From positions 310,001-374,000 of the forward strand of contig NZ_PVBT01000002.1 of NCBI RefSeq assembly GCF_002980555.1: a stretch of DNA of 64,000 bases, given 5' to 3'. This stretch comes from Phyllobacterium myrsinacearum (GTDB lineage: Bacteria; Pseudomonadota; Alphaproteobacteria; Rhizobiales; Rhizobiaceae). Shown piece after piece: positions 1-64,000 of the stretch. The translations under genes were made by a program, and so were the position numbers. The stretch's first letter is position 1, and every line of letters begins with the position of its first letter. The notes beneath the pieces were generated by a model. That model was not told the origin of the DNA and did no database searches. It saw nothing but the letters and a program-made list of their open reading frames with translations.

Positions 1-930
1 CTGCAGAGCACGGGCTTCGTTCGCGCTCAGGACGATAGCTACGTGGTGATGGAATATATTGAGTCGCGCGCAGCCGTTGCCACGCTCGAAGAGAAAACAA
101 ATCTGCGCGAGATATTGTCCCGGCCCGGCCTCGATTTTCTTAGCCGGTTCCCCCGTATCTGGGGCGATGCGACGGAAGAAGCGCTTTATCAGCACTATCT
201 CAAAATCATGAAGATCGATACGGATTCCGGCGGCGGCATAACCACCCTTGAAGTGCGCGCCTCCCGCCCGGAGGACGCGCAACAGCTGGCGGAGGCGCTG
301 CTCGATGGCGCGGAGGCTTTGATCAATCAGCTCAATGAGCGGGCGCGTCAGGATGCCATACGCTATGCCAAGCTTGAGGTTACCGACAGCGAGGGCCGGA
401 TGACGCAGGTGCAGAAGTCGCTGACGGAATTCCGCAACAAGGTGGCCATGATCGATCCCAGCAAGCAATCGGCGGCCATGCTCGACATGATTGCGAAGTT
501 GTCGGATGAGGTGGCGAAGAACAAGGCCCAGTATACGGCGCTTATCCAGCAGGCGCCGCAAAGCCCGCAGATACAGTCGCTTCGCAGCAGCATCGATGCG
601 ATGGAGACGCAGATCAGCATGGAGCGGGCCCGGGTCGTGGGCGGCGATGCGTCCATGGCGCCGTTGATCGCTCAGTATGAACAACTGCTCCTGCAGCGCG
701 AACTCGGCATGCGCATGCTGGAATCATCATCGGCGTCGCTTGAGAACGCCAAGATCGAAGCGCAACGGCAGCAGCTTTACCTGGAGCGGATCGTCAACCC
801 GAATCGACCGGACTATGCCTTGTATCCAAAGCGCCTGCGGTCGATCCTGCTTACCTTCGTGATGTGCTTTGCCGCATTCTGGATCGTCCGTTTCATGTTC
901 AACCAAATTTACGAGCACGCCGAGACATGA
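1..930 (+). CDS. Capsular polysaccharide export inner-membrane protein, KpsE/CtrB family (5' partial)
   Basis: The frame is open from base 1, so the gene begins outside the window. About 309 residues are present. The N-terminal part aligns by eye with the full-length paralog at 3477-4649 (LQSTGFVRAQDD here, LLQNSGITRSQDD there). The middle is a long predicted coiled coil (NERARQDAIRYAKLEV onward), and the C-terminus has one membrane segment after a PNRPDYALYPKRLRS motif. In KpsE/BexC/CtrB proteins this topology (two membrane helices flanking a periplasmic coiled coil) links the ABC exporter to the outer-membrane channel. Its stop overlaps the start of the KpsT-like ATPase in an ATGA, so the two are translationally coupled. 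The family call is solid; the polysaccharide exported is unknown. Confidence 0.85.
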   Translation: MQSTGFVRAQDDSYVVMEYIESRAAVATLEEKTNLREILSRPGLDFLSRFPRIWGDATEEALYQHYLKIMKIDTDSGGGITTLEVRASRPEDAQQLAEALLDGAEALINQLNERARQDAIRYAKLEVTDSEGRMTQVQKSLTEFRNKVAMIDPSKQSAAMLDMIAKLSDEVAKNKAQYTALIQQAPQSPQIQSLRSSIDAMETQISMERARVVGGDASMAPLIAQYEQLLLQRELGMRMLESSSASLENAKIEAQRQQLYLERIVNPNRPDYALYPKRLRSILLTFVMCFAAFWIVRFMFNQIYEHAET

Positions 931-1673
931 ACCCTTTGGACACCCTCACATTCTCCAATCCTGGCGATGTGCCGCGTCAGTTCACTGCCAATATCCCATC
1001 GCCCGGCGGATTGTCGAAGGACGGCACCATCGGGGTCTATAATCTGGTCAAGGAATATCCGGTCCGTGGCGGAACCCGGCGCGTCCTCGACGATATCAGC
1101 TTCGAAGTGCGCCCCGGTGAGAAGATCGCGATACTCGGCCACAATGGCGCGGGCAAATCCACCCTGGTCAGGTTGATTGCAGGTATAGAGCCGCCCACGG
1201 CCGGCCGCGTGGTGCGTTCCATGTCGCTGTCCTGGCCTATCGCCTTGAGCGGCGGTTTTGGCGGGTCGATGACCGGCTTCGACTGCATGCGGTTTCTCGC
1301 GCGCATCTATAACAGGCCACTCGACGAGATTCGCGATTGTGTCGAGACCTTCAGCGATCTCGGCAAATACCTGCAGATGCCGATCAAAACCTATTCTTCC
1401 GGGATGCGCGCGCGCCTGTCCTTCGGTCTGTCCCTTGCGATCGATTTCGACTGCTATCTCATCGATGAGGTCATTGCTGTTGGCGACCAGCGCTTTCAGC
1501 GCCGGTCATTTGATGAGCTGTTCGTCAAGCGCAGGGATCGCGCGATGATTATCGTTGGCCACAGCCTGGATATCATCTCGGACCAGTGCAAATCGGCGCT
1601 TGTCCTTAAAAGCGGGCGAGGGCGGGTCTTCGACGACGTCAAGTTCGCCTTCAGTATCTACGCTTCATTGTAA
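927..1673 (+). CDS. kpsT: Capsular polysaccharide ABC transporter ATP-binding protein, KpsT/CtrD-like
   Basis: This 248-residue protein is the ATPase of an ABC-2 polysaccharide exporter. It has a Walker A motif GHNGAGKST (about residues 71-79), an ABC signature YSSGMRARL, and a Walker B CYLIDEV followed by IAVGD, which is typical of the KpsT/RfbE branch. The start at 927 is preferred over upstream in-frame codons because it overlaps the stop of the KpsE-like gene and gives the usual family length. The gene should pair with the permease at 2503-3312, which is unusually on the other strand. The protein would act on the cytoplasmic face and energise export of a lipid-linked capsule or surface glycan. 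Confidence 0.9.
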   Translation: MNPLDTLTFSNPGDVPRQFTANIPSPGGLSKDGTIGVYNLVKEYPVRGGTRRVLDDISFEVRPGEKIAILGHNGAGKSTLVRLIAGIEPPTAGRVVRSMSLSWPIALSGGFGGSMTGFDCMRFLARIYNRPLDEIRDCVETFSDLGKYLQMPIKTYSSGMRARLSFGLSLAIDFDCYLIDEVIAVGDQRFQRRSFDELFVKRRDRAMIIVGHSLDIISDQCKSALVLKSGRGRVFDDVKFAFSIYASL

Positions 1674-1689
1674 GCGCCGGGACGGCACG

Positions 1690-2448
1690 TCAAGCGCGCC
1701 TGGCAATGAAGTAATAGGCATGGATGCCCGTTGTCGAATGATCGTGGAGAAGGTGGACATTTGTCATCTGGTTCTTGTGGAACAGAGCCAAAACCGTATT
1801 CGCGTCATAATCATACATCTGTATGTCCGGATGACTGTAATTATCCCGGTCAACAAAGACTGTTTCGTTCTTGTAGTAGTCATTGCGAAAATACATGACC
1901 CGGTCATTGTAATATTCGGCCCGGTTCGCGGTCTTGAACAGCGGGATGTGCAGCGAGGCAACCCCGCCGCTTTTCACGCATTGCAACAGGTCGTTGATGA
2001 TGAAATAGCCGCGGCGCGGCTCAATGTGCTGCAACACGATGTAGCTGTTCAACCAATCGACTTTGACGCCTTCCCTGACGAGCGTTTCAGCACTTTCAAC
2101 GCAACGGACATTATCGAGGCCGTGGCGGGCAACGTTCTGCAGGGTGATCGAGCGCATGGTCTCCGAGATATCGATGCCGATGGCGCTTTTGGCCTGCTCG
2201 GCCAGCGGAATGAGCAGTCTCCCGACGCCGCAGCCGAAATCGATGACGGATTCCACCGGCGTCGAAAATGACGGAATGAGGCTTTTGATCTTCGCCCTGA
2301 GATTCGCGATATCGGCGCGGCCCGTGGCAAAAAACGTCTGCAGATGTTTCTTCGTCAGTTTTTTCGATTTGAATTCGTCTTCGGTCAGTACCGCCCAATA
2401 GGCATTGTCTTGCGCTAGTTTTTCCCAATCTTCATTTGTATCGCGCAT
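1690..2448 (-). CDS. Class I SAM-dependent methyltransferase
   Basis: This 252-residue protein has a clear SAM-binding motif I, VIDFGCGVGRL, at about residues 68-78, followed by the acidic motif GIDIS. I place the start at 2448 because GGAGG lies 5 nt upstream of that ATG; an in-frame GTG at 2460 would leave no ribosome binding site. It follows the KpsM-type permease by 54 nt on the same strand and probably shares its transcript. Location in a capsule-type cluster suggests modification of a sugar or lipid in the exported glycan. The substrate cannot be told from sequence. Confidence 0.75.
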   Translation of the reverse strand: MRDTNEDWEKLAQDNAYWAVLTEDEFKSKKLTKKHLQTFFATGRADIANLRAKIKSLIPSFSTPVESVIDFGCGVGRLLIPLAEQAKSAIGIDISETMRSITLQNVARHGLDNVRCVESAETLVREGVKVDWLNSYIVLQHIEPRRGYFIINDLLQCVKSGGVASLHIPLFKTANRAEYYNDRVMYFRNDYYKNETVFVDRDNYSHPDIQMYDYDANTVLALFHKNQMTNVHLLHDHSTTGIHAYYFIARRA

Positions 2449-2502
2449 GGGATCCTCCACAGTTGCTGTTGAAATTACCTGGCAAAACGGAAGCCTTTGC
2501 CA

Positions 2503-3312
2503 TCATTCAAACTTGATATGTGCCTTAACGCGTTCAACGAGGTAGAGGCCCACCGCGTTTGTGAGCAGACACGCCGTGAAAATGTATGAGACATCATAAA
2601 AGGGCTTGATTGTATTGCCAAAAGTGCCCGCCCGGAACATCTCGTAGCAATGCACAGTCGGTACATAAAGTGCGAGCTTCTGGGCATCGTGGGGGAGCCA
2701 GGAGACCATGAAGAACATGCCTGAAATAGGCAGCATCAGATACTGAAAAGGTGCGACGAGCTTTTCAATGACTTCAAACATTTCCGCCAGTGCGGCCAAG
2801 ACGAGCCCGACGGAAAACGCGAACCATGCCATGAAGAGCCAGCCGGCCAGAATGAGGCCAAGATCGGCAAATGGTTCGATGAACCCCGCCAGATAGGCAC
2901 CATAATAGACAACCAGCAGAGCGAAAGTCGTTCCGCCAATCTCCAGCAGGGCCCGGGCAATCAACGCATCGGCGAGACCGATCTGCCGGTGATACATCAA
3001 AGGCAGGTTTTGACGCAGGCAACTGACCATGTAAGACGACACGTGCCGCCACAGGGTCAGGGGCATGTATCCGCTCAAAACAAAGGCGATTACCGTCAGG
3101 CCATGCGCTTCATGACGCATCAGGGTCCACACGATCATGACGCCGCATGTCAGAATCATGGGCTCAAGTATCAGCCAGAGAAAGCCGATATTTTCACGCC
3201 CATAACGGGTTATCATCTCGCGCATGACCAGTGCGCCCAAGACACGCGCCTGCGCGCGCAACCCCGTCAAAAATAGATATCTTTTGTTGGGTTGAGACAA
3301 AACAGCCTTCAT
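2503..3312 (-). CDS. kpsM: Capsular polysaccharide ABC transporter permease, KpsM/CtrC-like
   Basis: This 269-residue ABC-2 family integral membrane protein has about six hydrophobic segments. It opens with the family's amphipathic region (LVMREMITRYGRENIGFLW) and ends with the conserved stretch ALYVPTVHCYEMFRAG, both typical of KpsM/CtrC/RkpT. It forms the transmembrane channel for the KpsT-type ATPase at 927-1673. It is transcribed away from the second KpsE-like gene, with a 164-nt divergent promoter region between them, and is followed by the methyltransferase. The split orientation from kpsT is unusual, as these two genes normally sit side by side in one operon. Confidence 0.88.
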   Translation of the reverse strand: MKAVLSQPNKRYLFLTGLRAQARVLGALVMREMITRYGRENIGFLWLILEPMILTCGVMIVWTLMRHEAHGLTVIAFVLSGYMPLTLWRHVSSYMVSCLRQNLPLMYHRQIGLADALIARALLEIGGTTFALLVVYYGAYLAGFIEPFADLGLILAGWLFMAWFAFSVGLVLAALAEMFEVIEKLVAPFQYLMLPISGMFFMVSWLPHDAQKLALYVPTVHCYEMFRAGTFGNTIKPFYDVSYIFTACLLTNAVGLYLVERVKAHIKFE

Positions 3313-3434
3313 CGAATGTCTTCTTCAAATTATATCTACTGAGCGTCAAAATAAACAATATACGTTCTTTCCGATGACGCAAGGTCGATCTAAATACTTC
3401 ACAAGTCATATGTTTTAGACATATACTCTTTTTG

Positions 3435-3451
3435 TTTCATTTTGAATGAAA
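3435..3451. repeat. Inverted repeat in the kpsM/kpsE-like divergent promoter region
   Basis: TTTCATT and AATGAAA are separated by 3 nt, 26 nt before the TTG start of the KpsE-like gene. The spacer is AT-rich and lies between divergent genes, so this could be an operator. No matching copy was seen elsewhere in the window. Confidence 0.35.
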
Positions 3452-3476
3452 TGGGGTTCTGTAAGATTTTGCTCCA

Positions 3477-4649
3477 TTGCTGCAAAGGATTAAAATCATA
3501 AATAGTCTGGCACCCAGTTCTTTCGTTCCGGCATCAAGAAGTAAAAACCGGCGCATATTTGCCAAGTTATGGCAAATTCGATTGCCCTTGGCCGTCATTG
3601 TGCTTCCTGTTCTATTGGTCAGCATCTACTACGCACTCATCGCGGCGCCGATTTATGTTTCACAATCATCCTTTGTCGTGCGCGTTTCAGCACCGCCCTC
3701 ATCGTCGAGTTTTGGCAATCTGCTGCAGAACAGCGGGATCACGCGATCGCAGGACGACACATTTTCCGCGCAGGAGTACATACGGTCCCGCGACGCCCTG
3801 CAGCGGATGAGCGATGACCTGCCCATCCGCACCTATTTCGATCGTCCGGAAGCGGATGTGCTCGCGCGTTTTCCAGCGCCCTGGCAAACGGGATTGTTCG
3901 AGGAACTCTACCGGTATTTCTCGCAGCGCGTGCAGGTTATTCACAACGACACAACCGGCATCACCGTTCTCAAGACATCGGCATTCCGGCCGGAAGATGC
4001 GTATGAGATGAACCAGAAGCTGATTGAGCTGGGCAGCGAACGGCTCTCGAAAATGAACGAGCGGGCTCGCGGTGATGCCATTCGCTTCGCCGCCACGGAA
4101 GTGGAAAATGCCGAGCGCCGCATGATCGATGCGCAGAAGGCGATCACGCTGTTCCGCAACAAGGAATTGATGATCGATCCGGGGCAGAATTCCGTATCCC
4201 TGGTTGAATTGATGAGCCGGCTGAGCGCCGAGCTGGCCGCTTCGCGCGCCAGTCTTGCCGAGACGCGGGAAACGGCGCCGGATTCCAGCTCCATACCGTT
4301 CATCACCAGCCGCATCAGCGCCTTGGAAGAACAGCTGAAACTCGAACAGCAAAAAGTTGCGGGAACAGACGGCTCCATCGCTCCCAGGATCGCGGATTAT
4401 GAGGGGCTGATCCTGCAGCGGGAGTTTTCCAACAAGGCACTTCTCTCCGCGCTTGATTCACTCAAGACCGCAAGAGCCGATGCTAGGCGCCAGCAGCTCT
4501 ATCTGGAGGTTGTCGTGCCTGCCAATCGTCCTGACAAGGCGGAACTGCCGACAGCAATACGGAACATCACGATCGTTCTGCTTGTCACGTCTATCGGCTA
4601 TCTGCTCGCCTGGCTGCTGCTCACCGCAATCCGCGATCACAGCAACTAG
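3477..4649 (+). CDS. kpsE: Capsular polysaccharide export inner-membrane protein, KpsE/CtrB family
   Basis: This 390-residue full-length paralog of the protein at 1-930 has an N-terminal membrane helix (about residues 35-60), a periplasmic domain, a long coiled coil (about residues 190-330) and a C-terminal helix before the end. The two copies share motifs such as NERARGDAIRFAATEVE and FRNKELMIDP. The start is a TTG at 3477: the frame is closed by a stop just upstream and no suitable in-frame ATG exists near the N-terminus, so the start is uncertain. Two copies in one cluster suggest either two export systems or division of labour in one. Confidence 0.88.
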   Translation: MLQRIKIINSLAPSSFVPASRSKNRRIFAKLWQIRLPLAVIVLPVLLVSIYYALIAAPIYVSQSSFVVRVSAPPSSSSFGNLLQNSGITRSQDDTFSAQEYIRSRDALQRMSDDLPIRTYFDRPEADVLARFPAPWQTGLFEELYRYFSQRVQVIHNDTTGITVLKTSAFRPEDAYEMNQKLIELGSERLSKMNERARGDAIRFAATEVENAERRMIDAQKAITLFRNKELMIDPGQNSVSLVELMSRLSAELAASRASLAETRETAPDSSSIPFITSRISALEEQLKLEQQKVAGTDGSIAPRIADYEGLILQREFSNKALLSALDSLKTARADARRQQLYLEVVVPANRPDKAELPTAIRNITIVLLVTSIGYLLAWLLLTAIRDHSN

Positions 4650-4672
4650 GGTGTTTCGAGCTTAGTGCCCAA

Positions 4673-5518
4673 TCATGCGCCTGCCGAAAAGCAGGTGTAT
4701 ATCTCGCTGATGCAGGCTTGAATTTCGTGCTCATGCGACGATGATGGATCAACGTAACCGGCACGTTTGAACTGATGGTTGCGGGCCTTGATGTAGTGCG
4801 CGAGGGCTGTCCGGTAATCGCCGGCAATCTTGTGCAGATGCCCGAGCTGAATCTCCACATCTTCCAGACTGTCGGGGTTGAAGGAACTGGCATAGTCGCG
4901 GTACTGGCCATAAAGCGTCAGCGCCTCGTCAAAGTCTCCGTCTTCCTTCGTGACATTGGCATAAACGGCAATCATGTCGATCTGGCCGTTGCCGACGACC
5001 AGTTCACGCAGGGCGGCGCGGGCCTGTGACCATTTGTTTTCCTCCACGAGCCGCATGGCATCACGGCGGCTCTGGTCGAGACCGGGGCGGCTGGAGCCGT
5101 TGCGCGCAATATTGACGTGGCGGACGATTTCCCTGTCATCGGGGGCGAGCTGAAGGGCTTTTTCATACCAGGTGAACGCAGCCTTCATGTCGCCCTTGCG
5201 GTTGAAAAGATGGCCGAGCTGAACGTGAATATCCACATTGCGCGGATGCAGGCCCTGATATTTGCGGTAAGCCGTTTCTGCGCGGTCGTAGTTTCCAAGC
5301 TCCTTTTCGGCGTGGCCAAGCTGCACAAGCAGATCCGTGCGTGCCGGGCTGTCGGCAACGGCGCGCCGGTAGAACGTCGCTGCATTTTGCCAGTCACCCC
5401 GATTGCGGGCGGCGTCAGCCTGCGCCACGGCGGTCTGCGGCATCTCGGCTGCCGTGCCGTTGTCTGCCAGTTTGGGTTGGCGCCTGGCTGCTTGCCCGGA
5501 GAATGGCAGGCGGATCAT
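4673..5518 (-). CDS. Tetratricopeptide-repeat protein
   Basis: This 281-residue soluble protein has at least five TPR units, for example GDWQNAATFYRRAVADSPA, GNYDRAETAYRKYQGLHPR, GDMKAAFTWYEKALQLAPD and GDYRTALAHYIKARNHQ. No signal peptide or catalytic motif is visible. Its start overlaps the stop of the DUF4214-like gene (ATGA at 5515-5518), so it is the last gene of a three-gene minus-strand operon with that gene and the tandem glycosyltransferase. TPR proteins scaffold complexes, so a role in organising glycan assembly is a reasonable inference. The specific function is unknown. Confidence 0.75.
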   Translation of the reverse strand: MIRLPFSGQAARRQPKLADNGTAAEMPQTAVAQADAARNRGDWQNAATFYRRAVADSPARTDLLVQLGHAEKELGNYDRAETAYRKYQGLHPRNVDIHVQLGHLFNRKGDMKAAFTWYEKALQLAPDDREIVRHVNIARNGSSRPGLDQSRRDAMRLVEENKWSQARAALRELVVGNGQIDMIAVYANVTKEDGDFDEALTLYGQYRDYASSFNPDSLEDVEIQLGHLHKIAGDYRTALAHYIKARNHQFKRAGYVDPSSSHEHEIQACISEIYTCFSAGA

Positions 5519-6495
5519 GATTGTACCTCACGAACCATCGATATATCACGCAGCCGCACCCAGGACGTCTCGCTCCCGGTGTCGATAACTTTTACACGCA
5601 GCTCAACAAAGCGGTGTTCGGCGCGGATTTCGGTTGAAAGGTTGCCGGTGAACGATCCTGCTATGGTGACTTCCTGGAGAATATCCAGGCCGGAATTGGC
5701 AACCAGCTGTATGGCCAGCTTGGCGTTCAATTCCTGAACCAGATCGATCTGAATACGCCATGGTCCCGCTTGAAAGCCGCGTTTTGGCCCGACGAGCAGC
5801 CAGCCGGAGCTGACCTTCCATCCATTGTCGACAACGTTGACCGGCTGGCGCAACAGATCAGGCCCGATCATCCAGCCGGATCCCGGAACTTCGCGCACGA
5901 AAATCAGGGTTTCCTGCCCATTCAGATCATAGGAAAGGCCCGCAGGCATGGTTCGCGCGGCACTGCTGTCGTCCTGCATCGCTTGTGCCTCGCCGGTTTC
6001 CGCAAGGGTATCCCAAAGTGAAACCCGGCCGTCGCGGCGGGCGATTCCCACGATCATCTTGATGACCTCTTCGCGCGTCGTCGTGCCGCGCCGAAGGTCG
6101 AATTCGAATGCAAGCCGTTCCTTGTCGCTCGGCTCGCGCCCGAGAATCTTGGAAAAGCTGTAGCGCAGAAATGCCACGTCGCTGTCGGGTGCGAAACGGG
6201 CAAAACTTTCAATCAGGGCGAACTGATCGGCGGGCCGGCGTATGACCTGTGCCGAGAAGTCGCCAATCTTCCCAGTGGTCTCGGGGGCAGCTGACCGAAG
6301 TGCATCGATGACTTTCATCCTGTTGGTTCCATTGCGAATGGCCTGAGCCAGATCATGCCGTTCATCGGCGCTCAAATCCGTTTCTGCCAGGTTGAACGCA
6401 GCCGCCCAGGCGTCGACGAATGCGTCCGCCGGCAAAGAAAAGACGTCCTTGGGCAAGGCTTGCAGCGGTATCTTATGCAGCTCGGCGATTGTCAT
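5515..6495 (-). CDS. DUF4214-like protein with C-terminal beta domain
   Basis: This 326-residue protein has a central helical segment, FLRYSFSKILGREPSDKER followed by RRGTTTREEVIKMIV (about residues 110-155), which resembles the DUF4214 repeat found in surface-layer and glycan-associated proteins. The C-terminal 130 residues look all-beta. They share a pattern (LVGP, AG-W, D, then EIRA-F-ELRV-TG) with the C-terminus of the protein at 11045-12187. It overlaps its neighbours on both sides: the upstream glycosyltransferase by 23 nt and the TPR gene by 4 nt. A role in surface glycan assembly is inferred from the operon only. Confidence 0.65.
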   Translation of the reverse strand: MTIAELHKIPLQALPKDVFSLPADAFVDAWAAAFNLAETDLSADERHDLAQAIRNGTNRMKVIDALRSAAPETTGKIGDFSAQVIRRPADQFALIESFARFAPDSDVAFLRYSFSKILGREPSDKERLAFEFDLRRGTTTREEVIKMIVGIARRDGRVSLWDTLAETGEAQAMQDDSSAARTMPAGLSYDLNGQETLIFVREVPGSGWMIGPDLLRQPVNVVDNGWKVSSGWLLVGPKRGFQAGPWRIQIDLVQELNAKLAIQLVANSGLDILQEVTIAGSFTGNLSTEIRAEHRFVELRVKVIDTGSETSWVRLRDISMVREVQS

Positions 6496-8794
6496 GTTTG
6501 CGTCCCAACATCTGTTCGATAATCACAACGTGCCGCGCAGCCACGCGCGGATAGGAATTCCATTCCGTCGCCTGCCGGCGGTCGGCATCGCGCAGACCCA
6601 GAAGGTCCGGGTTCTGGGCGAGACTGACCAGGGCTTCGGCAACGCAATCCACATCCACCGAGCGCACGACGTGGCTGATGGGCCACATGTCCCGCAACAC
6701 GGATGAACGGGAGCACAGGAGAGGGCGATCCGCCGTCATGGCGATCCGGGCAGCGCCCGTCGCCGTCTCGGTTGAAGCGCCGTAGAGGAAAGCCAGCAGG
6801 TTGCATTGAGCCAGCTCATCGCTCAGCTCATTCTCGTCGATGAAATCAAAGCGGACTGTTGCAACGTCATGCAAGCCAAAGTGGGTCAGGAGATTCTCGA
6901 TCAGCACCCTGGATGCCCGGGATTCATCGTTCGGAACCATGCAATTGAGCAGTTTGAGGCGCAATCGCGGTTCGAAAAGACGCGCTTTTGCAAATCCCTG
7001 GACCAGGACATCGATGTTCTTGTGCGGCATTAAAAAGCCAAACGAGCCGACGGTGAATGCAGATGGGTCCGGTTGCAACTCTCCGTCGCCAGCCTCACGC
7101 ACCCCGTGGGGAACAACAACGGCGTTGGGGTGTCCCGCCTTGGCCAGAAGGCCAGCATCCTCGGCGGAATGAACAAACACGACGTCGAAACTCTTCGTCC
7201 AGTCGAGATTGCCGCCGCGAAGCGTTTCCTTCACGCTGTGCATGGTTATGACGCGCAGTTTGTGACCGGTCTGCAGCAGGGTTTTCAGCAGCAGTTCCAT
7301 GTCCGGGGTCGAGAAGTGGCCGGGATGATGCTGCATCCACAGGACGTCACCCTTCGCCTCTTCGATTTCCGCGATAAACCGCATGAGCGAGGCGAGATCA
7401 TAACCCCATGGCCGCGACGTGATATCGGCGGTTTCAGCCGTCTTGGCGGCTGCGCTATCCGGCAGGGCATCGTCGAGAATGCGGCGTGCATAAATATGCG
7501 AGAAGCGGCCGGACAGTGCGGGGGTGGAAAAGAGGTGTCCGGAATAGGTGGCAAGGCCACATTGCTGTTGCCATGATGAGACGAGGTCGACGGTCCATGG
7601 CCGCTTGGGGGAGACGATCAGCTTCACCGGTTTGGCGATTGCGGCAAGAACCCTGGCAGCCACCGAGTTCCATCCGGTGTGCTCATCCAGAAATCTTTGC
7701 GCATTTTTGCTGCGCATGCGTGCCTCCTCCTCATTATTGAGCGCTGCGCGCATCTGGGCGCCGAGATGCACGGTTGAAGGCTCGGCCCACAAGCTCAATG
7801 AACCCGATACATGGGCCAGTGACGGCGCCATATGATAGTCGACCAGCCATGCGGTGGAAGGGGTGCAGAAATCCACCTGGCCGCTATAGCCGGTAGTGAC
7901 GACGGGGATGCCCAGCCGCATCGCCTCCGCCAGCGGCAGGCCGAATCCTTCGCCTCTGCTTGGCGCTACGACAAGCGACGCGGTCCGGTACAGCGCAAGC
8001 AGCTGCTCGGGATCGCAATAGTCTTCGATCAGAATGACGGGTGGCGCCTGTTTCAACTGCTCGTCGAAGCGGGCCATGACGGATTTGAGGATATTGTCCG
8101 GGTTGGGAAAGGTTTTGATGACGAGCTCGACGGGCTCATCCTGCTTGAATGTCCCGGCGTAAGCCTCGATAAGCGCGTCGACGCCCTTGCGCGGGAAACA
8201 GGATGACACGTGCAGAATCCGCGCCTTGCCATTGGGCGGCAGCGGCGATTCCGCGGCAAGTCCCGCATGGGCCTGGATGTGGTCCGTCCCGTTTCCGACA
8301 ACTTCGACCGGAATGGTCAAGCCGGATTGGATGAAGGCCTGTTTGACAAAGTTGGACGTGACCATCAGCAGGTCGAGATCACGGTTGAAACGCGAGACGA
8401 GATATTGCGGAACTTCCAGTTCCTCCCAGGCAAAATTGACATAGGCGTTGAACCGCCCGACCATGTCATGGGTCGCCGGCGGCCAGGTATTGCGCAGATG
8501 GATATCGAATGTTTCGCCGGCCGGATAATGGGCGAGCAGCCGGCGCTTGACCTCCGGCATGGCATCCAGACGGGTATCGGTTTGCCAGTCGGATTCCGGC
8601 GTATAGCAGGCGACTTCAACGCCGGTTGCAATCAGTGCTTGCGCCAGGCAGCGGTTGACGATGGCCAGGCTGTAGTCGCCTTTGAACACGCCATCAAAAA
8701 AAATGCGCTTGCCCGCAAACTTGCCAAGCAAACCTCTCATATCGTTTATATTTTCATCGAGCGAGTAAGGTGAAGCAAATAGTTCACTGCGCAT
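6473..8794 (-). CDS. Tandem GT4-type glycosyltransferase (two GT-B domains)
   Basis: This 773-residue protein is about twice the length of a usual GT4 enzyme. The first half (about residues 27-390) carries PSRGEGFGLPLAEAMRLGIP, the conserved donor-sugar-binding motif of the family. The second half begins around WTVDLVSSWQQQCGLATYS and resembles a second GT-B fold with GSFGFLMPHKNIDVLVQGF, but its E-x7-E motif region (YGASTETATGAARIAM) is less canonical. It is first in an operon with the DUF4214-like and TPR genes. It probably adds two residues, or one domain may be structural, in building the polysaccharide handled by the Kps-type exporter. Confidence 0.8.
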   Translation of the reverse strand: MRSELFASPYSLDENINDMRGLLGKFAGKRIFFDGVFKGDYSLAIVNRCLAQALIATGVEVACYTPESDWQTDTRLDAMPEVKRRLLAHYPAGETFDIHLRNTWPPATHDMVGRFNAYVNFAWEELEVPQYLVSRFNRDLDLLMVTSNFVKQAFIQSGLTIPVEVVGNGTDHIQAHAGLAAESPLPPNGKARILHVSSCFPRKGVDALIEAYAGTFKQDEPVELVIKTFPNPDNILKSVMARFDEQLKQAPPVILIEDYCDPEQLLALYRTASLVVAPSRGEGFGLPLAEAMRLGIPVVTTGYSGQVDFCTPSTAWLVDYHMAPSLAHVSGSLSLWAEPSTVHLGAQMRAALNNEEEARMRSKNAQRFLDEHTGWNSVAARVLAAIAKPVKLIVSPKRPWTVDLVSSWQQQCGLATYSGHLFSTPALSGRFSHIYARRILDDALPDSAAAKTAETADITSRPWGYDLASLMRFIAEIEEAKGDVLWMQHHPGHFSTPDMELLLKTLLQTGHKLRVITMHSVKETLRGGNLDWTKSFDVVFVHSAEDAGLLAKAGHPNAVVVPHGVREAGDGELQPDPSAFTVGSFGFLMPHKNIDVLVQGFAKARLFEPRLRLKLLNCMVPNDESRASRVLIENLLTHFGLHDVATVRFDFIDENELSDELAQCNLLAFLYGASTETATGAARIAMTADRPLLCSRSSVLRDMWPISHVVRSVDVDCVAEALVSLAQNPDLLGLRDADRRQATEWNSYPRVAARHVVIIEQMLGRKHDNRRAA

Positions 8795-8904
8795 TCACTG
8801 CTCTCCAGGGTATATCTGAAATTTATTTCATACTGAAAAATAGAGTTTGTAAATGGAGTATATTACTCGTTGTCAGAAGATTATTATTGGTTTTGGTTAA
8901 AATG

Positions 8905-8938
8905 ACAGATCGCAGCAACATATGTCGCTGCGATCTGT
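8905..8938 (-). terminator. Strong hairpin downstream of the Hint-domain gene
   Basis: ACAGATCGCAGC and GCTGCGATCTGT form a perfect 12-bp stem with a 10-nt loop, 16 nt past the stop codon of the minus-strand gene at 8954-10132. In the minus direction it is followed by CATTTT, a weak T-tract. This fits a factor-independent terminator. Confidence 0.7.
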
Positions 8939-8953
8939 ACTTTTGTATTGATA

Positions 8954-10132
8954 TCAAGACGCTTTTGCTTCGTCTGTGATGTAACCAAGGGCTGTTTCGC
9001 GTTCAGCGATGAGTGCGCGTGCCATGTCGACGGCAGGGCCCCAGTAAGCAAGAGGGAAGTTGGATTTTACTTCCTTGGCCTTTATCGACGTGAATTGCAG
9101 GATACCTGGTTCGAGAAATGCTTTTCTATTTCCAAGATCCAAATACGTCTCCGCTTGGGCACCTTCGGCCCAAATGACATCGTGTTCTTCAAGCTCAATA
9201 TGGAAGTATTCAATCGGATCAAGAACAATTTCCTGGGTAATCGTCGTTCCATTTATCAACAGTTTCGCAGGAATGAGCGAGCCGTTGATGAACATGCAAT
9301 GATCCGGTGAAACGAAGAGGTCTCGATGCGGGACGTTGTCAGCGATGGCGCCAGCGTGGATATGCACCGGGAGTTCATCGCGTGGCTTATCCATCAGTTT
9401 CGGATCGACTATCCGCTTTCCTATCCATTTTACTTCTGTAGCGCCATTGTTGAAGCTGAGGATCTTATCGCCAACGTTCAAATACTCGACGGGAACTTCC
9501 CCCTCAGGAGTAGCCACACGCGTGCCTCGCACGAAGCAAGGGAGTGTAAAGGTCAGCGTATCTGAAGCATCGCTGTACGTGTACTGCGCTCCAGCAGGAA
9601 TAGTATATTGGGCAAGTGTAACCAAGCCACCCAGTCCACCGTGGAAAGTGATGACATTGCCGTTTTGGGTAACGCTGGATGAGCCCGTTACAGTTACCTG
9701 ATCTCCAGCATTGGCATTGATAATATTCGGCGCGGCGCTGAGGGAAAGTCCGAGTACCGGTGGTGTGAAGACGAAGTGCCCTGTCCCTCCTGAACCGAGA
9801 AAATCAACGGTCGTATTCTGAATAAGATCTACGCTGATGAGGCCGGATTGCAATGTGAGCGTGGTTCCAGCGCCAATCAAGTAATGAAATGTAGACCCCG
9901 CAGATACGCCAGCAAGGGCCGGGTTTACGGTGACGTTTGCGCCATTCTCCAACTGAATTGTCGTGTTGGTAACAACACCACCGCCAACAAGGCTTGTAAG
10001 ATTTACCGTTGCGCCGTTAACGATCAGCGTTCCGCTCGATACAAGTCCAAGTTCAAGAGTATTACTGGAATTCCAGCTACTATCGATAGTCGTTGTAGAA
10101 TTGTTTATGAGATCAAGATGTACGAGAGCCAT
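8954..10132 (-). CDS. Hint (Hedgehog/intein) domain protein with beta-rich N-terminus
   Basis: This 392-residue protein has a C-terminal Hint-type domain starting at Cys199 (CFVRGTRVATPEGEVPVEYL), with the downstream block FVSPDHCMFINGSLIPAKLL, as in Hint_2 proteins of alphaproteobacteria. The first 198 residues are Thr/Asn/Val-rich and look like a beta-helical or adhesin-like passenger (NSTTTIDSSW, VVTNTTIQLENGANVTV). No N-terminal signal peptide is evident, so it could leave the cell by a type I route or act inside. A Hint domain implies self-cleavage at Cys199, but the usual splice partner is absent. A GAGAGGG ribosome binding site precedes the ATG. The gene stands alone. Confidence 0.75.
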   Translation of the reverse strand: MALVHLDLINNSTTTIDSSWNSSNTLELGLVSSGTLIVNGATVNLTSLVGGGVVTNTTIQLENGANVTVNPALAGVSAGSTFHYLIGAGTTLTLQSGLISVDLIQNTTVDFLGSGGTGHFVFTPPVLGLSLSAAPNIINANAGDQVTVTGSSSVTQNGNVITFHGGLGGLVTLAQYTIPAGAQYTYSDASDTLTFTLPCFVRGTRVATPEGEVPVEYLNVGDKILSFNNGATEVKWIGKRIVDPKLMDKPRDELPVHIHAGAIADNVPHRDLFVSPDHCMFINGSLIPAKLLINGTTITQEIVLDPIEYFHIELEEHDVIWAEGAQAETYLDLGNRKAFLEPGILQFTSIKAKEVKSNFPLAYWGPAVDMARALIAERETALGYITDEAKAS

Positions 10133-10192
10133 GACAAATCCCTCTCTATTAAGAGCTGAGTGTTCGTTTCTTGTATTCCCAGAGCGGGCGGA

Positions 10193-10897
10193 TCAGAACT
10201 TGTAGTTCAGACCGACGCGCACGCTGTGGAAGTCAGACGTTGCGTCTGTCGAAATAAAATCATTCCCGACCGTGTGCGTGCCGAGATTGATGTACTGGTA
10301 TTCGAGTTTGGCTGTCAGGTGGTCTGTAAAGGCATGTTCGATACCGGCACCTGCGACCCAGCCTGCCCGTGTCTTGCTCTCGCTGGCGGCGTTGCCGACA
10401 TTGTCGGAAATCGAGTATTTCACGTTGCCGTAGGCCAGGCCGCCCGTTCCGTAAATCATCGTGCGGTCAAATGCATAGCCAAGCCGCGGACGAACGGTGC
10501 CGAACCAGTCAATCTTTGAATGGGCATTGAAGTTCAGATTGCCTAGCGGACCGGAAATACTGTCGCTGATGTCGCCGCCCTGGAAATCCGCTTCCAGGCC
10601 GAGAACGAAATTGTTGATCTGATAGTTGTAGCCGACCTGCGCGCCGCCGAGAAAGCCGTTATCTTCCAGGGTGCCGATGCTGCCGAGGAAGTTTCCGCGC
10701 TCACGGAATCCAACGCGATCATTTCCAGAAAATGCATAGCCAGCGTTCACACCGGCATAGAAACCCGTCCAGGTAAAAGCCGGTGCCGTGAATACTGCTT
10801 CCGGGGGAGCTGTATCAGTGACGGCATCGGCGGCATAAGCATTGCCCGATAAAACTGCGGCTGCAAAGAATAGACCGATAGGACCAAATTTCTGCAT
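10193..10897 (-). CDS. Omp25/Omp31-like outer-membrane beta-barrel protein
   Basis: This 234-residue protein has a signal peptide (MQKFGPIGLFFAAAVLSGNAYA, cleaved after AYA), then FTWTGFYAGVNAGYAF, the hallmark start of the Omp25/31 porin-like family, and alternating beta strands ending in RVGLNYKF with a terminal Phe. The ATG at 10897 is chosen because GAAGG lies 8 nt upstream; an in-frame TTG at 10912 would add five residues without a binding site. In Brucella and relatives these proteins are abundant structural outer-membrane proteins. It is likely monocistronic. A second, diverged member lies at 49278-49958. Confidence 0.9.
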   Translation of the reverse strand: MQKFGPIGLFFAAAVLSGNAYAADAVTDTAPPEAVFTAPAFTWTGFYAGVNAGYAFSGNDRVGFRERGNFLGSIGTLEDNGFLGGAQVGYNYQINNFVLGLEADFQGGDISDSISGPLGNLNFNAHSKIDWFGTVRPRLGYAFDRTMIYGTGGLAYGNVKYSISDNVGNAASESKTRAGWVAGAGIEHAFTDHLTAKLEYQYINLGTHTVGNDFISTDATSDFHSVRVGLNYKF

Positions 10898-11044
10898 AAC
10901 TTTCACCTTCAAGAGACCAACTTCGAGGTGAAGATTGCCATAGATTATAATTACGATATATACTTTAATTACATTGATTTATCTAAATATAGTCGCTGTA
11001 TGTCTATGTTTGTCGCGTTCTGTATTGCATTGGCAAATAGCGCG

Positions 11045-12187
11045 TCAGTTCTGATGGTTAACGAATTCCTGTTCCATTGCGGGCGCATCCCGATCGGGTT
11101 CCGAACCCGACTCGAATTGGCTGTCATCCGGAGCAATGATTTCGTTATCAATTGGCCGCAACTCGACATGCCAGTGCGCGATTGCGCCTTCGATGGAACC
11201 TGTTTCTGTAAAGAGGCGGATTTCAATTGGCGCTTTTGGCCGTTCTATCCGGAAGGTCGTTTCGGCTGCAAACGACCCTGTTCCCGATGGCAGGATGCGG
11301 ATTTTACCCAGTATGTCTTCGCTGAAGACTTCGATCGTAAAAATCTGTCCGTAGATATTCTCATCGATATCCAGGAAAAATCTGGCGTTCCATCGGCCGG
11401 CCGGAAGATGAAAATAGGGGCCATAGACAAGGCAACGGGCCTTTCCGACAAGTTCGATTGCGCCAATGGCCGTCTCGCCTCCCTTGTCGGCAAGCAGGAA
11501 GCTTTCCTGTGGCCAGGTGAGAGAGGAGACCTGTCCCTTAAGTATTTTACCATCAAATGGTTCAATCGCGTGCCGTGCAATCGTCAACAGCCCCTCTAGC
11601 TTATCCGGCTGATCCTCACAGGGCGGGCTGATCTTGGCGGCAGACTCCTCAAGGGTCGGAATATGCCCGGTTTGCGTGGTTGAACCGGTGCTGTCCATGC
11701 CCAATTGTTCCAGGCACCGGATCATGCCGGCGGGTGTCAGCGAGACACCAAGCTGCCGGCACATTTGAGCGATGACGCGGTGGATGCGCACATCACCGAT
11801 TTTTGAGCGGTCCAAATGGACGAGAAAGGGATGCGGGTGCATTTGCGAAATGCAGGCAATGCTGGCCGAAAGAGAGCGAACCAGCGCTATATCCTCCTTC
11901 GCAAACTGATGGATGAGGTGCGTAATGGAATCCAGAGCGCTCTCGCTAAAGATCATGTAGGGAGTCTTGGACCGGCATAGAAACGCGCACAAATCCGCAT
12001 CGGGATAGAGTGAAGACAGAATGACGTTCTGGCTGCTCCGGCCTGTCCAGGCATTGCGCATGTCGTCCAATGTTTCCACGGACGCGTAATTGTAATCATC
12101 GAATGCTTCGTCAGCTATGACTTTCAGGGCATGGATTCCCCAGGTCGACATCAGACCTGGTATCCCCAAAACAATCTGAAGGGTCAT
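11045..12187 (-). CDS. Hypothetical protein of the polysaccharide region with C-terminal beta domain
   Basis: I do not recognise the family of this 380-residue protein. The N-terminal 170 residues are mixed alpha/beta (VLGIPGLMSTWGIHALKVI), with a conserved-looking MHPHPFLVHLDRSKIGDVR segment. The C-terminal 140 residues form a predicted beta-sandwich (YGPYFHLPAGRWNARFFLDI) that resembles the C-terminus of the DUF4214-like protein at 5515-6495. The gene starts 9 nt after the stop of the GT4 glycosyltransferase and should be cotranscribed with it. A role in glycan synthesis or modification is inferred from context. Confidence 0.6.
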   Translation of the reverse strand: MTLQIVLGIPGLMSTWGIHALKVIADEAFDDYNYASVETLDDMRNAWTGRSSQNVILSSLYPDADLCAFLCRSKTPYMIFSESALDSITHLIHQFAKEDIALVRSLSASIACISQMHPHPFLVHLDRSKIGDVRIHRVIAQMCRQLGVSLTPAGMIRCLEQLGMDSTGSTTQTGHIPTLEESAAKISPPCEDQPDKLEGLLTIARHAIEPFDGKILKGQVSSLTWPQESFLLADKGGETAIGAIELVGKARCLVYGPYFHLPAGRWNARFFLDIDENIYGQIFTIEVFSEDILGKIRILPSGTGSFAAETTFRIERPKAPIEIRLFTETGSIEGAIAHWHVELRPIDNEIIAPDDSQFESGSEPDRDAPAMEQEFVNHQN

Positions 12188-12196
12188 CTGGCCTGT

Positions 12197-13528
12197 TTAC
12201 CTCCCGCCGTTGAAGACGTTGTCGTACAGCGAACTGACAGCCTGATGATAACGTTCAGGCGAGAAAAGTTCAGCCTGTTTCGGTCCGAGATCGGCTAGAT
12301 GGTTGCAGAGATCGTCATCGCGGGCAAGCGCCTTGACCGCATTGCGCAGGGAATCGGTATCATAGGGATCGATCAACAGGGCAGCATCGCCGGCAATTTC
12401 TGGAACGGATCCTTCGGTCGATGTCAGAACCGGTGTACCGAGCTGCATGGATTCAAGGACCGGGAGACCAAAGCCTTCGTAGAGGGATGGGAAGAGCACC
12501 GCGCGGGCACCACGCACAAGACTGATGAGAAGAGAATAGGAAACGAAGTCGAAGCGATGGATGCGGCGGCCAGGAACAACCCGGTTTTCGACTTGTGTGT
12601 AGAAGCGAAATCGCTCGTCGTCGATGAGGAGCTGTGTCTGGTCGCCTTTCCAGCCTGGCGCGCCGACGATGATCAGGGGAAAATCCACCTTGGCTGACAG
12701 ATAGGCCTCAACCAGTCTGGACAGGTTTTTCTTCGGTTCAAAGGCGCCAAAGAACAAAAAGTATTTCTTCCAGTCGAGATTGAAGATGCCGGCAATTTCA
12801 TCGGCCGCTACGCTCTCCGGCTTTTCACGTAAATCCAGAGGGACGTGCACGGCCTGATACGTATTGGTGATGCGTTTCTCGTCTACCCCGAGAATGCGAA
12901 TGATGTCCTGCTTGGAGGTCTCGGATACGGTGACGATGTGATCGGCCGATTTGGTCAGATGACGCAGCAGCTTGTAGTGGTATCGCTTATTGTCCTCGGT
13001 CAGGTAGGGCAGGCGCAATGGAACCAAATCATGAATGGTGCAGATGTTCAGGCTTTTGCGCGCTTTGAGCGGCAGCGGGTATGTGCAGTGAAGGAGATCT
13101 GGAGCCTTGTCGAACGAAAGCGGCAGGCTTTTCCCGAAAGTCTTGAAGTGCTGACGGGCTAACGCAAAGATATCATTGTGCGCATAGAGAAACTCTGAAT
13201 CCATCAGGTTTCCCTGCAGCGATTTGACGATGACCGTGCCAGTTAGCGGAATGGGTGTAGGGGTCGCCCCCAGCGGGGCGCCAATCTGCCGGCGCAGCCA
13301 GCGCTTCGCCAACGCAACCGGCGCCAGTTTTCTGTTTGAATTGTCGTCGAAAAGGATAACTTCCCTCAGTGCCAGATCTTTGGGAAGCTTTCCGCGAACC
13401 GAATGCACAATGCCCGTCTGGTAGTCGAGCTGGCGCGCGGTTTGAATCAGACCGCGTGTATAGGTGGCCACGCCTGTGCCCTTTTGCATGGAGAGATTGA
13501 GACCATCATACAGTATGGTTCTTGCCAA
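12197..13528 (-). CDS. GT4-family glycosyltransferase
   Basis: This 443-residue GT-B glycosyltransferase has the donor-binding block FPSLYEGFGLPVLESMQLGT preceded by FFGAFEPKKNLSRLVEAY, both canonical for family GT4. The start is a TTG at 13528 supported by AGGAAG 5 nt upstream. It probably transfers a hexose or deoxyhexose during assembly of the surface polysaccharide. It is followed closely by the hypothetical gene at 11045-12187 and preceded by the FkbM methyltransferase gene, all on the minus strand. Donor and acceptor sugars cannot be read from sequence. Confidence 0.85.
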   Translation of the reverse strand: MARTILYDGLNLSMQKGTGVATYTRGLIQTARQLDYQTGIVHSVRGKLPKDLALREVILFDDNSNRKLAPVALAKRWLRRQIGAPLGATPTPIPLTGTVIVKSLQGNLMDSEFLYAHNDIFALARQHFKTFGKSLPLSFDKAPDLLHCTYPLPLKARKSLNICTIHDLVPLRLPYLTEDNKRYHYKLLRHLTKSADHIVTVSETSKQDIIRILGVDEKRITNTYQAVHVPLDLREKPESVAADEIAGIFNLDWKKYFLFFGAFEPKKNLSRLVEAYLSAKVDFPLIIVGAPGWKGDQTQLLIDDERFRFYTQVENRVVPGRRIHRFDFVSYSLLISLVRGARAVLFPSLYEGFGLPVLESMQLGTPVLTSTEGSVPEIAGDAALLIDPYDTDSLRNAVKALARDDDLCNHLADLGPKQAELFSPERYHQAVSSLYDNVFNGGR

Positions 13529-13582
13529 ATCGGCTTCCTTTCAGGGCAGCACAGACATGCAAATCAGCCCAAAATCGCGCAA

Positions 13583-14446
13583 TCATGCCGGTTCATGGGC
13601 AGACAATACAAGCAGCCAGTCATCGCCAGTGTCGTTTGCAGAGAGCTGTTCAAGTGTCACAACATGCGTCTGCCCCTTGAAATCGAGGTGGCGCAACGTG
13701 CCGTAAACCGCCTTCAACCGGCGAGCGAATTCAGCACTGTTTGGATACCGGCGCACGTTAAACTCCATAACAATCATGGGCTTATGGCGTTCTATGGTTT
13801 CTTGCATGGCATCAAAAATATGTTCCTCGGCGCCTTCTGCATCGATTTTTATGAAGTCCACCCGCTCGCAGGACTGACAAAGCTGATCGAGTGTCGCCGT
13901 GCGAACATTGATGAGCGATCCCAAGACAGCGTCTGCGACGAAACCGGGTTCGACGACCGACGCGTTCTTGGGCTCATTATGAGGGATGTAGAGGGAGGCC
14001 AGCTTGTCGTCCGTATCGTTGAGCACGACTTGTTCGAGGCGAGTACGGCGCAAGAATCCATTGAGATCGATGCTGCGCCTGAGAAAATCCATGGCATGGG
14101 GATTGGGTTCGATCGCAAGCAGATGTCCCGACGCGCCAACAAGCTCCGCCAGCAGGACCGAGTAATAACCGAAATTTGCCCCGACATCGACAGCGACCAT
14201 TCCGGCACGCACGTTGCGCGCGCAAAACTGCGTCAACCAGATTTCCCAGTACCCGTCCAGGAGAAGGTGTGATCCAAAACCGCGGTCCCGGGTGTCGATA
14301 TAGAATTTGTAGCGGCCCAGAATGCGCGCAACCGCCGTGTAGTCGCCGAGATAGGCGTTGCGTGCGAGCCGTTGAACCGCCAGCTCCAAATCCGGCCGCT
14401 TGAGGCTGGCAATCTCATGCAGGTGAAGCAACGATTGGGATGACAT
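13583..14446 (-). CDS. FkbM-family SAM-dependent methyltransferase
   Basis: This 287-residue protein has the FkbM pattern: motif I VDVGANFGYYSVLL (about residues 87-100), the acidic loop AIEPNPHAMDFLRR, and VDFIKIDAEGAEEHIFDAM downstream. FkbM enzymes O-methylate sugars or polyketides and are common in capsule and LPS clusters. It sits between the KpsD-like gene (109 nt upstream) and the GT4 gene (54 nt downstream) on the same strand, so methylation of the exported glycan is the likely role. The ATG has a GAGAG ribosome binding site. Confidence 0.82.
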   Translation of the reverse strand: MSSQSLLHLHEIASLKRPDLELAVQRLARNAYLGDYTAVARILGRYKFYIDTRDRGFGSHLLLDGYWEIWLTQFCARNVRAGMVAVDVGANFGYYSVLLAELVGASGHLLAIEPNPHAMDFLRRSIDLNGFLRRTRLEQVVLNDTDDKLASLYIPHNEPKNASVVEPGFVADAVLGSLINVRTATLDQLCQSCERVDFIKIDAEGAEEHIFDAMQETIERHKPMIVMEFNVRRYPNSAEFARRLKAVYGTLRHLDFKGQTHVVTLEQLSANDTGDDWLLVLSAHEPA

Positions 14447-14555
14447 TGTTTACTCTCATGACAGCTGTTCCCCGAGGGGGAATAGGACGGTAATGGTCTC
14501 GATTGTGCCGGTGCCCGCACATCAACGGATCAGATATCACTCACTCCTGTCAGCT

Positions 14556-15818
14556 TCATTTCGTTGCCGCCGCTGCACTTATGCCAATCGAGGTGGCAGA
14601 CAGGGCAGGGGATGCCACGCCCTGGAAGATGGCCATGACCTTCTGCCATTCGGCGCCGGATGCATTGGCGATGTAGATGACATCACGCGGCTGCATTTCG
14701 AATCTTTGCATCGCCAGCATCGTGCTCGTGTTCTTCATGTTGAAGCGGTACACCACGGGGATATATTCCCCGGAGTTGAGAAGCGGGCTGCCGGCGGGAA
14801 GAAAACGTCTGGCAACGGAAGCCAGTTCATACCGCAGGATGAAGACGCCATTGGCATCCGCGCGATTGTCATTGAGGCCTGCCGCCTTGGCCAGCGCATC
14901 GGCCATCGAAATCCGCGATGCTTCAAATGGAATTTCCGCATTGCGCCCCGCCGCACCCAGCACGAGAATGGTACGTGGTTCGCGCACGACGGTGATGAGG
15001 TCCCCGGATTTCAGGCGTATGTTCTCGGCCGGGTTTTCGATAAGCACGTCGAACGGAATGCGCGCGGTCACGCCGTTGCGCGTCAACCGGATGATGCTCT
15101 CGCTTGCCGCGGCCCGGATGCCGCCCGCCGAAGCGATGGCATCCAGGATGCGTTCGCCCGCCCCGGTCAATGAAATCCGCGCACCGGAGGCAACTTCACC
15201 AGTGACGGTGACGGAGTTGGCTGTGCTGCGCTGAATGGTGACGAGAGCCTGGGGTTGAACCGCCTTGCCTTCGAGGGCCGCTGCAATCTGGCGTTCCACT
15301 TCGGATGGCGTCCGCCCTGCAACGGCAATGCGTCCGGCATAGGGAACGGCAATCGTGCGGTCGCCCGAGACCGTTTGGGGCGGGATGACCGTTGAGCCGC
15401 CGGATGATTGTTGAAAGCCTGCTGCGGTGATATTGCTGCCGAACAGGCTGCCGGGAGGCGCTTCCCACAGATTGACGCCCACCACGTCACCCACGGCGAT
15501 ACGCAGATCGCTTGTCCGCGGCCCCGCGCCAAAGCGATTGATGAGGCTTTCGCGCGGCCGTGTTGCCGCATAGGAAAGCACGGCGTCATTGACATCAACC
15601 ATGGCATAATTGGTGTGGGTTTCGGTCTTGCGCTGTTCAATGATCTGCTTGGTCGAAGGGCCTGAGCCGGGAAGTGCGCAGCCGGAGAGGATGCCTGCAG
15701 ACAGCATGACGAGAACCAGACCGGCCGTTGCCGACCGTCTCACGTCAAAATGCCGGTGTAAGGGAGAGAGCGGCATCATGTTGCTTGGCAGTGAAAGTCC
15801 AACTTGCCTTTTCAGCAT
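14556..15818 (-). CDS. Polysaccharide export outer-membrane lipoprotein, KpsD/CtrA/Wza family
   Basis: This 420-residue protein has a lipoprotein signal ending in the lipobox LSGC (Cys47). Next comes a Poly_export domain with DLRIAVGDVVGVNLWEAPPG, and then SLBB-type repeats (TVTGEVASGARISLTGAGER, TILVLGAAGRNAEIPFEASR). This family forms the outer-membrane exit channel for capsule or exopolysaccharide and docks with KpsE-type proteins. The N-terminal 26 residues before the signal are unusually long, so a start at the Met pair near residue 14 is possible. The gene begins 3 nt after the AraC regulator stop, which implies coupled expression. Confidence 0.88.
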   Translation of the reverse strand: MLKRQVGLSLPSNMMPLSPLHRHFDVRRSATAGLVLVMLSAGILSGCALPGSGPSTKQIIEQRKTETHTNYAMVDVNDAVLSYAATRPRESLINRFGAGPRTSDLRIAVGDVVGVNLWEAPPGSLFGSNITAAGFQQSSGGSTVIPPQTVSGDRTIAVPYAGRIAVAGRTPSEVERQIAAALEGKAVQPQALVTIQRSTANSVTVTGEVASGARISLTGAGERILDAIASAGGIRAAASESIIRLTRNGVTARIPFDVLIENPAENIRLKSGDLITVVREPRTILVLGAAGRNAEIPFEASRISMADALAKAAGLNDNRADANGVFILRYELASVARRFLPAGSPLLNSGEYIPVVYRFNMKNTSTMLAMQRFEMQPRDVIYIANASGAEWQKVMAIFQGVASPALSATSIGISAAAATK

Positions 15819-15821
15819 GTC

Positions 15822-16814
15822 TTACGCGCTCTTTTCATGAAATCGCATCATTGCCGACGGGCTCATTCCATAGGCATTCCGATACAGGGATGAGAAACGC
15901 CCCGGATTTGAAAACTGCAGGTGCATGGCCAGGTCGGTGACATTCCGCGCACTGCCGCTGACGATTGCGTCATGGGCCGCCGATAATCGGTACTCGCACA
16001 GAATATGCATGGGGCTGGTGTCGCGATACTCCTTGAACATCCGTTGCAGCGCGCGTGAACTGCAGCCCGCTGCCGCGGCAATTTCATCCAGCGTAATCGA
16101 ATTGTGAATGTTTTCGCGCATGAAGGCTTCGGCGCTCTGCAGATAACGCGGCGAAATTCTCCGGGAGGACTGGTTGCTCAAGGCGTTGACATTGTCGGGC
16201 TTTGTCATGAACAGCTTGGCAAGCAGCAACCGCTCATACACGCCGGCCAGCACATCGCGGCCCGAATTGGTGGCCGCCGCTATATCCTCACTCACGTAGC
16301 AAAGTGTCTGATAGAGAGCGGAGGCGCTGCCTGTGCGGAAATCATGCAGGGGCGAGAATGCCAGCTCCTGAAAATACGGGCGGCGCATCAAGCGTTCGAA
16401 GTGCTCGCGCAATGTCGGCACCGGAACCAGATAGCTCACCCAGGAGCTGCCGGAGTACAGCTTCGCCTTGACCCCCGGGCGGTCAAACACGCTGGTGGCG
16501 CTTCCCGCGGCAATATTCTGTATTTTGCGATTCTTGGTATCGATGAGATCAACCGCACCCTTGAGCATGAATACAAAGCTCAAGGTCGCTCCGATACCAT
16601 TGGAGGCGACTTCCAGCCGGCCACTTGTTTCGCCGTAAACGATGGATGTCTGCTGTAATGTACACACCTGGCGTTTGAAACCATAACGACCCTGTTCGTC
16701 GGGGAAGCTCGACCAGCGCCAGTTCTCGTCCATCTTTTCAACGTTACTGGACGTATCATCGCTCGAGCTCGAAAGAGATCTGTATTCAGAACGTTCCATC
16801 GGATTTTTATACAT
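15822..16814 (-). CDS. AraC-family transcriptional regulator
   Basis: This 330-residue protein has an N-terminal sensor of the AraC_binding_2 (AdpA/FeaR-like) kind and a C-terminal double helix-turn-helix: ITLDEIAAAAGCSSRALQRM, then NVTDLAMHLQFSNPGRFSSL. I choose the ATG at 16814, which is preceded by GGGGGAG, rather than an upstream frame extension to 16874. It lies directly upstream of the KpsD-like gene with a 3-nt gap. It may therefore autoregulate and control the polysaccharide export genes. The effector is unknown. Confidence 0.85.
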   Translation of the reverse strand: MYKNPMERSEYRSLSSSSDDTSSNVEKMDENWRWSSFPDEQGRYGFKRQVCTLQQTSIVYGETSGRLEVASNGIGATLSFVFMLKGAVDLIDTKNRKIQNIAAGSATSVFDRPGVKAKLYSGSSWVSYLVPVPTLREHFERLMRRPYFQELAFSPLHDFRTGSASALYQTLCYVSEDIAAATNSGRDVLAGVYERLLLAKLFMTKPDNVNALSNQSSRRISPRYLQSAEAFMRENIHNSITLDEIAAAAGCSSRALQRMFKEYRDTSPMHILCEYRLSAAHDAIVSGSARNVTDLAMHLQFSNPGRFSSLYRNAYGMSPSAMMRFHEKSA

Positions 16815-17303
16815 GTACTCCCCCAAAAAACCCAAATACCTCAAGCAACTCCTGAAAAGGTAGTTGAAGATCAACTTTAGACGTTCAAGGTAATTCAGAT
16901 TACGAGAAGTTTTGCAGAAATAGCAACTAAAGAAATCGCATTCACAAGTTTTTCATTTTTTTTGATTAATTTGAAATTTAAATACAAGTTTACATATCCC
17001 ATACAATACACAACAATTGTTCAAAGCATGAGATTTTTGAACATTCTTTTCAATATATATATTAGTGTAAACGGGAAGAAACTGACGTTTATTATATCTG
17101 TTTGTCGCGATGTGTATAAATTACACGCGTGATACGACACCGCGCGCGATGCGGGCGGCGTCATCTTGTATGGATGAAATGCTTGGATAGTCCATCATGG
17201 CGGCACCTGCCGGTGCTCTGTCGGGTCATTTTGCACGATGAAAATATCGGCGCCTTTGAGCGGCAGGGGCGCCCGACGGCACCGATTCTACTGGTCGAGG
17301 ACC
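16815..17303. other. AT-rich intergenic region upstream of the AraC regulator
   Basis: No convincing gene is present in these 489 bases, which are clearly more AT-rich than their surroundings between about 16,880 and 17,130. Small palindromes such as AACAATTGTT (near 17,011) and GTGTA-N5-TACAC (near 17,111) are present. It probably holds the promoter of the AraC-kpsD transcript, possibly with H-NS-like or MucR-like silencing given its base composition, but no specific site can be assigned. Confidence 0.5.
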
Positions 17304-17576
17304 CTAGAGCTTGCCGTTCGGATTGAGGGGCGATGCATCGACAGCTGCCTGAATTGTTCGTGACGTGACGGACGGACGCGCTCTGTTGGCGGCATCAATC
17401 ATTTCATTGGTCGGATCCCGCATGACATTATACACGATGGGAATCGCAGCCTTGGCATATTCCCGGTATGTCTGACGGACAAAGTCCGGAATGCTGTCCC
17501 AGTTCTGGTTCCCAGTATATTTCTGGGCATGGATAGCCTTTGCCATGGATTCGATTAGCTTTTCATGTGTACTCAT
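17304..17576 (-). CDS. Small hypothetical protein (90 aa)
   Basis: This 90-residue soluble protein has no membrane segment. It contains NWDSIPDFVRQTYREYAKAA followed by MRDPTNEMIDAANRA. The second motif resembles short proteins of unknown function seen in rhizobial genomes and their phages. The ATG at 17576 has AGAAG about 6 nt upstream and is preferred to an in-frame codon 36 nt earlier. No operon partner is visible. The function is not known. Confidence 0.6.
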   Translation of the reverse strand: MSTHEKLIESMAKAIHAQKYTGNQNWDSIPDFVRQTYREYAKAAIPIVYNVMRDPTNEMIDAANRARPSVTSRTIQAAVDASPLNPNGKL

Positions 17577-17914
17577 ATATTTCTTCTCACTTCTTTGATC
17601 ACTCCAAGGCAAAATGAATAATCAATATGTAATTTAGTTATACATTTGAAGAGAGAGTAATCCTATATCGGAGTAAACATCGGAAATTAACTGCATTGCC
17701 GCAAGGGGTTTCCATAAATGTCATATAGGAAATGGGATATATGGTTAGCGCAGCTTTCTGATATCCCAAAATCCTATGCTTTCGAATCAATTTGGCGATG
17801 TTATGTTCCTTGATGCATCCTCCGCTTTCCCGCGGCTGCATACCCATCTGTGCGTGAGAGACGGCCATCGGCCCGTGTTTCCGCGGCCTTTCCGGTGTCG
17901 CGGATAATAAATAT

Positions 17915-17929
17915 TGACCAATACAGTCA
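17915..17929. promoter_or_regulatory. Putative RirA (IRO) box upstream of esterase-PPTase genes
   Basis: TGACCAATACAGTCA matches the rhizobial iron-responsive operator pattern TGA-N9-TCA. It lies 47 nt before the first possible start of the esterase gene. The hexamer-plus-gap motif alone would occur by chance several times in a window this size, so the support comes from position ahead of siderophore genes and from the other copies at iron genes. Confidence 0.55.
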
Positions 17930-17951
17930 TGTTTAATAACAGGGTGGCCGT

Positions 17952-17968
17952 GTCTACACTTTGTAGAC
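17952..17968. repeat. Perfect inverted repeat before the esterase start
   Basis: GTCTACA and TGTAGAC are separated by CTT, ending 7 nt before the ATG at 17976. It could be an operator or a small 5' hairpin in the mRNA. Confidence 0.4.
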
Positions 17969-17975
17969 TGGCAGA

Positions 17976-18917
17976 ATGACGGAAGGATTTTCCGTTCTCC
18001 ACGCAAGATACGGACCAATGACAGCCTTCTCCAATTCATCACCGGCCATGATTGGCAACACCACCTTTCACGACGTGGTCTCGAACCGGAATGGCCTCGT
18101 GTACCGCATTTTCGTCTACCGTCCCGGCGGGGAGCCGCCAAGCAATGGATGGCCGGTGCTTTATATGACCGATGGCAATGCGGTGATCGGTACGGCCGTT
18201 GACGCGATGCGGGCGCAGGCCAGTTACCCCAGCGGCACCAATGTGGCTTATGGCGTGATTGTCACCATCGGCTATCCCACAGACGGCGCCTATGATCCGT
18301 TGCGGCGTTCCTGGGATCTCGGGCCGCCCCCCGGACAGGCCTATCCGCCATTCTATGAGAATACTCCCGAGGTGAAGACCGGTGGCGCCGAGGAATTCCT
18401 GTCGTTCATCGAGGACCAGATCAAGCCGATGATCGAGGCGGATGTTCCAATCGACCCCAGCCGCCAGGCGATCTTCGGCCATTCCTTTGGCGGGCTGTTC
18501 GTTCTCTACAGTCTCTTCACCCGTCCGTCGGCCTTCACCACATGGATCGCGGCCAGCGCGTCGATCTATTGGGAGAATTGCGCAATCAACGCCTTTCTTC
18601 CCCAATTCGAAGCGGCACATGCAACCCGGCCGGGAGCTGCGCTTTATCTCTCCTGCGGCGAGTATGAAACCGGCAAGCTGGCACCATTCCAGCGCGGTGC
18701 GGCCGATGAGGCGGAGCGGTTGGCGCAGAAGAAAATCACCTTGAATGACGATCACTCCATTGAACTCATGCGCCGGTTGAACGCCCTGCCTGACCGGCCG
18801 GTCAGAACACAGTTCGAGATTCATGCCGGTGAAAATCACATGTCTCTGCTGCCGGTGGCGGTCAATCGTGCCATTCAGGCTGCCTTCGCCGTTGCAAAGC
18901 CGCGCCAGGACGGGTGA
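17976..18917 (+). CDS. Alpha/beta-hydrolase esterase, probable siderophore esterase (Fes/IroE-like)
   Basis: This protein of up to 313 residues belongs to the putative esterase (esterase D/Fes) family. The nucleophile elbow GHSFGG is at residues 168-173 (Ser170), and a late His in GENHMSLL completes the likely triad. There is no signal peptide, so it should be cytoplasmic. The start is uncertain: the ATG at 18018 (MTAFSNSS) is also possible, and neither has a strong ribosome binding site. It is followed 28 nt later by the phosphopantetheinyl transferase gene. Family members hydrolyse ester bonds of imported ferric siderophores to release iron; that role is inferred from context. Confidence 0.75.
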   Translation: MTEGFSVLHARYGPMTAFSNSSPAMIGNTTFHDVVSNRNGLVYRIFVYRPGGEPPSNGWPVLYMTDGNAVIGTAVDAMRAQASYPSGTNVAYGVIVTIGYPTDGAYDPLRRSWDLGPPPGQAYPPFYENTPEVKTGGAEEFLSFIEDQIKPMIEADVPIDPSRQAIFGHSFGGLFVLYSLFTRPSAFTTWIAASASIYWENCAINAFLPQFEAAHATRPGAALYLSCGEYETGKLAPFQRGAADEAERLAQKKITLNDDHSIELMRRLNALPDRPVRTQFEIHAGENHMSLLPVAVNRAIQAAFAVAKPRQDG

Positions 18918-18945
18918 ACACCGCCCGTTGGAGGGAGAAGGCCCG

Positions 18946-19713
18946 ATGCTGCCATACGATCTTCTCGCGGATTTGCCGGAGGCCAGCCCAGCCTGGATCA
19001 GCGGGAGGCCGCCAACGATCGATATCTGGTGGTGGGCCTATGCCGAAAGTCAAACGGATTGGGGAAAGGTCAGATCCGCACTTACCGTGCCGGAACAGGA
19101 ACGGACGTCGTCTTTCAGGTTCGACAGGGATGCCATCGGGTTCATGGCCGGTCGCCACCTCCAGCGCAGCGTCCTTTCACTCTATACGGGAAAAGCAGCG
19201 GAGAATTTGAACGTCGTTACCGGCGACCACGGCAAGCCGTATCTTGCCGGAGAAACGGCGCTGGCATTCAATCTCAGCAATACGAGCGGCCTTGCTGTGC
19301 TCGCAGTCAGCCGCGATTGTTCCGTTGTTGGCATGGATGCCGAGGCGCATTCGGTCGCGCTGGAGGCTGGAACGGCGGAGATCATCTGTTCGGCCGCTGA
19401 ATCTGCGACGCTCTCGATGCTTCAAGGCGCCGAGCGGCAGGCGCTGCTGCTCGCCTTCTGGACGCTGAAGGAGAGCCTTTTGAAAGCGACGGGCCATGGG
19501 CTGACTGTCGAACCGCACCGGCTGACTGTGCGGGTTGATCCGGCAAGCCGGGCAATCCGCGTAGAGCATGATCTGCCGGGCGACGGAGCAGGATGGCACC
19601 ACCGCCTGTTTCGATCCCCAAGCGGGCACATGATTGCGGTTTCCGCGCAATCGGATCGGGCAGGGCTGGTCTTTCGCCAGCAAAGCCTGCCCGATCCGAT
19701 TTTCCGGTTCTAA
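18946..19713 (+). CDS. 4'-phosphopantetheinyl transferase (Sfp type) for the siderophore NRPS
   Basis: This 255-residue enzyme would convert the apo carrier domain of the NRPS at 21093-25076 to the holo form by attaching the CoA-derived phosphopantetheine arm. Visible motifs are the Mg-binding VVGMDAEAH (Asp131) and WTLKESLLKATG (residues 172-183), diagnostic of the Sfp/HetI group. The ATG at 18946 is preceded by GGAGGGAGAAGG and fits the family length; upstream in-frame codons lie in the esterase gene. Its 3' end overlaps the convergent monooxygenase gene by 4 nt. It is analogous to VbsP of the vicibactin system. Confidence 0.9.
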   Translation: MLPYDLLADLPEASPAWISGRPPTIDIWWWAYAESQTDWGKVRSALTVPEQERTSSFRFDRDAIGFMAGRHLQRSVLSLYTGKAAENLNVVTGDHGKPYLAGETALAFNLSNTSGLAVLAVSRDCSVVGMDAEAHSVALEAGTAEIICSAAESATLSMLQGAERQALLLAFWTLKESLLKATGHGLTVEPHRLTVRVDPASRAIRVEHDLPGDGAGWHHRLFRSPSGHMIAVSAQSDRAGLVFRQQSLPDPIFRF

Positions 19714-21056
19714 TAATCTACGGCAATGGACTGGCCGAGAGTCTCATGTCCGCTCGACAGCCAGTTGACCTGCGAGTCATGCGGCTCCAGATCAAAGTGC
19801 TCGTGGCCTGTGAGCGTATTGATGATGTGGGCGCTGCGCCACGCCATCAGACTTAATTGAGAATCGGCGATGCCATGGCTGTAGCGCCCGGCGTTCTGGG
19901 CAAAGATGCGGTTTTGCTTCGGACCGTTCCAGTTGAGGCAGTACTCGTCATTGAGGGCGGGGCGGCCGTGACGGTCGAACTGGATACGGTCCTGCAATCC
20001 GCTGAGTGCCTCGGGCAGTTTGAACTGGTAACCCGTGGCGAGGACAATGGCATCGGCGTGGGCAACCTCGACACCGCCGTCAAAGCGGTTGCGCACGATC
20101 AGCCGGTAGCCGTCCTTGTCCGCTTCTACCTGAATCACATCGCGATTGGGCGAAAGCTTTGCCTCGATGCTGCGGCCTTCGAGATAGCGCAGGCTGTAAA
20201 GGCGCCGGTAGATCGCATTGATCGTCGACAGCGAAAGCCCGTCGCTGGTCAGGATCGAAGCCTTCAATGCTTCGAGCTTCTGGTCATTGTTGAGGTTGAG
20301 GTAGGCATAGACATATTCCGGCGAGAACACCTGATTGGAAAAAGCCGTGTCGTTGATCGGTTCGAAATTGTGCCGGCGGCTGAACCAGTTGAGCTGTTTC
20401 AGATTGGCTTTGGAGTTGAGCAGGGATTCAACCACTTCGCCGCCGCTCTGGCCGCCGCCAATCACCGCGATCCGCTCGGCATTGAGCTCCGGCAGCCGGA
20501 ACTTTGCTTCGGAATTGTGGAAGCAGCGCTCGCCGAGGAACGGTGTCGCCCATGACGGGACAAAGGGGCTGGTTCCTGTTCCCAGCACAATGTTCTTTGC
20601 CGCCACACTGCCATTGTCGAACTGCACCACGAACCTGTCCTTGTCGTGTTTGACCTCGCGCACGGCGGCATCAAATGAGACATTGTCGAGCTGTCCGGCA
20701 ACCCAGGCGAGATATTGCGCAAACTCCCGGCGCGGCACGGCGTCATAATGGGCATTGAGAAACGCATAGAGGCGCTTGTGCGCGACGAGATAGGACACGA
20801 ACGACCATGGATTCGTCGGCATGACCGGTGTGACCAGATCCTTCAGATAGGACGACTGCAATTCGACGTCGGGCAGCATCATGCCGGGATGCCAGTCGAA
20901 ATTTGCCCGGCGCTCGTAGAAATGCGCCTTGAGGCCGCCGACGCTGTCGAGCAGCGCCGCAAGGCTCAGGTTGGAAGGTCCGACACCGATACCCGCCAGA
21001 TCAAGGGTCTCGTTCGGCTGGCGCGTATGATCATTGTTCGCAAACATGGCAGTCAT
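19710..21056 (-). CDS. L-ornithine N5-monooxygenase / L-lysine N6-monooxygenase (siderophore)
   Basis: This 448-residue flavin-dependent N-hydroxylase belongs to the PvdA/IucD/SidA/VbsO family. The FAD-binding motif GIGVGPSNL is at residues 22-30, the NADPH-binding motif VIGGGQSGGEVVE lies mid-protein, and the family's LATGYQF motif is near the C-terminus. It hydroxylates the side-chain amine of ornithine (or lysine) as the first step toward a hydroxamate. The start at 21056 has AAGGA 6 nt upstream. It follows the NRPS with a 36-nt gap and is the last gene of the mbtH-NRPS operon. Ornithine is favoured by the NRPS context, but lysine cannot be excluded. Confidence 0.9.
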   Translation of the reverse strand: MTAMFANNDHTRQPNETLDLAGIGVGPSNLSLAALLDSVGGLKAHFYERRANFDWHPGMMLPDVELQSSYLKDLVTPVMPTNPWSFVSYLVAHKRLYAFLNAHYDAVPRREFAQYLAWVAGQLDNVSFDAAVREVKHDKDRFVVQFDNGSVAAKNIVLGTGTSPFVPSWATPFLGERCFHNSEAKFRLPELNAERIAVIGGGQSGGEVVESLLNSKANLKQLNWFSRRHNFEPINDTAFSNQVFSPEYVYAYLNLNNDQKLEALKASILTSDGLSLSTINAIYRRLYSLRYLEGRSIEAKLSPNRDVIQVEADKDGYRLIVRNRFDGGVEVAHADAIVLATGYQFKLPEALSGLQDRIQFDRHGRPALNDEYCLNWNGPKQNRIFAQNAGRYSHGIADSQLSLMAWRSAHIINTLTGHEHFDLEPHDSQVNWLSSGHETLGQSIAVDY

Positions 21057-21092
21057 CAGAATTCCTTTCCGTGATCTTGATTCCAAAGGGCC

Positions 21093-24000
21093 CTAGCGGG
21101 CCTCGTCCAGCCGGTGGGAGAGACGGCTGTGGAATGCCTGTGATCCGATTACGTGCAGATGGTTGGTGCCAGAGATGATTTCCGCCGGATTGGCCCGGGG
21201 GGAGTAGCGCCGCCAGTCGATGAGGTTGAGACCCCGATTCAGGCTGTCGTCGGCGGCCCAGGAATGGATCGGCACGTCGTGCGGCTTCAGTTCGTGACGC
21301 CTGAAAATCAGGGCATTGTCGATCAGGATCCAGAACGTATGTTCGCGGCTGCTGATATCCGGACCGTCCGTCGGCAATGTGTCTTTCTCGTCGCCGACAA
21401 AGCGCAGGAACTGCTCATAGGTATCCTCGTCCATGACGTTGAGCAGGCGGTCCCATTCGGCGCGCATGGCGGTGCGCGACAACCATTCCTGCACGGTCGC
21501 ATGCAACTGGTCGCGTTCGCCCGGCTTGAAGCGCGGCTTGGCGCCGATGGCGAACTCAGTGCCCAGATCGCAGACATCGACCATGGTGATCAGCCGCAGG
21601 TCGATCTCGTCGCCGAGCTTGCGCGCGGTTTCATAGGCCAGCAGTCCGCCCCAGGACCAGCCGAGGAAATAGCAGGGCTGGCCTTTGCTCTCGCGGCGGA
21701 TGTAGTCCACATAGCCCTGAATGATATCGTCAACGGATGAGCCGATTTCCTTCTGTTCGGAGAGCGAATAGCAGATGAAGCCTGTCGCCGGTTGATCGGC
21801 GCCGAGATAGTCGACCAGCTTGACGTATTCGCGCGTGCTGACGAGAAGGCCGGGGAAGCAATAGAGCACGGGCTTGGTTCCCGATGCGCGCAGGACGATG
21901 ACTTCGCTGCCCGCCTCGCTATTGCCGTTTTCAACGACCTCTGCGAAGGAGCGGATCGTCGGATTGTTGAAGAGATCGGCAATGGTCGTGCGGTTCTGCG
22001 GTTTGCGCTGCCGCAGGGCCGTGAGGATGCGGATGGCGCCAAGAGAATTGCCGCCGATGGCGAAGAAATTGTCCTCGACGCTGATCGGGCCGGTTTTCAG
22101 GATGTCCTGCCAGATATCGCGGATTTCTGTCTCGATGGCGTTTTCCGGTTCGATGATGTTGCGCTTCATCGGTGTTGGCGCGGGCAGGGCGAACCGGTCG
22201 AGCTTGCTGTTGGGATTGATCGGCATGGCTTTCAGCGGAACAATGGCCGAAGGCACCATATAGGCGGGCAGCATGCGTTCCAGCGCCGCGTGCATTTGCG
22301 CCACGTCAAGCTCAATGCCCTGTTTCGGCACGACATAGGCCACCAGCATCTTTTGCCTGGTGGCTTCGTCGTCCCGCAGGACCACAAGCGCCTCGCCGAC
22401 GCCCTCAAGCTCAAGCAGCGCTGCTTCGATTTCACCAAGCTCGATGCGGTAGCCGCGCAGCTTGACCTGATGGTCGACGCGGCCAACGAATTCTACGGTG
22501 CCGTCTTCGCGCCAGCGGGTCAGATCGCCGGAGCGATAAAGACGCCCGCCTTCCTTGGAAAACGGGTCCGGAATGAAGCGGTCGGCGGTTGTATCGGCTT
22601 TGCCGATATAGCCGCGGGCCATGCCTTCACCGGCAATATAAAGCTCGCCCGTCACGCCGATGGGGCAGGGATTGAGGTCGGGATCGAGAACATAGACGCG
22701 CCGGTTGCCGACGGCACGGCCGATCGGTGCATAGGTGCCTTCGAACTTCTGCCCGGCACGCACTTTCCAGACCATCGGGGTCATGATGGTCTCGGTGGGG
22801 CCGTACCCGTTGATCAGCCATTCAGACTTCAGAGCCGTGGAGAGGAGATCGAAGGTCTGCTGGGCCAAACCTTCGCCGCCGAAGGAATAGAGCCGCATCG
22901 GCGGCGCGCTGTCGGTGAGATCAGCCCATTCGGCCAATTGCTGCAGATAGGTGGTGGGAATGCTGGCATTGTTGGCGCCGTGCTTGCGCATGGCGGTCAA
23001 TGTTTCCTCCGGGGTCCACAGGGGCTGGTCCGGCAGAATGATGCTGCCGCCTTCCATTAGCGGGTTCATCCAGCGTTCGTGTCCGCCATCGGAGCTGAAA
23101 GGCAGGAACGGCAGCTCGCGCGAGTCCGCGCTCATGCCGTAGACGCGCGATGTGTTCTGCATGTGATGGGTCAAGGGGCCGTGCTCGACGGCAACGCCCT
23201 TGGGCAGGCCGGTCGAGCCCGATGTATACATGATGTAGGCGAGCTGATCCTTGTGGACCTTGACGTCGGGGACGCTGTCCGGCTCGTCCGACAGGTCGAG
23301 TTTGTCGAGTTCGAGGATGACTGCATCAAGGCCTTCCGGAATGCGGTCAAGCAGCCAGCTGTGGGTGAGGATGACCTTCACGCTGCCATCGCGCAGGATG
23401 TGGTGGTTGCGGCTGGTGGGATGATCCGGCTCAACGGGGATATAAGCGCCGCCCGCCTTGAGCGTGGCGAGAATGCCGACGATGGCTTCGGGAGAACGCT
23501 TGACGGCAATCGCCACGCTGATGTCGGCACCGATGCCGAGCTTGATCAGCCGGTGCGCCAGCCGGTTGGCGCTGCGGTCAAGCTTGGCATGGCTCCAGAC
23601 TTCATCGGCAAAGATGATGGCGGTCTTGTCAGGCGTGCGCTGGGCATGGGCGGCGATGTGTTCATGCACCGCCCGGTCGTCGTTGATAGCGTCATCCTCA
23701 TAGGGAGCCGAGAGAACATCGAGTTCATCCTCGGCGATGAGGTCGATATCCTTGATGCGGACCTCGTCCCCGGCAATGGCCTGGGAGAGAACGCGCTGGA
23801 AATGAATGGCGGCGCGCTCGATCAGTGCCGGCTCATAAATGTCTTCGGCATAATCGAACAGGCCGGCAAGCGCGCCGTCCGCCTTCGGGGTCAGCACCAG
23901 TGCCAGTTCCGCATCCGAGCGCGGCGCGACGGCCGGCACATGGTCTTGCGCCATTGCGGAATGCCGGGGCGGCTGGCGGAACTCGAACAGGGATTTGACG

Positions 24001-25076
24001 ATGGCGTCCTGTTCGCGTTCCTCATGCGTCTGGATTTCCTGCACGAGACGCTCGAACGGAACAAGGTTTTCCGTTCCTAGCGCAACCGCCGATGCAAGCG
24101 CCTTGCAAACATCCAGGAAGGCAGCGCGGGACGTCAGCTCAAGCTTCAACGGCAGGATTTGCTCGCTGCGCGCTACGGTCTGCTGGCTCGTGGATCCAAG
24201 CAAAATGCCATATTGCAGCGAATAGGTGCCGCTGTAGCGGGCCAGGAGAATGGCAAAGGCCGCGGAAAGCAGATGCTCGGCGTTCAGGCTTTTGGAACGG
24301 GCATAGGATTCGACGGTTGCCCAGAGGTCAGCCGCCATCGTGAACGGGATGCGTTTGCGTCTGGCACCGGCATATCCAGCAGCATTGAAGCGTGTGGGCA
24401 GGGTCGTCGCATTGTACTCCTCGCCAATCAGATCGCGCCAATGCGCGAGGGCCGCCGCAAAGTGCGGCGTTTCCAGCGCTTCCTCTTCGCGCATGCCGCG
24501 CTGCAGGCTGTCGCCGGGAAGCACGGGCAATTCCTTGCCCTCGGCCAGCGCGATGAGATCACTGCGCAGGGTGGCAAGCGCTGCCTCATCGCAGACGATG
24601 GGATGCAGCACGATTGTCGAGATCAGTTGGCCGTTGTTTCCGGCAATCAATTGATAACGGGCGGAAACACCGTTCAGGAGATCGAAGGGACGGGCAATGA
24701 AGCCCGCCTTTTCCGTTTCGGCTTCCGTCGCGCTCAGAGGATTGCTGTCACTGCCGACAATCTCACCGGAGGGAACGTCGCCCGGCACGGAAAACTGCTC
24801 GATGCGGCCACCGGCAAACCGGCGAAAGCGTGTGCGCAAGGCGCTGTGCCGTTGCGCCAGCCGGTCGAGGGCGCTCTGCACCTGATCAGGCGTAACGCCC
24901 TTTTCCCATTGCAGGCAAAGCACCTGGAACGGAAAAACCGTTGCGTTGCCGATCTGCTCCAGCGACCAGATGCGCTTTTGCGCGAGTGTCAGCGGAAAGC
25001 TTTCGACCGCACCGCTGGCGATGCCGTCCACGCAAACCGGTTCATTGGTTTCGGGTTGAGCGAAGAGTTTGTTCAT
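21093..25076 (-). CDS. Single-module siderophore NRPS (C*-A-T-TE)
   Basis: This 1327-residue protein has a condensation-like domain (about residues 25-450), an adenylation domain (about 465-970), a carrier domain with Ser1011 in FFAIGGNSLGAIRIL, and a thioesterase (about 1065-1327) with Ser1141 in GWSWGGLLAYE. Adenylation motifs are intact: YIMYTSGSTGLPKG, NGYGPTET, YRSGDLTRW, and the NSKLDR lysine; Asp663 suits binding of an alpha-amino group. The condensation motif HHxxxDG is replaced by HPIVCDE (158-164), losing the catalytic second His. One module plus a thioesterase implies iterative oligomerisation of an N-acyl-N-hydroxy amino acid, as inferred for VbsS-like systems. The ATG at 25076 is preferred; a TTG at 25115 is possible. 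Confidence 0.9.
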   Translation of the reverse strand: MNKLFAQPETNEPVCVDGIASGAVESFPLTLAQKRIWSLEQIGNATVFPFQVLCLQWEKGVTPDQVQSALDRLAQRHSALRTRFRRFAGGRIEQFSVPGDVPSGEIVGSDSNPLSATEAETEKAGFIARPFDLLNGVSARYQLIAGNNGQLISTIVLHPIVCDEAALATLRSDLIALAEGKELPVLPGDSLQRGMREEEALETPHFAAALAHWRDLIGEEYNATTLPTRFNAAGYAGARRKRIPFTMAADLWATVESYARSKSLNAEHLLSAAFAILLARYSGTYSLQYGILLGSTSQQTVARSEQILPLKLELTSRAAFLDVCKALASAVALGTENLVPFERLVQEIQTHEEREQDAIVKSLFEFRQPPRHSAMAQDHVPAVAPRSDAELALVLTPKADGALAGLFDYAEDIYEPALIERAAIHFQRVLSQAIAGDEVRIKDIDLIAEDELDVLSAPYEDDAINDDRAVHEHIAAHAQRTPDKTAIIFADEVWSHAKLDRSANRLAHRLIKLGIGADISVAIAVKRSPEAIVGILATLKAGGAYIPVEPDHPTSRNHHILRDGSVKVILTHSWLLDRIPEGLDAVILELDKLDLSDEPDSVPDVKVHKDQLAYIMYTSGSTGLPKGVAVEHGPLTHHMQNTSRVYGMSADSRELPFLPFSSDGGHERWMNPLMEGGSIILPDQPLWTPEETLTAMRKHGANNASIPTTYLQQLAEWADLTDSAPPMRLYSFGGEGLAQQTFDLLSTALKSEWLINGYGPTETIMTPMVWKVRAGQKFEGTYAPIGRAVGNRRVYVLDPDLNPCPIGVTGELYIAGEGMARGYIGKADTTADRFIPDPFSKEGGRLYRSGDLTRWREDGTVEFVGRVDHQVKLRGYRIELGEIEAALLELEGVGEALVVLRDDEATRQKMLVAYVVPKQGIELDVAQMHAALERMLPAYMVPSAIVPLKAMPINPNSKLDRFALPAPTPMKRNIIEPENAIETEIRDIWQDILKTGPISVEDNFFAIGGNSLGAIRILTALRQRKPQNRTTIADLFNNPTIRSFAEVVENGNSEAGSEVIVLRASGTKPVLYCFPGLLVSTREYVKLVDYLGADQPATGFICYSLSEQKEIGSSVDDIIQGYVDYIRRESKGQPCYFLGWSWGGLLAYETARKLGDEIDLRLITMVDVCDLGTEFAIGAKPRFKPGERDQLHATVQEWLSRTAMRAEWDRLLNVMDEDTYEQFLRFVGDEKDTLPTDGPDISSREHTFWILIDNALIFRRHELKPHDVPIHSWAADDSLNRGLNLIDWRRYSPRANPAEIISGTNHLHVIGSQAFHSRLSHRLDEAR

Positions 25077-25115
25077 GGTGTCACCGATCTGTTGTCTGAA
25101 AGGGGTATCCGGCAA

Positions 25116-25322
25116 TCACGCCATGGCTTGCCGCAGGGCAAGCGGCCGCGGATCAACCCAGATTTTCTTGATTTCGCTCAGGCATTCCTCGCGGGTGCCG
25201 CTGAAGCTTTCCTTGCTCCAGCCGGCCGGGAGAGCCTTGTCATTGGACCAGACGGAATAGCGGTGTTCCTGATCGCGAACGATGCTCCAGGTTTCTGGCG
25301 ACGTCTCGGTATTCGACATCAT
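25116..25322 (-). CDS. MbtH-like protein
   Basis: This 68-residue small chaperone-like partner of NRPS adenylation domains has the family pattern: a YSVW motif in place of YSLWP, then LPAGW and ECLSEIKKIWVDPRP. AAGGAG lies 5 nt before the first of two consecutive ATG codons. It is the first gene of the minus-strand operon, ending 39 nt before the NRPS ATG. MbtH proteins bind and activate or solubilise the A domain, so it should act on the adjacent NRPS. Confidence 0.92.
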   Translation of the reverse strand: MMSNTETSPETWSIVRDQEHRYSVWSNDKALPAGWSKESFSGTREECLSEIKKIWVDPRPLALRQAMA

Positions 25323-25357
25323 GCGGGCTCCTTGCAGAATAAAGACATGCCCAAGAG

Positions 25358-25381
25358 ACGGATGAACCCGCAGCCGATTTA
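25358..25381 (-). promoter_or_regulatory. ECF (PvdS-type) promoter of the mbtH-NRPS operon
   Basis: Read on the minus strand: TAAAT at 25381-25377, exactly 16 nt, then CGT at 25360-25358, matching the iron-starvation box TAAAT-N16-CGT known for PvdS-class sigma factors. It lies 36 nt upstream of the MbtH start. It shares further identity with the divergent copy at 25417-25440: both have TAAATC, then GC two positions on, then TTCA-N-CCGTCTC at the same spacing. Confidence 0.75.
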
Positions 25382-25416
25382 AGCGGAACGGGAGAAAAAT
25401 TTTTCAAAGTTTTGGC

Positions 25417-25440
25417 TAAATCAGCACCTGCTTCAGCCGT
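25417..25440 (+). promoter_or_regulatory. ECF (PvdS-type) promoter of the acyltransferase-MATE-PLP operon
   Basis: TAAAT at 25417-25421, 16 nt, then CGT at 25438-25440, preceded by GGC as in PvdS-dependent promoters. It lies 55 nt upstream of the acyltransferase start. A 12-nt palindrome GAAAAATTTTTC (25394-25405) lies between this promoter and its divergent twin. The probable cognate sigma factor is encoded at 35156-35695. Confidence 0.75.
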
Positions 25441-25495
25441 CTCTTTGGAAACCACCCTGTCAAATCTTGCCAGCAAACGGGCTGCGGAGTGCACC

Positions 25496-26524
25496 ATGAC
25501 CCTTGTTTCCAATGTTTCCAGAGAAACCGATGTTTCGCCTTTTCCAGCCTCGGGTCTCTCGTGCTTCCTGAAATCTGCCGAAATGAAAACGCCGGGTCAG
25601 ATGCTGATCTCGACCGTGGCGGGGCGCTATCTCGCGGATGTTGAGCCGGGGGCCGGACGTGTCCGGGTTCGCTTGCCGGATTTGAATGCGGATGAAACCG
25701 TTTCAGTTCTGGCCTCGGCTATCGAATTTCTGTCGGCGCAGTCGCGCAATATCGGTGTGGTGGACGTCGACAATGTGCAGCCATCGGATTTTCCGTTGGG
25801 GTCGTGCAGCGGCAATTCCTTGACCGTCGATACCAGGGAATTCTGGCAATGGCCGATGCCGTGGATTGCCAATCCCGTCTGGCCGCAGCCGCAGGTGCAC
25901 GTCATGACCAATGGCCAGTATCACCCCAAACGCCGGCGCAAGCCGGTCGGCGTCGTCTATGAACGCTACATTCCCTGGCTCGATCAGGTGCTTTCGTTCA
26001 GGGCTGCGGATCCGCAGACGGATATCGAGCATTTCCATCGCTGGATGAATGATGAGCAGGTCAATGTGATCTGGGAAGATGGCGGCGACAGGGAGAAGCA
26101 CGCGGCCATTCTTGAGGAGCGGCTGCATGATCCGCATGTGCTTGCGCTGATCGGTTGTTTCAACGGCGTGCCGTTCGGCTATTTCGAAGTCTATTGGGCC
26201 AAGGAAAACCGTCTTGGGCCCTATTACGACGCGCAGGATTACGACCGCGGCTGGCATGTGGCCATTGGCGAACCGGCCTATCGCGGCAAGCAATGGATCA
26301 CGGCGTGGCTGCCATCACTGATGCATTTCATGTTTCTCGATGATCCGCGCACCCAGCGCATTGTCGGCGAGCCGCGTGCCAGCCATGAGCAGCAGATCCG
26401 CAATCTCGACCGCTCGGGTTTTTCCAAGGTGAAGCACTTCGACTTCCCGCACAAACGGGCCATGCTGGTCATGCTGCTGCGCGAACGCTTTTTCGATGAC
26501 AGGCTTTGGGTGCCCGCACCATGA
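25496..26524 (+). CDS. GNAT-type N-hydroxy-ornithine/lysine acyltransferase (IucB/VbsA-like)
   Basis: This 342-residue siderophore acyltransferase has a C-terminal GNAT domain of the RimJ/IucB kind (about residues 160-340): HRWMNDEQVNVIWED, FGYFEVYWAKENRLGPYY, GWHVAIGEPAYRGK and a final LLRERFF. It would transfer an acyl group from acyl-CoA to the hydroxylamine made by the monooxygenase, giving the hydroxamate. GGAG lies 7 nt before the ATG at 25496; an upstream in-frame ATG at 25412 would start inside the promoter. It is coupled to the MATE gene by an ATGA overlap. The acyl chain (acetyl, hydroxybutyryl or other) cannot be predicted. Confidence 0.88.
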   Translation: MTLVSNVSRETDVSPFPASGLSCFLKSAEMKTPGQMLISTVAGRYLADVEPGAGRVRVRLPDLNADETVSVLASAIEFLSAQSRNIGVVDVDNVQPSDFPLGSCSGNSLTVDTREFWQWPMPWIANPVWPQPQVHVMTNGQYHPKRRRKPVGVVYERYIPWLDQVLSFRAADPQTDIEHFHRWMNDEQVNVIWEDGGDREKHAAILEERLHDPHVLALIGCFNGVPFGYFEVYWAKENRLGPYYDAQDYDRGWHVAIGEPAYRGKQWITAWLPSLMHFMFLDDPRTQRIVGEPRASHEQQIRNLDRSGFSKVKHFDFPHKRAMLVMLLRERFFDDRLWVPAP

Positions 26525-27948
26525 ATCCCGAAGAAATCGGGCTGGAAAAGCCAGGGCGTGCCTATTTTGCGCCCGACGATCTCAACGATCCGGCGCTGAC
26601 ACGCCTGATCTTCCGGCTCGGCCTGCCGGCCGTGGCGGGCCTGTCGATCAATGCGGTGCACCACACGATCAACATGGTGTTTGTCGGCATGATCGGCGCC
26701 CATGAGATTGCGGCCATCACCGTTGTCCTGCCGATCCTGATGATGATCGGCGCCATCGGCGAGGGGCTTGGTGTGGGGGTGGCGACCGCCATCGGGCGTG
26801 CCCTGGGCAGCAACAGCCCGCAGCGCGCCAATGTGACGGCATCGACATTCATGGTTTTGGCCGTGCCGATGGGTATCGCGCTCACCGCAGGCATCCTTGT
26901 CTTCCGGCGCGAATTGCTCGGCCTGTTCGGTGCCAGCGAAGCGATCATGCCGCTGGCCGAACACTATCTGATCATCGTCGCCTTCTCGGTGACGCTGACG
27001 ATGCTGCAGATACTGTCGGATTTCATCGCCATCTCGGAAGGCAATACGCGTTTCAGCATGTGGACGCTGCTCGGGTGTTTTGCCCTGAACATCATTCTTG
27101 ATCCGATCATGATCTTCGGGTTTGGCTTCGGGCTTGCAGGCGCAGCCATGGCAACCATCCTCTCGCAGATTGCGGCAATAGCGGCCTATGCGCTGTATTT
27201 CCGCAAGCGGATCGGCACCTTGCACCTGTCTGCGCGCTTTGCCGCGTTCCGGGCGGATATACTGAAGCCGGTATTGTCCATCGGCCTGCCGACGACGCTG
27301 ACCAGCATGCTGAGCAGCATCAGCTTTGCCGTGCTGTTTACCTATGCCGGGTTCTATCGCGGCGACGCCGGTATTGCCGGTGTTGGTATCGCGCTGCGGG
27401 TTCTCACTTTGGGTATGCTTCCCGTCATCGGTCTGTCGCTGGGCGGCCAGGCGGTCCTGAGCTTTGCATGGGGCGCGGGGAAGACGCCGCGATTGCTGGC
27501 GGCATCGAACCTGCTCCTGCTGCTGACGTCCGCTTTCTGCGTGGCCTATGGGCTTGGTGCCGTTCTCCTGCGCTATCCCATTGCAGCCATTTTCACCGAT
27601 GATCTGGAGATCGCCCGGATCGCCGCGCTGACCATCGTCGTCACCCATATTCCCTTCATCTTTTTCGGCATGCGGCAAATCCTTGTCGTTCTGCTGCAGG
27701 CACAGGGCAGGGCGCGGCTCGCCGCCACGATCAGCATCGCGCAGAACGGCTATTTCCTCCTGCCGCTGCTGTTTGTCCTGCCGCATTTCCTCGGCTTTGA
27801 AGGCCTTCTTGCCAGTCTGTTCCTTGCTCCGGCGCTGACCGCACTTCTCTCCGCCGTCATTCTTTTCACCACGCTGCGCCAGCTGCGCGGCGATACCGAT
27901 CTTCCCATCGCAACCTTCACCAACACCGTGTCTGAGAGGGCATCATGA
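26521..27948 (+). CDS. MATE-family efflux transporter, probable siderophore exporter
   Basis: This 475-residue protein has about twelve hydrophobic helices in two homologous halves, typical of MATE antiporters (LPAVAGLSINAVHHTINMVF in helix 1; GLPTTLTSMLSSISFAVLF opening the second half). It starts inside the stop of the acyltransferase gene and ends overlapping the start of the PLP enzyme gene. All three are therefore one tightly coupled operon under the ECF-type promoter at 25417. The context makes export of the finished hydroxamate siderophore the likely role, although MATE proteins also export drugs. Confidence 0.85.
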   Translation: MNPEEIGLEKPGRAYFAPDDLNDPALTRLIFRLGLPAVAGLSINAVHHTINMVFVGMIGAHEIAAITVVLPILMMIGAIGEGLGVGVATAIGRALGSNSPQRANVTASTFMVLAVPMGIALTAGILVFRRELLGLFGASEAIMPLAEHYLIIVAFSVTLTMLQILSDFIAISEGNTRFSMWTLLGCFALNIILDPIMIFGFGFGLAGAAMATILSQIAAIAAYALYFRKRIGTLHLSARFAAFRADILKPVLSIGLPTTLTSMLSSISFAVLFTYAGFYRGDAGIAGVGIALRVLTLGMLPVIGLSLGGQAVLSFAWGAGKTPRLLAASNLLLLLTSAFCVAYGLGAVLLRYPIAAIFTDDLEIARIAALTIVVTHIPFIFFGMRQILVVLLQAQGRARLAATISIAQNGYFLLPLLFVLPHFLGFEGLLASLFLAPALTALLSAVILFTTLRQLRGDTDLPIATFTNTVSERAS

Positions 27949-29132
27949 ACAAATCCATGCCACCCCATGAATTCGACCCAATGGAAATGCCGGACGATCT
28001 GTTTTCGCCGGTCGATACCGCTGCCTTCAATGCGGTTTCGCCGCCGATCTTCCAGACATCGCTCTTCACCTATGACACTTATGAAGCCATGGAAGATGTG
28101 TTTGCCGGGCGCGCGCGCAATTACATCTATTCGCGCGGCGACAACCCGACGGTACGCGAATTCGAATTGCTGACCGCCCGCCTGGAGGGCGCGGAAGACG
28201 GCCGCGGCTTCTCCAGCGGTACGGCCGCGATCACTGCGACGATTCTCAGTCTGGTTGAGTCCGGCGACCGCGTGGTTGCCGTCCAGCATCTCTACAACGA
28301 TATCTACCGGCTCTTCGTAAAACTGCTCGCCCGGTTTGGCGTCACGGTGGATTTCGTCGATCCGTCCAATCATGACGAAGTGCGCGCCGCCTTGCCCGGT
28401 GCGAAACTGCTCTATCTGGAAAACCCGACATCAATGGTGTTCGAACTGCAGGACATCGAAGCCCTGACGGCGATGGCCAAGGAATATGGCGTGACGACCG
28501 TCATCGATAATTCCTGGGCAACGCCGCTGTTCCAGAAACCCATTCAGCACGGCGTCGACATCGTCATCCACGCCGCTTCGAAATATCTCGGTGGACACAG
28601 CGATACGGTGGCGGGCGTTGTTGTCGGGCCGCGTGACCTGATCGCCAAGATCAACAGCTCGACCTATCCCTATATCGGCGCAAAGCTCTCGCCGTTCGAA
28701 GCGTGGCTGCTGCTGCGCGGCATGCGTACACTGAAAGTCCGGCTGAAGGAACACATGCACAACGGGCTCGTCCTTGCCAAGCACCTGCAGCAGCACGACG
28801 ACATCGCCCTTGTCCGTCATCCCGCTTTTTCAGACCATCCGGGCAAGAAGACGCTGACGGGTTTTTCCGGCCTCTTTGCCTTTGATCTGAACCCCGACAT
28901 CGATGTCGCGCGTTTCGTCAATGCGCTGCGCCACATCCGGCTCGGTGTCAGCTGGGGCGGACCGGAAACGCTGGTGGTCCCTGCCAAGGCCGCCTTGCAG
29001 ATTCCCGACCGGATGACCTCCTTCGTGCGCTTTGGCGTCAATCCGCAGACGATCCGCTTCGCTGTCGGTCTCGAAGAGCCCGAGGTCATCTGGACCGACA
29101 TCCAGCAAGCCCTCCACACCGCCAAGTTGTAA
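27945..29132 (+). CDS. PLP-dependent trans-sulfuration-family enzyme in siderophore operon
   Basis: This 395-residue protein belongs to the Cys/Met metabolism PLP family (cystathionine beta/gamma-lyase, O-acetylhomoserine sulfhydrylase fold). Lys213 in HAASKYLGGHSD is the expected PLP-binding residue, with Asp188 in TTVIDNSWATP contacting the pyridine nitrogen and FSSGTAAI binding the phosphate. The N-terminus has YSRGDNPTVREFE as in active family members. Its ATG overlaps the MATE stop. No sulfur-metabolism gene is nearby, so a role in making or tailoring a siderophore precursor is likely, but the reaction is unknown. Confidence 0.85.
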   Translation: MNKSMPPHEFDPMEMPDDLFSPVDTAAFNAVSPPIFQTSLFTYDTYEAMEDVFAGRARNYIYSRGDNPTVREFELLTARLEGAEDGRGFSSGTAAITATILSLVESGDRVVAVQHLYNDIYRLFVKLLARFGVTVDFVDPSNHDEVRAALPGAKLLYLENPTSMVFELQDIEALTAMAKEYGVTTVIDNSWATPLFQKPIQHGVDIVIHAASKYLGGHSDTVAGVVVGPRDLIAKINSSTYPYIGAKLSPFEAWLLLRGMRTLKVRLKEHMHNGLVLAKHLQQHDDIALVRHPAFSDHPGKKTLTGFSGLFAFDLNPDIDVARFVNALRHIRLGVSWGGPETLVVPAKAALQIPDRMTSFVRFGVNPQTIRFAVGLEEPEVIWTDIQQALHTAKL

Positions 29133-29210
29133 GCGAGGCGCTGGCAAAACAAAGTTGGTCAAGGCGGGTGAAAAAGACGGACATTTCGTCGAACGTGCCT
29201 TGACTCCGGC

Positions 29211-29233
29211 AACATGACAAATGTAGTCATGTT
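29211..29233. promoter_or_regulatory. Putative RirA (IRO) box 1 upstream of the siderophore receptor
   Basis: Perfect 8-7-8 palindrome: AACATGAC and GTCATGTT around AAATGTA, containing TGA-N9-TCA at 29215-29229. Its centre is 26 bp from that of the next box, about two and a half helical turns. Confidence 0.7.
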
Positions 29234-29236
29234 TTG

Positions 29237-29259
29237 AATATGAGAATAATACTCATATT
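29237..29259. promoter_or_regulatory. Putative RirA (IRO) box 2 upstream of the siderophore receptor
   Basis: Perfect 8-7-8 palindrome: AATATGAG and CTCATATT around AATAATA, containing TGA-N9-TCA at 29241-29255. It lies 40 nt before the receptor start. It also partly resembles a Fur box (TGAGAAT-A-ATACTCA), but in this bacterial group RirA rather than Fur normally handles iron. Confidence 0.7.
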
Positions 29260-29299
29260 AAATATCAAACAGTCTCAGGGTTTTAACGGGGGTTAGGTC

Positions 29300-31480
29300 A
29301 TGCGGGGTTGCAGGACGATGATTTGGAACGGGGTCAATTCAGCCGGACGCAAACAGCGTTCGCACAAATGTCTGCTGGTGACCACATCGCTGGCAACGCT
29401 CATGACTGCCAATCTCGCCTCTGCGCAGCAGGCACCCACCATTGAACTCAATCCGATCATCATCAACAGCGGCGACGATGCCACCGGCCCCGGCAAGGGG
29501 TATCTTGCCAACAGCACTTTGACAGGAACAAAGACCAGCACGCCGCTGCGCGAAGTTCCCCGTTCTGTTTCCATTATCACGCGCGAGCAGCTCGACGACC
29601 GTCCGTCGCAGCGAATCGAGGACGCGCTGGCCTATACGGCCGGTGTCACCAGTTCGCCCTGGGGTGTTGACGAGCGCTACAACCAGTTCATGATCCGTGG
29701 TTTTGACGTCGGCCCTTATTCCGTGTTCCGGGACGGGTTGCCGCAGAGAACTGTCGATTTCTCCGGTTTCAAGGCCGAGCCGTACGGTCTTGAGCGCATC
29801 GAGGTCATCAAGGGCGCGGCATCGGTGCTCTATGGCCAGAACGGCGCTGACGGTCTCGTCAACTTGACGACCAAGCGGCCGACCAAAGACCCGCTCTATA
29901 GTGCCTATGCCGGCTACGGCTCGCACAATACCTACGAAGTCGGTCTCGATGCCGGCGGTCCCCTGGACAAGGAAGGTGTGTGGACCTATCGCCTGACCGG
30001 TCTTTTCCGCGAGGGGCATGAGGCGATTGATTTTTCCAAGAACAACCGTGTGTTCATCGCGCCGGCGATCACATGGTCGCCAAGCGCCGACACGTCCCTG
30101 ACGGTCTTCGCCAACTATCAGTGGGACAAGCTTCCGCCCAACGCGTTCTTGCCCGTTGCGAGCCCGCTTCATCCCAATCTGCCGAAATTCTCGCGCAATT
30201 TCACCACGTCGGACCCGGATTTCGACCGCTTCAACGCCAATCATGGCTCGATCGGTTATTCCTTCGAGCATCGTTTCAACGATGCATGGACGGTTCGCCA
30301 GAACCTGCGCTACACCTCGCAGGATACGGATTACCGGCACCTGTATTACACCCAGATGCTGGATGAGCAGACTTTGGGCAGAGCCGCCTTCACGGTTGAC
30401 GAAACGGCGACCATCTTCAGCGTCGATAACAGCGCCCAGTACGACTACCAGTCCGATCACATTAAAAACACGTTGGTGATGGGCCTCGATTACAGCCGCT
30501 ATACGGTTGACGGTCACAATGGATACGCAGCCGGCCCCGGTCTCAATTTCGAGAACCCGGTTTACGGCATCGATGTGCCGATGCCGGGCACGATTGTCGA
30601 CCGGAAGACCACGACCGATCAGATCGGCATCTACGCGCAGACGCAGACCAAGATCAACGATCACTGGCTGCTCAATCTCGGCGGGCGGCAGTCCTGGTTC
30701 GAGGAAAGGACGGATGACCGCCTGAGCAATACGAGAACGGATACATCGGACAATGCCTTCACCGGCAATGTCGGCCTCGGCTATCTCTTCGACAATGGCA
30801 TTACGCCCTATGCCAGCTACTCCACGTCGTTCGTGACCAATATCGGCCAGGATGCCCTGACCAGTTCGCCTTTTGCGCCGTCAAAGGCGCGGCAATACGA
30901 GGTCGGCGTCAAATATGATCCTGATTTCATGCCGGCGCATTTTACGGCCGCCTTGTTTGACATTACCAAAACCAATGTTCTGGCCTTTGTCAGCGACGGT
31001 GCATATCGCCAGATCGAGGAAGTGCGCCATCGCGGTTTTGAATTCGAATCCACGGTGGATCTTTTCCACAATGTCAGCCTGACAGGCAGCTACACCTATC
31101 TTGACGCTGAAATCACCGCGAGTTCCCTGCCTGAAGTCGGCAATAGCACGCCGATGGTGCCCAAGAACCAGGCCTCGCTCTGGGCCAAGTACACCTTTGA
31201 CTCCGGCCTTCTTCAGGGGCTCAACGTCGGCTCCGGCATCCGCTATATCGGCAGTTCCGTCGGCAGCGGCGCCAATGGCAAGCAGGTGAACGTTCCTGAC
31301 TATACGCTGGTCGACGCCGCCGTCAGTTATGAGAAGAACGGATGGAAGGGGGCTCTCAAGGTCAGCAATCTCTTCGACAAGGGTTACTACTCCACCTGCT
31401 CGACCGACTATGACAATGCACCGATGTGCATCTATGGCGAAGGCCGGACAATCAAAGGGACCTTGTCGGTCAAATTCTAA
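29300..31480 (+). CDS. TonB-dependent ferric-hydroxamate receptor (FhuA/FoxA-like)
   Basis: This 726-residue outer-membrane receptor has a signal sequence ending ANLASAQQA (about residue 43) and a plug domain with REVPRSVSIITREQLDD and PYGLERIEVIKGAASVLYG. A 22-strand barrel follows, ending in TIKGTLSVKF with terminal Phe. Two Cys near the C-terminus (CSTDYDNAPMC) match a conserved loop of FhuA/FoxA-type receptors. It opens an operon with fhuC, fhuD and fhuB homologues, in the order known for E. coli fhuACDB. It should import the hydroxamate made by the neighbouring genes, or xenosiderophores. Two tandem IRO-type boxes precede it. Confidence 0.92.
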   Translation: MRGCRTMIWNGVNSAGRKQRSHKCLLVTTSLATLMTANLASAQQAPTIELNPIIINSGDDATGPGKGYLANSTLTGTKTSTPLREVPRSVSIITREQLDDRPSQRIEDALAYTAGVTSSPWGVDERYNQFMIRGFDVGPYSVFRDGLPQRTVDFSGFKAEPYGLERIEVIKGAASVLYGQNGADGLVNLTTKRPTKDPLYSAYAGYGSHNTYEVGLDAGGPLDKEGVWTYRLTGLFREGHEAIDFSKNNRVFIAPAITWSPSADTSLTVFANYQWDKLPPNAFLPVASPLHPNLPKFSRNFTTSDPDFDRFNANHGSIGYSFEHRFNDAWTVRQNLRYTSQDTDYRHLYYTQMLDEQTLGRAAFTVDETATIFSVDNSAQYDYQSDHIKNTLVMGLDYSRYTVDGHNGYAAGPGLNFENPVYGIDVPMPGTIVDRKTTTDQIGIYAQTQTKINDHWLLNLGGRQSWFEERTDDRLSNTRTDTSDNAFTGNVGLGYLFDNGITPYASYSTSFVTNIGQDALTSSPFAPSKARQYEVGVKYDPDFMPAHFTAALFDITKTNVLAFVSDGAYRQIEEVRHRGFEFESTVDLFHNVSLTGSYTYLDAEITASSLPEVGNSTPMVPKNQASLWAKYTFDSGLLQGLNVGSGIRYIGSSVGSGANGKQVNVPDYTLVDAAVSYEKNGWKGALKVSNLFDKGYYSTCSTDYDNAPMCIYGEGRTIKGTLSVKF

Positions 31481-31493
31481 GGTCAAAGATAAA

Positions 31494-32273
31494 ATGAACG
31501 GAACGTCCTTTTCCCTCAGTGGTGTCGGTTTTGACATCGACGGAAGAACTCTGCTTCATCCGCTGACACTGGACGTTCCGAAAGGGGAGGTCGTCGGCAT
31601 TCTGGGCCATAACGGTTCCGGCAAGTCGACGCTCCTGAAAATCCTAGCCCGGTTCCAGGCGCCGACGCGGGGGCGGGCTGATTATCGCGGTCAGCCGCTC
31701 ACATCGTTCCGCCCCAAAGACTATGCCAGGAAGGTTGCCTATCTGCCGCAGCAGACGCCGGACACCGATGGCATGACCGTGCGGGAAGTGGTTTCGCTCG
31801 GCCGCTATCCATGGCACGGGGCGCTTGGCCGCTTCTCACTTACCGACCGGACCAAAGTGTCCGAAGCCCTTGACTTGACGGGGCTGACGCCGTTTGCCGA
31901 TCGTATCGTGGACACGCTGTCGGGCGGCGAACGGCAACGCGCCTTTCTCGCCATGCTCATTGCGCAGGATACGGAGTGCCTGCTGCTGGATGAGCCGATC
32001 TCGGCGCTTGATATCAACCACCAGATCGAAGTGATGAGCCTCATCCGCATGCTGGCGCATGAGCATGATCGCTCGGTCCTGATCGTCCTGCACGATATCA
32101 ACATGGCCGCGCGTTTCTGCGACAGGCTGATCGCCCTGTCGGGCGGCAGGCTGGTGGCTCACGATGCAACCGATGCGCTGATCACGGCCGACAAACTCAA
32201 TGCCATTTACGGGGTCCGCATGGGTATTTTCCGCCATCCGGAAACGCAATCGCCCATAAGCTACGTTCTCTAA
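31494..32273 (+). CDS. fhuC: Ferric-siderophore ABC transporter ATP-binding protein, FhuC-like
   Basis: This 259-residue ATPase has Walker A GHNGSGKST, the signature LSGGERQR, Walker B CLLLDEPISALD and the H-loop VLHDINMAARFCDR, all characteristic of the FepC/FhuC group. It starts 13 nt after the receptor stop with AAGG upstream; longer in-frame versions would read through the receptor's 3' end. It energises the FhuB-type permease two genes downstream. The H-loop and signature are intact, so it should be an active ATPase. Confidence 0.92.
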   Translation: MNGTSFSLSGVGFDIDGRTLLHPLTLDVPKGEVVGILGHNGSGKSTLLKILARFQAPTRGRADYRGQPLTSFRPKDYARKVAYLPQQTPDTDGMTVREVVSLGRYPWHGALGRFSLTDRTKVSEALDLTGLTPFADRIVDTLSGGERQRAFLAMLIAQDTECLLLDEPISALDINHQIEVMSLIRMLAHEHDRSVLIVLHDINMAARFCDRLIALSGGRLVAHDATDALITADKLNAIYGVRMGIFRHPETQSPISYVL

Positions 32274-32286
32274 GGATCGGATATTG

Positions 32287-33159
32287 ATGATGGCCGCGCT
32301 GCGCCGCCGCGATTTTCTGTTCGGCTCAAGCCTTCTGCTCGCATCGCCATTCTTCATGCGCGCCGCCAGGGCCGCGTCGCCGCGCATCATTTCGCTGGAC
32401 TACGGCCTGGCGCAGACGCTGATCGAATTCGGCACGCCGCCCGTCGGCCTGATCGACACGCCGGGCTGGTATGACTGGGTGATGGAGCCGCCCTTGCCGC
32501 CGGGCATCGCCAATGTCGGTTCCAACTACGAGATCAATATGGAAATGCTGCAGCTGCTGCAGCCCGACTTGATCATTTCGACACCCTATCTCGAGTGGAT
32601 CAGGCCGCAGCTTGAGACAATCGCGCCGGTCAAATCCTTTCCCATCCACGCGGTGGGGTCGTCACCCTATCCGCATATCATCGCGGCAACGCTGGAGCTG
32701 GGGCAGATCGTCGGGCAGCCGCAGCAAGCGCAGGCCCTGATTGACCGCACCGAGCGGGACCTGCTGGCGGCAAAGGCGGCAACCCGCCGTCTTGCCGAGC
32801 AGAAGCTGGCCATCATGACGTTCATGGATGCCCGCAACATTCGGGTTTATGGTCCGGGCGGTATCTTTCAGGACGTTCTCGACCGGCTTGAGCTGCAAAA
32901 TGCCTGGACACGGCGGACCAATGAATGGGGTTTCAGCGATGCCGGGCTTGCCGATCTCATCGGCATCGGCGACAGCCGTATTTTCTACATGGACCCGGTT
33001 CCAGCGGATGTTCTCGCCGGATTGGCGGGAAGCCCTTTGTGGCAGGCCATGCCGTTTGTTCAAAAGGGCCATGCGCAGCGCATGGCCAGTGTTCTGATGT
33101 TCGGTGCCTTGCCATCGGTCTCCCGCTTCGCCCGTCTCCTGGCAGAGGTCAAGGTCTAG
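32287..33159 (+). CDS. fhuD: Periplasmic ferric-siderophore binding protein, FhuD-like
   Basis: This protein of about 290 residues belongs to the class III (FhuD/BtuF) binding-protein family. It has a twin-arginine signal (LRRRDFLFGSSLLLASPFF), then PRIISLDYGLAQTLIEFGTPPVGLIDT, and DLIISTPYLEWIRPQLETIAPV as in FhuD. Export by the Tat route is plausible, as for some iron-binding proteins. Either of two adjacent ATG codons (32287, 32290) may be the start, with AAGGA upstream. Its stop abuts the start of the fhuB homologue. Confidence 0.88.
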   Translation: MMAALRRRDFLFGSSLLLASPFFMRAARAASPRIISLDYGLAQTLIEFGTPPVGLIDTPGWYDWVMEPPLPPGIANVGSNYEINMEMLQLLQPDLIISTPYLEWIRPQLETIAPVKSFPIHAVGSSPYPHIIAATLELGQIVGQPQQAQALIDRTERDLLAAKAATRRLAEQKLAIMTFMDARNIRVYGPGGIFQDVLDRLELQNAWTRRTNEWGFSDAGLADLIGIGDSRIFYMDPVPADVLAGLAGSPLWQAMPFVQKGHAQRMASVLMFGALPSVSRFARLLAEVKV

Positions 33160-35154
33160 ATGCTGCGCACATCCTCATCTCAACGGCTCATCTGGACATG
33201 CCTTCTATGGTCGCTTGCGCTTGGAGCCGCGGCATTCAATCTGTGGCCGATGATCAACAGGCTTGGCGTTCAAGCAGTCTTCCTGCCTCCATTGGCGAGC
33301 GATGGCGACGCTGTCCTCCTGCATTACAGCCTGCTGCCGCGTCTGGCCATGTCCGTTGTGTGCGGCTTTGCCCTCGGGCTTTCCGGCGCGCTTTTCCAGC
33401 ACGTATTGCGCAATCCGCTGGCATCGCCCTCGACGCTGGGTATCGAGGCCGGGGCGCAACTGGCGCTTGGCGTGGCGATCCTGTGGTTTCCGGCCCTGCT
33501 TGGCTGGAGCCGGGACCTCACCACGGCCATTGGCGGGTTTGCCGCCATGGCCGCCGTTTTCGCCGTGGCCTGGCGTTTCCAGTTCCAGCCGGTCACCGTT
33601 ATCCTCACGGGTCTTGTCATGGGGCTATATTGCACCGCGATCACGACCATCATGGTGCTGATGAATGATCATTATCTCGCCGGCCTGTTCGTGTGGGGCG
33701 GCGGCTCGCTCAATCAGAACGACTGGCGCGACGTCAGCGCGCTCATGCCCAAAATCGCTCTCTTCACATTTCTGGCGTTTCTTCTCGCCCGGCAACTGAA
33801 TGTGCTGACCCTCGGTGATGCAGCGCAGGGGCTCGGCATGAAGCTTCACACCACGCGTGCCCTGACCCTGATGGTTGCCGTTGCATTGACGACATTCACG
33901 GTGAGCGTCGTCGGCATCATCGGTTTTCTCGGCCTTGCCTCGCCGGCCATTGCCCGTGCAATCGGCGCGCGGCGTATCCGCGACCGGCTGATTGTCGCGC
34001 CCCTTATCGGTGCCGGGCTGCTTGTTCTGATCGACCAGATTCTGCAGATGCAGGCGGCGGTGACCGGCATTCTGCTTCCGACCGGTGCGGTGACGGCGCT
34101 GATCGGCGTGCCGGCCTTGCTGATCGTGATGTTGCGGCGCAAGGCTGCCGGGCAGCCGACAGCTGCTGCATCGCCGGTGCGCAGGAGCCGGAATCCGGTG
34201 ATGCTCCTGACCACACTGGCCGGTCTGCTGCTGCTTGCCTGTGTTGCCGCCATCTTTGTCGGCCGCGGCATCGACTCCGCCTGGGCCATTCATACGGGCG
34301 CCGTGTTGGATACGCTGTTGCCATGGCGATTGCCGAGATTGGTTGCGGCCGTTTCGGCCGGCATGATGTTGGCGCTCGCCGGCAGCCTGCTGCAACGGTT
34401 GACCAGCAATTCCATGGCCAGCCCCGAGGTGCTCGGTGTGAGCGCGGGCACGGCCTTCGGGCTGCTGTGCGTGCTGTTCGTGGTGGCGCAACCCGATTAC
34501 ATCGACAGGCTGCTTGGCGGCTTTCTCGGCGCGTCTGCGGTCCTTATTGCCCTCTTTGCCATGAGCTGGCGCAAGGCGCAGTCGGGCAACCAGTTCCTCA
34601 TTGTAGGCGTCTCGCTGAGTGCCTTCCTGACAGCGGTTGTTTCAGTCATTCTGGCCTCGGGCGATCCGCGCGCCATGTCGCTGATCAGCTGGATGACGGG
34701 GTCGACTTATAGCGTTACGGCCTCCGCAGCGGTCATATCGCTGGTCTGCGCCGTCGTGGCAATGGCGGTGGTGCCGGTTTTCCTGCGGCCCTTGCAGCAT
34801 TTCGCTCTGGGTGAAATGTCCGCCCATTCCCATGGTGTCAATGTCAGGACATTCCGCATCCTTATCCTCGGCTTTGCCGCCCTGTTGACAGCTATCGCGA
34901 CGCTCGTCGTCGGGCCGTTGAGTTTTGTCGGTCTGATGGCACCGCACCTTGCCCAGCGCATCGGACTGACACGTGGATTTGCGCATCTTCTCGGTACGGC
35001 TTTGTTCGGCGCGCTCTTGATGGCGATCGCGGATTTCATCGGCCGCACGGCGTATTTCCCGTGGCAATTGCCGACGGGATTGATCGCGACGCTTCTGGGC
35101 GGTCCGGTGTTTGCGCTGCTGCTCCTGCGCCCGCGCAAGGCCGCAAAGTCCTGA
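33160..35154 (+). CDS. fhuB: Ferric-siderophore ABC permease, fused double-length FhuB-like
   Basis: This 664-residue protein contains two FecCD permease halves in tandem (about residues 1-330 and 340-664), as in E. coli FhuB. Each half carries the family motif near its N-terminus (LPRLAMSVVCGFALGLSGALFQ; LPRLVAAVSAGMMLALAGSLLQ) and a GLASPAIAR / GLMAPHLAQR coupling region for the FhuC ATPase. The ATG directly follows the fhuD stop. It is the last gene of the receptor-fhuCDB operon and ends 1 nt before the convergent sigma-factor gene. Confidence 0.92.
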   Translation: MLRTSSSQRLIWTCLLWSLALGAAAFNLWPMINRLGVQAVFLPPLASDGDAVLLHYSLLPRLAMSVVCGFALGLSGALFQHVLRNPLASPSTLGIEAGAQLALGVAILWFPALLGWSRDLTTAIGGFAAMAAVFAVAWRFQFQPVTVILTGLVMGLYCTAITTIMVLMNDHYLAGLFVWGGGSLNQNDWRDVSALMPKIALFTFLAFLLARQLNVLTLGDAAQGLGMKLHTTRALTLMVAVALTTFTVSVVGIIGFLGLASPAIARAIGARRIRDRLIVAPLIGAGLLVLIDQILQMQAAVTGILLPTGAVTALIGVPALLIVMLRRKAAGQPTAAASPVRRSRNPVMLLTTLAGLLLLACVAAIFVGRGIDSAWAIHTGAVLDTLLPWRLPRLVAAVSAGMMLALAGSLLQRLTSNSMASPEVLGVSAGTAFGLLCVLFVVAQPDYIDRLLGGFLGASAVLIALFAMSWRKAQSGNQFLIVGVSLSAFLTAVVSVILASGDPRAMSLISWMTGSTYSVTASAAVISLVCAVVAMAVVPVFLRPLQHFALGEMSAHSHGVNVRTFRILILGFAALLTAIATLVVGPLSFVGLMAPHLAQRIGLTRGFAHLLGTALFGALLMAIADFIGRTAYFPWQLPTGLIATLLGGPVFALLLLRPRKAAKS

Positions 35155-35155
35155 C

Positions 35156-35695
35156 CTAGGCCGCCTTGAGTGACTGCTCGCAGTAGCGGTGCGCATCCTT
35201 GATCATGAAGTTCACCAGGGTTCGCGACACGCCCAGTTCTTCGGCAATGTCCTTCTGCGGGACACCTTCGATGCGGTGCCGGATGAACGCGTCATGGGTG
35301 CGCTTGGGCAGATCCTTCAGCGATGTCATGACCCGGTTGAGGGCCTCTGTCATCACGATACAATCAAGCGCGTTGACGCAAGGGGCCGGCACGGAATCCA
35401 CGCCATCCATCGGCATGAGGTTCTTCTTCTCGTGCTGGCGCTTTCGTGCCTCGTCGAGGGCAAGATTATAGACCATGCGGCAGGCATAGCCGACCGGGCA
35501 ATGAATGCAACTGGTCTGCATTGTGCAAGCTTTGACGATGGCGTCGTGAAATATATCCTCTGCCTGTGCATGGGAGTGCACTACACTTTCGGCAATAACT
35601 ATCAGTTTATTTTTATATTTAACCAGTGCATCAACAAGAACATTTTCATCATAAAGACTTTTTTCTTTTGGCATGATCTTTATTCTTTTTTGCAT
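35156..35695 (-). CDS. ECF sigma factor, iron-starvation (RpoI/PvdS/FecI) type
   Basis: This sigma-70 family protein of up to 179 residues has only regions 2 and 4. Region 2 includes HAQAEDIFHDAIVKA and GYACRMVYNLALDEARKR; region 4 includes GVPQKDIAEELGVSRTLVNF. The length and the Cys-containing insert (CTMQTSCIHCPVG) fit FecI-like ECF factors. No anti-sigma (FecR-like) gene lies beside it, as with PvdS and RpoI, which are controlled at transcription. The start may instead be the ATG at 35674. Convergent with fhuB, it probably recognises the two TAAAT-N16-CGT promoters at 25.4 kb. Confidence 0.85.
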   Translation of the reverse strand: MQKRIKIMPKEKSLYDENVLVDALVKYKNKLIVIAESVVHSHAQAEDIFHDAIVKACTMQTSCIHCPVGYACRMVYNLALDEARKRQHEKKNLMPMDGVDSVPAPCVNALDCIVMTEALNRVMTSLKDLPKRTHDAFIRHRIEGVPQKDIAEELGVSRTLVNFMIKDAHRYCEQSLKAA

Positions 35696-35738
35696 AGGAT
35701 TGTATTGCCGTTCATGGCAACATGAGACACCGCCAGAA

Positions 35739-35759
35739 ATATTTCAAATTTTGAAATAT
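35739..35759. repeat. Perfect 21-bp palindrome upstream of the sigma-factor gene
   Basis: ATATTTCAAA and TTTGAAATAT flank a single central T. It lies 44 nt upstream of the first possible start of the sigma gene, where an operator would be expected. It resembles neither the IRO pattern nor, closely, the Irr (ICE) motif. Confidence 0.5.
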
Positions 35760-35799
35760 CCAGCTTTGCAACTATCGCGAGTGCAGCTATACAAGAACA

Positions 35800-35814
35800 T
35801 GAGAAAAAGAGTCA
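35800..35814. promoter_or_regulatory. Putative RirA (IRO) box upstream of the sigma-factor gene
   Basis: TGAGAAAAAGAGTCA fits TGA-N9-TCA, about 105 nt upstream of the sigma-factor start. The flanks are only weakly palindromic, so this is among the weaker matches; position is the main support. Confidence 0.45.
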
Positions 35815-35997
35815 AGTTAAAGAAAATGCGATTTGACGAGGCGTCTTCAAAGCGGACGCAAGCGGGGAATTCGAGCGTGATTCCGCCCGAAGCGATCAAA
35901 AAGAATCTACCGGATATGCCGCTTGGCGCGGTCGACCCGGCCGCATCGGCCTGCTAAGCCAAGCGGGTAGTGAATTGACAATGGATACCCGATCATC

Positions 35998-36477
35998 ATG
36001 AGCCGTCTTGACAGCTTCATCCGCCGCGTGACGGCTCAGCGCGATGTTCTCAACCATATCAGCGACACAGTCAGGGAACTGCCGGGGCCGGTGCTGGAGC
36101 TGGGGCTGGGCAATGGCCGGACCTACGATCATTTGCGCGAGCGGTTTCCGGATCGGCGGATCATTGCGTTTGACCGGGCATCCCATGCCTACAAGGCTTC
36201 CACGCCTGATCCGGAAAACATGATTATCGGAGAGATCAGGGAAACCGCACAAAGCTTTACCGGCATCGATGCGGCGCTGGTGCATGCGGACATTGGCACG
36301 GGCTATCCGGACCAGGATGCCATTACCCAGACATGGCTGCCGCAGCTGGCCGCTGGACTGCTTGCCCGCCACGGCATCGTCGCCAGCGGCCTGGCGCTCG
36401 ATCATCCCGCGCTTGAACTGCTTCCTCTGCCTGCCAGCGTCAAGCCGGGACGATATTTCCTTTATCGCCGCCGCTGA
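35998..36477 (+). CDS. Small class I SAM-dependent methyltransferase
   Basis: This 159-residue protein has the SAM-binding core GPVLELGLGNGRTYDHL (about residues 30-46), the acidic strand-2 motif RRIIAFDRA, and a short C-terminal half ending in GRYFLYRRR. It is shorter than most methyltransferases, a size seen in a group of uncharacterised alphaproteobacterial proteins. It ends 30 nt from the convergent adenylate cyclase gene. The substrate is unknown, and proximity to the siderophore locus may be incidental. Confidence 0.7.
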   Translation: MSRLDSFIRRVTAQRDVLNHISDTVRELPGPVLELGLGNGRTYDHLRERFPDRRIIAFDRASHAYKASTPDPENMIIGEIRETAQSFTGIDAALVHADIGTGYPDQDAITQTWLPQLAAGLLARHGIVASGLALDHPALELLPLPASVKPGRYFLYRRR

Positions 36478-36507
36478 GCCCGTGCCGGCCAAAGCATATG
36501 GGCGGCT

Positions 36508-38241
36508 TTAACCGAAACGGGCGCTGCTTTCCTGCGGAACAATATAGACGCGAAGCGGAAGCGCCCGCCCGCGAATGGCAACGTCCCTGACCTCAAGCCC
36601 GGCGGTATCGGAAGCGGCAAGGCTGATGACTGGTTCTGAAACCACAAGGGTCACGTCGAATTCCTTCGCAACGGCTTCGAGCCGGCTGGCGACGTTGACG
36701 GTGTCGCCAATCGCGGTCAGGCTCTTCACCGCGCCATACCCCATCGCACCGACGATGGCAGGGCCGGTATGAATGCCGATGGCGACGCGCAGCGGCATGC
36801 TCAGTTCGCCCGCCAGTTCGTTGTTCAACTTTTCGATTTCCTTGACGATGACTGCGGCGGCCTTCAACGCATTCTTGCAGCCGTCGGCTGCGGAACCCGT
36901 CAGCCCAAACAGCGCCATCGCCCCGTCGCCGATGAATTTATCAAGCCGTCCGCCCGAACGCTCGACGGCCTGGCCGACGATGGCGAAATAGCGGTTGAGC
37001 AGGAAAACGATATCATAGGGCAGCCGGGCTTCCGTCAGCATGGTGAAGCTGCGGATATCGCAAAACAGAATGGCGATTTCGCGTTCGCGTCCGGGGCTCG
37101 CCTGCTGGCTGCCCGCCGGAACGATGCTCTCAAGACTGGGCACGAGCAGTGGCGCCACGCTGACATTGGCGGTCGGATGCAGCTGGCAGGCGAGACGCAC
37201 GCCATAATCAGCCCCGATACGGGTGAGGGTGGCCTGCTCGATCGGTTCCGGCGGAGGCAGCATCTCGGCACCTTCCAGAACCTGAACACGGCAGGTTGAA
37301 CAGCGGCCTTTGCCCCCGCAGACAGCGTAATGCGGTATGCCGCCAAGGCGGCTGGCTTCGAGAACGCTGAACCCGAGGGGGACGCGCACGCTTTCGCCAT
37401 CGGCATAGCGGATTTCAATCTGGGTCGCGCGCTCGCGCCAGCGGCGGTGGATACGCATGGCGACAACCAGCGCCAGCCCGCCGCCAAAGGCGCCATACAA
37501 TCCGGTTTTGATCAGAAATTCGTCCTGCTTGACCTCGGCGCGCTCGGCCGGAGAGGCGTAGCGCGTGGCATTGAAGTTCTTGTGCCCCTGATAGCCCGAC
37601 GAAGGGAACGCGCCATAGCCCGAGGCGGGCGACATGTTGGCGATGGTCCGGCCGGCATTGGCAAAACCCAGCAGGGCGAGAACCGGCAGCAGGATGGCGA
37701 CGGTCAACAGCACCGGCGCCGCCTTTTGATACCATTGCCGGTAGCGCAGCCAGAAGTGGACGCCGATGCAGCCGTGGGACCAGATGACGATCAGGGCGAC
37801 GGTCTGCTTGATGCCGTTGAACGGCGAGGTGATCCAGAAGCCGCGTATGACCGCTTCGTAGCTGTCGTAGTAGTTGGATATCTCGTGGCGGATGCGCGTG
37901 CCGACCACGTGGTCGATGATGAGCAGCGGGATCACCAGCCCCAGTATGATCTGCAGCGCTTCGCCCGCCGGCATGTAAAACGTCCGCCGCAGGTAGAGTG
38001 ACCGCATCACGAGCGTGACATGCGTGACCGCAGCGCCGTAGAAAAGGGTGGTCCCGACGGGGTTGCGCCAGATGGCCAGAAACCATCGGCGTCCTTCCTC
38101 GGCGGCGGCAAGCGAGATGAGGTTGAGCGCATGATTGGTCAGATGCAAGGTCAGGAATGTGAGCATGATCAAACCCGATGCCAGACGCGCCCTGCGCAGG
38201 GAGCGCTCGGAAAGCACGGGTGCTATCGTTGTTATCGTCAT
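36508..38241 (-). CDS. cyaC: CyaC-like redox adenylate cyclase (diheme anchor, 2Fe-2S, class III cyclase)
   Basis: This 577-residue protein has an N-terminal membrane domain of about six helices with His33/37, His74, His111/119 and His156/162, resembling the tetra-His diheme-b anchor of succinate:quinone reductases. Next comes a plant-type [2Fe-2S] domain with Cys308, Cys314, Cys317 and Cys352. The C-terminal class III cyclase domain has metal-binding Asp395 (ILFCDIRSFT) and DKFIGDGAMALFG. This order is that reported for CyaC of Sinorhizobium meliloti, a quinone-responsive adenylate cyclase. It should make cAMP in response to respiratory redox state. The gene is apparently monocistronic. Confidence 0.88.
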   Translation of the reverse strand: MTITTIAPVLSERSLRRARLASGLIMLTFLTLHLTNHALNLISLAAAEEGRRWFLAIWRNPVGTTLFYGAAVTHVTLVMRSLYLRRTFYMPAGEALQIILGLVIPLLIIDHVVGTRIRHEISNYYDSYEAVIRGFWITSPFNGIKQTVALIVIWSHGCIGVHFWLRYRQWYQKAAPVLLTVAILLPVLALLGFANAGRTIANMSPASGYGAFPSSGYQGHKNFNATRYASPAERAEVKQDEFLIKTGLYGAFGGGLALVVAMRIHRRWRERATQIEIRYADGESVRVPLGFSVLEASRLGGIPHYAVCGGKGRCSTCRVQVLEGAEMLPPPEPIEQATLTRIGADYGVRLACQLHPTANVSVAPLLVPSLESIVPAGSQQASPGREREIAILFCDIRSFTMLTEARLPYDIVFLLNRYFAIVGQAVERSGGRLDKFIGDGAMALFGLTGSAADGCKNALKAAAVIVKEIEKLNNELAGELSMPLRVAIGIHTGPAIVGAMGYGAVKSLTAIGDTVNVASRLEAVAKEFDVTLVVSEPVISLAASDTAGLEVRDVAIRGRALPLRVYIVPQESSARFG

Positions 38242-38497
38242 GAATACCGCATCGATTCCCGCGTCTTGTCAGCCATATCGTTCCCTCCGCCCAAGCCAAG
38301 CTTATGCGAGCCCATCTGATTTGGCGAGCGGGACGCGAGCGATCAAGCGCAATGATGGCATTTTGACAGGCAATCACGGCGATGCAGATCAAAAGATTGT
38401 TAGTGTCAGACGTCAGGAACCGGCTATAGATTTGCTGGAATCGGCAAGCGTTCGCCGAAACGGTTGAAACGATTGTGAAATACTGGATTGCTTGCGC

Positions 38498-39589
38498 ATG
38501 CAGGTTGCCTTTTACGCCCCCTTGAAGTCACCCAATCACCCGACGCCATCGGGCGATCGTGCGATGGCGCGGCTGCTCATGTCAGCGCTGCGCAAAGCAG
38601 GGCACGCCGTCGACGTCGTATCAGAGCTGCGTAGTTTTAGCGCATCGCCTGCAATCGAAGAACGGCAACCCATCGCCGCCGCCGCGCGCGCCGAGGTTGA
38701 ACGCCTTACAGGCCTCTGGCAGGCCGGGAGAAAACCTGATCTCTGGTTCAGCTATCACCCCTATTACAAGGCGCCGGATCTGATCGGTCCCGTCATGGCA
38801 GCGGCGCTGGATATTCCCTACATCACCGCGGAAGCATCCTATTCGCCGCGCCGCAATGCGCTTGGCTGGGCCGGGACGCAGAGTCTGGTGGCCGAAGCGG
38901 TGCGCGGAGCCGCGGTCAACCTGTGCTTTACGCAGCGCGATATGGACGGGCTCGCAAACAATATTCCGGGTGCACATCTTGCCCGGTTGAAACCATTTAT
39001 CGAGACGGCGCCCTTTCGCGATAGCAGCGCCGGGGGAACCCCGCATCGGCTTGTCACGGTGGCGATGATGCGGCCGGGTGATAAGCTGCGCAGCTATGAA
39101 ATGCTGGCCAAGGCCCTGTCGCGGATTGTCGAGCGACCCTGGACGCTCGCCATCGCTGGCGACGGCCCGGCCCGCAATGATGTGCAGGCCCTGTTTGCCG
39201 CATTCGGCGACCGCATTCAGTGGCTTGGAGAACGGAACGCCAGCGGGGTTGCCGCGTTACTGCTTGAAGGCGGTATTTACGTCTGGCCCGGTTGCGGCGA
39301 AGCCTATGGCATCGCATATCTAGAGGCACAGGCAGCCGGTTTGCCGGTTGTCGCGCAGGCAACGGCGGGCGTTCCGGAAGTGGTCGAGGATGGTGTGACC
39401 GGTTTTCTGACGCGGGAGGATGACGTACCGGCCTATGCGGCCGCAATCGCCCGCCTCTTGGATGACAAGGATCTGCTGAAGTCGATGGGGGCGAATGCGC
39501 GGCGGTTTGTTCTGGAAGAACGATCGCTGGAGAATGCGGTGAGGCAACTGGATGCCGTGCTGACACAATCCATGGGACGGAGCCAATGA
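38498..39589 (+). CDS. GT4-family glycosyltransferase
   Basis: This 363-residue GT-B enzyme has an N-terminal acceptor domain (MQVAFYAPLKSPNHPTPSGD) and the donor-binding block YVWPGCGEAYGIAYLEAQAAG with LPVVAQATAGVPEVV. The ATG at 38498 is preferred to a TTG 6 nt upstream. It overlaps the start of the polysaccharide deacetylase gene by 4 nt (ATGA), implying joint action on a glycan. This pair is separate from the Kps region by some 22 kb. Substrates are unknown. Confidence 0.85.
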   Translation: MQVAFYAPLKSPNHPTPSGDRAMARLLMSALRKAGHAVDVVSELRSFSASPAIEERQPIAAAARAEVERLTGLWQAGRKPDLWFSYHPYYKAPDLIGPVMAAALDIPYITAEASYSPRRNALGWAGTQSLVAEAVRGAAVNLCFTQRDMDGLANNIPGAHLARLKPFIETAPFRDSSAGGTPHRLVTVAMMRPGDKLRSYEMLAKALSRIVERPWTLAIAGDGPARNDVQALFAAFGDRIQWLGERNASGVAALLLEGGIYVWPGCGEAYGIAYLEAQAAGLPVVAQATAGVPEVVEDGVTGFLTREDDVPAYAAAIARLLDDKDLLKSMGANARRFVLEERSLENAVRQLDAVLTQSMGRSQ

Positions 39590-40356
39590 CGGAAGATGCA
39601 ATCTGGCAGCCTCTGCAGGCCGAACTCGCGCGCTGGATCCATGCCAGCCGCAGTGCGAAATTCTGGTTGCGCGATGACGATGCGGTCGAGCCGACCGCCG
39701 CGCTGGACCGCCTCGTCGGGCTAGCCAACGATTTTGACGTGCCGGTAACGCTTGCCGTGATACCGGCCCATACCGGCGAGGCGCTGGCGCAACGCCTTGC
39801 GGCGGAGCACCGGATGTCCGTGGTGGTTCACGGCTGGTCGCATGAAAACCATGCGGCGAAGGACCGGAAAAAGCAGGAGCTTGGAGCTGACCGGCCTCGA
39901 GAGTTGGTTCTGCGGCAATTGCACGAGGGATGCACGCGTCTCGCTGGATTGCATCCCGGCCGGTTTACACCCGTTCTCGTGCCGCCATGGAACCGGATTG
40001 ACACGGCGCTCCTGCCTTATCTCGGCGCTTGCGGGTTCAAGGCGCTCTCGGTGTTCGGCCCGGCGCGGCCTGTGGAAAGCTCAGTGCCTCAGATCAACAC
40101 CCATGTCGATCTGATGGACTGGCACGGCACGCGCGGCTGCCGCGAGCATGCGGAACTGGTCGGCGCCATCGTGGAACAGCTGCGCCAGCGGTTTGACGGA
40201 AGCGGTGAGCCGATCGGGATTCTGACCCACCATCTTGTTCACGATGAGCCAGCGTGGGCCTTTCTGACCAAGCTTTTCCAGCTTGTCGCCCGGACGCCAG
40301 GCGGGCGCTGGCTCTCCATTGCCGATTTAATGAAAAGCCAGAAGCCGAAGGGTTAG
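39586..40356 (+). CDS. Polysaccharide deacetylase-family protein
   Basis: This 256-residue protein resembles the CE4/NodB-like fold. FWLRDDDAV near residue 25 carries the Asp pair, VVVHGWSHENH the first metal-binding His block, and LVPPWNRID the conserved P-W/R segment. A late HHLVHDE block follows the pattern of a related family of uncharacterised deacetylases. It is translationally coupled to the GT4 gene, so it probably removes acetyl groups from the sugar that enzyme adds. Its 3' end overlaps the convergent MBL gene by 4 nt. It has no signal peptide, unlike periplasmic deacetylases. Confidence 0.75.
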   Translation: MTEDAIWQPLQAELARWIHASRSAKFWLRDDDAVEPTAALDRLVGLANDFDVPVTLAVIPAHTGEALAQRLAAEHRMSVVVHGWSHENHAAKDRKKQELGADRPRELVLRQLHEGCTRLAGLHPGRFTPVLVPPWNRIDTALLPYLGACGFKALSVFGPARPVESSVPQINTHVDLMDWHGTRGCREHAELVGAIVEQLRQRFDGSGEPIGILTHHLVHDEPAWAFLTKLFQLVARTPGGRWLSIADLMKSQKPKG

Positions 40357-41183
40357 AGATCGATGACCTGGCCGTCGCGCGCGGCGAATGTCCCGCCGAA
40401 GCGTTCTCTGGCCAATGCCTCGAATTCATCGATCTCGTCATCGGTGCGCGAGGGCGCATGATGGAAAAGCGCCAGTTTGCCAATCTTGCCGGCTGATGCC
40501 AGCTTGACACCGTGCTGCCAGGTGGAATGGCCATAGCCGAAGCGCCGCGGCATCTCGTCTTCGGTGTAGGTGCAGTCATAGACGACGAGATCGGCGCCAT
40601 CGATCAGGCGCAGCACGGCGGGATCAAGGATACCGGCTTCGTGTTCCGTATCATAAATGAGCGCGAGAACCTTGCCCGCCCATTCGATGCGATAGCCGAT
40701 GCAGCCGCCTGGATGATTGAGGCTGTCTGTCCGGATGGTGACGCCCTCGCGCGGCGCGAGCACGTCGCCGGAGCGGAAGTCCCGGAAGCCGAGGCTTGCC
40801 TTGCAAATATCCGGCTCGACGGGAAACCAGGGCGGCCGCATGAACTGGCTGACCATTTCCCGGGTGGTCATGATGCCTGCAAGATGGCCGGACCAGAGCC
40901 GGACATTCATCATCGGATTGTACAGGGGGGCGAAATACGGCAGGCCGATAATGTGATCATAATGGCTGTGGGTGAAAATGATATCGATCTGGTCCACGCC
41001 TTCCACCGACAGGGCATCACCCGCCTGACGCAGGCCGGAGCCTCCGTCAAAGATCATTCTATGTTCACCGCATCGCACTTCGATACATGACGTGTTTCCG
41101 CCATAGCGTTCAAATTCGGGGCCGGATACTGGTACGCTGCCACGCGTTCCCCAGAATTTCACCCGAAATATCTCTTCACTCAT
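40353..41183 (-). CDS. MBL-fold metallohydrolase (PhnP/RNase Z-like group)
   Basis: This 276-residue metallo-beta-lactamase-fold protein begins FRVKFWGTRGSVPVSGPE with YGGNTSCIEV, typical of the PhnP-like branch. The metal motif HSHYDH lies around residues 96-101, with further ligands in LNHPGG, IYDTEHE and the final FHHAPSR. Relatives include cyclic phosphodiesterases and RNA-processing enzymes. It lies next to a cyclase, a metallophosphoesterase and a cNMP-binding protein, so cyclic-nucleotide breakdown is conceivable but unproven. It is divergent from the metallophosphoesterase gene. Confidence 0.82.
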   Translation of the reverse strand: MSEEIFRVKFWGTRGSVPVSGPEFERYGGNTSCIEVRCGEHRMIFDGGSGLRQAGDALSVEGVDQIDIIFTHSHYDHIIGLPYFAPLYNPMMNVRLWSGHLAGIMTTREMVSQFMRPPWFPVEPDICKASLGFRDFRSGDVLAPREGVTIRTDSLNHPGGCIGYRIEWAGKVLALIYDTEHEAGILDPAVLRLIDGADLVVYDCTYTEDEMPRRFGYGHSTWQHGVKLASAGKIGKLALFHHAPSRTDDEIDEFEALARERFGGTFAARDGQVIDL

Positions 41184-41383
41184 ACGTTTCTCACACCCAA
41201 TTCCCCGTTTTTTTGGTCATCGTAACCAAACTGCAGACGTTATGCGAGGCTTGGATTTTGTTTTATTGGCTAAGTGCGCAATAAAAGTCTGCCATTCAGC
41301 ATATGTAGGCGATAGCGATTTGTTTTTTAAGCTTTATGACAATCGCTGATACAAATGTATAAAATCACCGGAACATCTGATTC

Positions 41384-43153
41384 ATGTCCTCACCCGCATT
41401 TCCGCCCGTCGCCATCATCGCAGATGCCCATTTTCATGATCTTTACGGCGATTATGATTTTGCCGGGGTAGAGGCTGGCGGCAGGCGCATGACAGCGCGG
41501 CGGCTGACGGATACGGTGCGCTCCACCCGGGTTTTCAACGAAAGCTATTTCGCCCTGCGCACAGCCCTGGACGAAATCGTGCAAAGGGGAATCAAGCAGG
41601 TCGTGCTGCTCGGGGATTATTCCGACGACGGTCAGGCGTCGACGCTGCGTGCGCTGCGGCAATTGCTGGACGGCTACAGCGAGGCGCATGGTCTTGTCTT
41701 TACGGCCACCCCAGGCAATCACGACATATTCGGTCCCGCGGGGCGGCATCATGCCAAGCGCCTGCTCAATCCCGACGGCACATACACCATTGTTGCCAGT
41801 GACAGCGCATTCATCGACGAAGATGCGGACGGCATGGTCGTGACGGATAAAATGTTCTGTGCAGGCTATCCCAAGGGATTGCAGGCTCTGCCGGATCTCG
41901 GCTTTTTCCGCCGTGCGAGCGATCTGCACTGGGAAACACCCTTCGGGCTGGACGATGCGCCGGAACGGCGGCTCTATACCGTGCGCTCAGCTGACGGTAC
42001 AAACGACTATCTGCTGATGGATGCATCCTATCTTGTCGAACCTGTCGCTGGCCTGTGGCTGCTGATGATCGACGCCAATGTTTTCGAACCGCGCGACGGC
42101 GATTTCGAGCGCGGCAGTTCCGGCGCATTCATTGACAGCACCAACGCCGGCTGGAACGCCATGCTGCTGCACAAGCGGTTTGTCGTTGAATGGATCAAGG
42201 ACGTCACGAGGCGGGCCGGGCTGGAAGGTAAGAATCTGCTTACATTCTCGCACTACCCGATGCTGGATATTCTTGATGGCACGCATGACGATGAAAGGCA
42301 TGTCATCGGCAATACGGGCTCGGTCAAACGGATGCCGCTGCCGGATGTTGCCGCCGCAATGATGGATGCCGGGCTGAGGATACATTTCAGCGGCCACCTG
42401 CATGTCAATGACACGGCAAGGGTGGAGCAGGATAGGTCCTGGCTGGTCAATGTTGGTGTGCCGTCGCTGGTGGCTTTTCCGCCTGCATTCAAGGTCGTCG
42501 CCTTTGAGGAGCGGACCCTCAATGTTGAAACCGTCGGGATTGACGGACAGGTGATCGATCCGGGCCTGAACGCCCTGTACAGGACCGAAATCGGCCTGAC
42601 CGGCAAGAAGGTCGGAAAGATGCTCGATGCTGCGGATTATGGGGCCTTCATCTGCGAACACGTCGACCAGCTGGTCATTCACCGGTACTTGCGGCGCGAG
42701 TGGCCCAAGGACCTGGCGCGGGTCCTGCCGCTGCTCACCCTTGGCGATCTGCTCACGCTCAGCCTGTTCGATCAGCCCGTGGATATCGACGCCACCATCA
42801 TTCTGGTCCACGCCGAGCGCGGCCGTGCCGAGACCAAAGCCAGGATGAATGCCTTGCTGGCGGGCAGGGAGGTTGCCCTCGAGTCCTTCGACGGAATCAC
42901 GGTGCAGGAGTTCCTGGGCGACTGGTACCGCCTGAGATTGGGCAGCGAAATGGCGCTCGATCGCATACCCGCGGCAAGACTGGCCATCTATCGCGTCCTG
43001 ATCGATGTTTTTGCAGCTTCCGATGCGATGGAAATGGGCGGTGCCCAGGAGCAGTTTGCCCGCATTGTGCGTATGATGGGCCGTTATCTCTCAGGATTGC
43101 CGTCACGCCATTTCAAGATCGATCTTGTTACCGGCAGCATAGAGAACGTCTGA
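41384..43153 (+). CDS. Calcineurin-like metallophosphoesterase, long form
   Basis: This 589-residue protein has an N-terminal metallophosphoesterase domain with all metal motifs: ADAHFHD (D-x-H), VVLLGDYSDDG (GD), TATPGNHD (GNHD), a His in TFSHYP and HFSGHLHVND (GHxH). The C-terminal 200 residues are helical and match nothing I know; they may bind a partner or substrate. No signal peptide is seen. Length is well above that of CpdA-type cAMP phosphodiesterases (about 270 residues). It is followed 18 nt downstream by the convergent cNMP-binding gene. Confidence 0.82.
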   Translation: MSSPAFPPVAIIADAHFHDLYGDYDFAGVEAGGRRMTARRLTDTVRSTRVFNESYFALRTALDEIVQRGIKQVVLLGDYSDDGQASTLRALRQLLDGYSEAHGLVFTATPGNHDIFGPAGRHHAKRLLNPDGTYTIVASDSAFIDEDADGMVVTDKMFCAGYPKGLQALPDLGFFRRASDLHWETPFGLDDAPERRLYTVRSADGTNDYLLMDASYLVEPVAGLWLLMIDANVFEPRDGDFERGSSGAFIDSTNAGWNAMLLHKRFVVEWIKDVTRRAGLEGKNLLTFSHYPMLDILDGTHDDERHVIGNTGSVKRMPLPDVAAAMMDAGLRIHFSGHLHVNDTARVEQDRSWLVNVGVPSLVAFPPAFKVVAFEERTLNVETVGIDGQVIDPGLNALYRTEIGLTGKKVGKMLDAADYGAFICEHVDQLVIHRYLRREWPKDLARVLPLLTLGDLLTLSLFDQPVDIDATIILVHAERGRAETKARMNALLAGREVALESFDGITVQEFLGDWYRLRLGSEMALDRIPAARLAIYRVLIDVFAASDAMEMGGAQEQFARIVRMMGRYLSGLPSRHFKIDLVTGSIENV

Positions 43154-43171
43154 TAATTTATAAGATGCCGG

Positions 43172-43621
43172 TCAGTGTTTGCTGCGCTCTTCCGAAAGCT
43201 CCGCTGTGGTATGGCTGAGCCGGCTGGCCAGAACCCGCATGATTTCGATGGTCATTTCGGGATAGTCGCTCAGCAGCTTGAGGAAATGCTCCTTGCTGAT
43301 GCGCAGCGCTTCCAGCGGCGTCGAAGCCGTGACCGTTGCCGTGCGCAGGACATCGCAAAGGATGGCGATTTCGCCGACAATGGAATCATGTTCGACTTCG
43401 GCGACCTTGATCTGTCCGTTGGGCGTATCGACGCTGACCTCGGCGGTGCCCGACAGAATGACGTAGGCGGCATCTCCCATGTCGCCTTGCCGGAACAAAG
43501 CCTGATCGGCGCGATAGCTCACACGATCCGAGGTAAACGCCAGAAGCTTGAGCTTCGCCGGCGCCACACCCGAAAACAGCGGAATCCGCCGCAACATTTC
43601 GACTTCGTCTTTCAGAAGCAT
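43172..43621 (-). CDS. Stand-alone cyclic nucleotide-binding domain protein
   Basis: This 149-residue protein is essentially a single cNMP-binding (Crp-like) domain: LFSGVAPAKLKLLAF, then FRQGDMGDAAYVILSGTAEV, and the phosphate-binding cassette VGEIAILCDVLRTATV with the conserved Glu and Arg. There is no helix-turn-helix, so it is not a transcription factor but a regulatory or adaptor module. It lies 45 nt downstream of the degenerate ABC exporter on the same strand and probably shares its transcript. It may therefore report cAMP levels to that protein. Confidence 0.85.
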   Translation of the reverse strand: MLLKDEVEMLRRIPLFSGVAPAKLKLLAFTSDRVSYRADQALFRQGDMGDAAYVILSGTAEVSVDTPNGQIKVAEVEHDSIVGEIAILCDVLRTATVTASTPLEALRISKEHFLKLLSDYPEMTIEIMRVLASRLSHTTAELSEERSKH

Positions 43622-43666
43622 GAACGTCCAATACCCCCAAGTGCCACTCTACCCGGACATAGAGTA

Positions 43667-46381
43667 TTACGATACCAGTTCTTTGAATATACCGTTTTTC
43701 TCTAAAAGAGTCGCGTGCGTTCCATCTTCGGCCAAAGTTCCGCGATCGAAGACAAGGACGCGATCGAACAGGTTTGCCAGTGAAGAATTAGCCAGCACCC
43801 AGATAATCGCGGGCGCGTGACCTTCCTCATGCAGATCCAGCATAATATTGCGCGTGATCTGATCCTGGACACGCTGGTCGAGCGCGGGCAGCGGCCGATT
43901 GAAAATCACATAATCGGACCGCTTGAGCAGCGCCCTGGCAACATTCAGCTTCTGCCTCTGCACATTGGTGATGCGCTTGCCGCCTGATCCGACATCAAAA
44001 TCAAGGCCGATCGACAAGACGCTGTCATAAACGCCGAGTTCGTCAAAGAGGTTTCGCAGGATGACGCGAATTCGATCGGGTCCATCGGCCTGCGCGTATC
44101 CGATCCTTCCGAACAGAACATTGTCCATCAGGTTAGCCGAAGTAATGAACTTTTTCGGATCGTAGCGTTCAATCACCGCCTTCAGATCATCCGGCAAATT
44201 CTTATGGAAGCGCAGCCGTGCCTCGACAATTTTTGCCATGAGTTCGTCGGTCAACAGACCGAAGCGGTGCCGTGGCTCGATATAGGCAAAACTCAGGCGG
44301 ATGATGCTCGACCGCTCGTCGGGCGAGGCGGCGTCAAAGTCGCGTCCCTGCAGCTTCTGCAGCAGCAACTGATAGGCTGGAATGTCATCCGCCGTCATGA
44401 AGGTCAGCTGCTGAAAGAATGGATGGTCCGGCGGCAGGTCCTCGAACAGTTCGATGGCGTTGGCCGCAATTTCGAGGCCCATCTTGTACAGATCGACATT
44501 GAGGCCGCTCTCGCGCAGGATCGAGCGGAAATAGGGATGGGCGGCAAGTTTCAGATTGGTCATCATTGGCCGCTTGACCGTGCCGAAAAGCAGGTTTTCG
44601 CCGATGGTTGCCTGCGGATTATAGACCTTCGGCTCGAATGGGACGACGAGCCCGTCAAGGTTTTCATCCTGGAGGGTTTTGCGCAAGGCTTGCCGCAGTT
44701 CGACGATGCGGCTCGTCAGGTCGGAATGGGTTGTGGTGTCTACCTGCGAGCGAAGCGCCAGATCGACAATGTCCTGCGAGATCATCACCGCTTCAAGCAC
44801 CGGCCGTACGACCCTGAAAATGTCATGCGGACCCGTGACGCCGGCAGACTGGTAGTCGACCCAGTCGCTGTTGAGGTCAAGGTCCGGGTTGCCGGCGAGC
44901 CGCGCCTCGTTGATGTTCCATTTGTATTTGGCGGCCTTGGTCCCGTCATATTCGACCTTGGTCAGGGGCGCATGCTTGAGGCCGTAGAGAAGGTTGTCGC
45001 GCAGCGTTCCGTGGAAGAAGTAGGCATCGGAGGCGGCATAGGCGATGCGCCGTCCGGTGATCGATTCCGGCAGGTCGAGAATATCGGTTCCATCAATGGT
45101 GATCCGGCCGGAGTCAGGCCAGATCAGACGGCCGAAAGCTTCCGCAATCGCCTCGCCGCCGCCGCCGCTTGCGCCGACGATGGCCACCGTCTCGCCCAGC
45201 TTGATCTCGAGCGAGACATGCTCGACAAGGCGCGCACCGCTATCGTCGGAGAGGGTAAGGTTCACCGCATTCAGCGAGTGTTCCAGTTTTCCCACGGGTT
45301 CACGTACAACCGCCTGGATATGCGGGTCGACCAGCATGTCGACGTTGAACTGTTCGACGACCTGCGCATACTTCACCTGCACGTCCTGGCGCGACTGGTC
45401 CCAGTCGATCAATTCCTTCAGCGGTCCGGGCAAATCCTTATAGGCATTGATGACTGCGACAAGCTGGCCGATATCCAGCCGGCCCTGCAGGGCGAGAACG
45501 CCGCCAATGGAATAGAACAGGAAGGGCGTGATCTGGGCGAGGAAATTGTTGATGAACTTGACCAGGAATTTCCACTGGTAAAGATCGTAGCGAATGGAAA
45601 AGATCAGCCCCAGACGTGCGGCAATATCCGCGCGTTCGTAATTGGATGTATCGTTGCCGTGAATGGTGCCGATACCGTCGACAATTTCGCCGACGCGGCC
45701 CGAAAGTTCGCGTGCCGTCAACTGACGTTGCCGCCCGAGTTCCAGCAATCGTTTGCGCATGCGTGGAATGACGACACCCTGCACCGCGACAATCCCGGCC
45801 GCAATCATGCCGAGCCAGAAATTCTGCAGAATGATGAAGACAAGCGCCGTGATGGCCTGTCCGCCGAGGAGGGCTGGCTGCACGAACGCATCGCCGGTGA
45901 AACCGCCCATCGGTTCCACCTCATCCTTGATCATCGTTGCAATTTCGGCCGATTTCACCCGTTTGAACTGGCTCGGGGGAAACCGCAGGACGCGATCGAT
46001 CAGTTCAAAGCGGATGCGGCGCAGCATGCGCTCGCCCAGCCGGCCCTTATAGGTATTGATGTAGAGCTTGAAGAGGCCGTTGATTACCACAAGCAGCAGA
46101 AACACAAGGCTCAGCGCCATCAGCATTTCAAAGCGCGTCAGCTGGAGCCCCTTGAAGAACATCACCTTGCCGAAATAGGGCAGCGTATACTGGATGCGCA
46201 TGAAGGTCTGCGTTGCGCCCTCCACCTCGAATCCCGTGCCCTGTATGGGGCCGTTGACGATCTGTTTCGGCAAATCGAACGACAGGAAATACGGGATCAT
46301 CGAGGCCGCAACGACCATCAATATCCATATTTGCTGGAACCGCGTGTTCGACCAGATATAGCGCGTTAAACTTTTTTCCAT
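43667..46381 (-). CDS. ABC exporter-like protein with degenerate, insertion-bearing NBD
   Basis: This 904-residue protein has an N-terminal ABC-exporter transmembrane domain (about residues 15-340) and a C-terminal NBD (about 365-904), which is twice normal size. Walker A reads GASGGGGEA (403-411), lacking the Lys and Ser/Thr. Walker B ends in NRPLPALD (828-835), lacking the Asp-Glu pair. The switch His is replaced in VLANSS (862-867), and the signature is GSGGKR. An insertion of about 275 residues separates the Q-loop region from the signature and repeats a T-x-x-x-N-L-L-F-G motif. ATP hydrolysis is therefore unlikely. The start at 46381 is chosen on homology to exporters. It probably works with the adjacent cNMP-binding protein. 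Confidence 0.85.
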   Translation of the reverse strand: MEKSLTRYIWSNTRFQQIWILMVVAASMIPYFLSFDLPKQIVNGPIQGTGFEVEGATQTFMRIQYTLPYFGKVMFFKGLQLTRFEMLMALSLVFLLLVVINGLFKLYINTYKGRLGERMLRRIRFELIDRVLRFPPSQFKRVKSAEIATMIKDEVEPMGGFTGDAFVQPALLGGQAITALVFIILQNFWLGMIAAGIVAVQGVVIPRMRKRLLELGRQRQLTARELSGRVGEIVDGIGTIHGNDTSNYERADIAARLGLIFSIRYDLYQWKFLVKFINNFLAQITPFLFYSIGGVLALQGRLDIGQLVAVINAYKDLPGPLKELIDWDQSRQDVQVKYAQVVEQFNVDMLVDPHIQAVVREPVGKLEHSLNAVNLTLSDDSGARLVEHVSLEIKLGETVAIVGASGGGGEAIAEAFGRLIWPDSGRITIDGTDILDLPESITGRRIAYAASDAYFFHGTLRDNLLYGLKHAPLTKVEYDGTKAAKYKWNINEARLAGNPDLDLNSDWVDYQSAGVTGPHDIFRVVRPVLEAVMISQDIVDLALRSQVDTTTHSDLTSRIVELRQALRKTLQDENLDGLVVPFEPKVYNPQATIGENLLFGTVKRPMMTNLKLAAHPYFRSILRESGLNVDLYKMGLEIAANAIELFEDLPPDHPFFQQLTFMTADDIPAYQLLLQKLQGRDFDAASPDERSSIIRLSFAYIEPRHRFGLLTDELMAKIVEARLRFHKNLPDDLKAVIERYDPKKFITSANLMDNVLFGRIGYAQADGPDRIRVILRNLFDELGVYDSVLSIGLDFDVGSGGKRITNVQRQKLNVARALLKRSDYVIFNRPLPALDQRVQDQITRNIMLDLHEEGHAPAIIWVLANSSLANLFDRVLVFDRGTLAEDGTHATLLEKNGIFKELVS

Positions 46382-46635
46382 GGGTAACCGTAAGCTGTCA
46401 AATAAGCTGAATTCTGAACAATTCGAATAGGTTGTATTCCGGTGAGATCCTCCTTTTGAAACCGTTCGGTGCAATGTCGTGGAGGGCAAAAATGGATGGT
46501 GATGTCTCAATTTTTCGGGATTGGCAGGAATCCCCCGAACCTTTCAACTGTTCAGTTTACAACACAGGGTAGCCGAACGCTATATGGTTACCGCCAATTG
46601 TATGGATATCGCGGGCGGGCCTGGGCGCGGTGTTC

Positions 46636-47961
46636 TCAGACGCCGCCCTGTGCTGCAACGGGTGCCGGAACTGCCGCTTCGTCCGGAACGGCGTCGTCAA
46701 CGGGCAGGAGCAGACTGGAGACAAAACTCGCCCCGGCGATGAATATGAAGAGGAATGACAGGGGCGCCCACTGCACGCCGTATTTGTGCACCAGCCAGAC
46801 ACCGATGACCGGTGTCACCCCGCTGAAGATGGCACCGCTCAGGGATGAGCACAGTGAAATCCCCGTGTAACGCAGATGCACGGGAAAGGCCCGGGTCAAG
46901 AACGGTGCCATGACCGCATAGTGGGCGGCCAGAAAGACTGTCGCACCCAGAATGGCGATATAGATATTGGTCAGATTGGCGGAAACAATCAGCATCATCA
47001 TCGGAATGGCAAACAGCAGCGCGGCACCGGCCATTGCCACCAGAAGAAAACGTTCGCCATATCGTGTTGCGATATAGGAGCCGGCGGGAAAGGCGAACAG
47101 TTCGACGACCCCGACCCATGAGATCAGTTCCAGCATGTCCGACCGGTTGACGCCGAGCGATGTCGTTGTGAAGGTCATCATCAGTGTCGTGATGAAATAG
47201 AAGCCGGCAACGCCAAGCAGGCACAGCCCCATGCCGAGAACCAGGGCCAGCTTTTTCGTGCGGAATATTTCCTTGGCCGGAATGACGCTTTGCACCGATT
47301 TTTCCTTGAGCCGCTCCAGAAGTTCCGGGCTCTCGTTGATGCCGGCGCGGATGATGAAGGCAAAGATGATCAGGACCCCGCTCAGCAGGAACGGGACACG
47401 CCACCCCCAGCTCAGGAAATCCTCCTGCGGCAGATCGGAAACCGTGCGGAAGGCGAGGGTTGCCAGGATCAGTCCGACGGGGCTGCCATATTGCGGGGCG
47501 GATGCCAGAAAGGTGCGCCAGCGCGGCGGCGCGTGCTCCGCCGCGATCAGAACGGCGCCGCCCCATTCGCCGCCAACAGCAATGCCTTGCACCAGACGCA
47601 GCAGCACGAGCAGGACCGCCGCCGTCAAGCCGATGGAATGAAAACCCGGCAGAAGGCCAATGAGAACCGTGGCAATCCCCATCAGCAGCAGCGTGATGAT
47701 CAGCGATTTCTTGCGGCCGACCTTGTCGCCGAAATGGCCGAACAGCAGCGCACCGAAAGGCCGGGCGACGAAGCCGATTGCAAACGTGCCGAGCGAGGCA
47801 AGAACACCCATGACGGGGTCGGTCGAGGCAAAGAAGACATCACCGAACACAAGAGCAGCCGCCGTGCCGTAGATGTAGAAATCGTACCATTCGATCATGG
47901 TGCCGACGAAGGCTCCCAAGGCGGCCCGGACCGGTTGCCTCTCAATGGCTGCTTGCGTCAT
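46636..47961 (-). CDS. MFS transporter, metabolite:H+ symporter (MHS) family
   Basis: This 441-residue, twelve-helix transporter has the MHS signature at its start (GAFVGTMIEWYDFYIYGTAA) and GHFGDKVGRKKSLI in the loop between helices 2 and 3. It also carries RLVQGIAVGGEWGGAVLIAA. Relatives carry shikimate, alpha-ketoglutarate, citrate or betaine. It starts 34 nt after the acetylpolyamine amidohydrolase-like gene on the same strand. Uptake of the amine or acid product handled by that enzyme is a plausible role. Confidence 0.88.
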   Translation of the reverse strand: MTQAAIERQPVRAALGAFVGTMIEWYDFYIYGTAAALVFGDVFFASTDPVMGVLASLGTFAIGFVARPFGALLFGHFGDKVGRKKSLIITLLLMGIATVLIGLLPGFHSIGLTAAVLLVLLRLVQGIAVGGEWGGAVLIAAEHAPPRWRTFLASAPQYGSPVGLILATLAFRTVSDLPQEDFLSWGWRVPFLLSGVLIIFAFIIRAGINESPELLERLKEKSVQSVIPAKEIFRTKKLALVLGMGLCLLGVAGFYFITTLMMTFTTTSLGVNRSDMLELISWVGVVELFAFPAGSYIATRYGERFLLVAMAGAALLFAIPMMMLIVSANLTNIYIAILGATVFLAAHYAVMAPFLTRAFPVHLRYTGISLCSSLSGAIFSGVTPVIGVWLVHKYGVQWAPLSFLFIFIAGASFVSSLLLPVDDAVPDEAAVPAPVAAQGGV

Positions 47962-47995
47962 TTCTTCGTCCCCGCCTTTGCAGAAATGGTTGTGT

Positions 47996-49054
47996 CTACG
48001 CCTTGTTCCGCGATGCCTGATAGGCAGCCATGAAACGGGGAGCCGCTTCGGCAACGGCACTCAGCGAATAGCCGCCCTCCTGGACGATGACCGCCGGCAG
48101 GTTGACCGCGCCCCACAGAGTGCCGATTTCCGCATAGGCATCCGTGGTCACTTTCAGCCGCGACAGGGGATCGTCGTGATGCGCATCCCAGCCGGCGGAT
48201 ATCACCAGCGCCGTCGATCCATGTGCGGCCACGGCCGCGGCAAGCTTGCGGTTGGCTTCGATAAATGCCTCGTCGCCGCTGCCTTCGGGCAGGGGCAGGT
48301 TGAGATTGGCGCCGTGACCGGCTGCGGCTCCCGTTTCGTCGGCATAACCGCTGTAGTGCGGATAGTAATTGGATGGATCGGTGTGGGTGGAGCCGAAAAA
48401 CACATCATCGCGCGTGTAGAAAATAGCCTGAGTGCCGTCACCGTGATGGGTGTCGAAATCGATGATAGCAACACGGTCATGACGCTGGCGCAGATGCTGG
48501 GCGACAATGGCGGCATTGTTGAAATAGCAAAAACCCGCCGCGCGGTCGGCATAGGCGTGATGGCCGGGCGGGCGGCAAAGGGCGAATGACTGGCGCGCGC
48601 CATTCAGGACGGCATCGGCTGCGGCGATGGCCGTCTGGGCCGAGGCATAGGCGGCCGCATAGGTGTGCTCCATCATCGCGCAGGACAAGCCGTTGATGTA
48701 CCAGCCTGCCTGACCCAGAATGCCCGTCGGGCGCGGACGGGCGCGCGCGCCGAAATCCTGACCGGCTCCCTGATAGGAATTCACATTGGGCAGAACTTCA
48801 GGCCCGTGGTTTGGCAGTTCCATGAACCTGTCATAGGCGGTTTGCAGGAATGCGACGTAGTGATCGGCATGGACGGCAAGGATGGGATCGAGCCCTGAAT
48901 CGGCCGGTTCTTCCTGTGCAAATCCGAGTTTGGCGAGGGCGTCAATCAGCGTGTGGGCGCGTGCCGGATTTTCAAGCGGATCGGTGATCCTGCCATTGAT
49001 CATGTATTGCCTGGGTTGATGGGCCATCTGCCGGCTGTCAAAGAACAGTTTCAT
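47996..49054 (-). CDS. Histone deacetylase-fold protein, acetylpolyamine amidohydrolase-like
   Basis: This 352-residue zinc hydrolase of the arginase/HDAC fold has CRPPGHHAYADRAAGFCYFN and IDFDTHHGDGTQAIFY, which supply the catalytic His pair and the zinc-binding Asp and His. A second zinc Asp is in SAGWDAHHDDPL, and VQEGGYSL closes the site. The bacterial members nearest in length deacetylate polyamines. It lies upstream of the MHS transporter gene and should be cotranscribed. Divergent from the Omp25-like gene at 49278. Confidence 0.87.
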   Translation of the reverse strand: MKLFFDSRQMAHQPRQYMINGRITDPLENPARAHTLIDALAKLGFAQEEPADSGLDPILAVHADHYVAFLQTAYDRFMELPNHGPEVLPNVNSYQGAGQDFGARARPRPTGILGQAGWYINGLSCAMMEHTYAAAYASAQTAIAAADAVLNGARQSFALCRPPGHHAYADRAAGFCYFNNAAIVAQHLRQRHDRVAIIDFDTHHGDGTQAIFYTRDDVFFGSTHTDPSNYYPHYSGYADETGAAAGHGANLNLPLPEGSGDEAFIEANRKLAAAVAAHGSTALVISAGWDAHHDDPLSRLKVTTDAYAEIGTLWGAVNLPAVIVQEGGYSLSAVAEAAPRFMAAYQASRNKA

Positions 49055-49277
49055 GCATTCCGTCTCATTGTCGTTGTGAGTCGTATCGAAAGCTTATTCG
49101 CTGCCACGGGCAATGCAATCCGGCAGGTCTTGTTTCAGTCGAAACGGCACCCGGCCTGTTTTTTATTTCGACATGCTTTGCTTTTTCAAATCATGCTTAA
49201 CCGGAACTTAACGGGCTCATCCTAAGGTTGTGGAAAGGGGAGATTTCCCCAACTGATAGTCACCCTGGGGATTGATA

Positions 49278-49958
49278 ATGCGTTATACGAAGACGTTCCT
49301 TTCTGTAGCCTCCTTCTTCTCGCTGCTGGGCGGTCATGTTCTTGCGGCAGATCTTGCGCCGGCAGCCTTTCCGGAGCGGGCGCCGTATATGCCGGTCGAG
49401 AATGCATCCGGCTGGTATTTGCGCGGCGACGTTGCCTATAATTTTTCATCGACCGTCAACGCGCATGTCGACTATCCCAGCGGCACTACGCCGAGCGAAT
49501 ATGAGTTGAAGCGGGGATTCTCGCCCTTCATCGGTGTGGGCTATCAGTTCAATGATTATCTGCGCGCGGACGCCACGGTTGGCTACAGCCAGCGCGACAG
49601 CAATTACTACGAGACCACGACCAAACTCTGGGAAGCCATGGCCAATGCCTATGTCGACCTCGGCAATTATTACGGGATTACGCCCTATGTGGGCGGCGGT
49701 ATCGGTTTTGCAAATGTCAATTACGACTATCAGGGTCCCGTCGACGCGCGGCTCTCATCGGGCAGCACGAACCGCTTTGAATGGGCGCTCATGGCTGGTA
49801 TCGCGGTGGATATAACCCCGCGCCTCAAGCTGGACCTGGGCTATCGCTATGCGGATATCGGCGGCAAGGACCTGTATCGGGACGGTGATGTAACCATCCG
49901 CGACGATGGCGTCAAAACCCATCAGATCAGGGCGGGTGTTCGCTTCAACACCTGGTGA
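49278..49958 (+). CDS. Outer-membrane beta-barrel protein, Omp25-like
   Basis: This 226-residue protein has a signal peptide (MRYTKTFLSVASFFSLLGGHVLA), then ASGWYLRGDVAYNFSS and alternating beta strands. It ends in HQIRAGVRFNTW with a terminal aromatic residue. GGGG lies 8 nt before the ATG. It is more distant from the family's FTWTGFYAG core than the copy at 10193-10897, and is probably an eight-stranded surface protein of unknown ligand. It is monocistronic or followed by the VOC gene after 46 nt. Confidence 0.85.
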   Translation: MRYTKTFLSVASFFSLLGGHVLAADLAPAAFPERAPYMPVENASGWYLRGDVAYNFSSTVNAHVDYPSGTTPSEYELKRGFSPFIGVGYQFNDYLRADATVGYSQRDSNYYETTTKLWEAMANAYVDLGNYYGITPYVGGGIGFANVNYDYQGPVDARLSSGSTNRFEWALMAGIAVDITPRLKLDLGYRYADIGGKDLYRDGDVTIRDDGVKTHQIRAGVRFNTW

Positions 49959-50004
49959 CGGGCCCGGTTTGCCACCGCTTTCCGGGGCCGCAGATAGGAA
50001 ACCA

Positions 50005-50388
50005 ATGTTCTCGCGCTTTCATCACGTTGCCATCATCTGCAGTGATTACGACCGCTCCAAACAATTTTATACCGGTAAACTCGGCTACGCGATCATTGCT
50101 GAAAACTGGCGCCCGGACAGCCAATCCTGGAAGTGCGACCTGAGATCGGGCGATACCCAGATCGAACTGTTTCATTTCCCGCATTCTCCTGCACGTCCGT
50201 CGCGCCCGGAGGCTTGCGGACTGCGGCACCTGGCATTTGCCGTCGCGTCCGTAGAGGAGACGTTGGCCTGGCTGCAGGCGCGGGGCGTTGCAACCGAACC
50301 GGTGCGGATTGATCCCTACACCAAGCGCGCCTTCACTTTCTTCGCCGATCCCGATGGGCTGCCGATCGAGATTTATGAGACGGGCTAG
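50005..50388 (+). CDS. VOC (glyoxalase/bleomycin-resistance) family protein
   Basis: This 127-residue protein is a single vicinal-oxygen-chelate domain: FHHVAIICSDYDRSKQFYT, then TQIELFHFP, CGLRHLAFAV and FFADPDGLPIEIYE. The metal-ligand positions (His near the start, Glu in IELF, His in LRHLAF, Glu in IEIYE) are all present, as in YaeR/GloA-like proteins. AGGAAA precedes the ATG. It may be a lactoylglutathione lyase or a related small-molecule enzyme; the substrate is not known. Confidence 0.82.
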   Translation: MFSRFHHVAIICSDYDRSKQFYTGKLGYAIIAENWRPDSQSWKCDLRSGDTQIELFHFPHSPARPSRPEACGLRHLAFAVASVEETLAWLQARGVATEPVRIDPYTKRAFTFFADPDGLPIEIYETG

Positions 50389-50414
50389 CCCGAGACGGCA
50401 CGGCCCCGTACCTG

Positions 50415-51398
50415 TTATGCGCCATGACCTTTGATCAGGCGGCGGCCAGCCTCCCAGAAGGTTCGCTTGAATTTTTCTCTCTTGCTGGTCTCCTCTGCCG
50501 GGAAGACAGCGGTGGCCGGCAAGCTGAACCCGAAGGGCTCGCATGGCTGTCCGCCCCGATCGATCCAGTAGGCATCCAGATTGGCGAGCATCATCCGCCG
50601 TCTCTTCCGCCTCCGCTGATTGATGGCATGCCCTGCATTCGATACGGCCATGAGATGGCTGGCCTCGCTCTTTGCTGCCATGCCCTGCAGGACAAGCAGG
50701 ACGGCATCCTTTGGCCGCAGCCCGGCCAGGCACCGTGTGGCCGTTATCAGCGACTGTTTGGCCGTTTCGCCCTTGGGACCCTGCATTCCGCCAATGATCA
50801 CGCTGCCGCTGAATTCGTCGGTCCCGGCAAAGATGAAACTGGCGGTCCACAGGGCAAAACCGTCCCGTTCGCGCGCAAGCTGGATGGCAAACACACCCTC
50901 ATGCCGCCCGCCGCAATGATCGGCAAGACGCAGGGCAATCCTGTAGCGCTCGTGCCGCCCGTGGATCACGCCCATGTCGACAGTCCCGCCCTTCCAGAGC
51001 TGCCGCAGGTCGCTGAGGGAAAGCATCTGCCGGGCAATGCGGAAATGATCCATCAGCAAATGCAGGCGGATCCGGCTCGATGCCCGATGGACAAGAAATG
51101 TTCCGACGGATTTTCTCAAGAGATCATCATGCGGCCTGCCGAGGGATAGGTGGTTGGCGTAGATGCTCAGGAACGACAGCCAGCGGATCGCTAGGAGCGG
51201 ATGGCAGGCAAAGCGCAGGCAGAATACCACCGAGCGTTTGAGTGTGATGCGCGTGCAGAGACTGAACGTCTGGCGGGCGATGGAATGGGAATGCCGGTGG
51301 CGGGTGAAATGCGCATGAAAAGGCTTTGTGCGGTTCGTTGTATCCGGCATGAGAAGCGAGGTGCCAGCGGAGGTCTCGGGCAATGGGGATTCCGGCAT
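50415..51398 (-). CDS. VirK/YbjX-family protein (DUF535)
   Basis: This 327-residue protein shows the DUF535 pattern: FRIARQMLSLSDLRQLWKGG, then LWTASFIFAG, VIIGGMQGPKGE and CLAGLRPKDAVLLVLQGMA, followed by HLMAVSNAGHAI. VirK of Shigella and YbjX of E. coli belong here; they are linked to surface integrity and resistance to antimicrobial peptides, but the biochemical role is unclear. The start is uncertain (51398 or 51350), as neither has a clear ribosome binding site. It is divergent from the antiporter gene. Confidence 0.78.
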   Translation of the reverse strand: MPESPLPETSAGTSLLMPDTTNRTKPFHAHFTRHRHSHSIARQTFSLCTRITLKRSVVFCLRFACHPLLAIRWLSFLSIYANHLSLGRPHDDLLRKSVGTFLVHRASSRIRLHLLMDHFRIARQMLSLSDLRQLWKGGTVDMGVIHGRHERYRIALRLADHCGGRHEGVFAIQLARERDGFALWTASFIFAGTDEFSGSVIIGGMQGPKGETAKQSLITATRCLAGLRPKDAVLLVLQGMAAKSEASHLMAVSNAGHAINQRRRKRRRMMLANLDAYWIDRGGQPCEPFGFSLPATAVFPAEETSKREKFKRTFWEAGRRLIKGHGA

Positions 51399-51708
51399 GA
51401 AACGATCAGGCCCCGATTTCGTTCAGTCGTTTCCGGTCGCTGCCGCGCAGGTTCATTCGAATTTTCTCCACAGGTTCAGCTCATCGTGCGGGACCGGCTG
51501 TCTTGAGCAAATCAACCGCTGTCATGGCCTAGCCAAGACAGATTACGCGGGCGTTACCGGGTGATTCCCGGTTGCAACAACCACCGGTCTCCCGCATGAA
51601 CTGTGTGAAATTGGGCTATGTTCCGAGCCATCTAGCTTGTATGGGTGGAAACTGGGCCAAACGTGCCCGGACAGAGCGGGAATTCATCAAAAAAACCAAA
51701 GGGCGGAC
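51399..51708. other. Divergent intergenic region between DUF535 and antiporter genes
   Basis: These 310 bases hold no supported gene. A small hairpin (ACCGGG and CCCGGT around 5 nt, near 51,556) is followed by GGTTG-CAA-CAACC. They could be operator or mRNA structure; nothing stronger can be said. Confidence 0.4.
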
Positions 51709-53460
51709 GTGCATCACGAAGTTTCCTTAATTGCCACAGTGGCGGTGAGTTTTGTTTTTGCAGCCGTGTGCGGCTATCTCGCGGATCGTCTGCGTCTGCC
51801 GCCGCTGGTCGGTTATCTCGTCGCCGGTATTCTGATGGGCCCCTTTACCCCTGGGTTCATCGCCGATGGTGCACTTGCATCGCAGCTTGCCGAGATGGGC
51901 GTCATCCTTCTGATGTTCGGTGTCGGCCTGCATTTCTCCGCTTCGGAGCTGCTGGCTGTCCGCGGTATCGCCGTTCCCGGCGCGGTTGCGCAGATTGTCC
52001 TTGCGACCGTACTTGGCGTTGGCCTGGCGTCGCTGTGGGGATGGGGGATCGGCGCCGGGCTGGTTTTGGGCCTGAGCCTTTCCGTTGCCAGCACGGTCGT
52101 TCTGCTGAAGGCACTGGAGGAGCGCAACCTCGTCAACTCAGCCAATGGGCGCGTGGCTGTCGGCTGGCTTATCGTTGAAGACCTGGCGATGGTGCTGGCG
52201 CTGGTGCTCCTGCCGGCCCTGGCGGAGATTTTGGGCGCGCAAGGCACCAGTGCGGCCGGGCAGGCGGCTGCAGGCGGAATGCCGCTGGCGCTGACCATCG
52301 CGATAACCCTGCTCAAGGTCGGAGCCTTCGCCGTCATGGCGATCTTTCTAGGCCCGAAGGTCGTGCCATGGCTGCTGACCCTGGTGGCGCGGACAGGATC
52401 GCAGGAGTTGTTCACTCTGTCGGTTCTTGCCATTGCGCTTGGGATCGCTTTCGGGGCGACAGAGATTTTTGGCGTATCCTTCGCGCTGGGTGCGTTCTTT
52501 GCCGGCGTGGTGATGAGCGAGTCGAACCTCAGTCACAGGGCGGCGGCGGACTCGCTGCCGCTGCAGAATGCATTCTCGGTGCTGTTTTTCATTTCCGTGG
52601 GCATGTTGTTCGACCCGTCCATCCTGTTGCGCGAACCCATGGCGGTGCTGGGGGCGCTCGCATTGATTATTTTCGGCAAGTCGCTCATCGCATTCTGCAT
52701 CGTGCTTCTGCTGCGTTTTCCCGTGGGAATGGGCCTGACCGTCGCGGCCAGCCTGGCGCAGATCGGCGAATTCTCGTTCATTCTCGCCGGCCTCGGCGTG
52801 ACGCTCGGCCTGCTGCCGCGCGAGGGGCAGGACATTATCCTTGCCGGAGCGATCCTCTCGATCACCATCAATCCGCTGGTATTTCTGGCCGCCGAGGGGT
52901 TGGAGAACGGCATCCATCGCCGCTGGCCGGTATTTTTCACCAGCTATGGCAAGAAGCGGGAGGACGTGCTGGCGCGTGAACTCGGCGACATCCGGGCAAT
53001 CAACGAGGAACGCAACCGGCAGCATCAGCTCAGGATGCAGCAGCTGATCGACACTTTTCCCCTGTTTGCGCAAGTGGATGAACACGCCCAGGAGGAACTC
53101 CTGCTGTTGTTCAAACCCAAATCCGCTTCGCCGGGTGAGCGGATCATCCGGATCGGCGATCGCGGCGATGGAATGTATTTCATTGCGTCAGGTGCTGTGG
53201 AGGTCCAGCTCGACAGCGAGCCGGTGCGCCTCGAGCCCGGAGCATTCTTTGGCGAGATGGCGCTGCTCAGCGGCGGACGGCGGACGGCGGATGTCGTCGC
53301 CATCGATTTCTGCGAATTTCTTGTGCTTGACCGGCGTGATTTCAACGTCTTCATGTCGCGGCATCCGACCCTGCGGGCGGCGGTTAGCACCATGGCGCGG
53401 GAAAGGGCGGAGATGAACACCTTGCGGCGGAATCCAGACAGGACCTCCGGCGCTGCCTGA
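51709..53460 (+). CDS. Cation:proton antiporter (CPA2) with C-terminal cNMP-binding domain
   Basis: This 583-residue protein has about twelve transmembrane helices of the Na+/H+ exchanger fold (LPPLVGYLVAGILMGPFTPG at the start; GWLIVEDLAMVLALVLLP with the ion-binding Asp). A cytoplasmic cyclic-nucleotide-binding domain follows at about residues 440-570, with the cassette FFGEMALLSGGRRTADV. It lacks the TrkA-N domain of KefB/C. I choose the GTG at 51709 (GGGCGG upstream), which starts right before the first helix, rather than a TTG at 51637. cAMP may gate ion exchange. Confidence 0.87.
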   Translation: MHHEVSLIATVAVSFVFAAVCGYLADRLRLPPLVGYLVAGILMGPFTPGFIADGALASQLAEMGVILLMFGVGLHFSASELLAVRGIAVPGAVAQIVLATVLGVGLASLWGWGIGAGLVLGLSLSVASTVVLLKALEERNLVNSANGRVAVGWLIVEDLAMVLALVLLPALAEILGAQGTSAAGQAAAGGMPLALTIAITLLKVGAFAVMAIFLGPKVVPWLLTLVARTGSQELFTLSVLAIALGIAFGATEIFGVSFALGAFFAGVVMSESNLSHRAAADSLPLQNAFSVLFFISVGMLFDPSILLREPMAVLGALALIIFGKSLIAFCIVLLLRFPVGMGLTVAASLAQIGEFSFILAGLGVTLGLLPREGQDIILAGAILSITINPLVFLAAEGLENGIHRRWPVFFTSYGKKREDVLARELGDIRAINEERNRQHQLRMQQLIDTFPLFAQVDEHAQEELLLLFKPKSASPGERIIRIGDRGDGMYFIASGAVEVQLDSEPVRLEPGAFFGEMALLSGGRRTADVVAIDFCEFLVLDRRDFNVFMSRHPTLRAAVSTMARERAEMNTLRRNPDRTSGAA

Positions 53461-53478
53461 GCAGGCCTTGCGTTGGCG

Positions 53479-54120
53479 CTATTGCTTCATGAGCCCGGCG
53501 CGCCAGGCAAGCGCAACTGCCTGGGTGCGGTCGGTCAAGTCCAGCTTTGACATGATGCTTCCCAGATGGGCTTTCACCGTCTTTTCCGTGATGTTGAGTT
53601 CGGCGGCGATCTTCGCATTGCTGCCGCCTTCGGCCAGGCAGCGCAGAACTTCAAGCTCGCGGGCCGTGAGATCCTCGAACTGGCGTGGCTGCGGATTGCG
53701 GATGGAATTGAGCAGGCGCTGCGCCACCAGGGGGTGCAGTGTCGGCGTCCCCTTGCCGGCCGCGTGAATGGCATTGAGCAAATGTTCGCCGCGCATGGAT
53801 TTCAACAGGAAGGAATGGGCGCCCGCCTCGATGGCTTTGAAAGCGAGCCGGTCGTCATCGCTCGATGTCAGGATCATGATATGGGTTTCGGGGCTTGCCT
53901 TGCGGATGAGGCCAATCATGGCTTCCGCGGCATCGCCCATTCCCGGCATCATCAGATCCAGCAGGAGAACGTCGGGACGATGCTCGCGCACCATCAAGAT
54001 GGCGGTCTCGCCGTTTTCAGCTTCCGCAAGAACAGTGAAACCGGGATCGATGCGCAGCAGCCCGCGAATGCCTTCGCGCACCACGGCATGATCATCGGCA
54101 ATGACTATTGTTGTGCTCAT
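53479..54120 (-). CDS. NarL/LuxR-type response regulator
   Basis: This 213-residue protein has a receiver domain with phospho-acceptor Asp55 (VLLLDLMMPG), the acidic pair in IADDHA and a conserved Lys in LLKSM. A LuxR-type helix-turn-helix follows (LTARELEVLRCLAEGGSNAK, then TVKAHLGSIMSKL). It overlaps the start of the sensor kinase gene (54117-54120), so the two are made together. The ligand and targets are unknown. Confidence 0.9.
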   Translation of the reverse strand: MSTTIVIADDHAVVREGIRGLLRIDPGFTVLAEAENGETAILMVREHRPDVLLLDLMMPGMGDAAEAMIGLIRKASPETHIMILTSSDDDRLAFKAIEAGAHSFLLKSMRGEHLLNAIHAAGKGTPTLHPLVAQRLLNSIRNPQPRQFEDLTARELEVLRCLAEGGSNAKIAAELNITEKTVKAHLGSIMSKLDLTDRTQAVALAWRAGLMKQ

Positions 54121-55550
54121 GATTGCCCCGCCACGGGTAGTTTGAACGACACATCAATGGATGTGCCGGTTGATTCCGACTGAATTGTTATCGTGCCGCC
54201 CGGCAATGTGTTCGCACGCCAGCGCATGTTCGACAATCCCATCCCGAAAGGAGCCTTGCCGAGGTCGAAACCTTGGCCGTCGTCGGTGATGCTCCAGTGC
54301 CAGCGGGCGCCGGGCCTGCAGTCGATGCGGATGGCGCGGCACTGCGCATGGCGCAAGGCATTCGCCACGGCTTCATGGGTTATCATGAGCAATTCCTGGG
54401 CAATTTCCGGCACGCCATCAAAAGCGGAGCGGGCATTTTCCGGCCAATTGATCGACCATTGCACGCCTGATCCCGCCAGCAGATCGCGCACGCTGCGCAG
54501 CAATGTCTCATACAGGCCGTAATCGGCAATCGCGGGCAGGTTGAAGCCGGAAACCACGTTCTCCAGATCGTGCTGCAGATGATCCGCCAGGCGCCGGGCC
54601 GATTCGACGGTGGGCAGCAGCGGCGCATGTCCCTGCGCCTCATATTCCAGCTCGGTGAGTTTCAAACCAAGCACAAAACTCCGCTGCTTGGCCGTATCGT
54701 GCAGGTCGCGGGCAATACGGTTGCGCTCCACCGATATGGCCAGCGCCTTCTGCGTATCGAAGCTCTTGGATATCGCATCCGCCATGCTGTTGAATCGTTG
54801 CATCAGCCGCCCGAATTCGTCTCTTGAACCGTCCTTGATGCGGGCCCGCAGATCGCCAGCCGCCCATTGGTCCGCGACGGTTGTCGCCCGCTTTATCCGC
54901 CGGAACAGCCGCCACACGAACAGGGCCGCAACGCTTGCCCCCATGGAATTGATCAGGATGAATGTGCGGATATAGTCGTAGACTGTGACGTCGATCACTT
55001 CGTCGTAAAGTTCCCACTGCGACCAGTACTGGACCCCGATCAATGCCTGGCTGTTATTGGCAAGCGGCAGCGATACCTGCTGGATCATGGCCCAGTCTTC
55101 ATTGTCGCGCTGAATGAAATTCGGCTGCCCCGCATGGGCAGCTTCGCTCATGGCCTTGCTGAGCAAGGGAGTGGCATCGGGCTGGGTGGCACACAGGACG
55201 CTGTCATCGCCAAGGATTCGAACCTGCATCCTGCCGCTGTGAAAGTAGGAAAACATAACGCCGAAGTCAGATACCCGCGTGACGCCGTCCTTGACGACAG
55301 CCCAGAAGATTTTGCTGGCCAGCACATTACAGGCTTCCCTGTCGCGCGGATCGGTGCCTGATGCCAGGGCGGCCAGCTGCTGCTGATTCAGGCTATTGAA
55401 GAAGCTGCGGATGCTGCTTTCATAGCGGCCGGAGGAAAACTGGCTCATGAGAATGCTGACGAGAAAGAGCGCGCCGAAACCGACGATCATGAACATCAGC
55501 ACCAGTTTGACGAACAGGCCGCGCAAACGCAGAGCATGCAAAAAACTCAC
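54117..55550 (-). CDS. NarX/LiaS-type sensor histidine kinase
   Basis: This 477-residue membrane kinase has a first helix (VLMFMIVGFGALFLVSILMS), a periplasmic sensor region of about 140 residues, a second helix near residue 190 and a HAMP linker. The HisKA_3 dimerisation block is RNRIARDLHDTAKQRS, with the catalytic His before Asp. The C-terminal ATPase domain has HEAVANALRHAQ and DDGQGFDLGKAPFGMGLSNM. It phosphorylates the regulator encoded directly downstream. A small membrane protein gene precedes it by 18 nt. Confidence 0.9.
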   Translation of the reverse strand: MSFLHALRLRGLFVKLVLMFMIVGFGALFLVSILMSQFSSGRYESSIRSFFNSLNQQQLAALASGTDPRDREACNVLASKIFWAVVKDGVTRVSDFGVMFSYFHSGRMQVRILGDDSVLCATQPDATPLLSKAMSEAAHAGQPNFIQRDNEDWAMIQQVSLPLANNSQALIGVQYWSQWELYDEVIDVTVYDYIRTFILINSMGASVAALFVWRLFRRIKRATTVADQWAAGDLRARIKDGSRDEFGRLMQRFNSMADAISKSFDTQKALAISVERNRIARDLHDTAKQRSFVLGLKLTELEYEAQGHAPLLPTVESARRLADHLQHDLENVVSGFNLPAIADYGLYETLLRSVRDLLAGSGVQWSINWPENARSAFDGVPEIAQELLMITHEAVANALRHAQCRAIRIDCRPGARWHWSITDDGQGFDLGKAPFGMGLSNMRWRANTLPGGTITIQSESTGTSIDVSFKLPVAGQS

Positions 55551-55568
55551 GTGTTCAATCCTCGCCGG

Positions 55569-55910
55569 TTACTTGAACCGGCGTCTCGCGGGCCGGGCTC
55601 CTGTTCCATACCACTCGGCGGAACGAATGCCACCCTTGCTCTTGAATCGGGTTTTCGCCGTTGTGCGATGACCCTCCGGCGCCGGGTGAGACCGGTGGGC
55701 GCGTATCGGCGCTGATTCCGGCTGTTTGGCGGGTTCATCCGGTTGCGTGGCTGTCGTTTTTCTCCGTCCACCGGCAAAATGCAGCAGGATCACAACCCTA
55801 TCGCGCAAAGCGCTCCAGAAGGCTGAGGAAAGGAGCGGAATCAGCACGAGGCCAAGCAGCAGCGACAGGGCGAAATATTCAACGGAGAGCAGCTGAATCT
55901 GAAAGCGCAT
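55569..55910 (-). CDS. Small membrane protein of unknown function
   Basis: This 113-residue protein has one N-terminal hydrophobic helix (YFALSLLLGLVLIPLLSSAFW) and a basic, proline-rich tail (PIRAHRSHPAPEGHR, RFKSKGGIRSAEWYG). No known domain is visible. It lies 18 nt upstream of the sensor kinase gene on the same strand, so it could be an accessory part of that signalling pair. The ATG at 55910 or an in-frame TTG 6 nt upstream may be the start. Confidence 0.5.
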   Translation of the reverse strand: MRFQIQLLSVEYFALSLLLGLVLIPLLSSAFWSALRDRVVILLHFAGGRRKTTATQPDEPAKQPESAPIRAHRSHPAPEGHRTTAKTRFKSKGGIRSAEWYGTGARPARRRFK

Positions 55911-56123
55911 GATCAATCGACCGTCGTTGATGCGGGGCCAGGAACGTTTGGTTCAACCTGCGGTGCAAGCCAAATTCGGTTTGGTCTGAGCATAGCTGTA
56001 TCTTCCGGTTATCACGCTTTCGTGAAGCGCTGCACCAGAAAGTAACCACGTTCCATTTTTTGTGCATCGGGCGAAGGTCAGGCCCGCATATACGACCAAA
56101 GTCGTAGACGTTTGATCTCATCC

Positions 56124-56160
56124 GCCACCCGCCAAGCGCGGAACGCGCATGGCGGGTGGC
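56124..56160 (-). terminator. Hairpin downstream of the acid phosphatase gene
   Basis: An 11-bp perfect outer stem (GCCACCCGCCA with TGGCGGGTGGC) and an inner GCGCG-GAA-CGCGC stem are separated by one mismatch, 14 nt past the phosphatase stop. The flank lacks a T-tract, so termination may need Rho or the element may stabilise the mRNA end. Confidence 0.55.
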
Positions 56161-56174
56161 GTCGTGCGATGGTA

Positions 56175-56876
56175 TCAGGCGCCGCCGAGACCCAGAGCAG
56201 CGCGCAGTTCTGCCTTTGCAGGCTCATATTCGGCCTTGAAGTCGTCATGCTTCATGATTGTCGCGGCAATAACGCTGCCGGAAATGCGGCCCATTTCCAC
56301 GTCGGAACGGTAGTGAATGCCGCCGACGATGCGGTTATTGCCGTATTCCCAGGCACGGGCCATGATTTCCGCTTTCTTTTCCGGGACCATGTTGGACAGA
56401 ACAATGCCCATCAGCGTGCCAACGGTTGTGTGACCGGACGGCCAGGCACCGGAATTGGAAGGCTTGACGGCAGGCTTGACGAGTTCGCTCAGCTGATGCG
56501 GGCGCGGGCGCTTGAAGACGTCCTTTGCCGGATCAACGACAGCGCCTTCGGTCTCAACGACGCGGTCGAAAAAGGCAGCAAGCTTCGGCAGTTTGTCCTT
56601 GTTGAAATCCGGACCGAGCACATCGGCGAAACGCCAGACGTTTTCCTCGGCATCGGCCTGGGCGCGGGCAACCATTTCCGGTGTCCGGGTCACTTGCAAG
56701 GTAAGAACTTCGCCGATTTCTGCCTTGGTCTGCGCCGAGTCATTGGCCGGAGGCGGAGGCAAAATGGTCAGGAGGTCGATTTCCTTACTATCGCTGAAAG
56801 GCTTGACCTCGCCGGCATAGGCGGCGGTAAGGCCAACAAAAGCAAACGCTGTCAGCAGACTGAGCAATCTACGCAT
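56175..56876 (-). CDS. Class A non-specific acid phosphatase (PhoN-like, PAP2 superfamily)
   Basis: This 233-residue secreted enzyme has a signal peptide (MRRLLSLLTAFAFVGLTAAYA, cleaved after AYA) and the three phosphatase signature blocks: KDVFKRPRP, PSGHTTVG, and NRIVGGIHYRSD, which contains the catalytic His and Asp. This is the K-x6-RP, PSGH, SR-x5-H-x3-D pattern of class A bacterial acid phosphatases, except that the Ser of the last block is Asn here. It acts in the periplasm on organic phosphate esters. Divergent from the FUSC gene. Confidence 0.88.
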   Translation of the reverse strand: MRRLLSLLTAFAFVGLTAAYAGEVKPFSDSKEIDLLTILPPPPANDSAQTKAEIGEVLTLQVTRTPEMVARAQADAEENVWRFADVLGPDFNKDKLPKLAAFFDRVVETEGAVVDPAKDVFKRPRPHQLSELVKPAVKPSNSGAWPSGHTTVGTLMGIVLSNMVPEKKAEIMARAWEYGNNRIVGGIHYRSDVEMGRISGSVIAATIMKHDDFKAEYEPAKAELRAALGLGGA

Positions 56877-57090
56877 AAAATAGTCCTCGTTAGGGTGATG
56901 ATCGCCATTGGATCATGCGCCCGTTGGATGTCACGTTTGTGACACAATGGGGTCATTGAAGGCGGTCTTGCGCGGCAAAGGCTGCGGTGAAGGCGCGGTG
57001 GCAAGAAGACGCATGGTCATGCCGCGTCTTTCCGTTGTGCCGTCCGGTTGCGGACTATATTGAGGGCGGGGAGCTGCCAGATCGGACGCC

Positions 57091-59181
57091 ATGTTTCAAT
57101 CCATCCACACCATCATGCAACACCCGGCATGGCCCGGCCGGACGGCCTGGGTGTTTGCGCTCAGGACGAATGTGGCGGCTCTCATTGCCCTCACGGCAGC
57201 CTTTGCCTTGAACCTGCAGCAGCCGCAATGGGCGATGATGACCGTCTTCATCGTGTCACAGCCGATTGCCGGCATGGTCATCAGCAAAGGCCTGTTTCGT
57301 CTGGCCGGAACGCTGACCGGGGCTTTGGCGGCCATTGCCATTACGGCCGCAACCGGCGACATGCGCTGGCTGTTTGTCGCGGCGATCGCCCTGTGGGTGG
57401 CATTGTGCACCTATGCGGCCTCCATGTTGCGGAACCCGGAATCCTACGGCGCCGCTCTTGCGGGCTATACCGCCGTCATTATCGCGCTCCCGGCATTTGG
57501 CCACCCGCATCTTCTGACCGAATTTGCCTATGCGCGTTGCATGGAGATCGTGCTCGGCATTGTCTGTGCCGGTGTGGCCAGCCGCTTTTTTCAGCCGCAG
57601 CTGGCGCGAACGGCGTTGGTCGAGGGCCTGGAAAACTGCATCGCCGATCTGGCGCGCTATACCAGCGATGCGATTGCCGGGCATGATGCCGGGCACTTGA
57701 AAGCCGCGCACAGAAAGCTGATCGCGGACACGCAGGCTCTCGCCGCCATGCGAGCTCACGCACGGCTGGAAGCCCCCAGTCTTGTCACCCATGGCCGTCA
57801 TTCGCGCCATACGGTGGGCCATCTCATGTCGTGCCTGTCGATTGTGAATATCCTTGTGGCGCATCGGGTTTCGTCCGACGGGACATGGAGCAACCTGCGC
57901 GACAAACTCGGGGCATTGCTTGATGACATGGCGCGCGACTTCAAGGTTGACGCCGTCGATCCCTGGCTCGGCAGACTGGACATCATTGCGGCCGAAATTG
58001 CGGAGCTGAAAGCCCGGCCCTGGGGCGATGACAGTATCGGCATGATGGCGCGTTTAACGCTTTTGGGTGAGTTTCTCGACGGACTCAAGGCAACATTGAA
58101 CGGTCTTTCGGCACTGCGAAGCCGTTCGCAATATATGGCAGGCAGCCGGAAGGCGCCGGCATTGCCGGTCTACCGCGATCACAGCACGGCCCTGGTGAAT
58201 GCAGTTCGCGCCGTTGCTGCAACAGCCCTCATGACCGCCTACTGGATGGAAAGCCAGCATGCGGATGCGGCGGCTGCGGCGATCATCGTTGCAGTGGTGT
58301 GCAGCCTTTTCGCGTCCATGCCCAATCCGTTGCAGACGAGCTGGGGATTTTTCAAGGGCACCTTGTACGCCGTTCCGTTTGCCTTCGTTCTCGGGCAGTT
58401 GATCCTGCCGTCTTTCCCCGGTTTGTTCTGGTTTGCCGTATTCATTGTTCCCATCCTCGTGCCGGCGGCGCTTCTCATGGCAGATCCGCGCCATGTCGGC
58501 CCGGCAACAGCTTTCGCCATCAATTTCATCGTTTTCCTCAAGCCGCATGAGGCGATGGTGTTTGAACCGCAGGTGTTCATGGAAACCTCCCTGTCGGTTC
58601 TGGTCGGCATTCTCATCGGGCTCCTCGTGTTCATCGTTGTTCTGCCGAAGCGGCCGCAGGTGACGGTGAACCGGATGATGGGCGCGCTGCGAACGGATAT
58701 CGTCCGGCTCTGTCTGCGTGACCGGGTTCCAAGCCCGTCCGCATTCAACAGCCTTGCCTATGACCGTATCAACCAGCTGATGCCGATCCTCAGGACCATG
58801 CGGGAGGCGGGGGAGGCGCTGCTGGACGATGCCCTGTCGTCGGTCACGCTGGGCGCGGAAATCATCCGGTTGCGGCGGCTCCTGTTGTGGGGGCGTCTCG
58901 AGCACGACATTGCCGATCGTATTTCGGAAAATCTCGCGCTATTGGCAAGAATGATAAGCCTGCAGACGCAGGATACCGGAGCGGTCGCAAGCTATATCGC
59001 GTCTGCCCGGTCGGTGGCCGCGGATATCCCGGCAGTGCCAACGCGGCCCCTGGTGTTGCAGGCGGCAGCCTCGCTGCGGCTGATCGCCGTCATGATCGAG
59101 GACCATCCCTCTCTGGTTCTTGGCGCACGCGTCCGGCCGGGCCGGGATAAAAAGGGCGCCTTCCGCTTCGGCATTCTCTGA
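57091..59181 (+). CDS. FUSC-family exporter (aromatic acid exporter AaeB-like)
   Basis: This 696-residue protein has two membrane blocks of about six helices each (residues 20-170 and 370-520), each followed by a cytoplasmic helical domain, as in the AaeB/YccS group. Conserved elements are QWAMMTVFIVSQPIAGMVIS in the first block and PHEAMVFEPQVFMETSLSV in the second. Members export aromatic acids such as p-hydroxybenzoate. No membrane-fusion (AaeA) partner is adjacent. It ends shortly before a perfect inverted repeat. Confidence 0.82.
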   Translation: MFQSIHTIMQHPAWPGRTAWVFALRTNVAALIALTAAFALNLQQPQWAMMTVFIVSQPIAGMVISKGLFRLAGTLTGALAAIAITAATGDMRWLFVAAIALWVALCTYAASMLRNPESYGAALAGYTAVIIALPAFGHPHLLTEFAYARCMEIVLGIVCAGVASRFFQPQLARTALVEGLENCIADLARYTSDAIAGHDAGHLKAAHRKLIADTQALAAMRAHARLEAPSLVTHGRHSRHTVGHLMSCLSIVNILVAHRVSSDGTWSNLRDKLGALLDDMARDFKVDAVDPWLGRLDIIAAEIAELKARPWGDDSIGMMARLTLLGEFLDGLKATLNGLSALRSRSQYMAGSRKAPALPVYRDHSTALVNAVRAVAATALMTAYWMESQHADAAAAAIIVAVVCSLFASMPNPLQTSWGFFKGTLYAVPFAFVLGQLILPSFPGLFWFAVFIVPILVPAALLMADPRHVGPATAFAINFIVFLKPHEAMVFEPQVFMETSLSVLVGILIGLLVFIVVLPKRPQVTVNRMMGALRTDIVRLCLRDRVPSPSAFNSLAYDRINQLMPILRTMREAGEALLDDALSSVTLGAEIIRLRRLLLWGRLEHDIADRISENLALLARMISLQTQDTGAVASYIASARSVAADIPAVPTRPLVLQAAASLRLIAVMIEDHPSLVLGARVRPGRDKKGAFRFGIL

Positions 59182-59213
59182 TTTCCGGATAGATGAACGC
59201 CGTTTTCCATCTG

Positions 59214-59242
59214 GGGGAATAGCTTCACTTTCACTATTCCCC
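59214..59242. repeat. Perfect inverted repeat 4 nt before the DUF1612-type gene
   Basis: GGGGAATAG and CTATTCCCC (9-bp arms) flank 11 nt containing a direct TTCACT-TTCACT repeat. It directly precedes the ATG at 59247 and follows the FUSC stop by 32 nt. Without a T-tract it looks more like an operator, possibly for the helix-turn-helix protein encoded downstream, than a terminator. Confidence 0.5.
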
Positions 59243-59246
59243 TATC

Positions 59247-60452
59247 ATGATTTCAATGGCTTATGATTCTGCAAACTATTCCCTGAAAGACCTGCTTCGC
59301 CCCGTTGTCGCGGCCGAAGATGCGCTTGCACGGCTGGATGAACGGGTGGCGCGCAAGGGTGATTTCGGCGAGCTGGGCAGCCGCCAGTCGAAAGATGGGT
59401 TGTTGCGTGAAAACGAAGGCTGGATTGCCCGGTCGCATTTCATGGAAGCGTGCAACGCGCTGTGGCTGGCGGGTGAACTCGTGCATGTGGAGGATCTTGT
59501 CCTGCATGATGCCCGCATGGATATCAGGACGCCGACCCATGAACTGACGCGGGCGCATGCGATTCTGCGAACCCGGCGCCAGATTGCCTCCAGTGCGGCG
59601 CAATGGGCGTTGAGCCCGAAGGGCATTGCCAGCCTGCGCGGTCGTTGGGGCAGCGACGCGCTTCTTGCGCCGATTGTCAGTGAACCGGTGCGGCGGCTTG
59701 ATGTTGAGGCTGCCCCCGAGCCGGGATCAGAGGCGGAAAGCGCTTTCGAGGAAGAACTGGCGAAGCTGGATGCGCTGCTGGATCGCTCGGAACGCCTGCT
59801 GAAGCAGCCCAAGCCAACCCGCGATAATCCGCCAGCCAGGGTGGAAACAACCTCTCCGGGGCATCTGACGCCGGATGGCGATTCGCTGGTTTACGATCCG
59901 GACTGGGATGAAGACGGCAGGATGGAGGAATGGTTCGCGGTCATGGATCGCACCCGCGATCTGCCGCCCATGCTGGCCGCGGCACTGCTCTGGGATGCGT
60001 GGGAGGAAATTGAGCCATTGCAGCACCAGCACTGGCTTGGTCCGATGCTGGTCGCCTCCATGTTGCGTGAACGGTTGAAGACACGGGCGCATCTGGCTGT
60101 TTTTAATGCGGGGCTGCGCGCGATACCGCGCGATCGCCGCCGGGCCCGTGACCGCAATGCGCGACTCACGGCCTTTCTCGAGGCGGCGCAATCATCGGCC
60201 ATTGCCAGTCTGAAAGAGATCGACCGGTTGAGCCTCGCCCGTGTCCAGATGGAGCGCAAACTGAAAGACCGGCGCTCGACATCCAGTCTGCCCGGCATGA
60301 TCGATCTCATTCTGTCACGGCCGATGGTTTCAACGGCACTGATTGCCAAGGAGCTGAAAGTGACGCCGCGCGGCGCGCTCAATCTCATTGGCGAATTGGG
60401 TGTGCGGGAGATGACCGGGCGCGGCCGCTACCGTGCCTGGGGTATCGTTTGA
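59247..60452 (+). CDS. RHE_PE00001/DUF1612-type helix-turn-helix protein
   Basis: This 401-residue protein matches, as I recall the family, the DUF1612-plus-HTH proteins common on rhizobial chromosomes and plasmids. The N-terminal half has LLRENEGWIARSHFMEACNA; the centre has LPPMLAAALLWDAWEEIEPL; the C-terminus has a winged-helix-like segment STALIAKELKVTPRGALNLI. It probably binds DNA, and the inverted repeat immediately upstream may be its own operator. Function is unknown. A second ATG at 59256 is a possible start. Confidence 0.7.
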   Translation: MISMAYDSANYSLKDLLRPVVAAEDALARLDERVARKGDFGELGSRQSKDGLLRENEGWIARSHFMEACNALWLAGELVHVEDLVLHDARMDIRTPTHELTRAHAILRTRRQIASSAAQWALSPKGIASLRGRWGSDALLAPIVSEPVRRLDVEAAPEPGSEAESAFEEELAKLDALLDRSERLLKQPKPTRDNPPARVETTSPGHLTPDGDSLVYDPDWDEDGRMEEWFAVMDRTRDLPPMLAAALLWDAWEEIEPLQHQHWLGPMLVASMLRERLKTRAHLAVFNAGLRAIPRDRRRARDRNARLTAFLEAAQSSAIASLKEIDRLSLARVQMERKLKDRRSTSSLPGMIDLILSRPMVSTALIAKELKVTPRGALNLIGELGVREMTGRGRYRAWGIV

Positions 60453-60514
60453 CGACCTCTCAAAGGTGCCGGCAGGTTTGCCATCGCGCTGGCCGAAATT
60501 TTTGCATTAATACT

Positions 60515-60529
60515 TGACTCAATTATTCA
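60515..60529. promoter_or_regulatory. Putative RirA (IRO) box upstream of the ferric reductase gene
   Basis: TGACTCAATTATTCA matches TGA-N9-TCA in an AT-rich stretch 80 nt before the reductase start. The flanks are only partly palindromic. Confidence 0.6.
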
Positions 60530-60609
60530 TCTTTTAATATGGTCCCGGCGGCCCCGCATGGTCATCCCCAATGGATCGACGGCGGAAGCGTAATGCCAGG
60601 AGAATATCC

Positions 60610-61704
60610 ATGTCTGCCATGCCGACCGTTCTGAGCAGCTTTGCTGCGGTTAAACTCCAGGCGCCGCAGGACATGCTGGACAAACTCTGCAACGTCTTTT
60701 CCGAGCACGCGCGTGTCGAGAGGGATGAAGCCGAGGGGCGCATCGAGACGCCCTATGGCAAGGCGCATCTGACAATTGCCGGCGATGTCCTGTCGCTCGA
60801 TGTCGAGGCCGGTGACGAAACATCATTGGCTTATGTGCGCATGGTGCTGGCCGACAGCCTTCTCGGCTTTGCGGGCAATGAAAAGCCGCAGCTGTCATGG
60901 GTAGGCGATGGCCTGGACAGCACCGAACTGCCTTACTTCCGCGAAATGCGGGTGGTGAGTGCCTGCGATCTCACACCCCATATGCGGCGCATCCGTTTGC
61001 GCGGCGCCAATCTTGCCCGGTTTGCGATTGGCGGCCTGCATGTCCGGCTGCTGTTCGCGCCGGAAGGCCGCAAGTCGGTTTGGCCGACCATGGGGCGCGA
61101 TGGCCGTCCGGTCTGGCCGGAGGGGGACGATGCGCTGACCGCCCGCGTCTATACCATCCGCACCATCGACATTGAGCGCGGCGAAGTCGACATCGACATG
61201 GTTGTTCATCCCGGCAACGATACGCCGGGATCGACATGGGCCTTGAATGCCAAGCCGGGCGGCATTGTCGGAATGACAGGCCCCGGCGGCGGCAGCGTGG
61301 AAGATGCGCGGCGGTATCTCCTGGTCGGCGACGAAACGGCCTTGCCTGCGATCGGCCGGATTCTGGAAACGCTGCCCGCGGAAGCCCAGGCGACCGTCAT
61401 TCTTGAGATCGACAGCCCCGCGGACAGGCAACCCCTGCATTCCGCAGCGGCACTCGATGTGCGCTGGATCTACCGCGACGGCGCACCAGCCGGAACGACC
61501 GGCCGGCTCGCCGGAATCGTTGAAGGCCTCGATTCCTCCGTCATTTCCCCCGACACATTTGTCTGGGCCGGTTGTGAATTCACTGATTTCAAGCAAATCC
61601 GGGCGCATCTGCGCAAGGAGCGAAAACACGAGCGCTCCAAACATCTCGTTGTGGCCTACTGGCGGCGCGGTTTTGACGGCGACAATGCCAGACGGGACGA
61701 TTGA
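60610..61704 (+). CDS. Siderophore-interacting protein: DUF2218 plus FAD ferric-siderophore reductase
   Basis: This 364-residue cytoplasmic protein has an N-terminal DUF2218 domain (about residues 1-95) and a C-terminal SIP/ViuB-type ferredoxin-reductase fold. The flavin-binding domain has ARVYTIRTID and HPGNDTPGSTWA; the NADPH-binding part has YLLVGDETALPAIGRIL and FVWAGCEF. The family reduces imported ferric siderophores to release iron. AGGAG lies about 8 nt before the ATG. It sits between an IRO-type box and exbBD-tonB, although 25 kb from the siderophore locus. Confidence 0.88.
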   Translation: MSAMPTVLSSFAAVKLQAPQDMLDKLCNVFSEHARVERDEAEGRIETPYGKAHLTIAGDVLSLDVEAGDETSLAYVRMVLADSLLGFAGNEKPQLSWVGDGLDSTELPYFREMRVVSACDLTPHMRRIRLRGANLARFAIGGLHVRLLFAPEGRKSVWPTMGRDGRPVWPEGDDALTARVYTIRTIDIERGEVDIDMVVHPGNDTPGSTWALNAKPGGIVGMTGPGGGSVEDARRYLLVGDETALPAIGRILETLPAEAQATVILEIDSPADRQPLHSAAALDVRWIYRDGAPAGTTGRLAGIVEGLDSSVISPDTFVWAGCEFTDFKQIRAHLRKERKHERSKHLVVAYWRRGFDGDNARRDD

Positions 61705-61764
61705 AGCCCCCGAAAAGCCCCCCAAATACCATTGTCTTAAAACTCGGGGTTGCAGAAGTTAATA

Positions 61765-61783
61765 GTTGAATATTATATTCAAC
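61765..61783. promoter_or_regulatory. Putative RirA (IRO) box upstream of exbB
   Basis: Perfect 9-1-9 palindrome (GTTGAATAT, T, ATATTCAAC) containing TGA-N9-TCA at 61767-61781, in an AT-rich gap 112 nt before the exbB start. Confidence 0.68.
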
Positions 61784-61894
61784 AATATTAAAGCCGCTCC
61801 ACCAGATCAATCGCCACGCATCGGACCCGCTGAGAGCCGGCAGAGTTTTCCGGCCCGATGGCTGAGTTGGCGGAAGAAGCGAAAGATAAGACTC

Positions 61895-62863
61895 ATGCGC
61901 AAAAGCACAGGTGGATTTCCAGTGAAGCGGAATGTTTCAGGGTGTGTCAGGGCAGGGGCGATCGTCCTTCCGCTCCTGTTGTTGCTGGCTGCTCCAGTGA
62001 TGGCGCAAGAAGGCGCGCCGCAGGCGGCGCAGCCTCAGGCCATCCAGCAAAGCCCGGTTGAAACCGCCCCGGCGCCTCAAGCGGCGCCTGCGTCCGTTCC
62101 CCAGGCCGCTCCGGCGCCATCTGCACCGGCTGTTGTCACCAAGGCAACCCTCCCGCACAACTTGTCTCCCTGGGGCATGTTCATGGCGGCGGACTGGGTG
62201 GTGAAGGGGGTGATGATCGGGCTGGCCTTTGCCTCGCTCGTGACCTGGACCGTCTGGCTGGCCAAGACGCTGGAACTGGCCGGGGCTAGGGTTCGCGCCT
62301 ACCGCGCCCTCAACGCCATCGGCAATGCGCGCACCCTGCGTGATGCCGAACAGGCGCTTGAAGGCCGCGGCGGACCGGGAGCCCAACTGGTCAATGCCGC
62401 ACGCGAGGAAGTGCGCCTGTCGCAGGAAGCGCAGAGTTATGCGGGTGCCGATGGCTTGAAGGAGCGCGTTTCCTCCCGCCTGTCGCGCATCGAGGCGCAG
62501 GCGGGCCGCCGCATGAGCCGGGGCACGGGCGTGCTTGCGACCATCGGCTCAACGGCACCCTTCGTCGGCCTGTTCGGCACGGTATGGGGGATCATGAATT
62601 CGTTCATCGGCATTTCGGAGTCGCAGACGACCAATCTTGCCATTGTCGCGCCGGGTATCGCCGAAGCCTTGCTTGCCACAGCCATCGGTCTTGTCGCCGC
62701 GATCCCCGCCGTCGTCATCTACAACGTATTTGCCCGGTCCATCACCGGCTATCGCCAGTTGCTGGCAGACGCCTCGGCGGGTGTTGAGCGGCTTGTCAGC
62801 CGCGACGTGGATTTCGCCCTGATGCCGCCGGTGCATCAGCCCCGCGCCGCAGCGGCAGAATAA
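61895..62863 (+). CDS. exbB: ExbB, TonB-system proton-channel subunit
   Basis: This 322-residue protein is the long ExbB form. A signal-like segment and Ala/Pro-rich region (residues 1-80) precede three membrane helices, with the MotA/TolQ/ExbB core [21 protein letters not shown] and [20 protein letters not shown]. The ATG at 61895 is preferred to an upstream in-frame TTG at 61766, which lies inside the palindromic operator. With ExbD and TonB it converts proton-motive force into energy for outer-membrane receptors. The exbD gene follows by 12 nt. Confidence 0.92.
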
Positions 62864-62875
62864 GGGTACGGGATC

Positions 62876-63325
62876 ATGGCCGGCGGTATCAGACACAACG
62901 TTTCCGACGACGAATTGCAGGAAAACCACGAAATCAACGTGACGCCGTTCATCGACGTCATGCTGGTTCTCCTGATCATCTTCATGGTGGCTGCGCCGCT
63001 GGCAACAGTCGATATCAATGTCGACCTGCCGGCGTCGACGGCGGCGCCCGCCACGCGGCCAGACCAGCCGCTCTATCTCACGCTGAAGGAAGATCATACG
63101 ATCGCCATCGTCAATGACACGGTGACGAAGGAAACGCTGGGTGCCTTCCTTGACCGGAAGACGCAGGGCGACAAGGAAACGCGCGTGTTCCTGCGTGCCG
63201 ACCGGGCCGTGGACTACGGCGCGCTGATGGACTTGATGAACACGCTGCGTGACAATGGCTATCTCAAGATCGCGCTGGTCGGGCTTGAGAGTGCCCCGTC
63301 GGTGCCCGCTGGAACTGCGCAGTGA
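62876..63325 (+). CDS. exbD: ExbD, TonB-system stator subunit
   Basis: This 149-residue protein has one membrane helix with the essential Asp (NVTPFIDVMLVLLIIFMVAA) followed by a periplasmic domain (LYLTLKEDHTIAIVNDTVTK, VFLRADRAVDYGALMDLMNT). This is the standard ExbD/TolR layout and length. Its stop overlaps the tonB start (TGATG), so exbD and tonB are translationally coupled. It forms the proton channel with ExbB. Confidence 0.93.
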   Translation: MAGGIRHNVSDDELQENHEINVTPFIDVMLVLLIIFMVAAPLATVDINVDLPASTAAPATRPDQPLYLTLKEDHTIAIVNDTVTKETLGAFLDRKTQGDKETRVFLRADRAVDYGALMDLMNTLRDNGYLKIALVGLESAPSVPAGTAQ

Positions 63326-64000
63326 TGTCCGGCGAGCCGATAGCACGCGGGGCGGGACGGTTTCACCTGAACTGGCGTGAAATAGGCTTATGGTCCGCCG
63401 CCGGGATTGTCGTGGCCGGCCTGCATGCAGGGGCGGGGTGGTATGGATATCGTTACCAGCCGGAGGCGGAAGCGGGGGATATTGCCGCGGCCGTGATGAT
63501 CGATATGGAGCCGCTGCCGGCTCCCGTCATCCCGGAAGCCGTTGCCGAACTGCCGCCGGTGGAGCCGGAGAAGATCACGCCGGAGCCTGTCCAGCAGGAA
63601 GCCAAGGCGCCCGAGGTGCAGCCGGAAAAACCGGTCGAACCCGAACCTGAGCCGCAGCCCGTCGAACAGCCCGTTCCTGAAGAGCCGGTGGTCCCGGAGG
63701 AACCGCAGCCGGAAAAAACGGTTGAATTGCCGAAGGCAGACGTACCTTTGCCCATTGTCCGTCCCGAACAGAAAAAGCCGGATGTTCCCAAAAAGGACGT
63801 GCCGAAGAAGATCGTGCGCAAACCGGTCAAGACACCCGTCACGGAAGCGAAGAGCGATACCGTTGTGGAAGCCAGGCAGCAGCCAAGCGTGTCACGGGCT
63901 GACGCGCAACGAGCTACCGAAAAATGGGGTGACAAGGTACGCAACCATATAGCGCGTTATGTGCGTCGGGCCAGCGTAAATGCGCGGGGCAGGACAATCA
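63325..64000 (+). CDS. tonB: TonB (3' partial, runs off the window)
   Basis: 225 residues are present. An N-terminal helix (IGLWSAAGIVVAGLHAGAGW) is followed by a long Pro-Glu-rich periplasmic spacer (about residues 60-170) and a Lys/Arg-rich stretch (KKPDVPKKDVPKKIVRK). The C-terminal receptor-binding domain begins at WGDKVRNHIARYVRRASVNA and is cut by the window edge. The ATG overlaps the exbD stop. TonB couples ExbBD to receptors such as the one at 29300-31480. Confidence 0.9.
   Translation, partial: MSGEPIARGAGRFHLNWREIGLWSAAGIVVAGLHAGAGWYGYRYQPEAEAGDIAAAVMIDMEPLPAPVIPEAVAELPPVEPEKITPEPVQQEAKAPEVQPEKPVEPEPEPQPVEQPVPEEPVVPEEPQPEKTVELPKADVPLPIVRPEQKKPDVPKKDVPKKIVRKPVKTPVTEAKSDTVVEARQQPSVSRADAQRATEKWGDKVRNHIARYVRRASVNARGRTI

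Follow-up and report, generated by a model that had tools for sequence, protein, structure and literature searches.

The 173-nt gap at positions 25323-25495 of the window, the 64,000-nt stretch of Phyllobacterium myrsinacearum DNA analysed here, very probably contains two back-to-back promoters through which the sigma factor RpoI would fire the vbsGSO and vbsADL operons, with the rpoI gene itself presumably under RirA iron control. The gap separates the ATG of mbtH (25322, minus strand) from the ATG of vbsA (25496, plus strand). The role of RpoI as the sigma factor, the iron control via RirA and the contribution of an UP-like element are what we infer from sequence, conservation and co-occurrence.

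Which genes would these promoters serve? Judged by its gene content, the set around the gap is a vicibactin-type cluster that consists of vbsGSO/vbsADL, fhuACDB and an RpoI/PvdS-like sigma gene. On the minus strand, the genes for an MbtH-like protein (25116-25322, PF03621; vbsG by synteny), an NRPS with condensation, AMP-binding, carrier and thioesterase domains (21093-25115; vbsS by synteny) and a member of the lysine/ornithine N-monooxygenase family (19710-21086, PF13434; vbsO by synteny) lead away from the gap. On the plus strand lie the genes for a GNAT acyltransferase (25496-26524, PF13523; vbsA by synteny), whose product shares 93% identity with VbsA of Phyllobacterium calauticae, a MATE exporter (26506-27948, PF01554; vbsD by position) and a PLP enzyme of the Cys/Met metabolism family (27945-29132, PF01053; vbsL by position). 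They are followed on the same strand by an fhuA-like gene for a TonB-dependent siderophore receptor (29300-31480) and by fhuC, fhuD and fhuB for a hydroxamate ABC importer (31488-35154; the start of fhuC is uncertain, and its ORF opens at 31329). Beyond vbsO, a PF00756 esterase gene and a phosphopantetheinyl transferase gene (17976-19713) presumably correspond, by position, to vbsC and vbsP. The genes for MbtH, NRPS, hydroxylase, acyltransferase, exporter, PLP enzyme and RpoI are ordered as on pRL12 of Rhizobium johnstonii 3841 (L038), except that fhuACDB stands between vbsL and rpoI in the window, whereas rpoI comes next after vbsL in Rhizobium.

Each strand of the gap carries one iron-starvation (IS)-type box, TAAAT-N16-CGT, oriented into the siderophore genes. 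The minus-strand box TAAATCGGCTGCGGGTTCATCCGT (25358-25381), the predicted RpoI promoter of vbsGSO, lies 35 nt from the mbtH ATG, and the plus-strand box TAAATCAGCACCTGCTTCAGCCGT (25417-25440), the predicted RpoI promoter of vbsADL, lies 55 nt from the vbsA ATG. The TAAAT ends of the boxes face each other, and the promoters therefore diverge, as the original prediction had described. The 35 bp between the two -35 elements (25382-25416) form a candidate shared UP-like element, with the A/T palindrome GAAAAATTTTTC at 25394-25405 midway between the boxes.

Could the boxes be an artefact of chance or base composition? The exact pattern occurs only twice in the window, both times in the vbs gap, against an expectation of 0.88, and at least two boxes appear in 18 of 100 shuffles of the whole window, so that the number of boxes alone is unremarkable. 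However, when the gap itself was shuffled 40,000 times with its dinucleotides preserved, a box arose in 41 sequences and boxes on both strands arose in none, which upholds the earlier claim that the facing pair is not accidental. Position, orientation, conservation across genera and co-occurrence with a sigma gene likewise speak against a chance origin, whose probability we regard as close to negligible.

The two boxes are conserved among relatives. In 48 alphaproteobacterial vbsA loci (the window and L023-L069), the 1 kb upstream of the VbsA match was scanned for TAAAY-N16-CGT, and a facing pair was found in 44, namely in 44 of the 45 loci that include rpoI and in none of the three that do not. 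Two of the latter (L068 and L069) contain VbsA and lack both an RpoI match and the box, and the third (L067) has the left box alone, with rpoI absent from the locus. The lone rpoI-positive exception is P. sophorae (L031), in which the boxes are approximately 8.7 kb apart and each remains with its own operon: the left box, 33 nt before mbtH, retains the A/T tract, and the right box still precedes vbsA but has lost the A/T tract and the CTC tail. The approximately 8.7 kb between the vbs promoters of P. sophorae (L031:1142-9922) hold transferase-like ORFs, as judged by eye.

The conserved positions are those of the box. The spacers diverge between relatives and the box bases are kept, with the left box reading TAAAC in the 26 Rhizobium loci. 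All 90 alphaproteobacterial boxes have a C directly after CGT, and the working box is therefore TAAAY-N16-CGTC. The tail is typical of the genus, CGTCTC in Phyllobacterium and CGTCAY in Rhizobium, and is mostly the same at both promoters within a genus, as expected if one sigma factor reads both; the Phyllobacterium exceptions are the right boxes of L031 (CGTCCT) and L034 (CGTCAC) and both boxes of L004 (CGTCTT and CGTCAC). The original prediction had also pointed to bases shared by the two copies beyond the box, and the CGTCTC part of that claim stands as a Phyllobacterium feature, whereas the TTCA of the spacers differs among relatives and was dropped as a component of the promoter signal.

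The box pair accompanies rpoI in a broader sample as well. Among 297 genomes of the family, 22 encode a VbsA homologue at 1e-40, and the pair is present in all seven of these with RpoI (E < 1e-50), whereas the 1 kb upstream of the matched stretch is free of boxes in all 15 without RpoI; the two samples have species in common, kinship among the genomes limits their independence, and less upstream sequence is covered where the VbsA match is partial. In four of the 15, a distantly related ECF factor (29-31% identity) is encoded 6-7 kb away; the other 11 lack any match at 1e-10. Outside the alphaproteobacteria (L070-L080), a box is found near the VbsA homologue in 9 of 11 loci and in neither L070 nor L080, whose sigma relatives match at E 5.6e-14 and 7e-23, respectively.

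This co-occurrence bears on the identity of the sigma factor. A box by itself names no sigma factor, and the pair might serve another ECF factor of like specificity rather than the RpoI encoded in the cluster; the search, with RpoI as the query, would miss distant ECF factors. Nevertheless, RpoI is the only match to itself in its own genome at E 1e-10 or better, 44 of the 45 loci with an in-cluster rpoI also carry the pair, and the 15 sampled genomes without RpoI have no box before their VbsA homologues. We thus consider a different sigma factor very unlikely and favour RpoI as the factor that reads both promoters.

The vbs gap forms a long inverted repeat, with 32-nt arms that are 78% complementary around the A/T palindrome. 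Such symmetry would also suit an operator for a dimeric regulator of the RirA, Irr or Fur type, in which case the likeness to a sigma box would be incidental. However, TGA-N9-TCA is absent from the gap in a pattern scan that covered RirA sites, and a RirA operator inside the gap was dropped as a candidate. Furthermore, sequence divergence affects the spacers and spares TAAAY and CGTC, and the boxes persist separately in P. sophorae. The -35 elements lie 35 bp apart in 35 of the 44 paired loci and 28-76 bp apart in the other nine, again at odds with a fixed operator. An operator is therefore a highly improbable account of the arrangement, and two divergent RpoI promoters remain the preferred reading. 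The centre of the repeat has its own distribution. The 25 nt that precede each box are 68-70% A/T in Phyllobacterium and Rhizobium (33-34% in the spacers), where the middle of the gap contains an A/T tract, GAAAAATTTTTC or GAGAATTTTTTTC; in other alphaproteobacteria, the value is 42% and the tract is missing. We take this tract to be a probable lineage-specific UP-like element.

The sigma gene that the original prediction had placed about 10 kb away is an ECF gene at 35156-35695 on the minus strand. Its product combines ECF regions 2 and 4 with an IS-type recognition helix, GVSRTLVNFM, the region 2 Pfam score of 21.9 being just below the cut-off of 24 and the region 4 score above its cut-off. 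The region 4.2 helix GVS(R/P)TLVNFM is common to the RpoI proteins of Phyllobacterium and Rhizobium and to the two pseudomonad sigma factors that were aligned, and it is slightly changed in other alphaproteobacterial relatives (N to H or T, G to H or Q). Among NCBIfam models, NF005448 fits RpoI and both pseudomonad factors best, but RpoI scores 129.4 bits against a cut-off of 190 (253.1 and 260.3 bits for the pseudomonad factors) and is therefore a relative of that equivalog and not a member. A different ECF sigma factor, 29-31% identical and with the helix GVS(P/C)ALVCGLL, is encoded 6-7 kb from the VbsA homologue in four genomes of three other genera (L117-L120), where the IS box is absent.

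How would the sigma gene itself respond to iron? A sigma70-like promoter precedes rpoI on the minus strand (35786-35815), with TTGACT at 35815-35810, an 18-nt spacer and TATAGC at 35791-35786. All 13 Phyllobacterium and all nine Rhizobium sequences have the identical -35 element, and TATAGC is found in 12 of the 13 Phyllobacterium sequences. A predicted RirA operator (IRO), TGACTCTTTTTCTCA, matches the consensus TGA-N9-TCA over the -35 element (35800-35814, minus strand), and such an operator occupies this position in 22 of 30 orthologues, comprising all 13 from Phyllobacterium (the window included) and all nine from Rhizobium. TGA-N9-TCA is common in the window (37 observed versus 15 expected), so that position and conservation carry the argument for the operator. 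Among eight more distant sigma genes, none of seven has an IRO within 300 nt and the eighth (L103) has only a far match; the RirA layer is thus not general. The genome encodes three Rrf2 proteins, one of which (L153) we take to be RirA-like by its CPLIDSC stretch. The RirA/IRO layer and the IRO consensus are already in print (PMC6386902).

Several other regulatory elements lie around the cluster. Two RirA-type operators (29215-29229 and 29241-29255) and a near-perfect palindrome are found just upstream of the fhuA-like gene (29215-29262), a segment in which the exact IS box is absent. The esterase gene at 17976, vbsC by position, has another RirA-type operator 46 nt upstream (17915-17929), and this predicted site suggests a regulation separate from RpoI. 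The rpoI leader contains a perfect 10-bp inverted repeat, ATATTTCAAA-N-TTTGAAATAT (35739-35759), and similar palindromes occur only in the closest relatives (L082-L085).

We propose the following mechanism. When iron is plentiful, RirA would occupy the operator over the rpoI promoter and keep the gene silent. Iron scarcity would release RirA and allow RpoI to be made from the housekeeping-type promoter. RpoI would then read TAAAT as the -35 element with region 4.2 and CGTC as the -10 element with region 2 on both strands of the gap. As a result, vbsGSO would be fired leftward and vbsADL rightward, and both halves of the vicibactin-type hydroxamate pathway would start together, with the A/T palindrome midway probably serving both promoters as an UP-like element.

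This arrangement resembles known systems. Transcription of vbsGSO and vbsADL by RpoI has been reported for R. leguminosarum (Yeoman 2003, Carter 2002), and a need for RpoI in vicibactin synthesis is also on record (PMC3420878). The likeness extends to the same genes in the same divergent order, an orthologous sigma factor (51-55% identity in Rhizobium) and TAAAY-N16-CGTC on both sides with 35 bp between the -35 elements; the Rhizobium loci differ in their TAAAC left box and in a CAY tail in place of the Phyllobacterium CTC. The box TAAAT-N16-CGT is also that of Pseudomonas PvdS (PMC2235872), and the pseudomonad sigma factors found here, which we infer to be PvdS orthologues, share the near-identical recognition helix and the best NCBIfam model with RpoI but only 35-38% identity. 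Together with box conservation, rpoI co-occurrence and this printed precedent, the shared helix supports the assignment of the promoters to the PvdS/RpoI class, as had been predicted. Control of the sigma factor is where the systems part. PvdS is held by Fur. It is also held by the anti-sigma factor FpvR (PMC9023288), whereas the rpoI gene of the window has a predicted RirA operator instead.

Does the RpoI regulon extend beyond the siderophore genes? The original prediction had proposed a genome-wide scan with the box, and there the bare TAAAT-N16-CGT pattern is not enriched (31 matches versus 46 for the reversed pattern). With the Phyllobacterium tail added, TAAAY-N16-CGTCTC gives 48 matches in 13 genomes, of which 24 are vbs boxes and 24 lie elsewhere, compared with 24 for the reversed control. 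The scan was therefore dropped as a regulon finder, as it yields no excess over the reversed pattern. Of the 28 exact matches outside the vbs boxes and the small-RNA site described below, 15 fall inside an ORF of at least 90 aa (a crude call), and the rest are without an evident iron gene by eye. One conserved match, upstream of a reductase-like gene (C3:549825), was discounted, because its spacer is itself conserved and forms part of a hairpin with a T run behind it, which looks like a terminator or attenuator.

Two single sites, both chosen post hoc, nevertheless look selected. One box (L196; C10:31125-31148 in the same genome) has its end 51 nt upstream of argB. Of the 16 rpoI-positive Phyllobacterium genomes examined, 15 carry it, the exception being G301, whose upstream DNA differs; of four RpoI-negative genomes, only G350, which is 88% complete, carries it (one-sided exact P 0.013, uncorrected for kinship or choice). 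In the other three RpoI-negative genomes (G341, G063 and G338, of which G063 is counted as negative with a best RpoI match of 29% at 2e-11), the box is eroded, with TAAAT changed to GAAAT and CGT to CGC, CGG or CGA, and TTGCCC-N17-TAAGAA around it stays. Most genomes also conserve the 5' half of the spacer, and a housekeeping-type promoter therefore overlaps the box. The argB tree leaves the number of RpoI losses or gains unsettled. Outside the genus, the argB box was found in none of 22 genomes, three of them Rhizobium with RpoI. On this pattern, argB may be an extra RpoI target that links ornithine supply to the siderophore sigma factor.

The second site is a candidate small RNA, a 79-nt element with two hairpins at C1:829840-829918 of the same genome, G000 (L155/L199, region C1:829840-829946). 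Of the 24 hairpin pairs, five show changes of both partners in at least one sequence, and pairing is lost in two cells. A model of the element matches 6 of 120 relatives, five of them its source sequences by coordinates and one new (G347). All six, which form one clade, have TAAAT-N16-CGT at the same distance and rpoI; the element is absent from 11 rpoI-positive members of the genus and from four without rpoI. Only four of the six have a TTTT run after the second hairpin, so that the terminator, and hence the RNA itself, is uncertain. Rfam holds no family that matches the element. Just upstream lies a strongly conserved stretch with a terminator-like hairpin at its end, perhaps a second small RNA.

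A further feature concerns RpoI itself. Region 2 contains the motif C57-x5-C63-x2-C66-x5-C72, and these four cysteines are found in all 13 Phyllobacterium rows of the alignment (A2) and in the further orthologues L113, L218 and L221 (16 of 16 Phyllobacterium orthologues read). The full set occurs in none of the 10 other rows of A2, including the four Rhizobium rows, and in neither pseudomonad sigma factor. Going by the alignment, the motif presumably sits between the core-binding and -10-reading helices of region 2. A fifth cysteine, C172, near the end of region 4.2, is present in all 23 rows. What might these cysteines do? OrbS of Burkholderia cenocepacia is an iron-starvation sigma factor whose C-terminal cysteines sense Fe(II), upon which its binding to the core enzyme weakens (PMC9023288). 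OrbS and RpoI are both siderophore ECF factors with a cysteine cluster, and C172 of RpoI seems to match C196 of OrbS. However, three of the four OrbS sensor cysteines lie beyond region 4.2, whereas the Phyllobacterium set is in region 2, where sensing is hypothetical. By analogy, an OrbS-like role for the cysteines may be guessed at, and the set might be an iron sensor. We advance only tentatively, as a rather unlikely extension, that in Phyllobacterium the site is an iron or redox sensor that shuts RpoI off on iron return and that the regulon reaches argB, which would supply more ornithine to the hydroxamate, and, in one clade, the small RNA.

The paired-promoter design is already known from Rhizobium, and the new leads are a likely extra target gene and the cysteine-rich form of the sigma factor. 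Among the literature matches listed, there is no report of Phyllobacterium RpoI, of argB under RpoI or of the region-2 cysteine motif, which is weak evidence; RpoI together with a small RNA gave no literature match, and no argB occurs among the matches listed for RpoI with argB. The distribution of the boxes suggests that the sigma gene and the two facing boxes travel with vbs-type clusters in alphaproteobacteria, with the RirA switch as a layer of Phyllobacterium and Rhizobium only. The findings also raise three directly testable questions about a siderophore sigma factor, namely whether it drives precursor supply through argB, whether a small RNA is among its targets, and whether it senses iron through region-2 cysteines, at a site other than that of the OrbS sensor.
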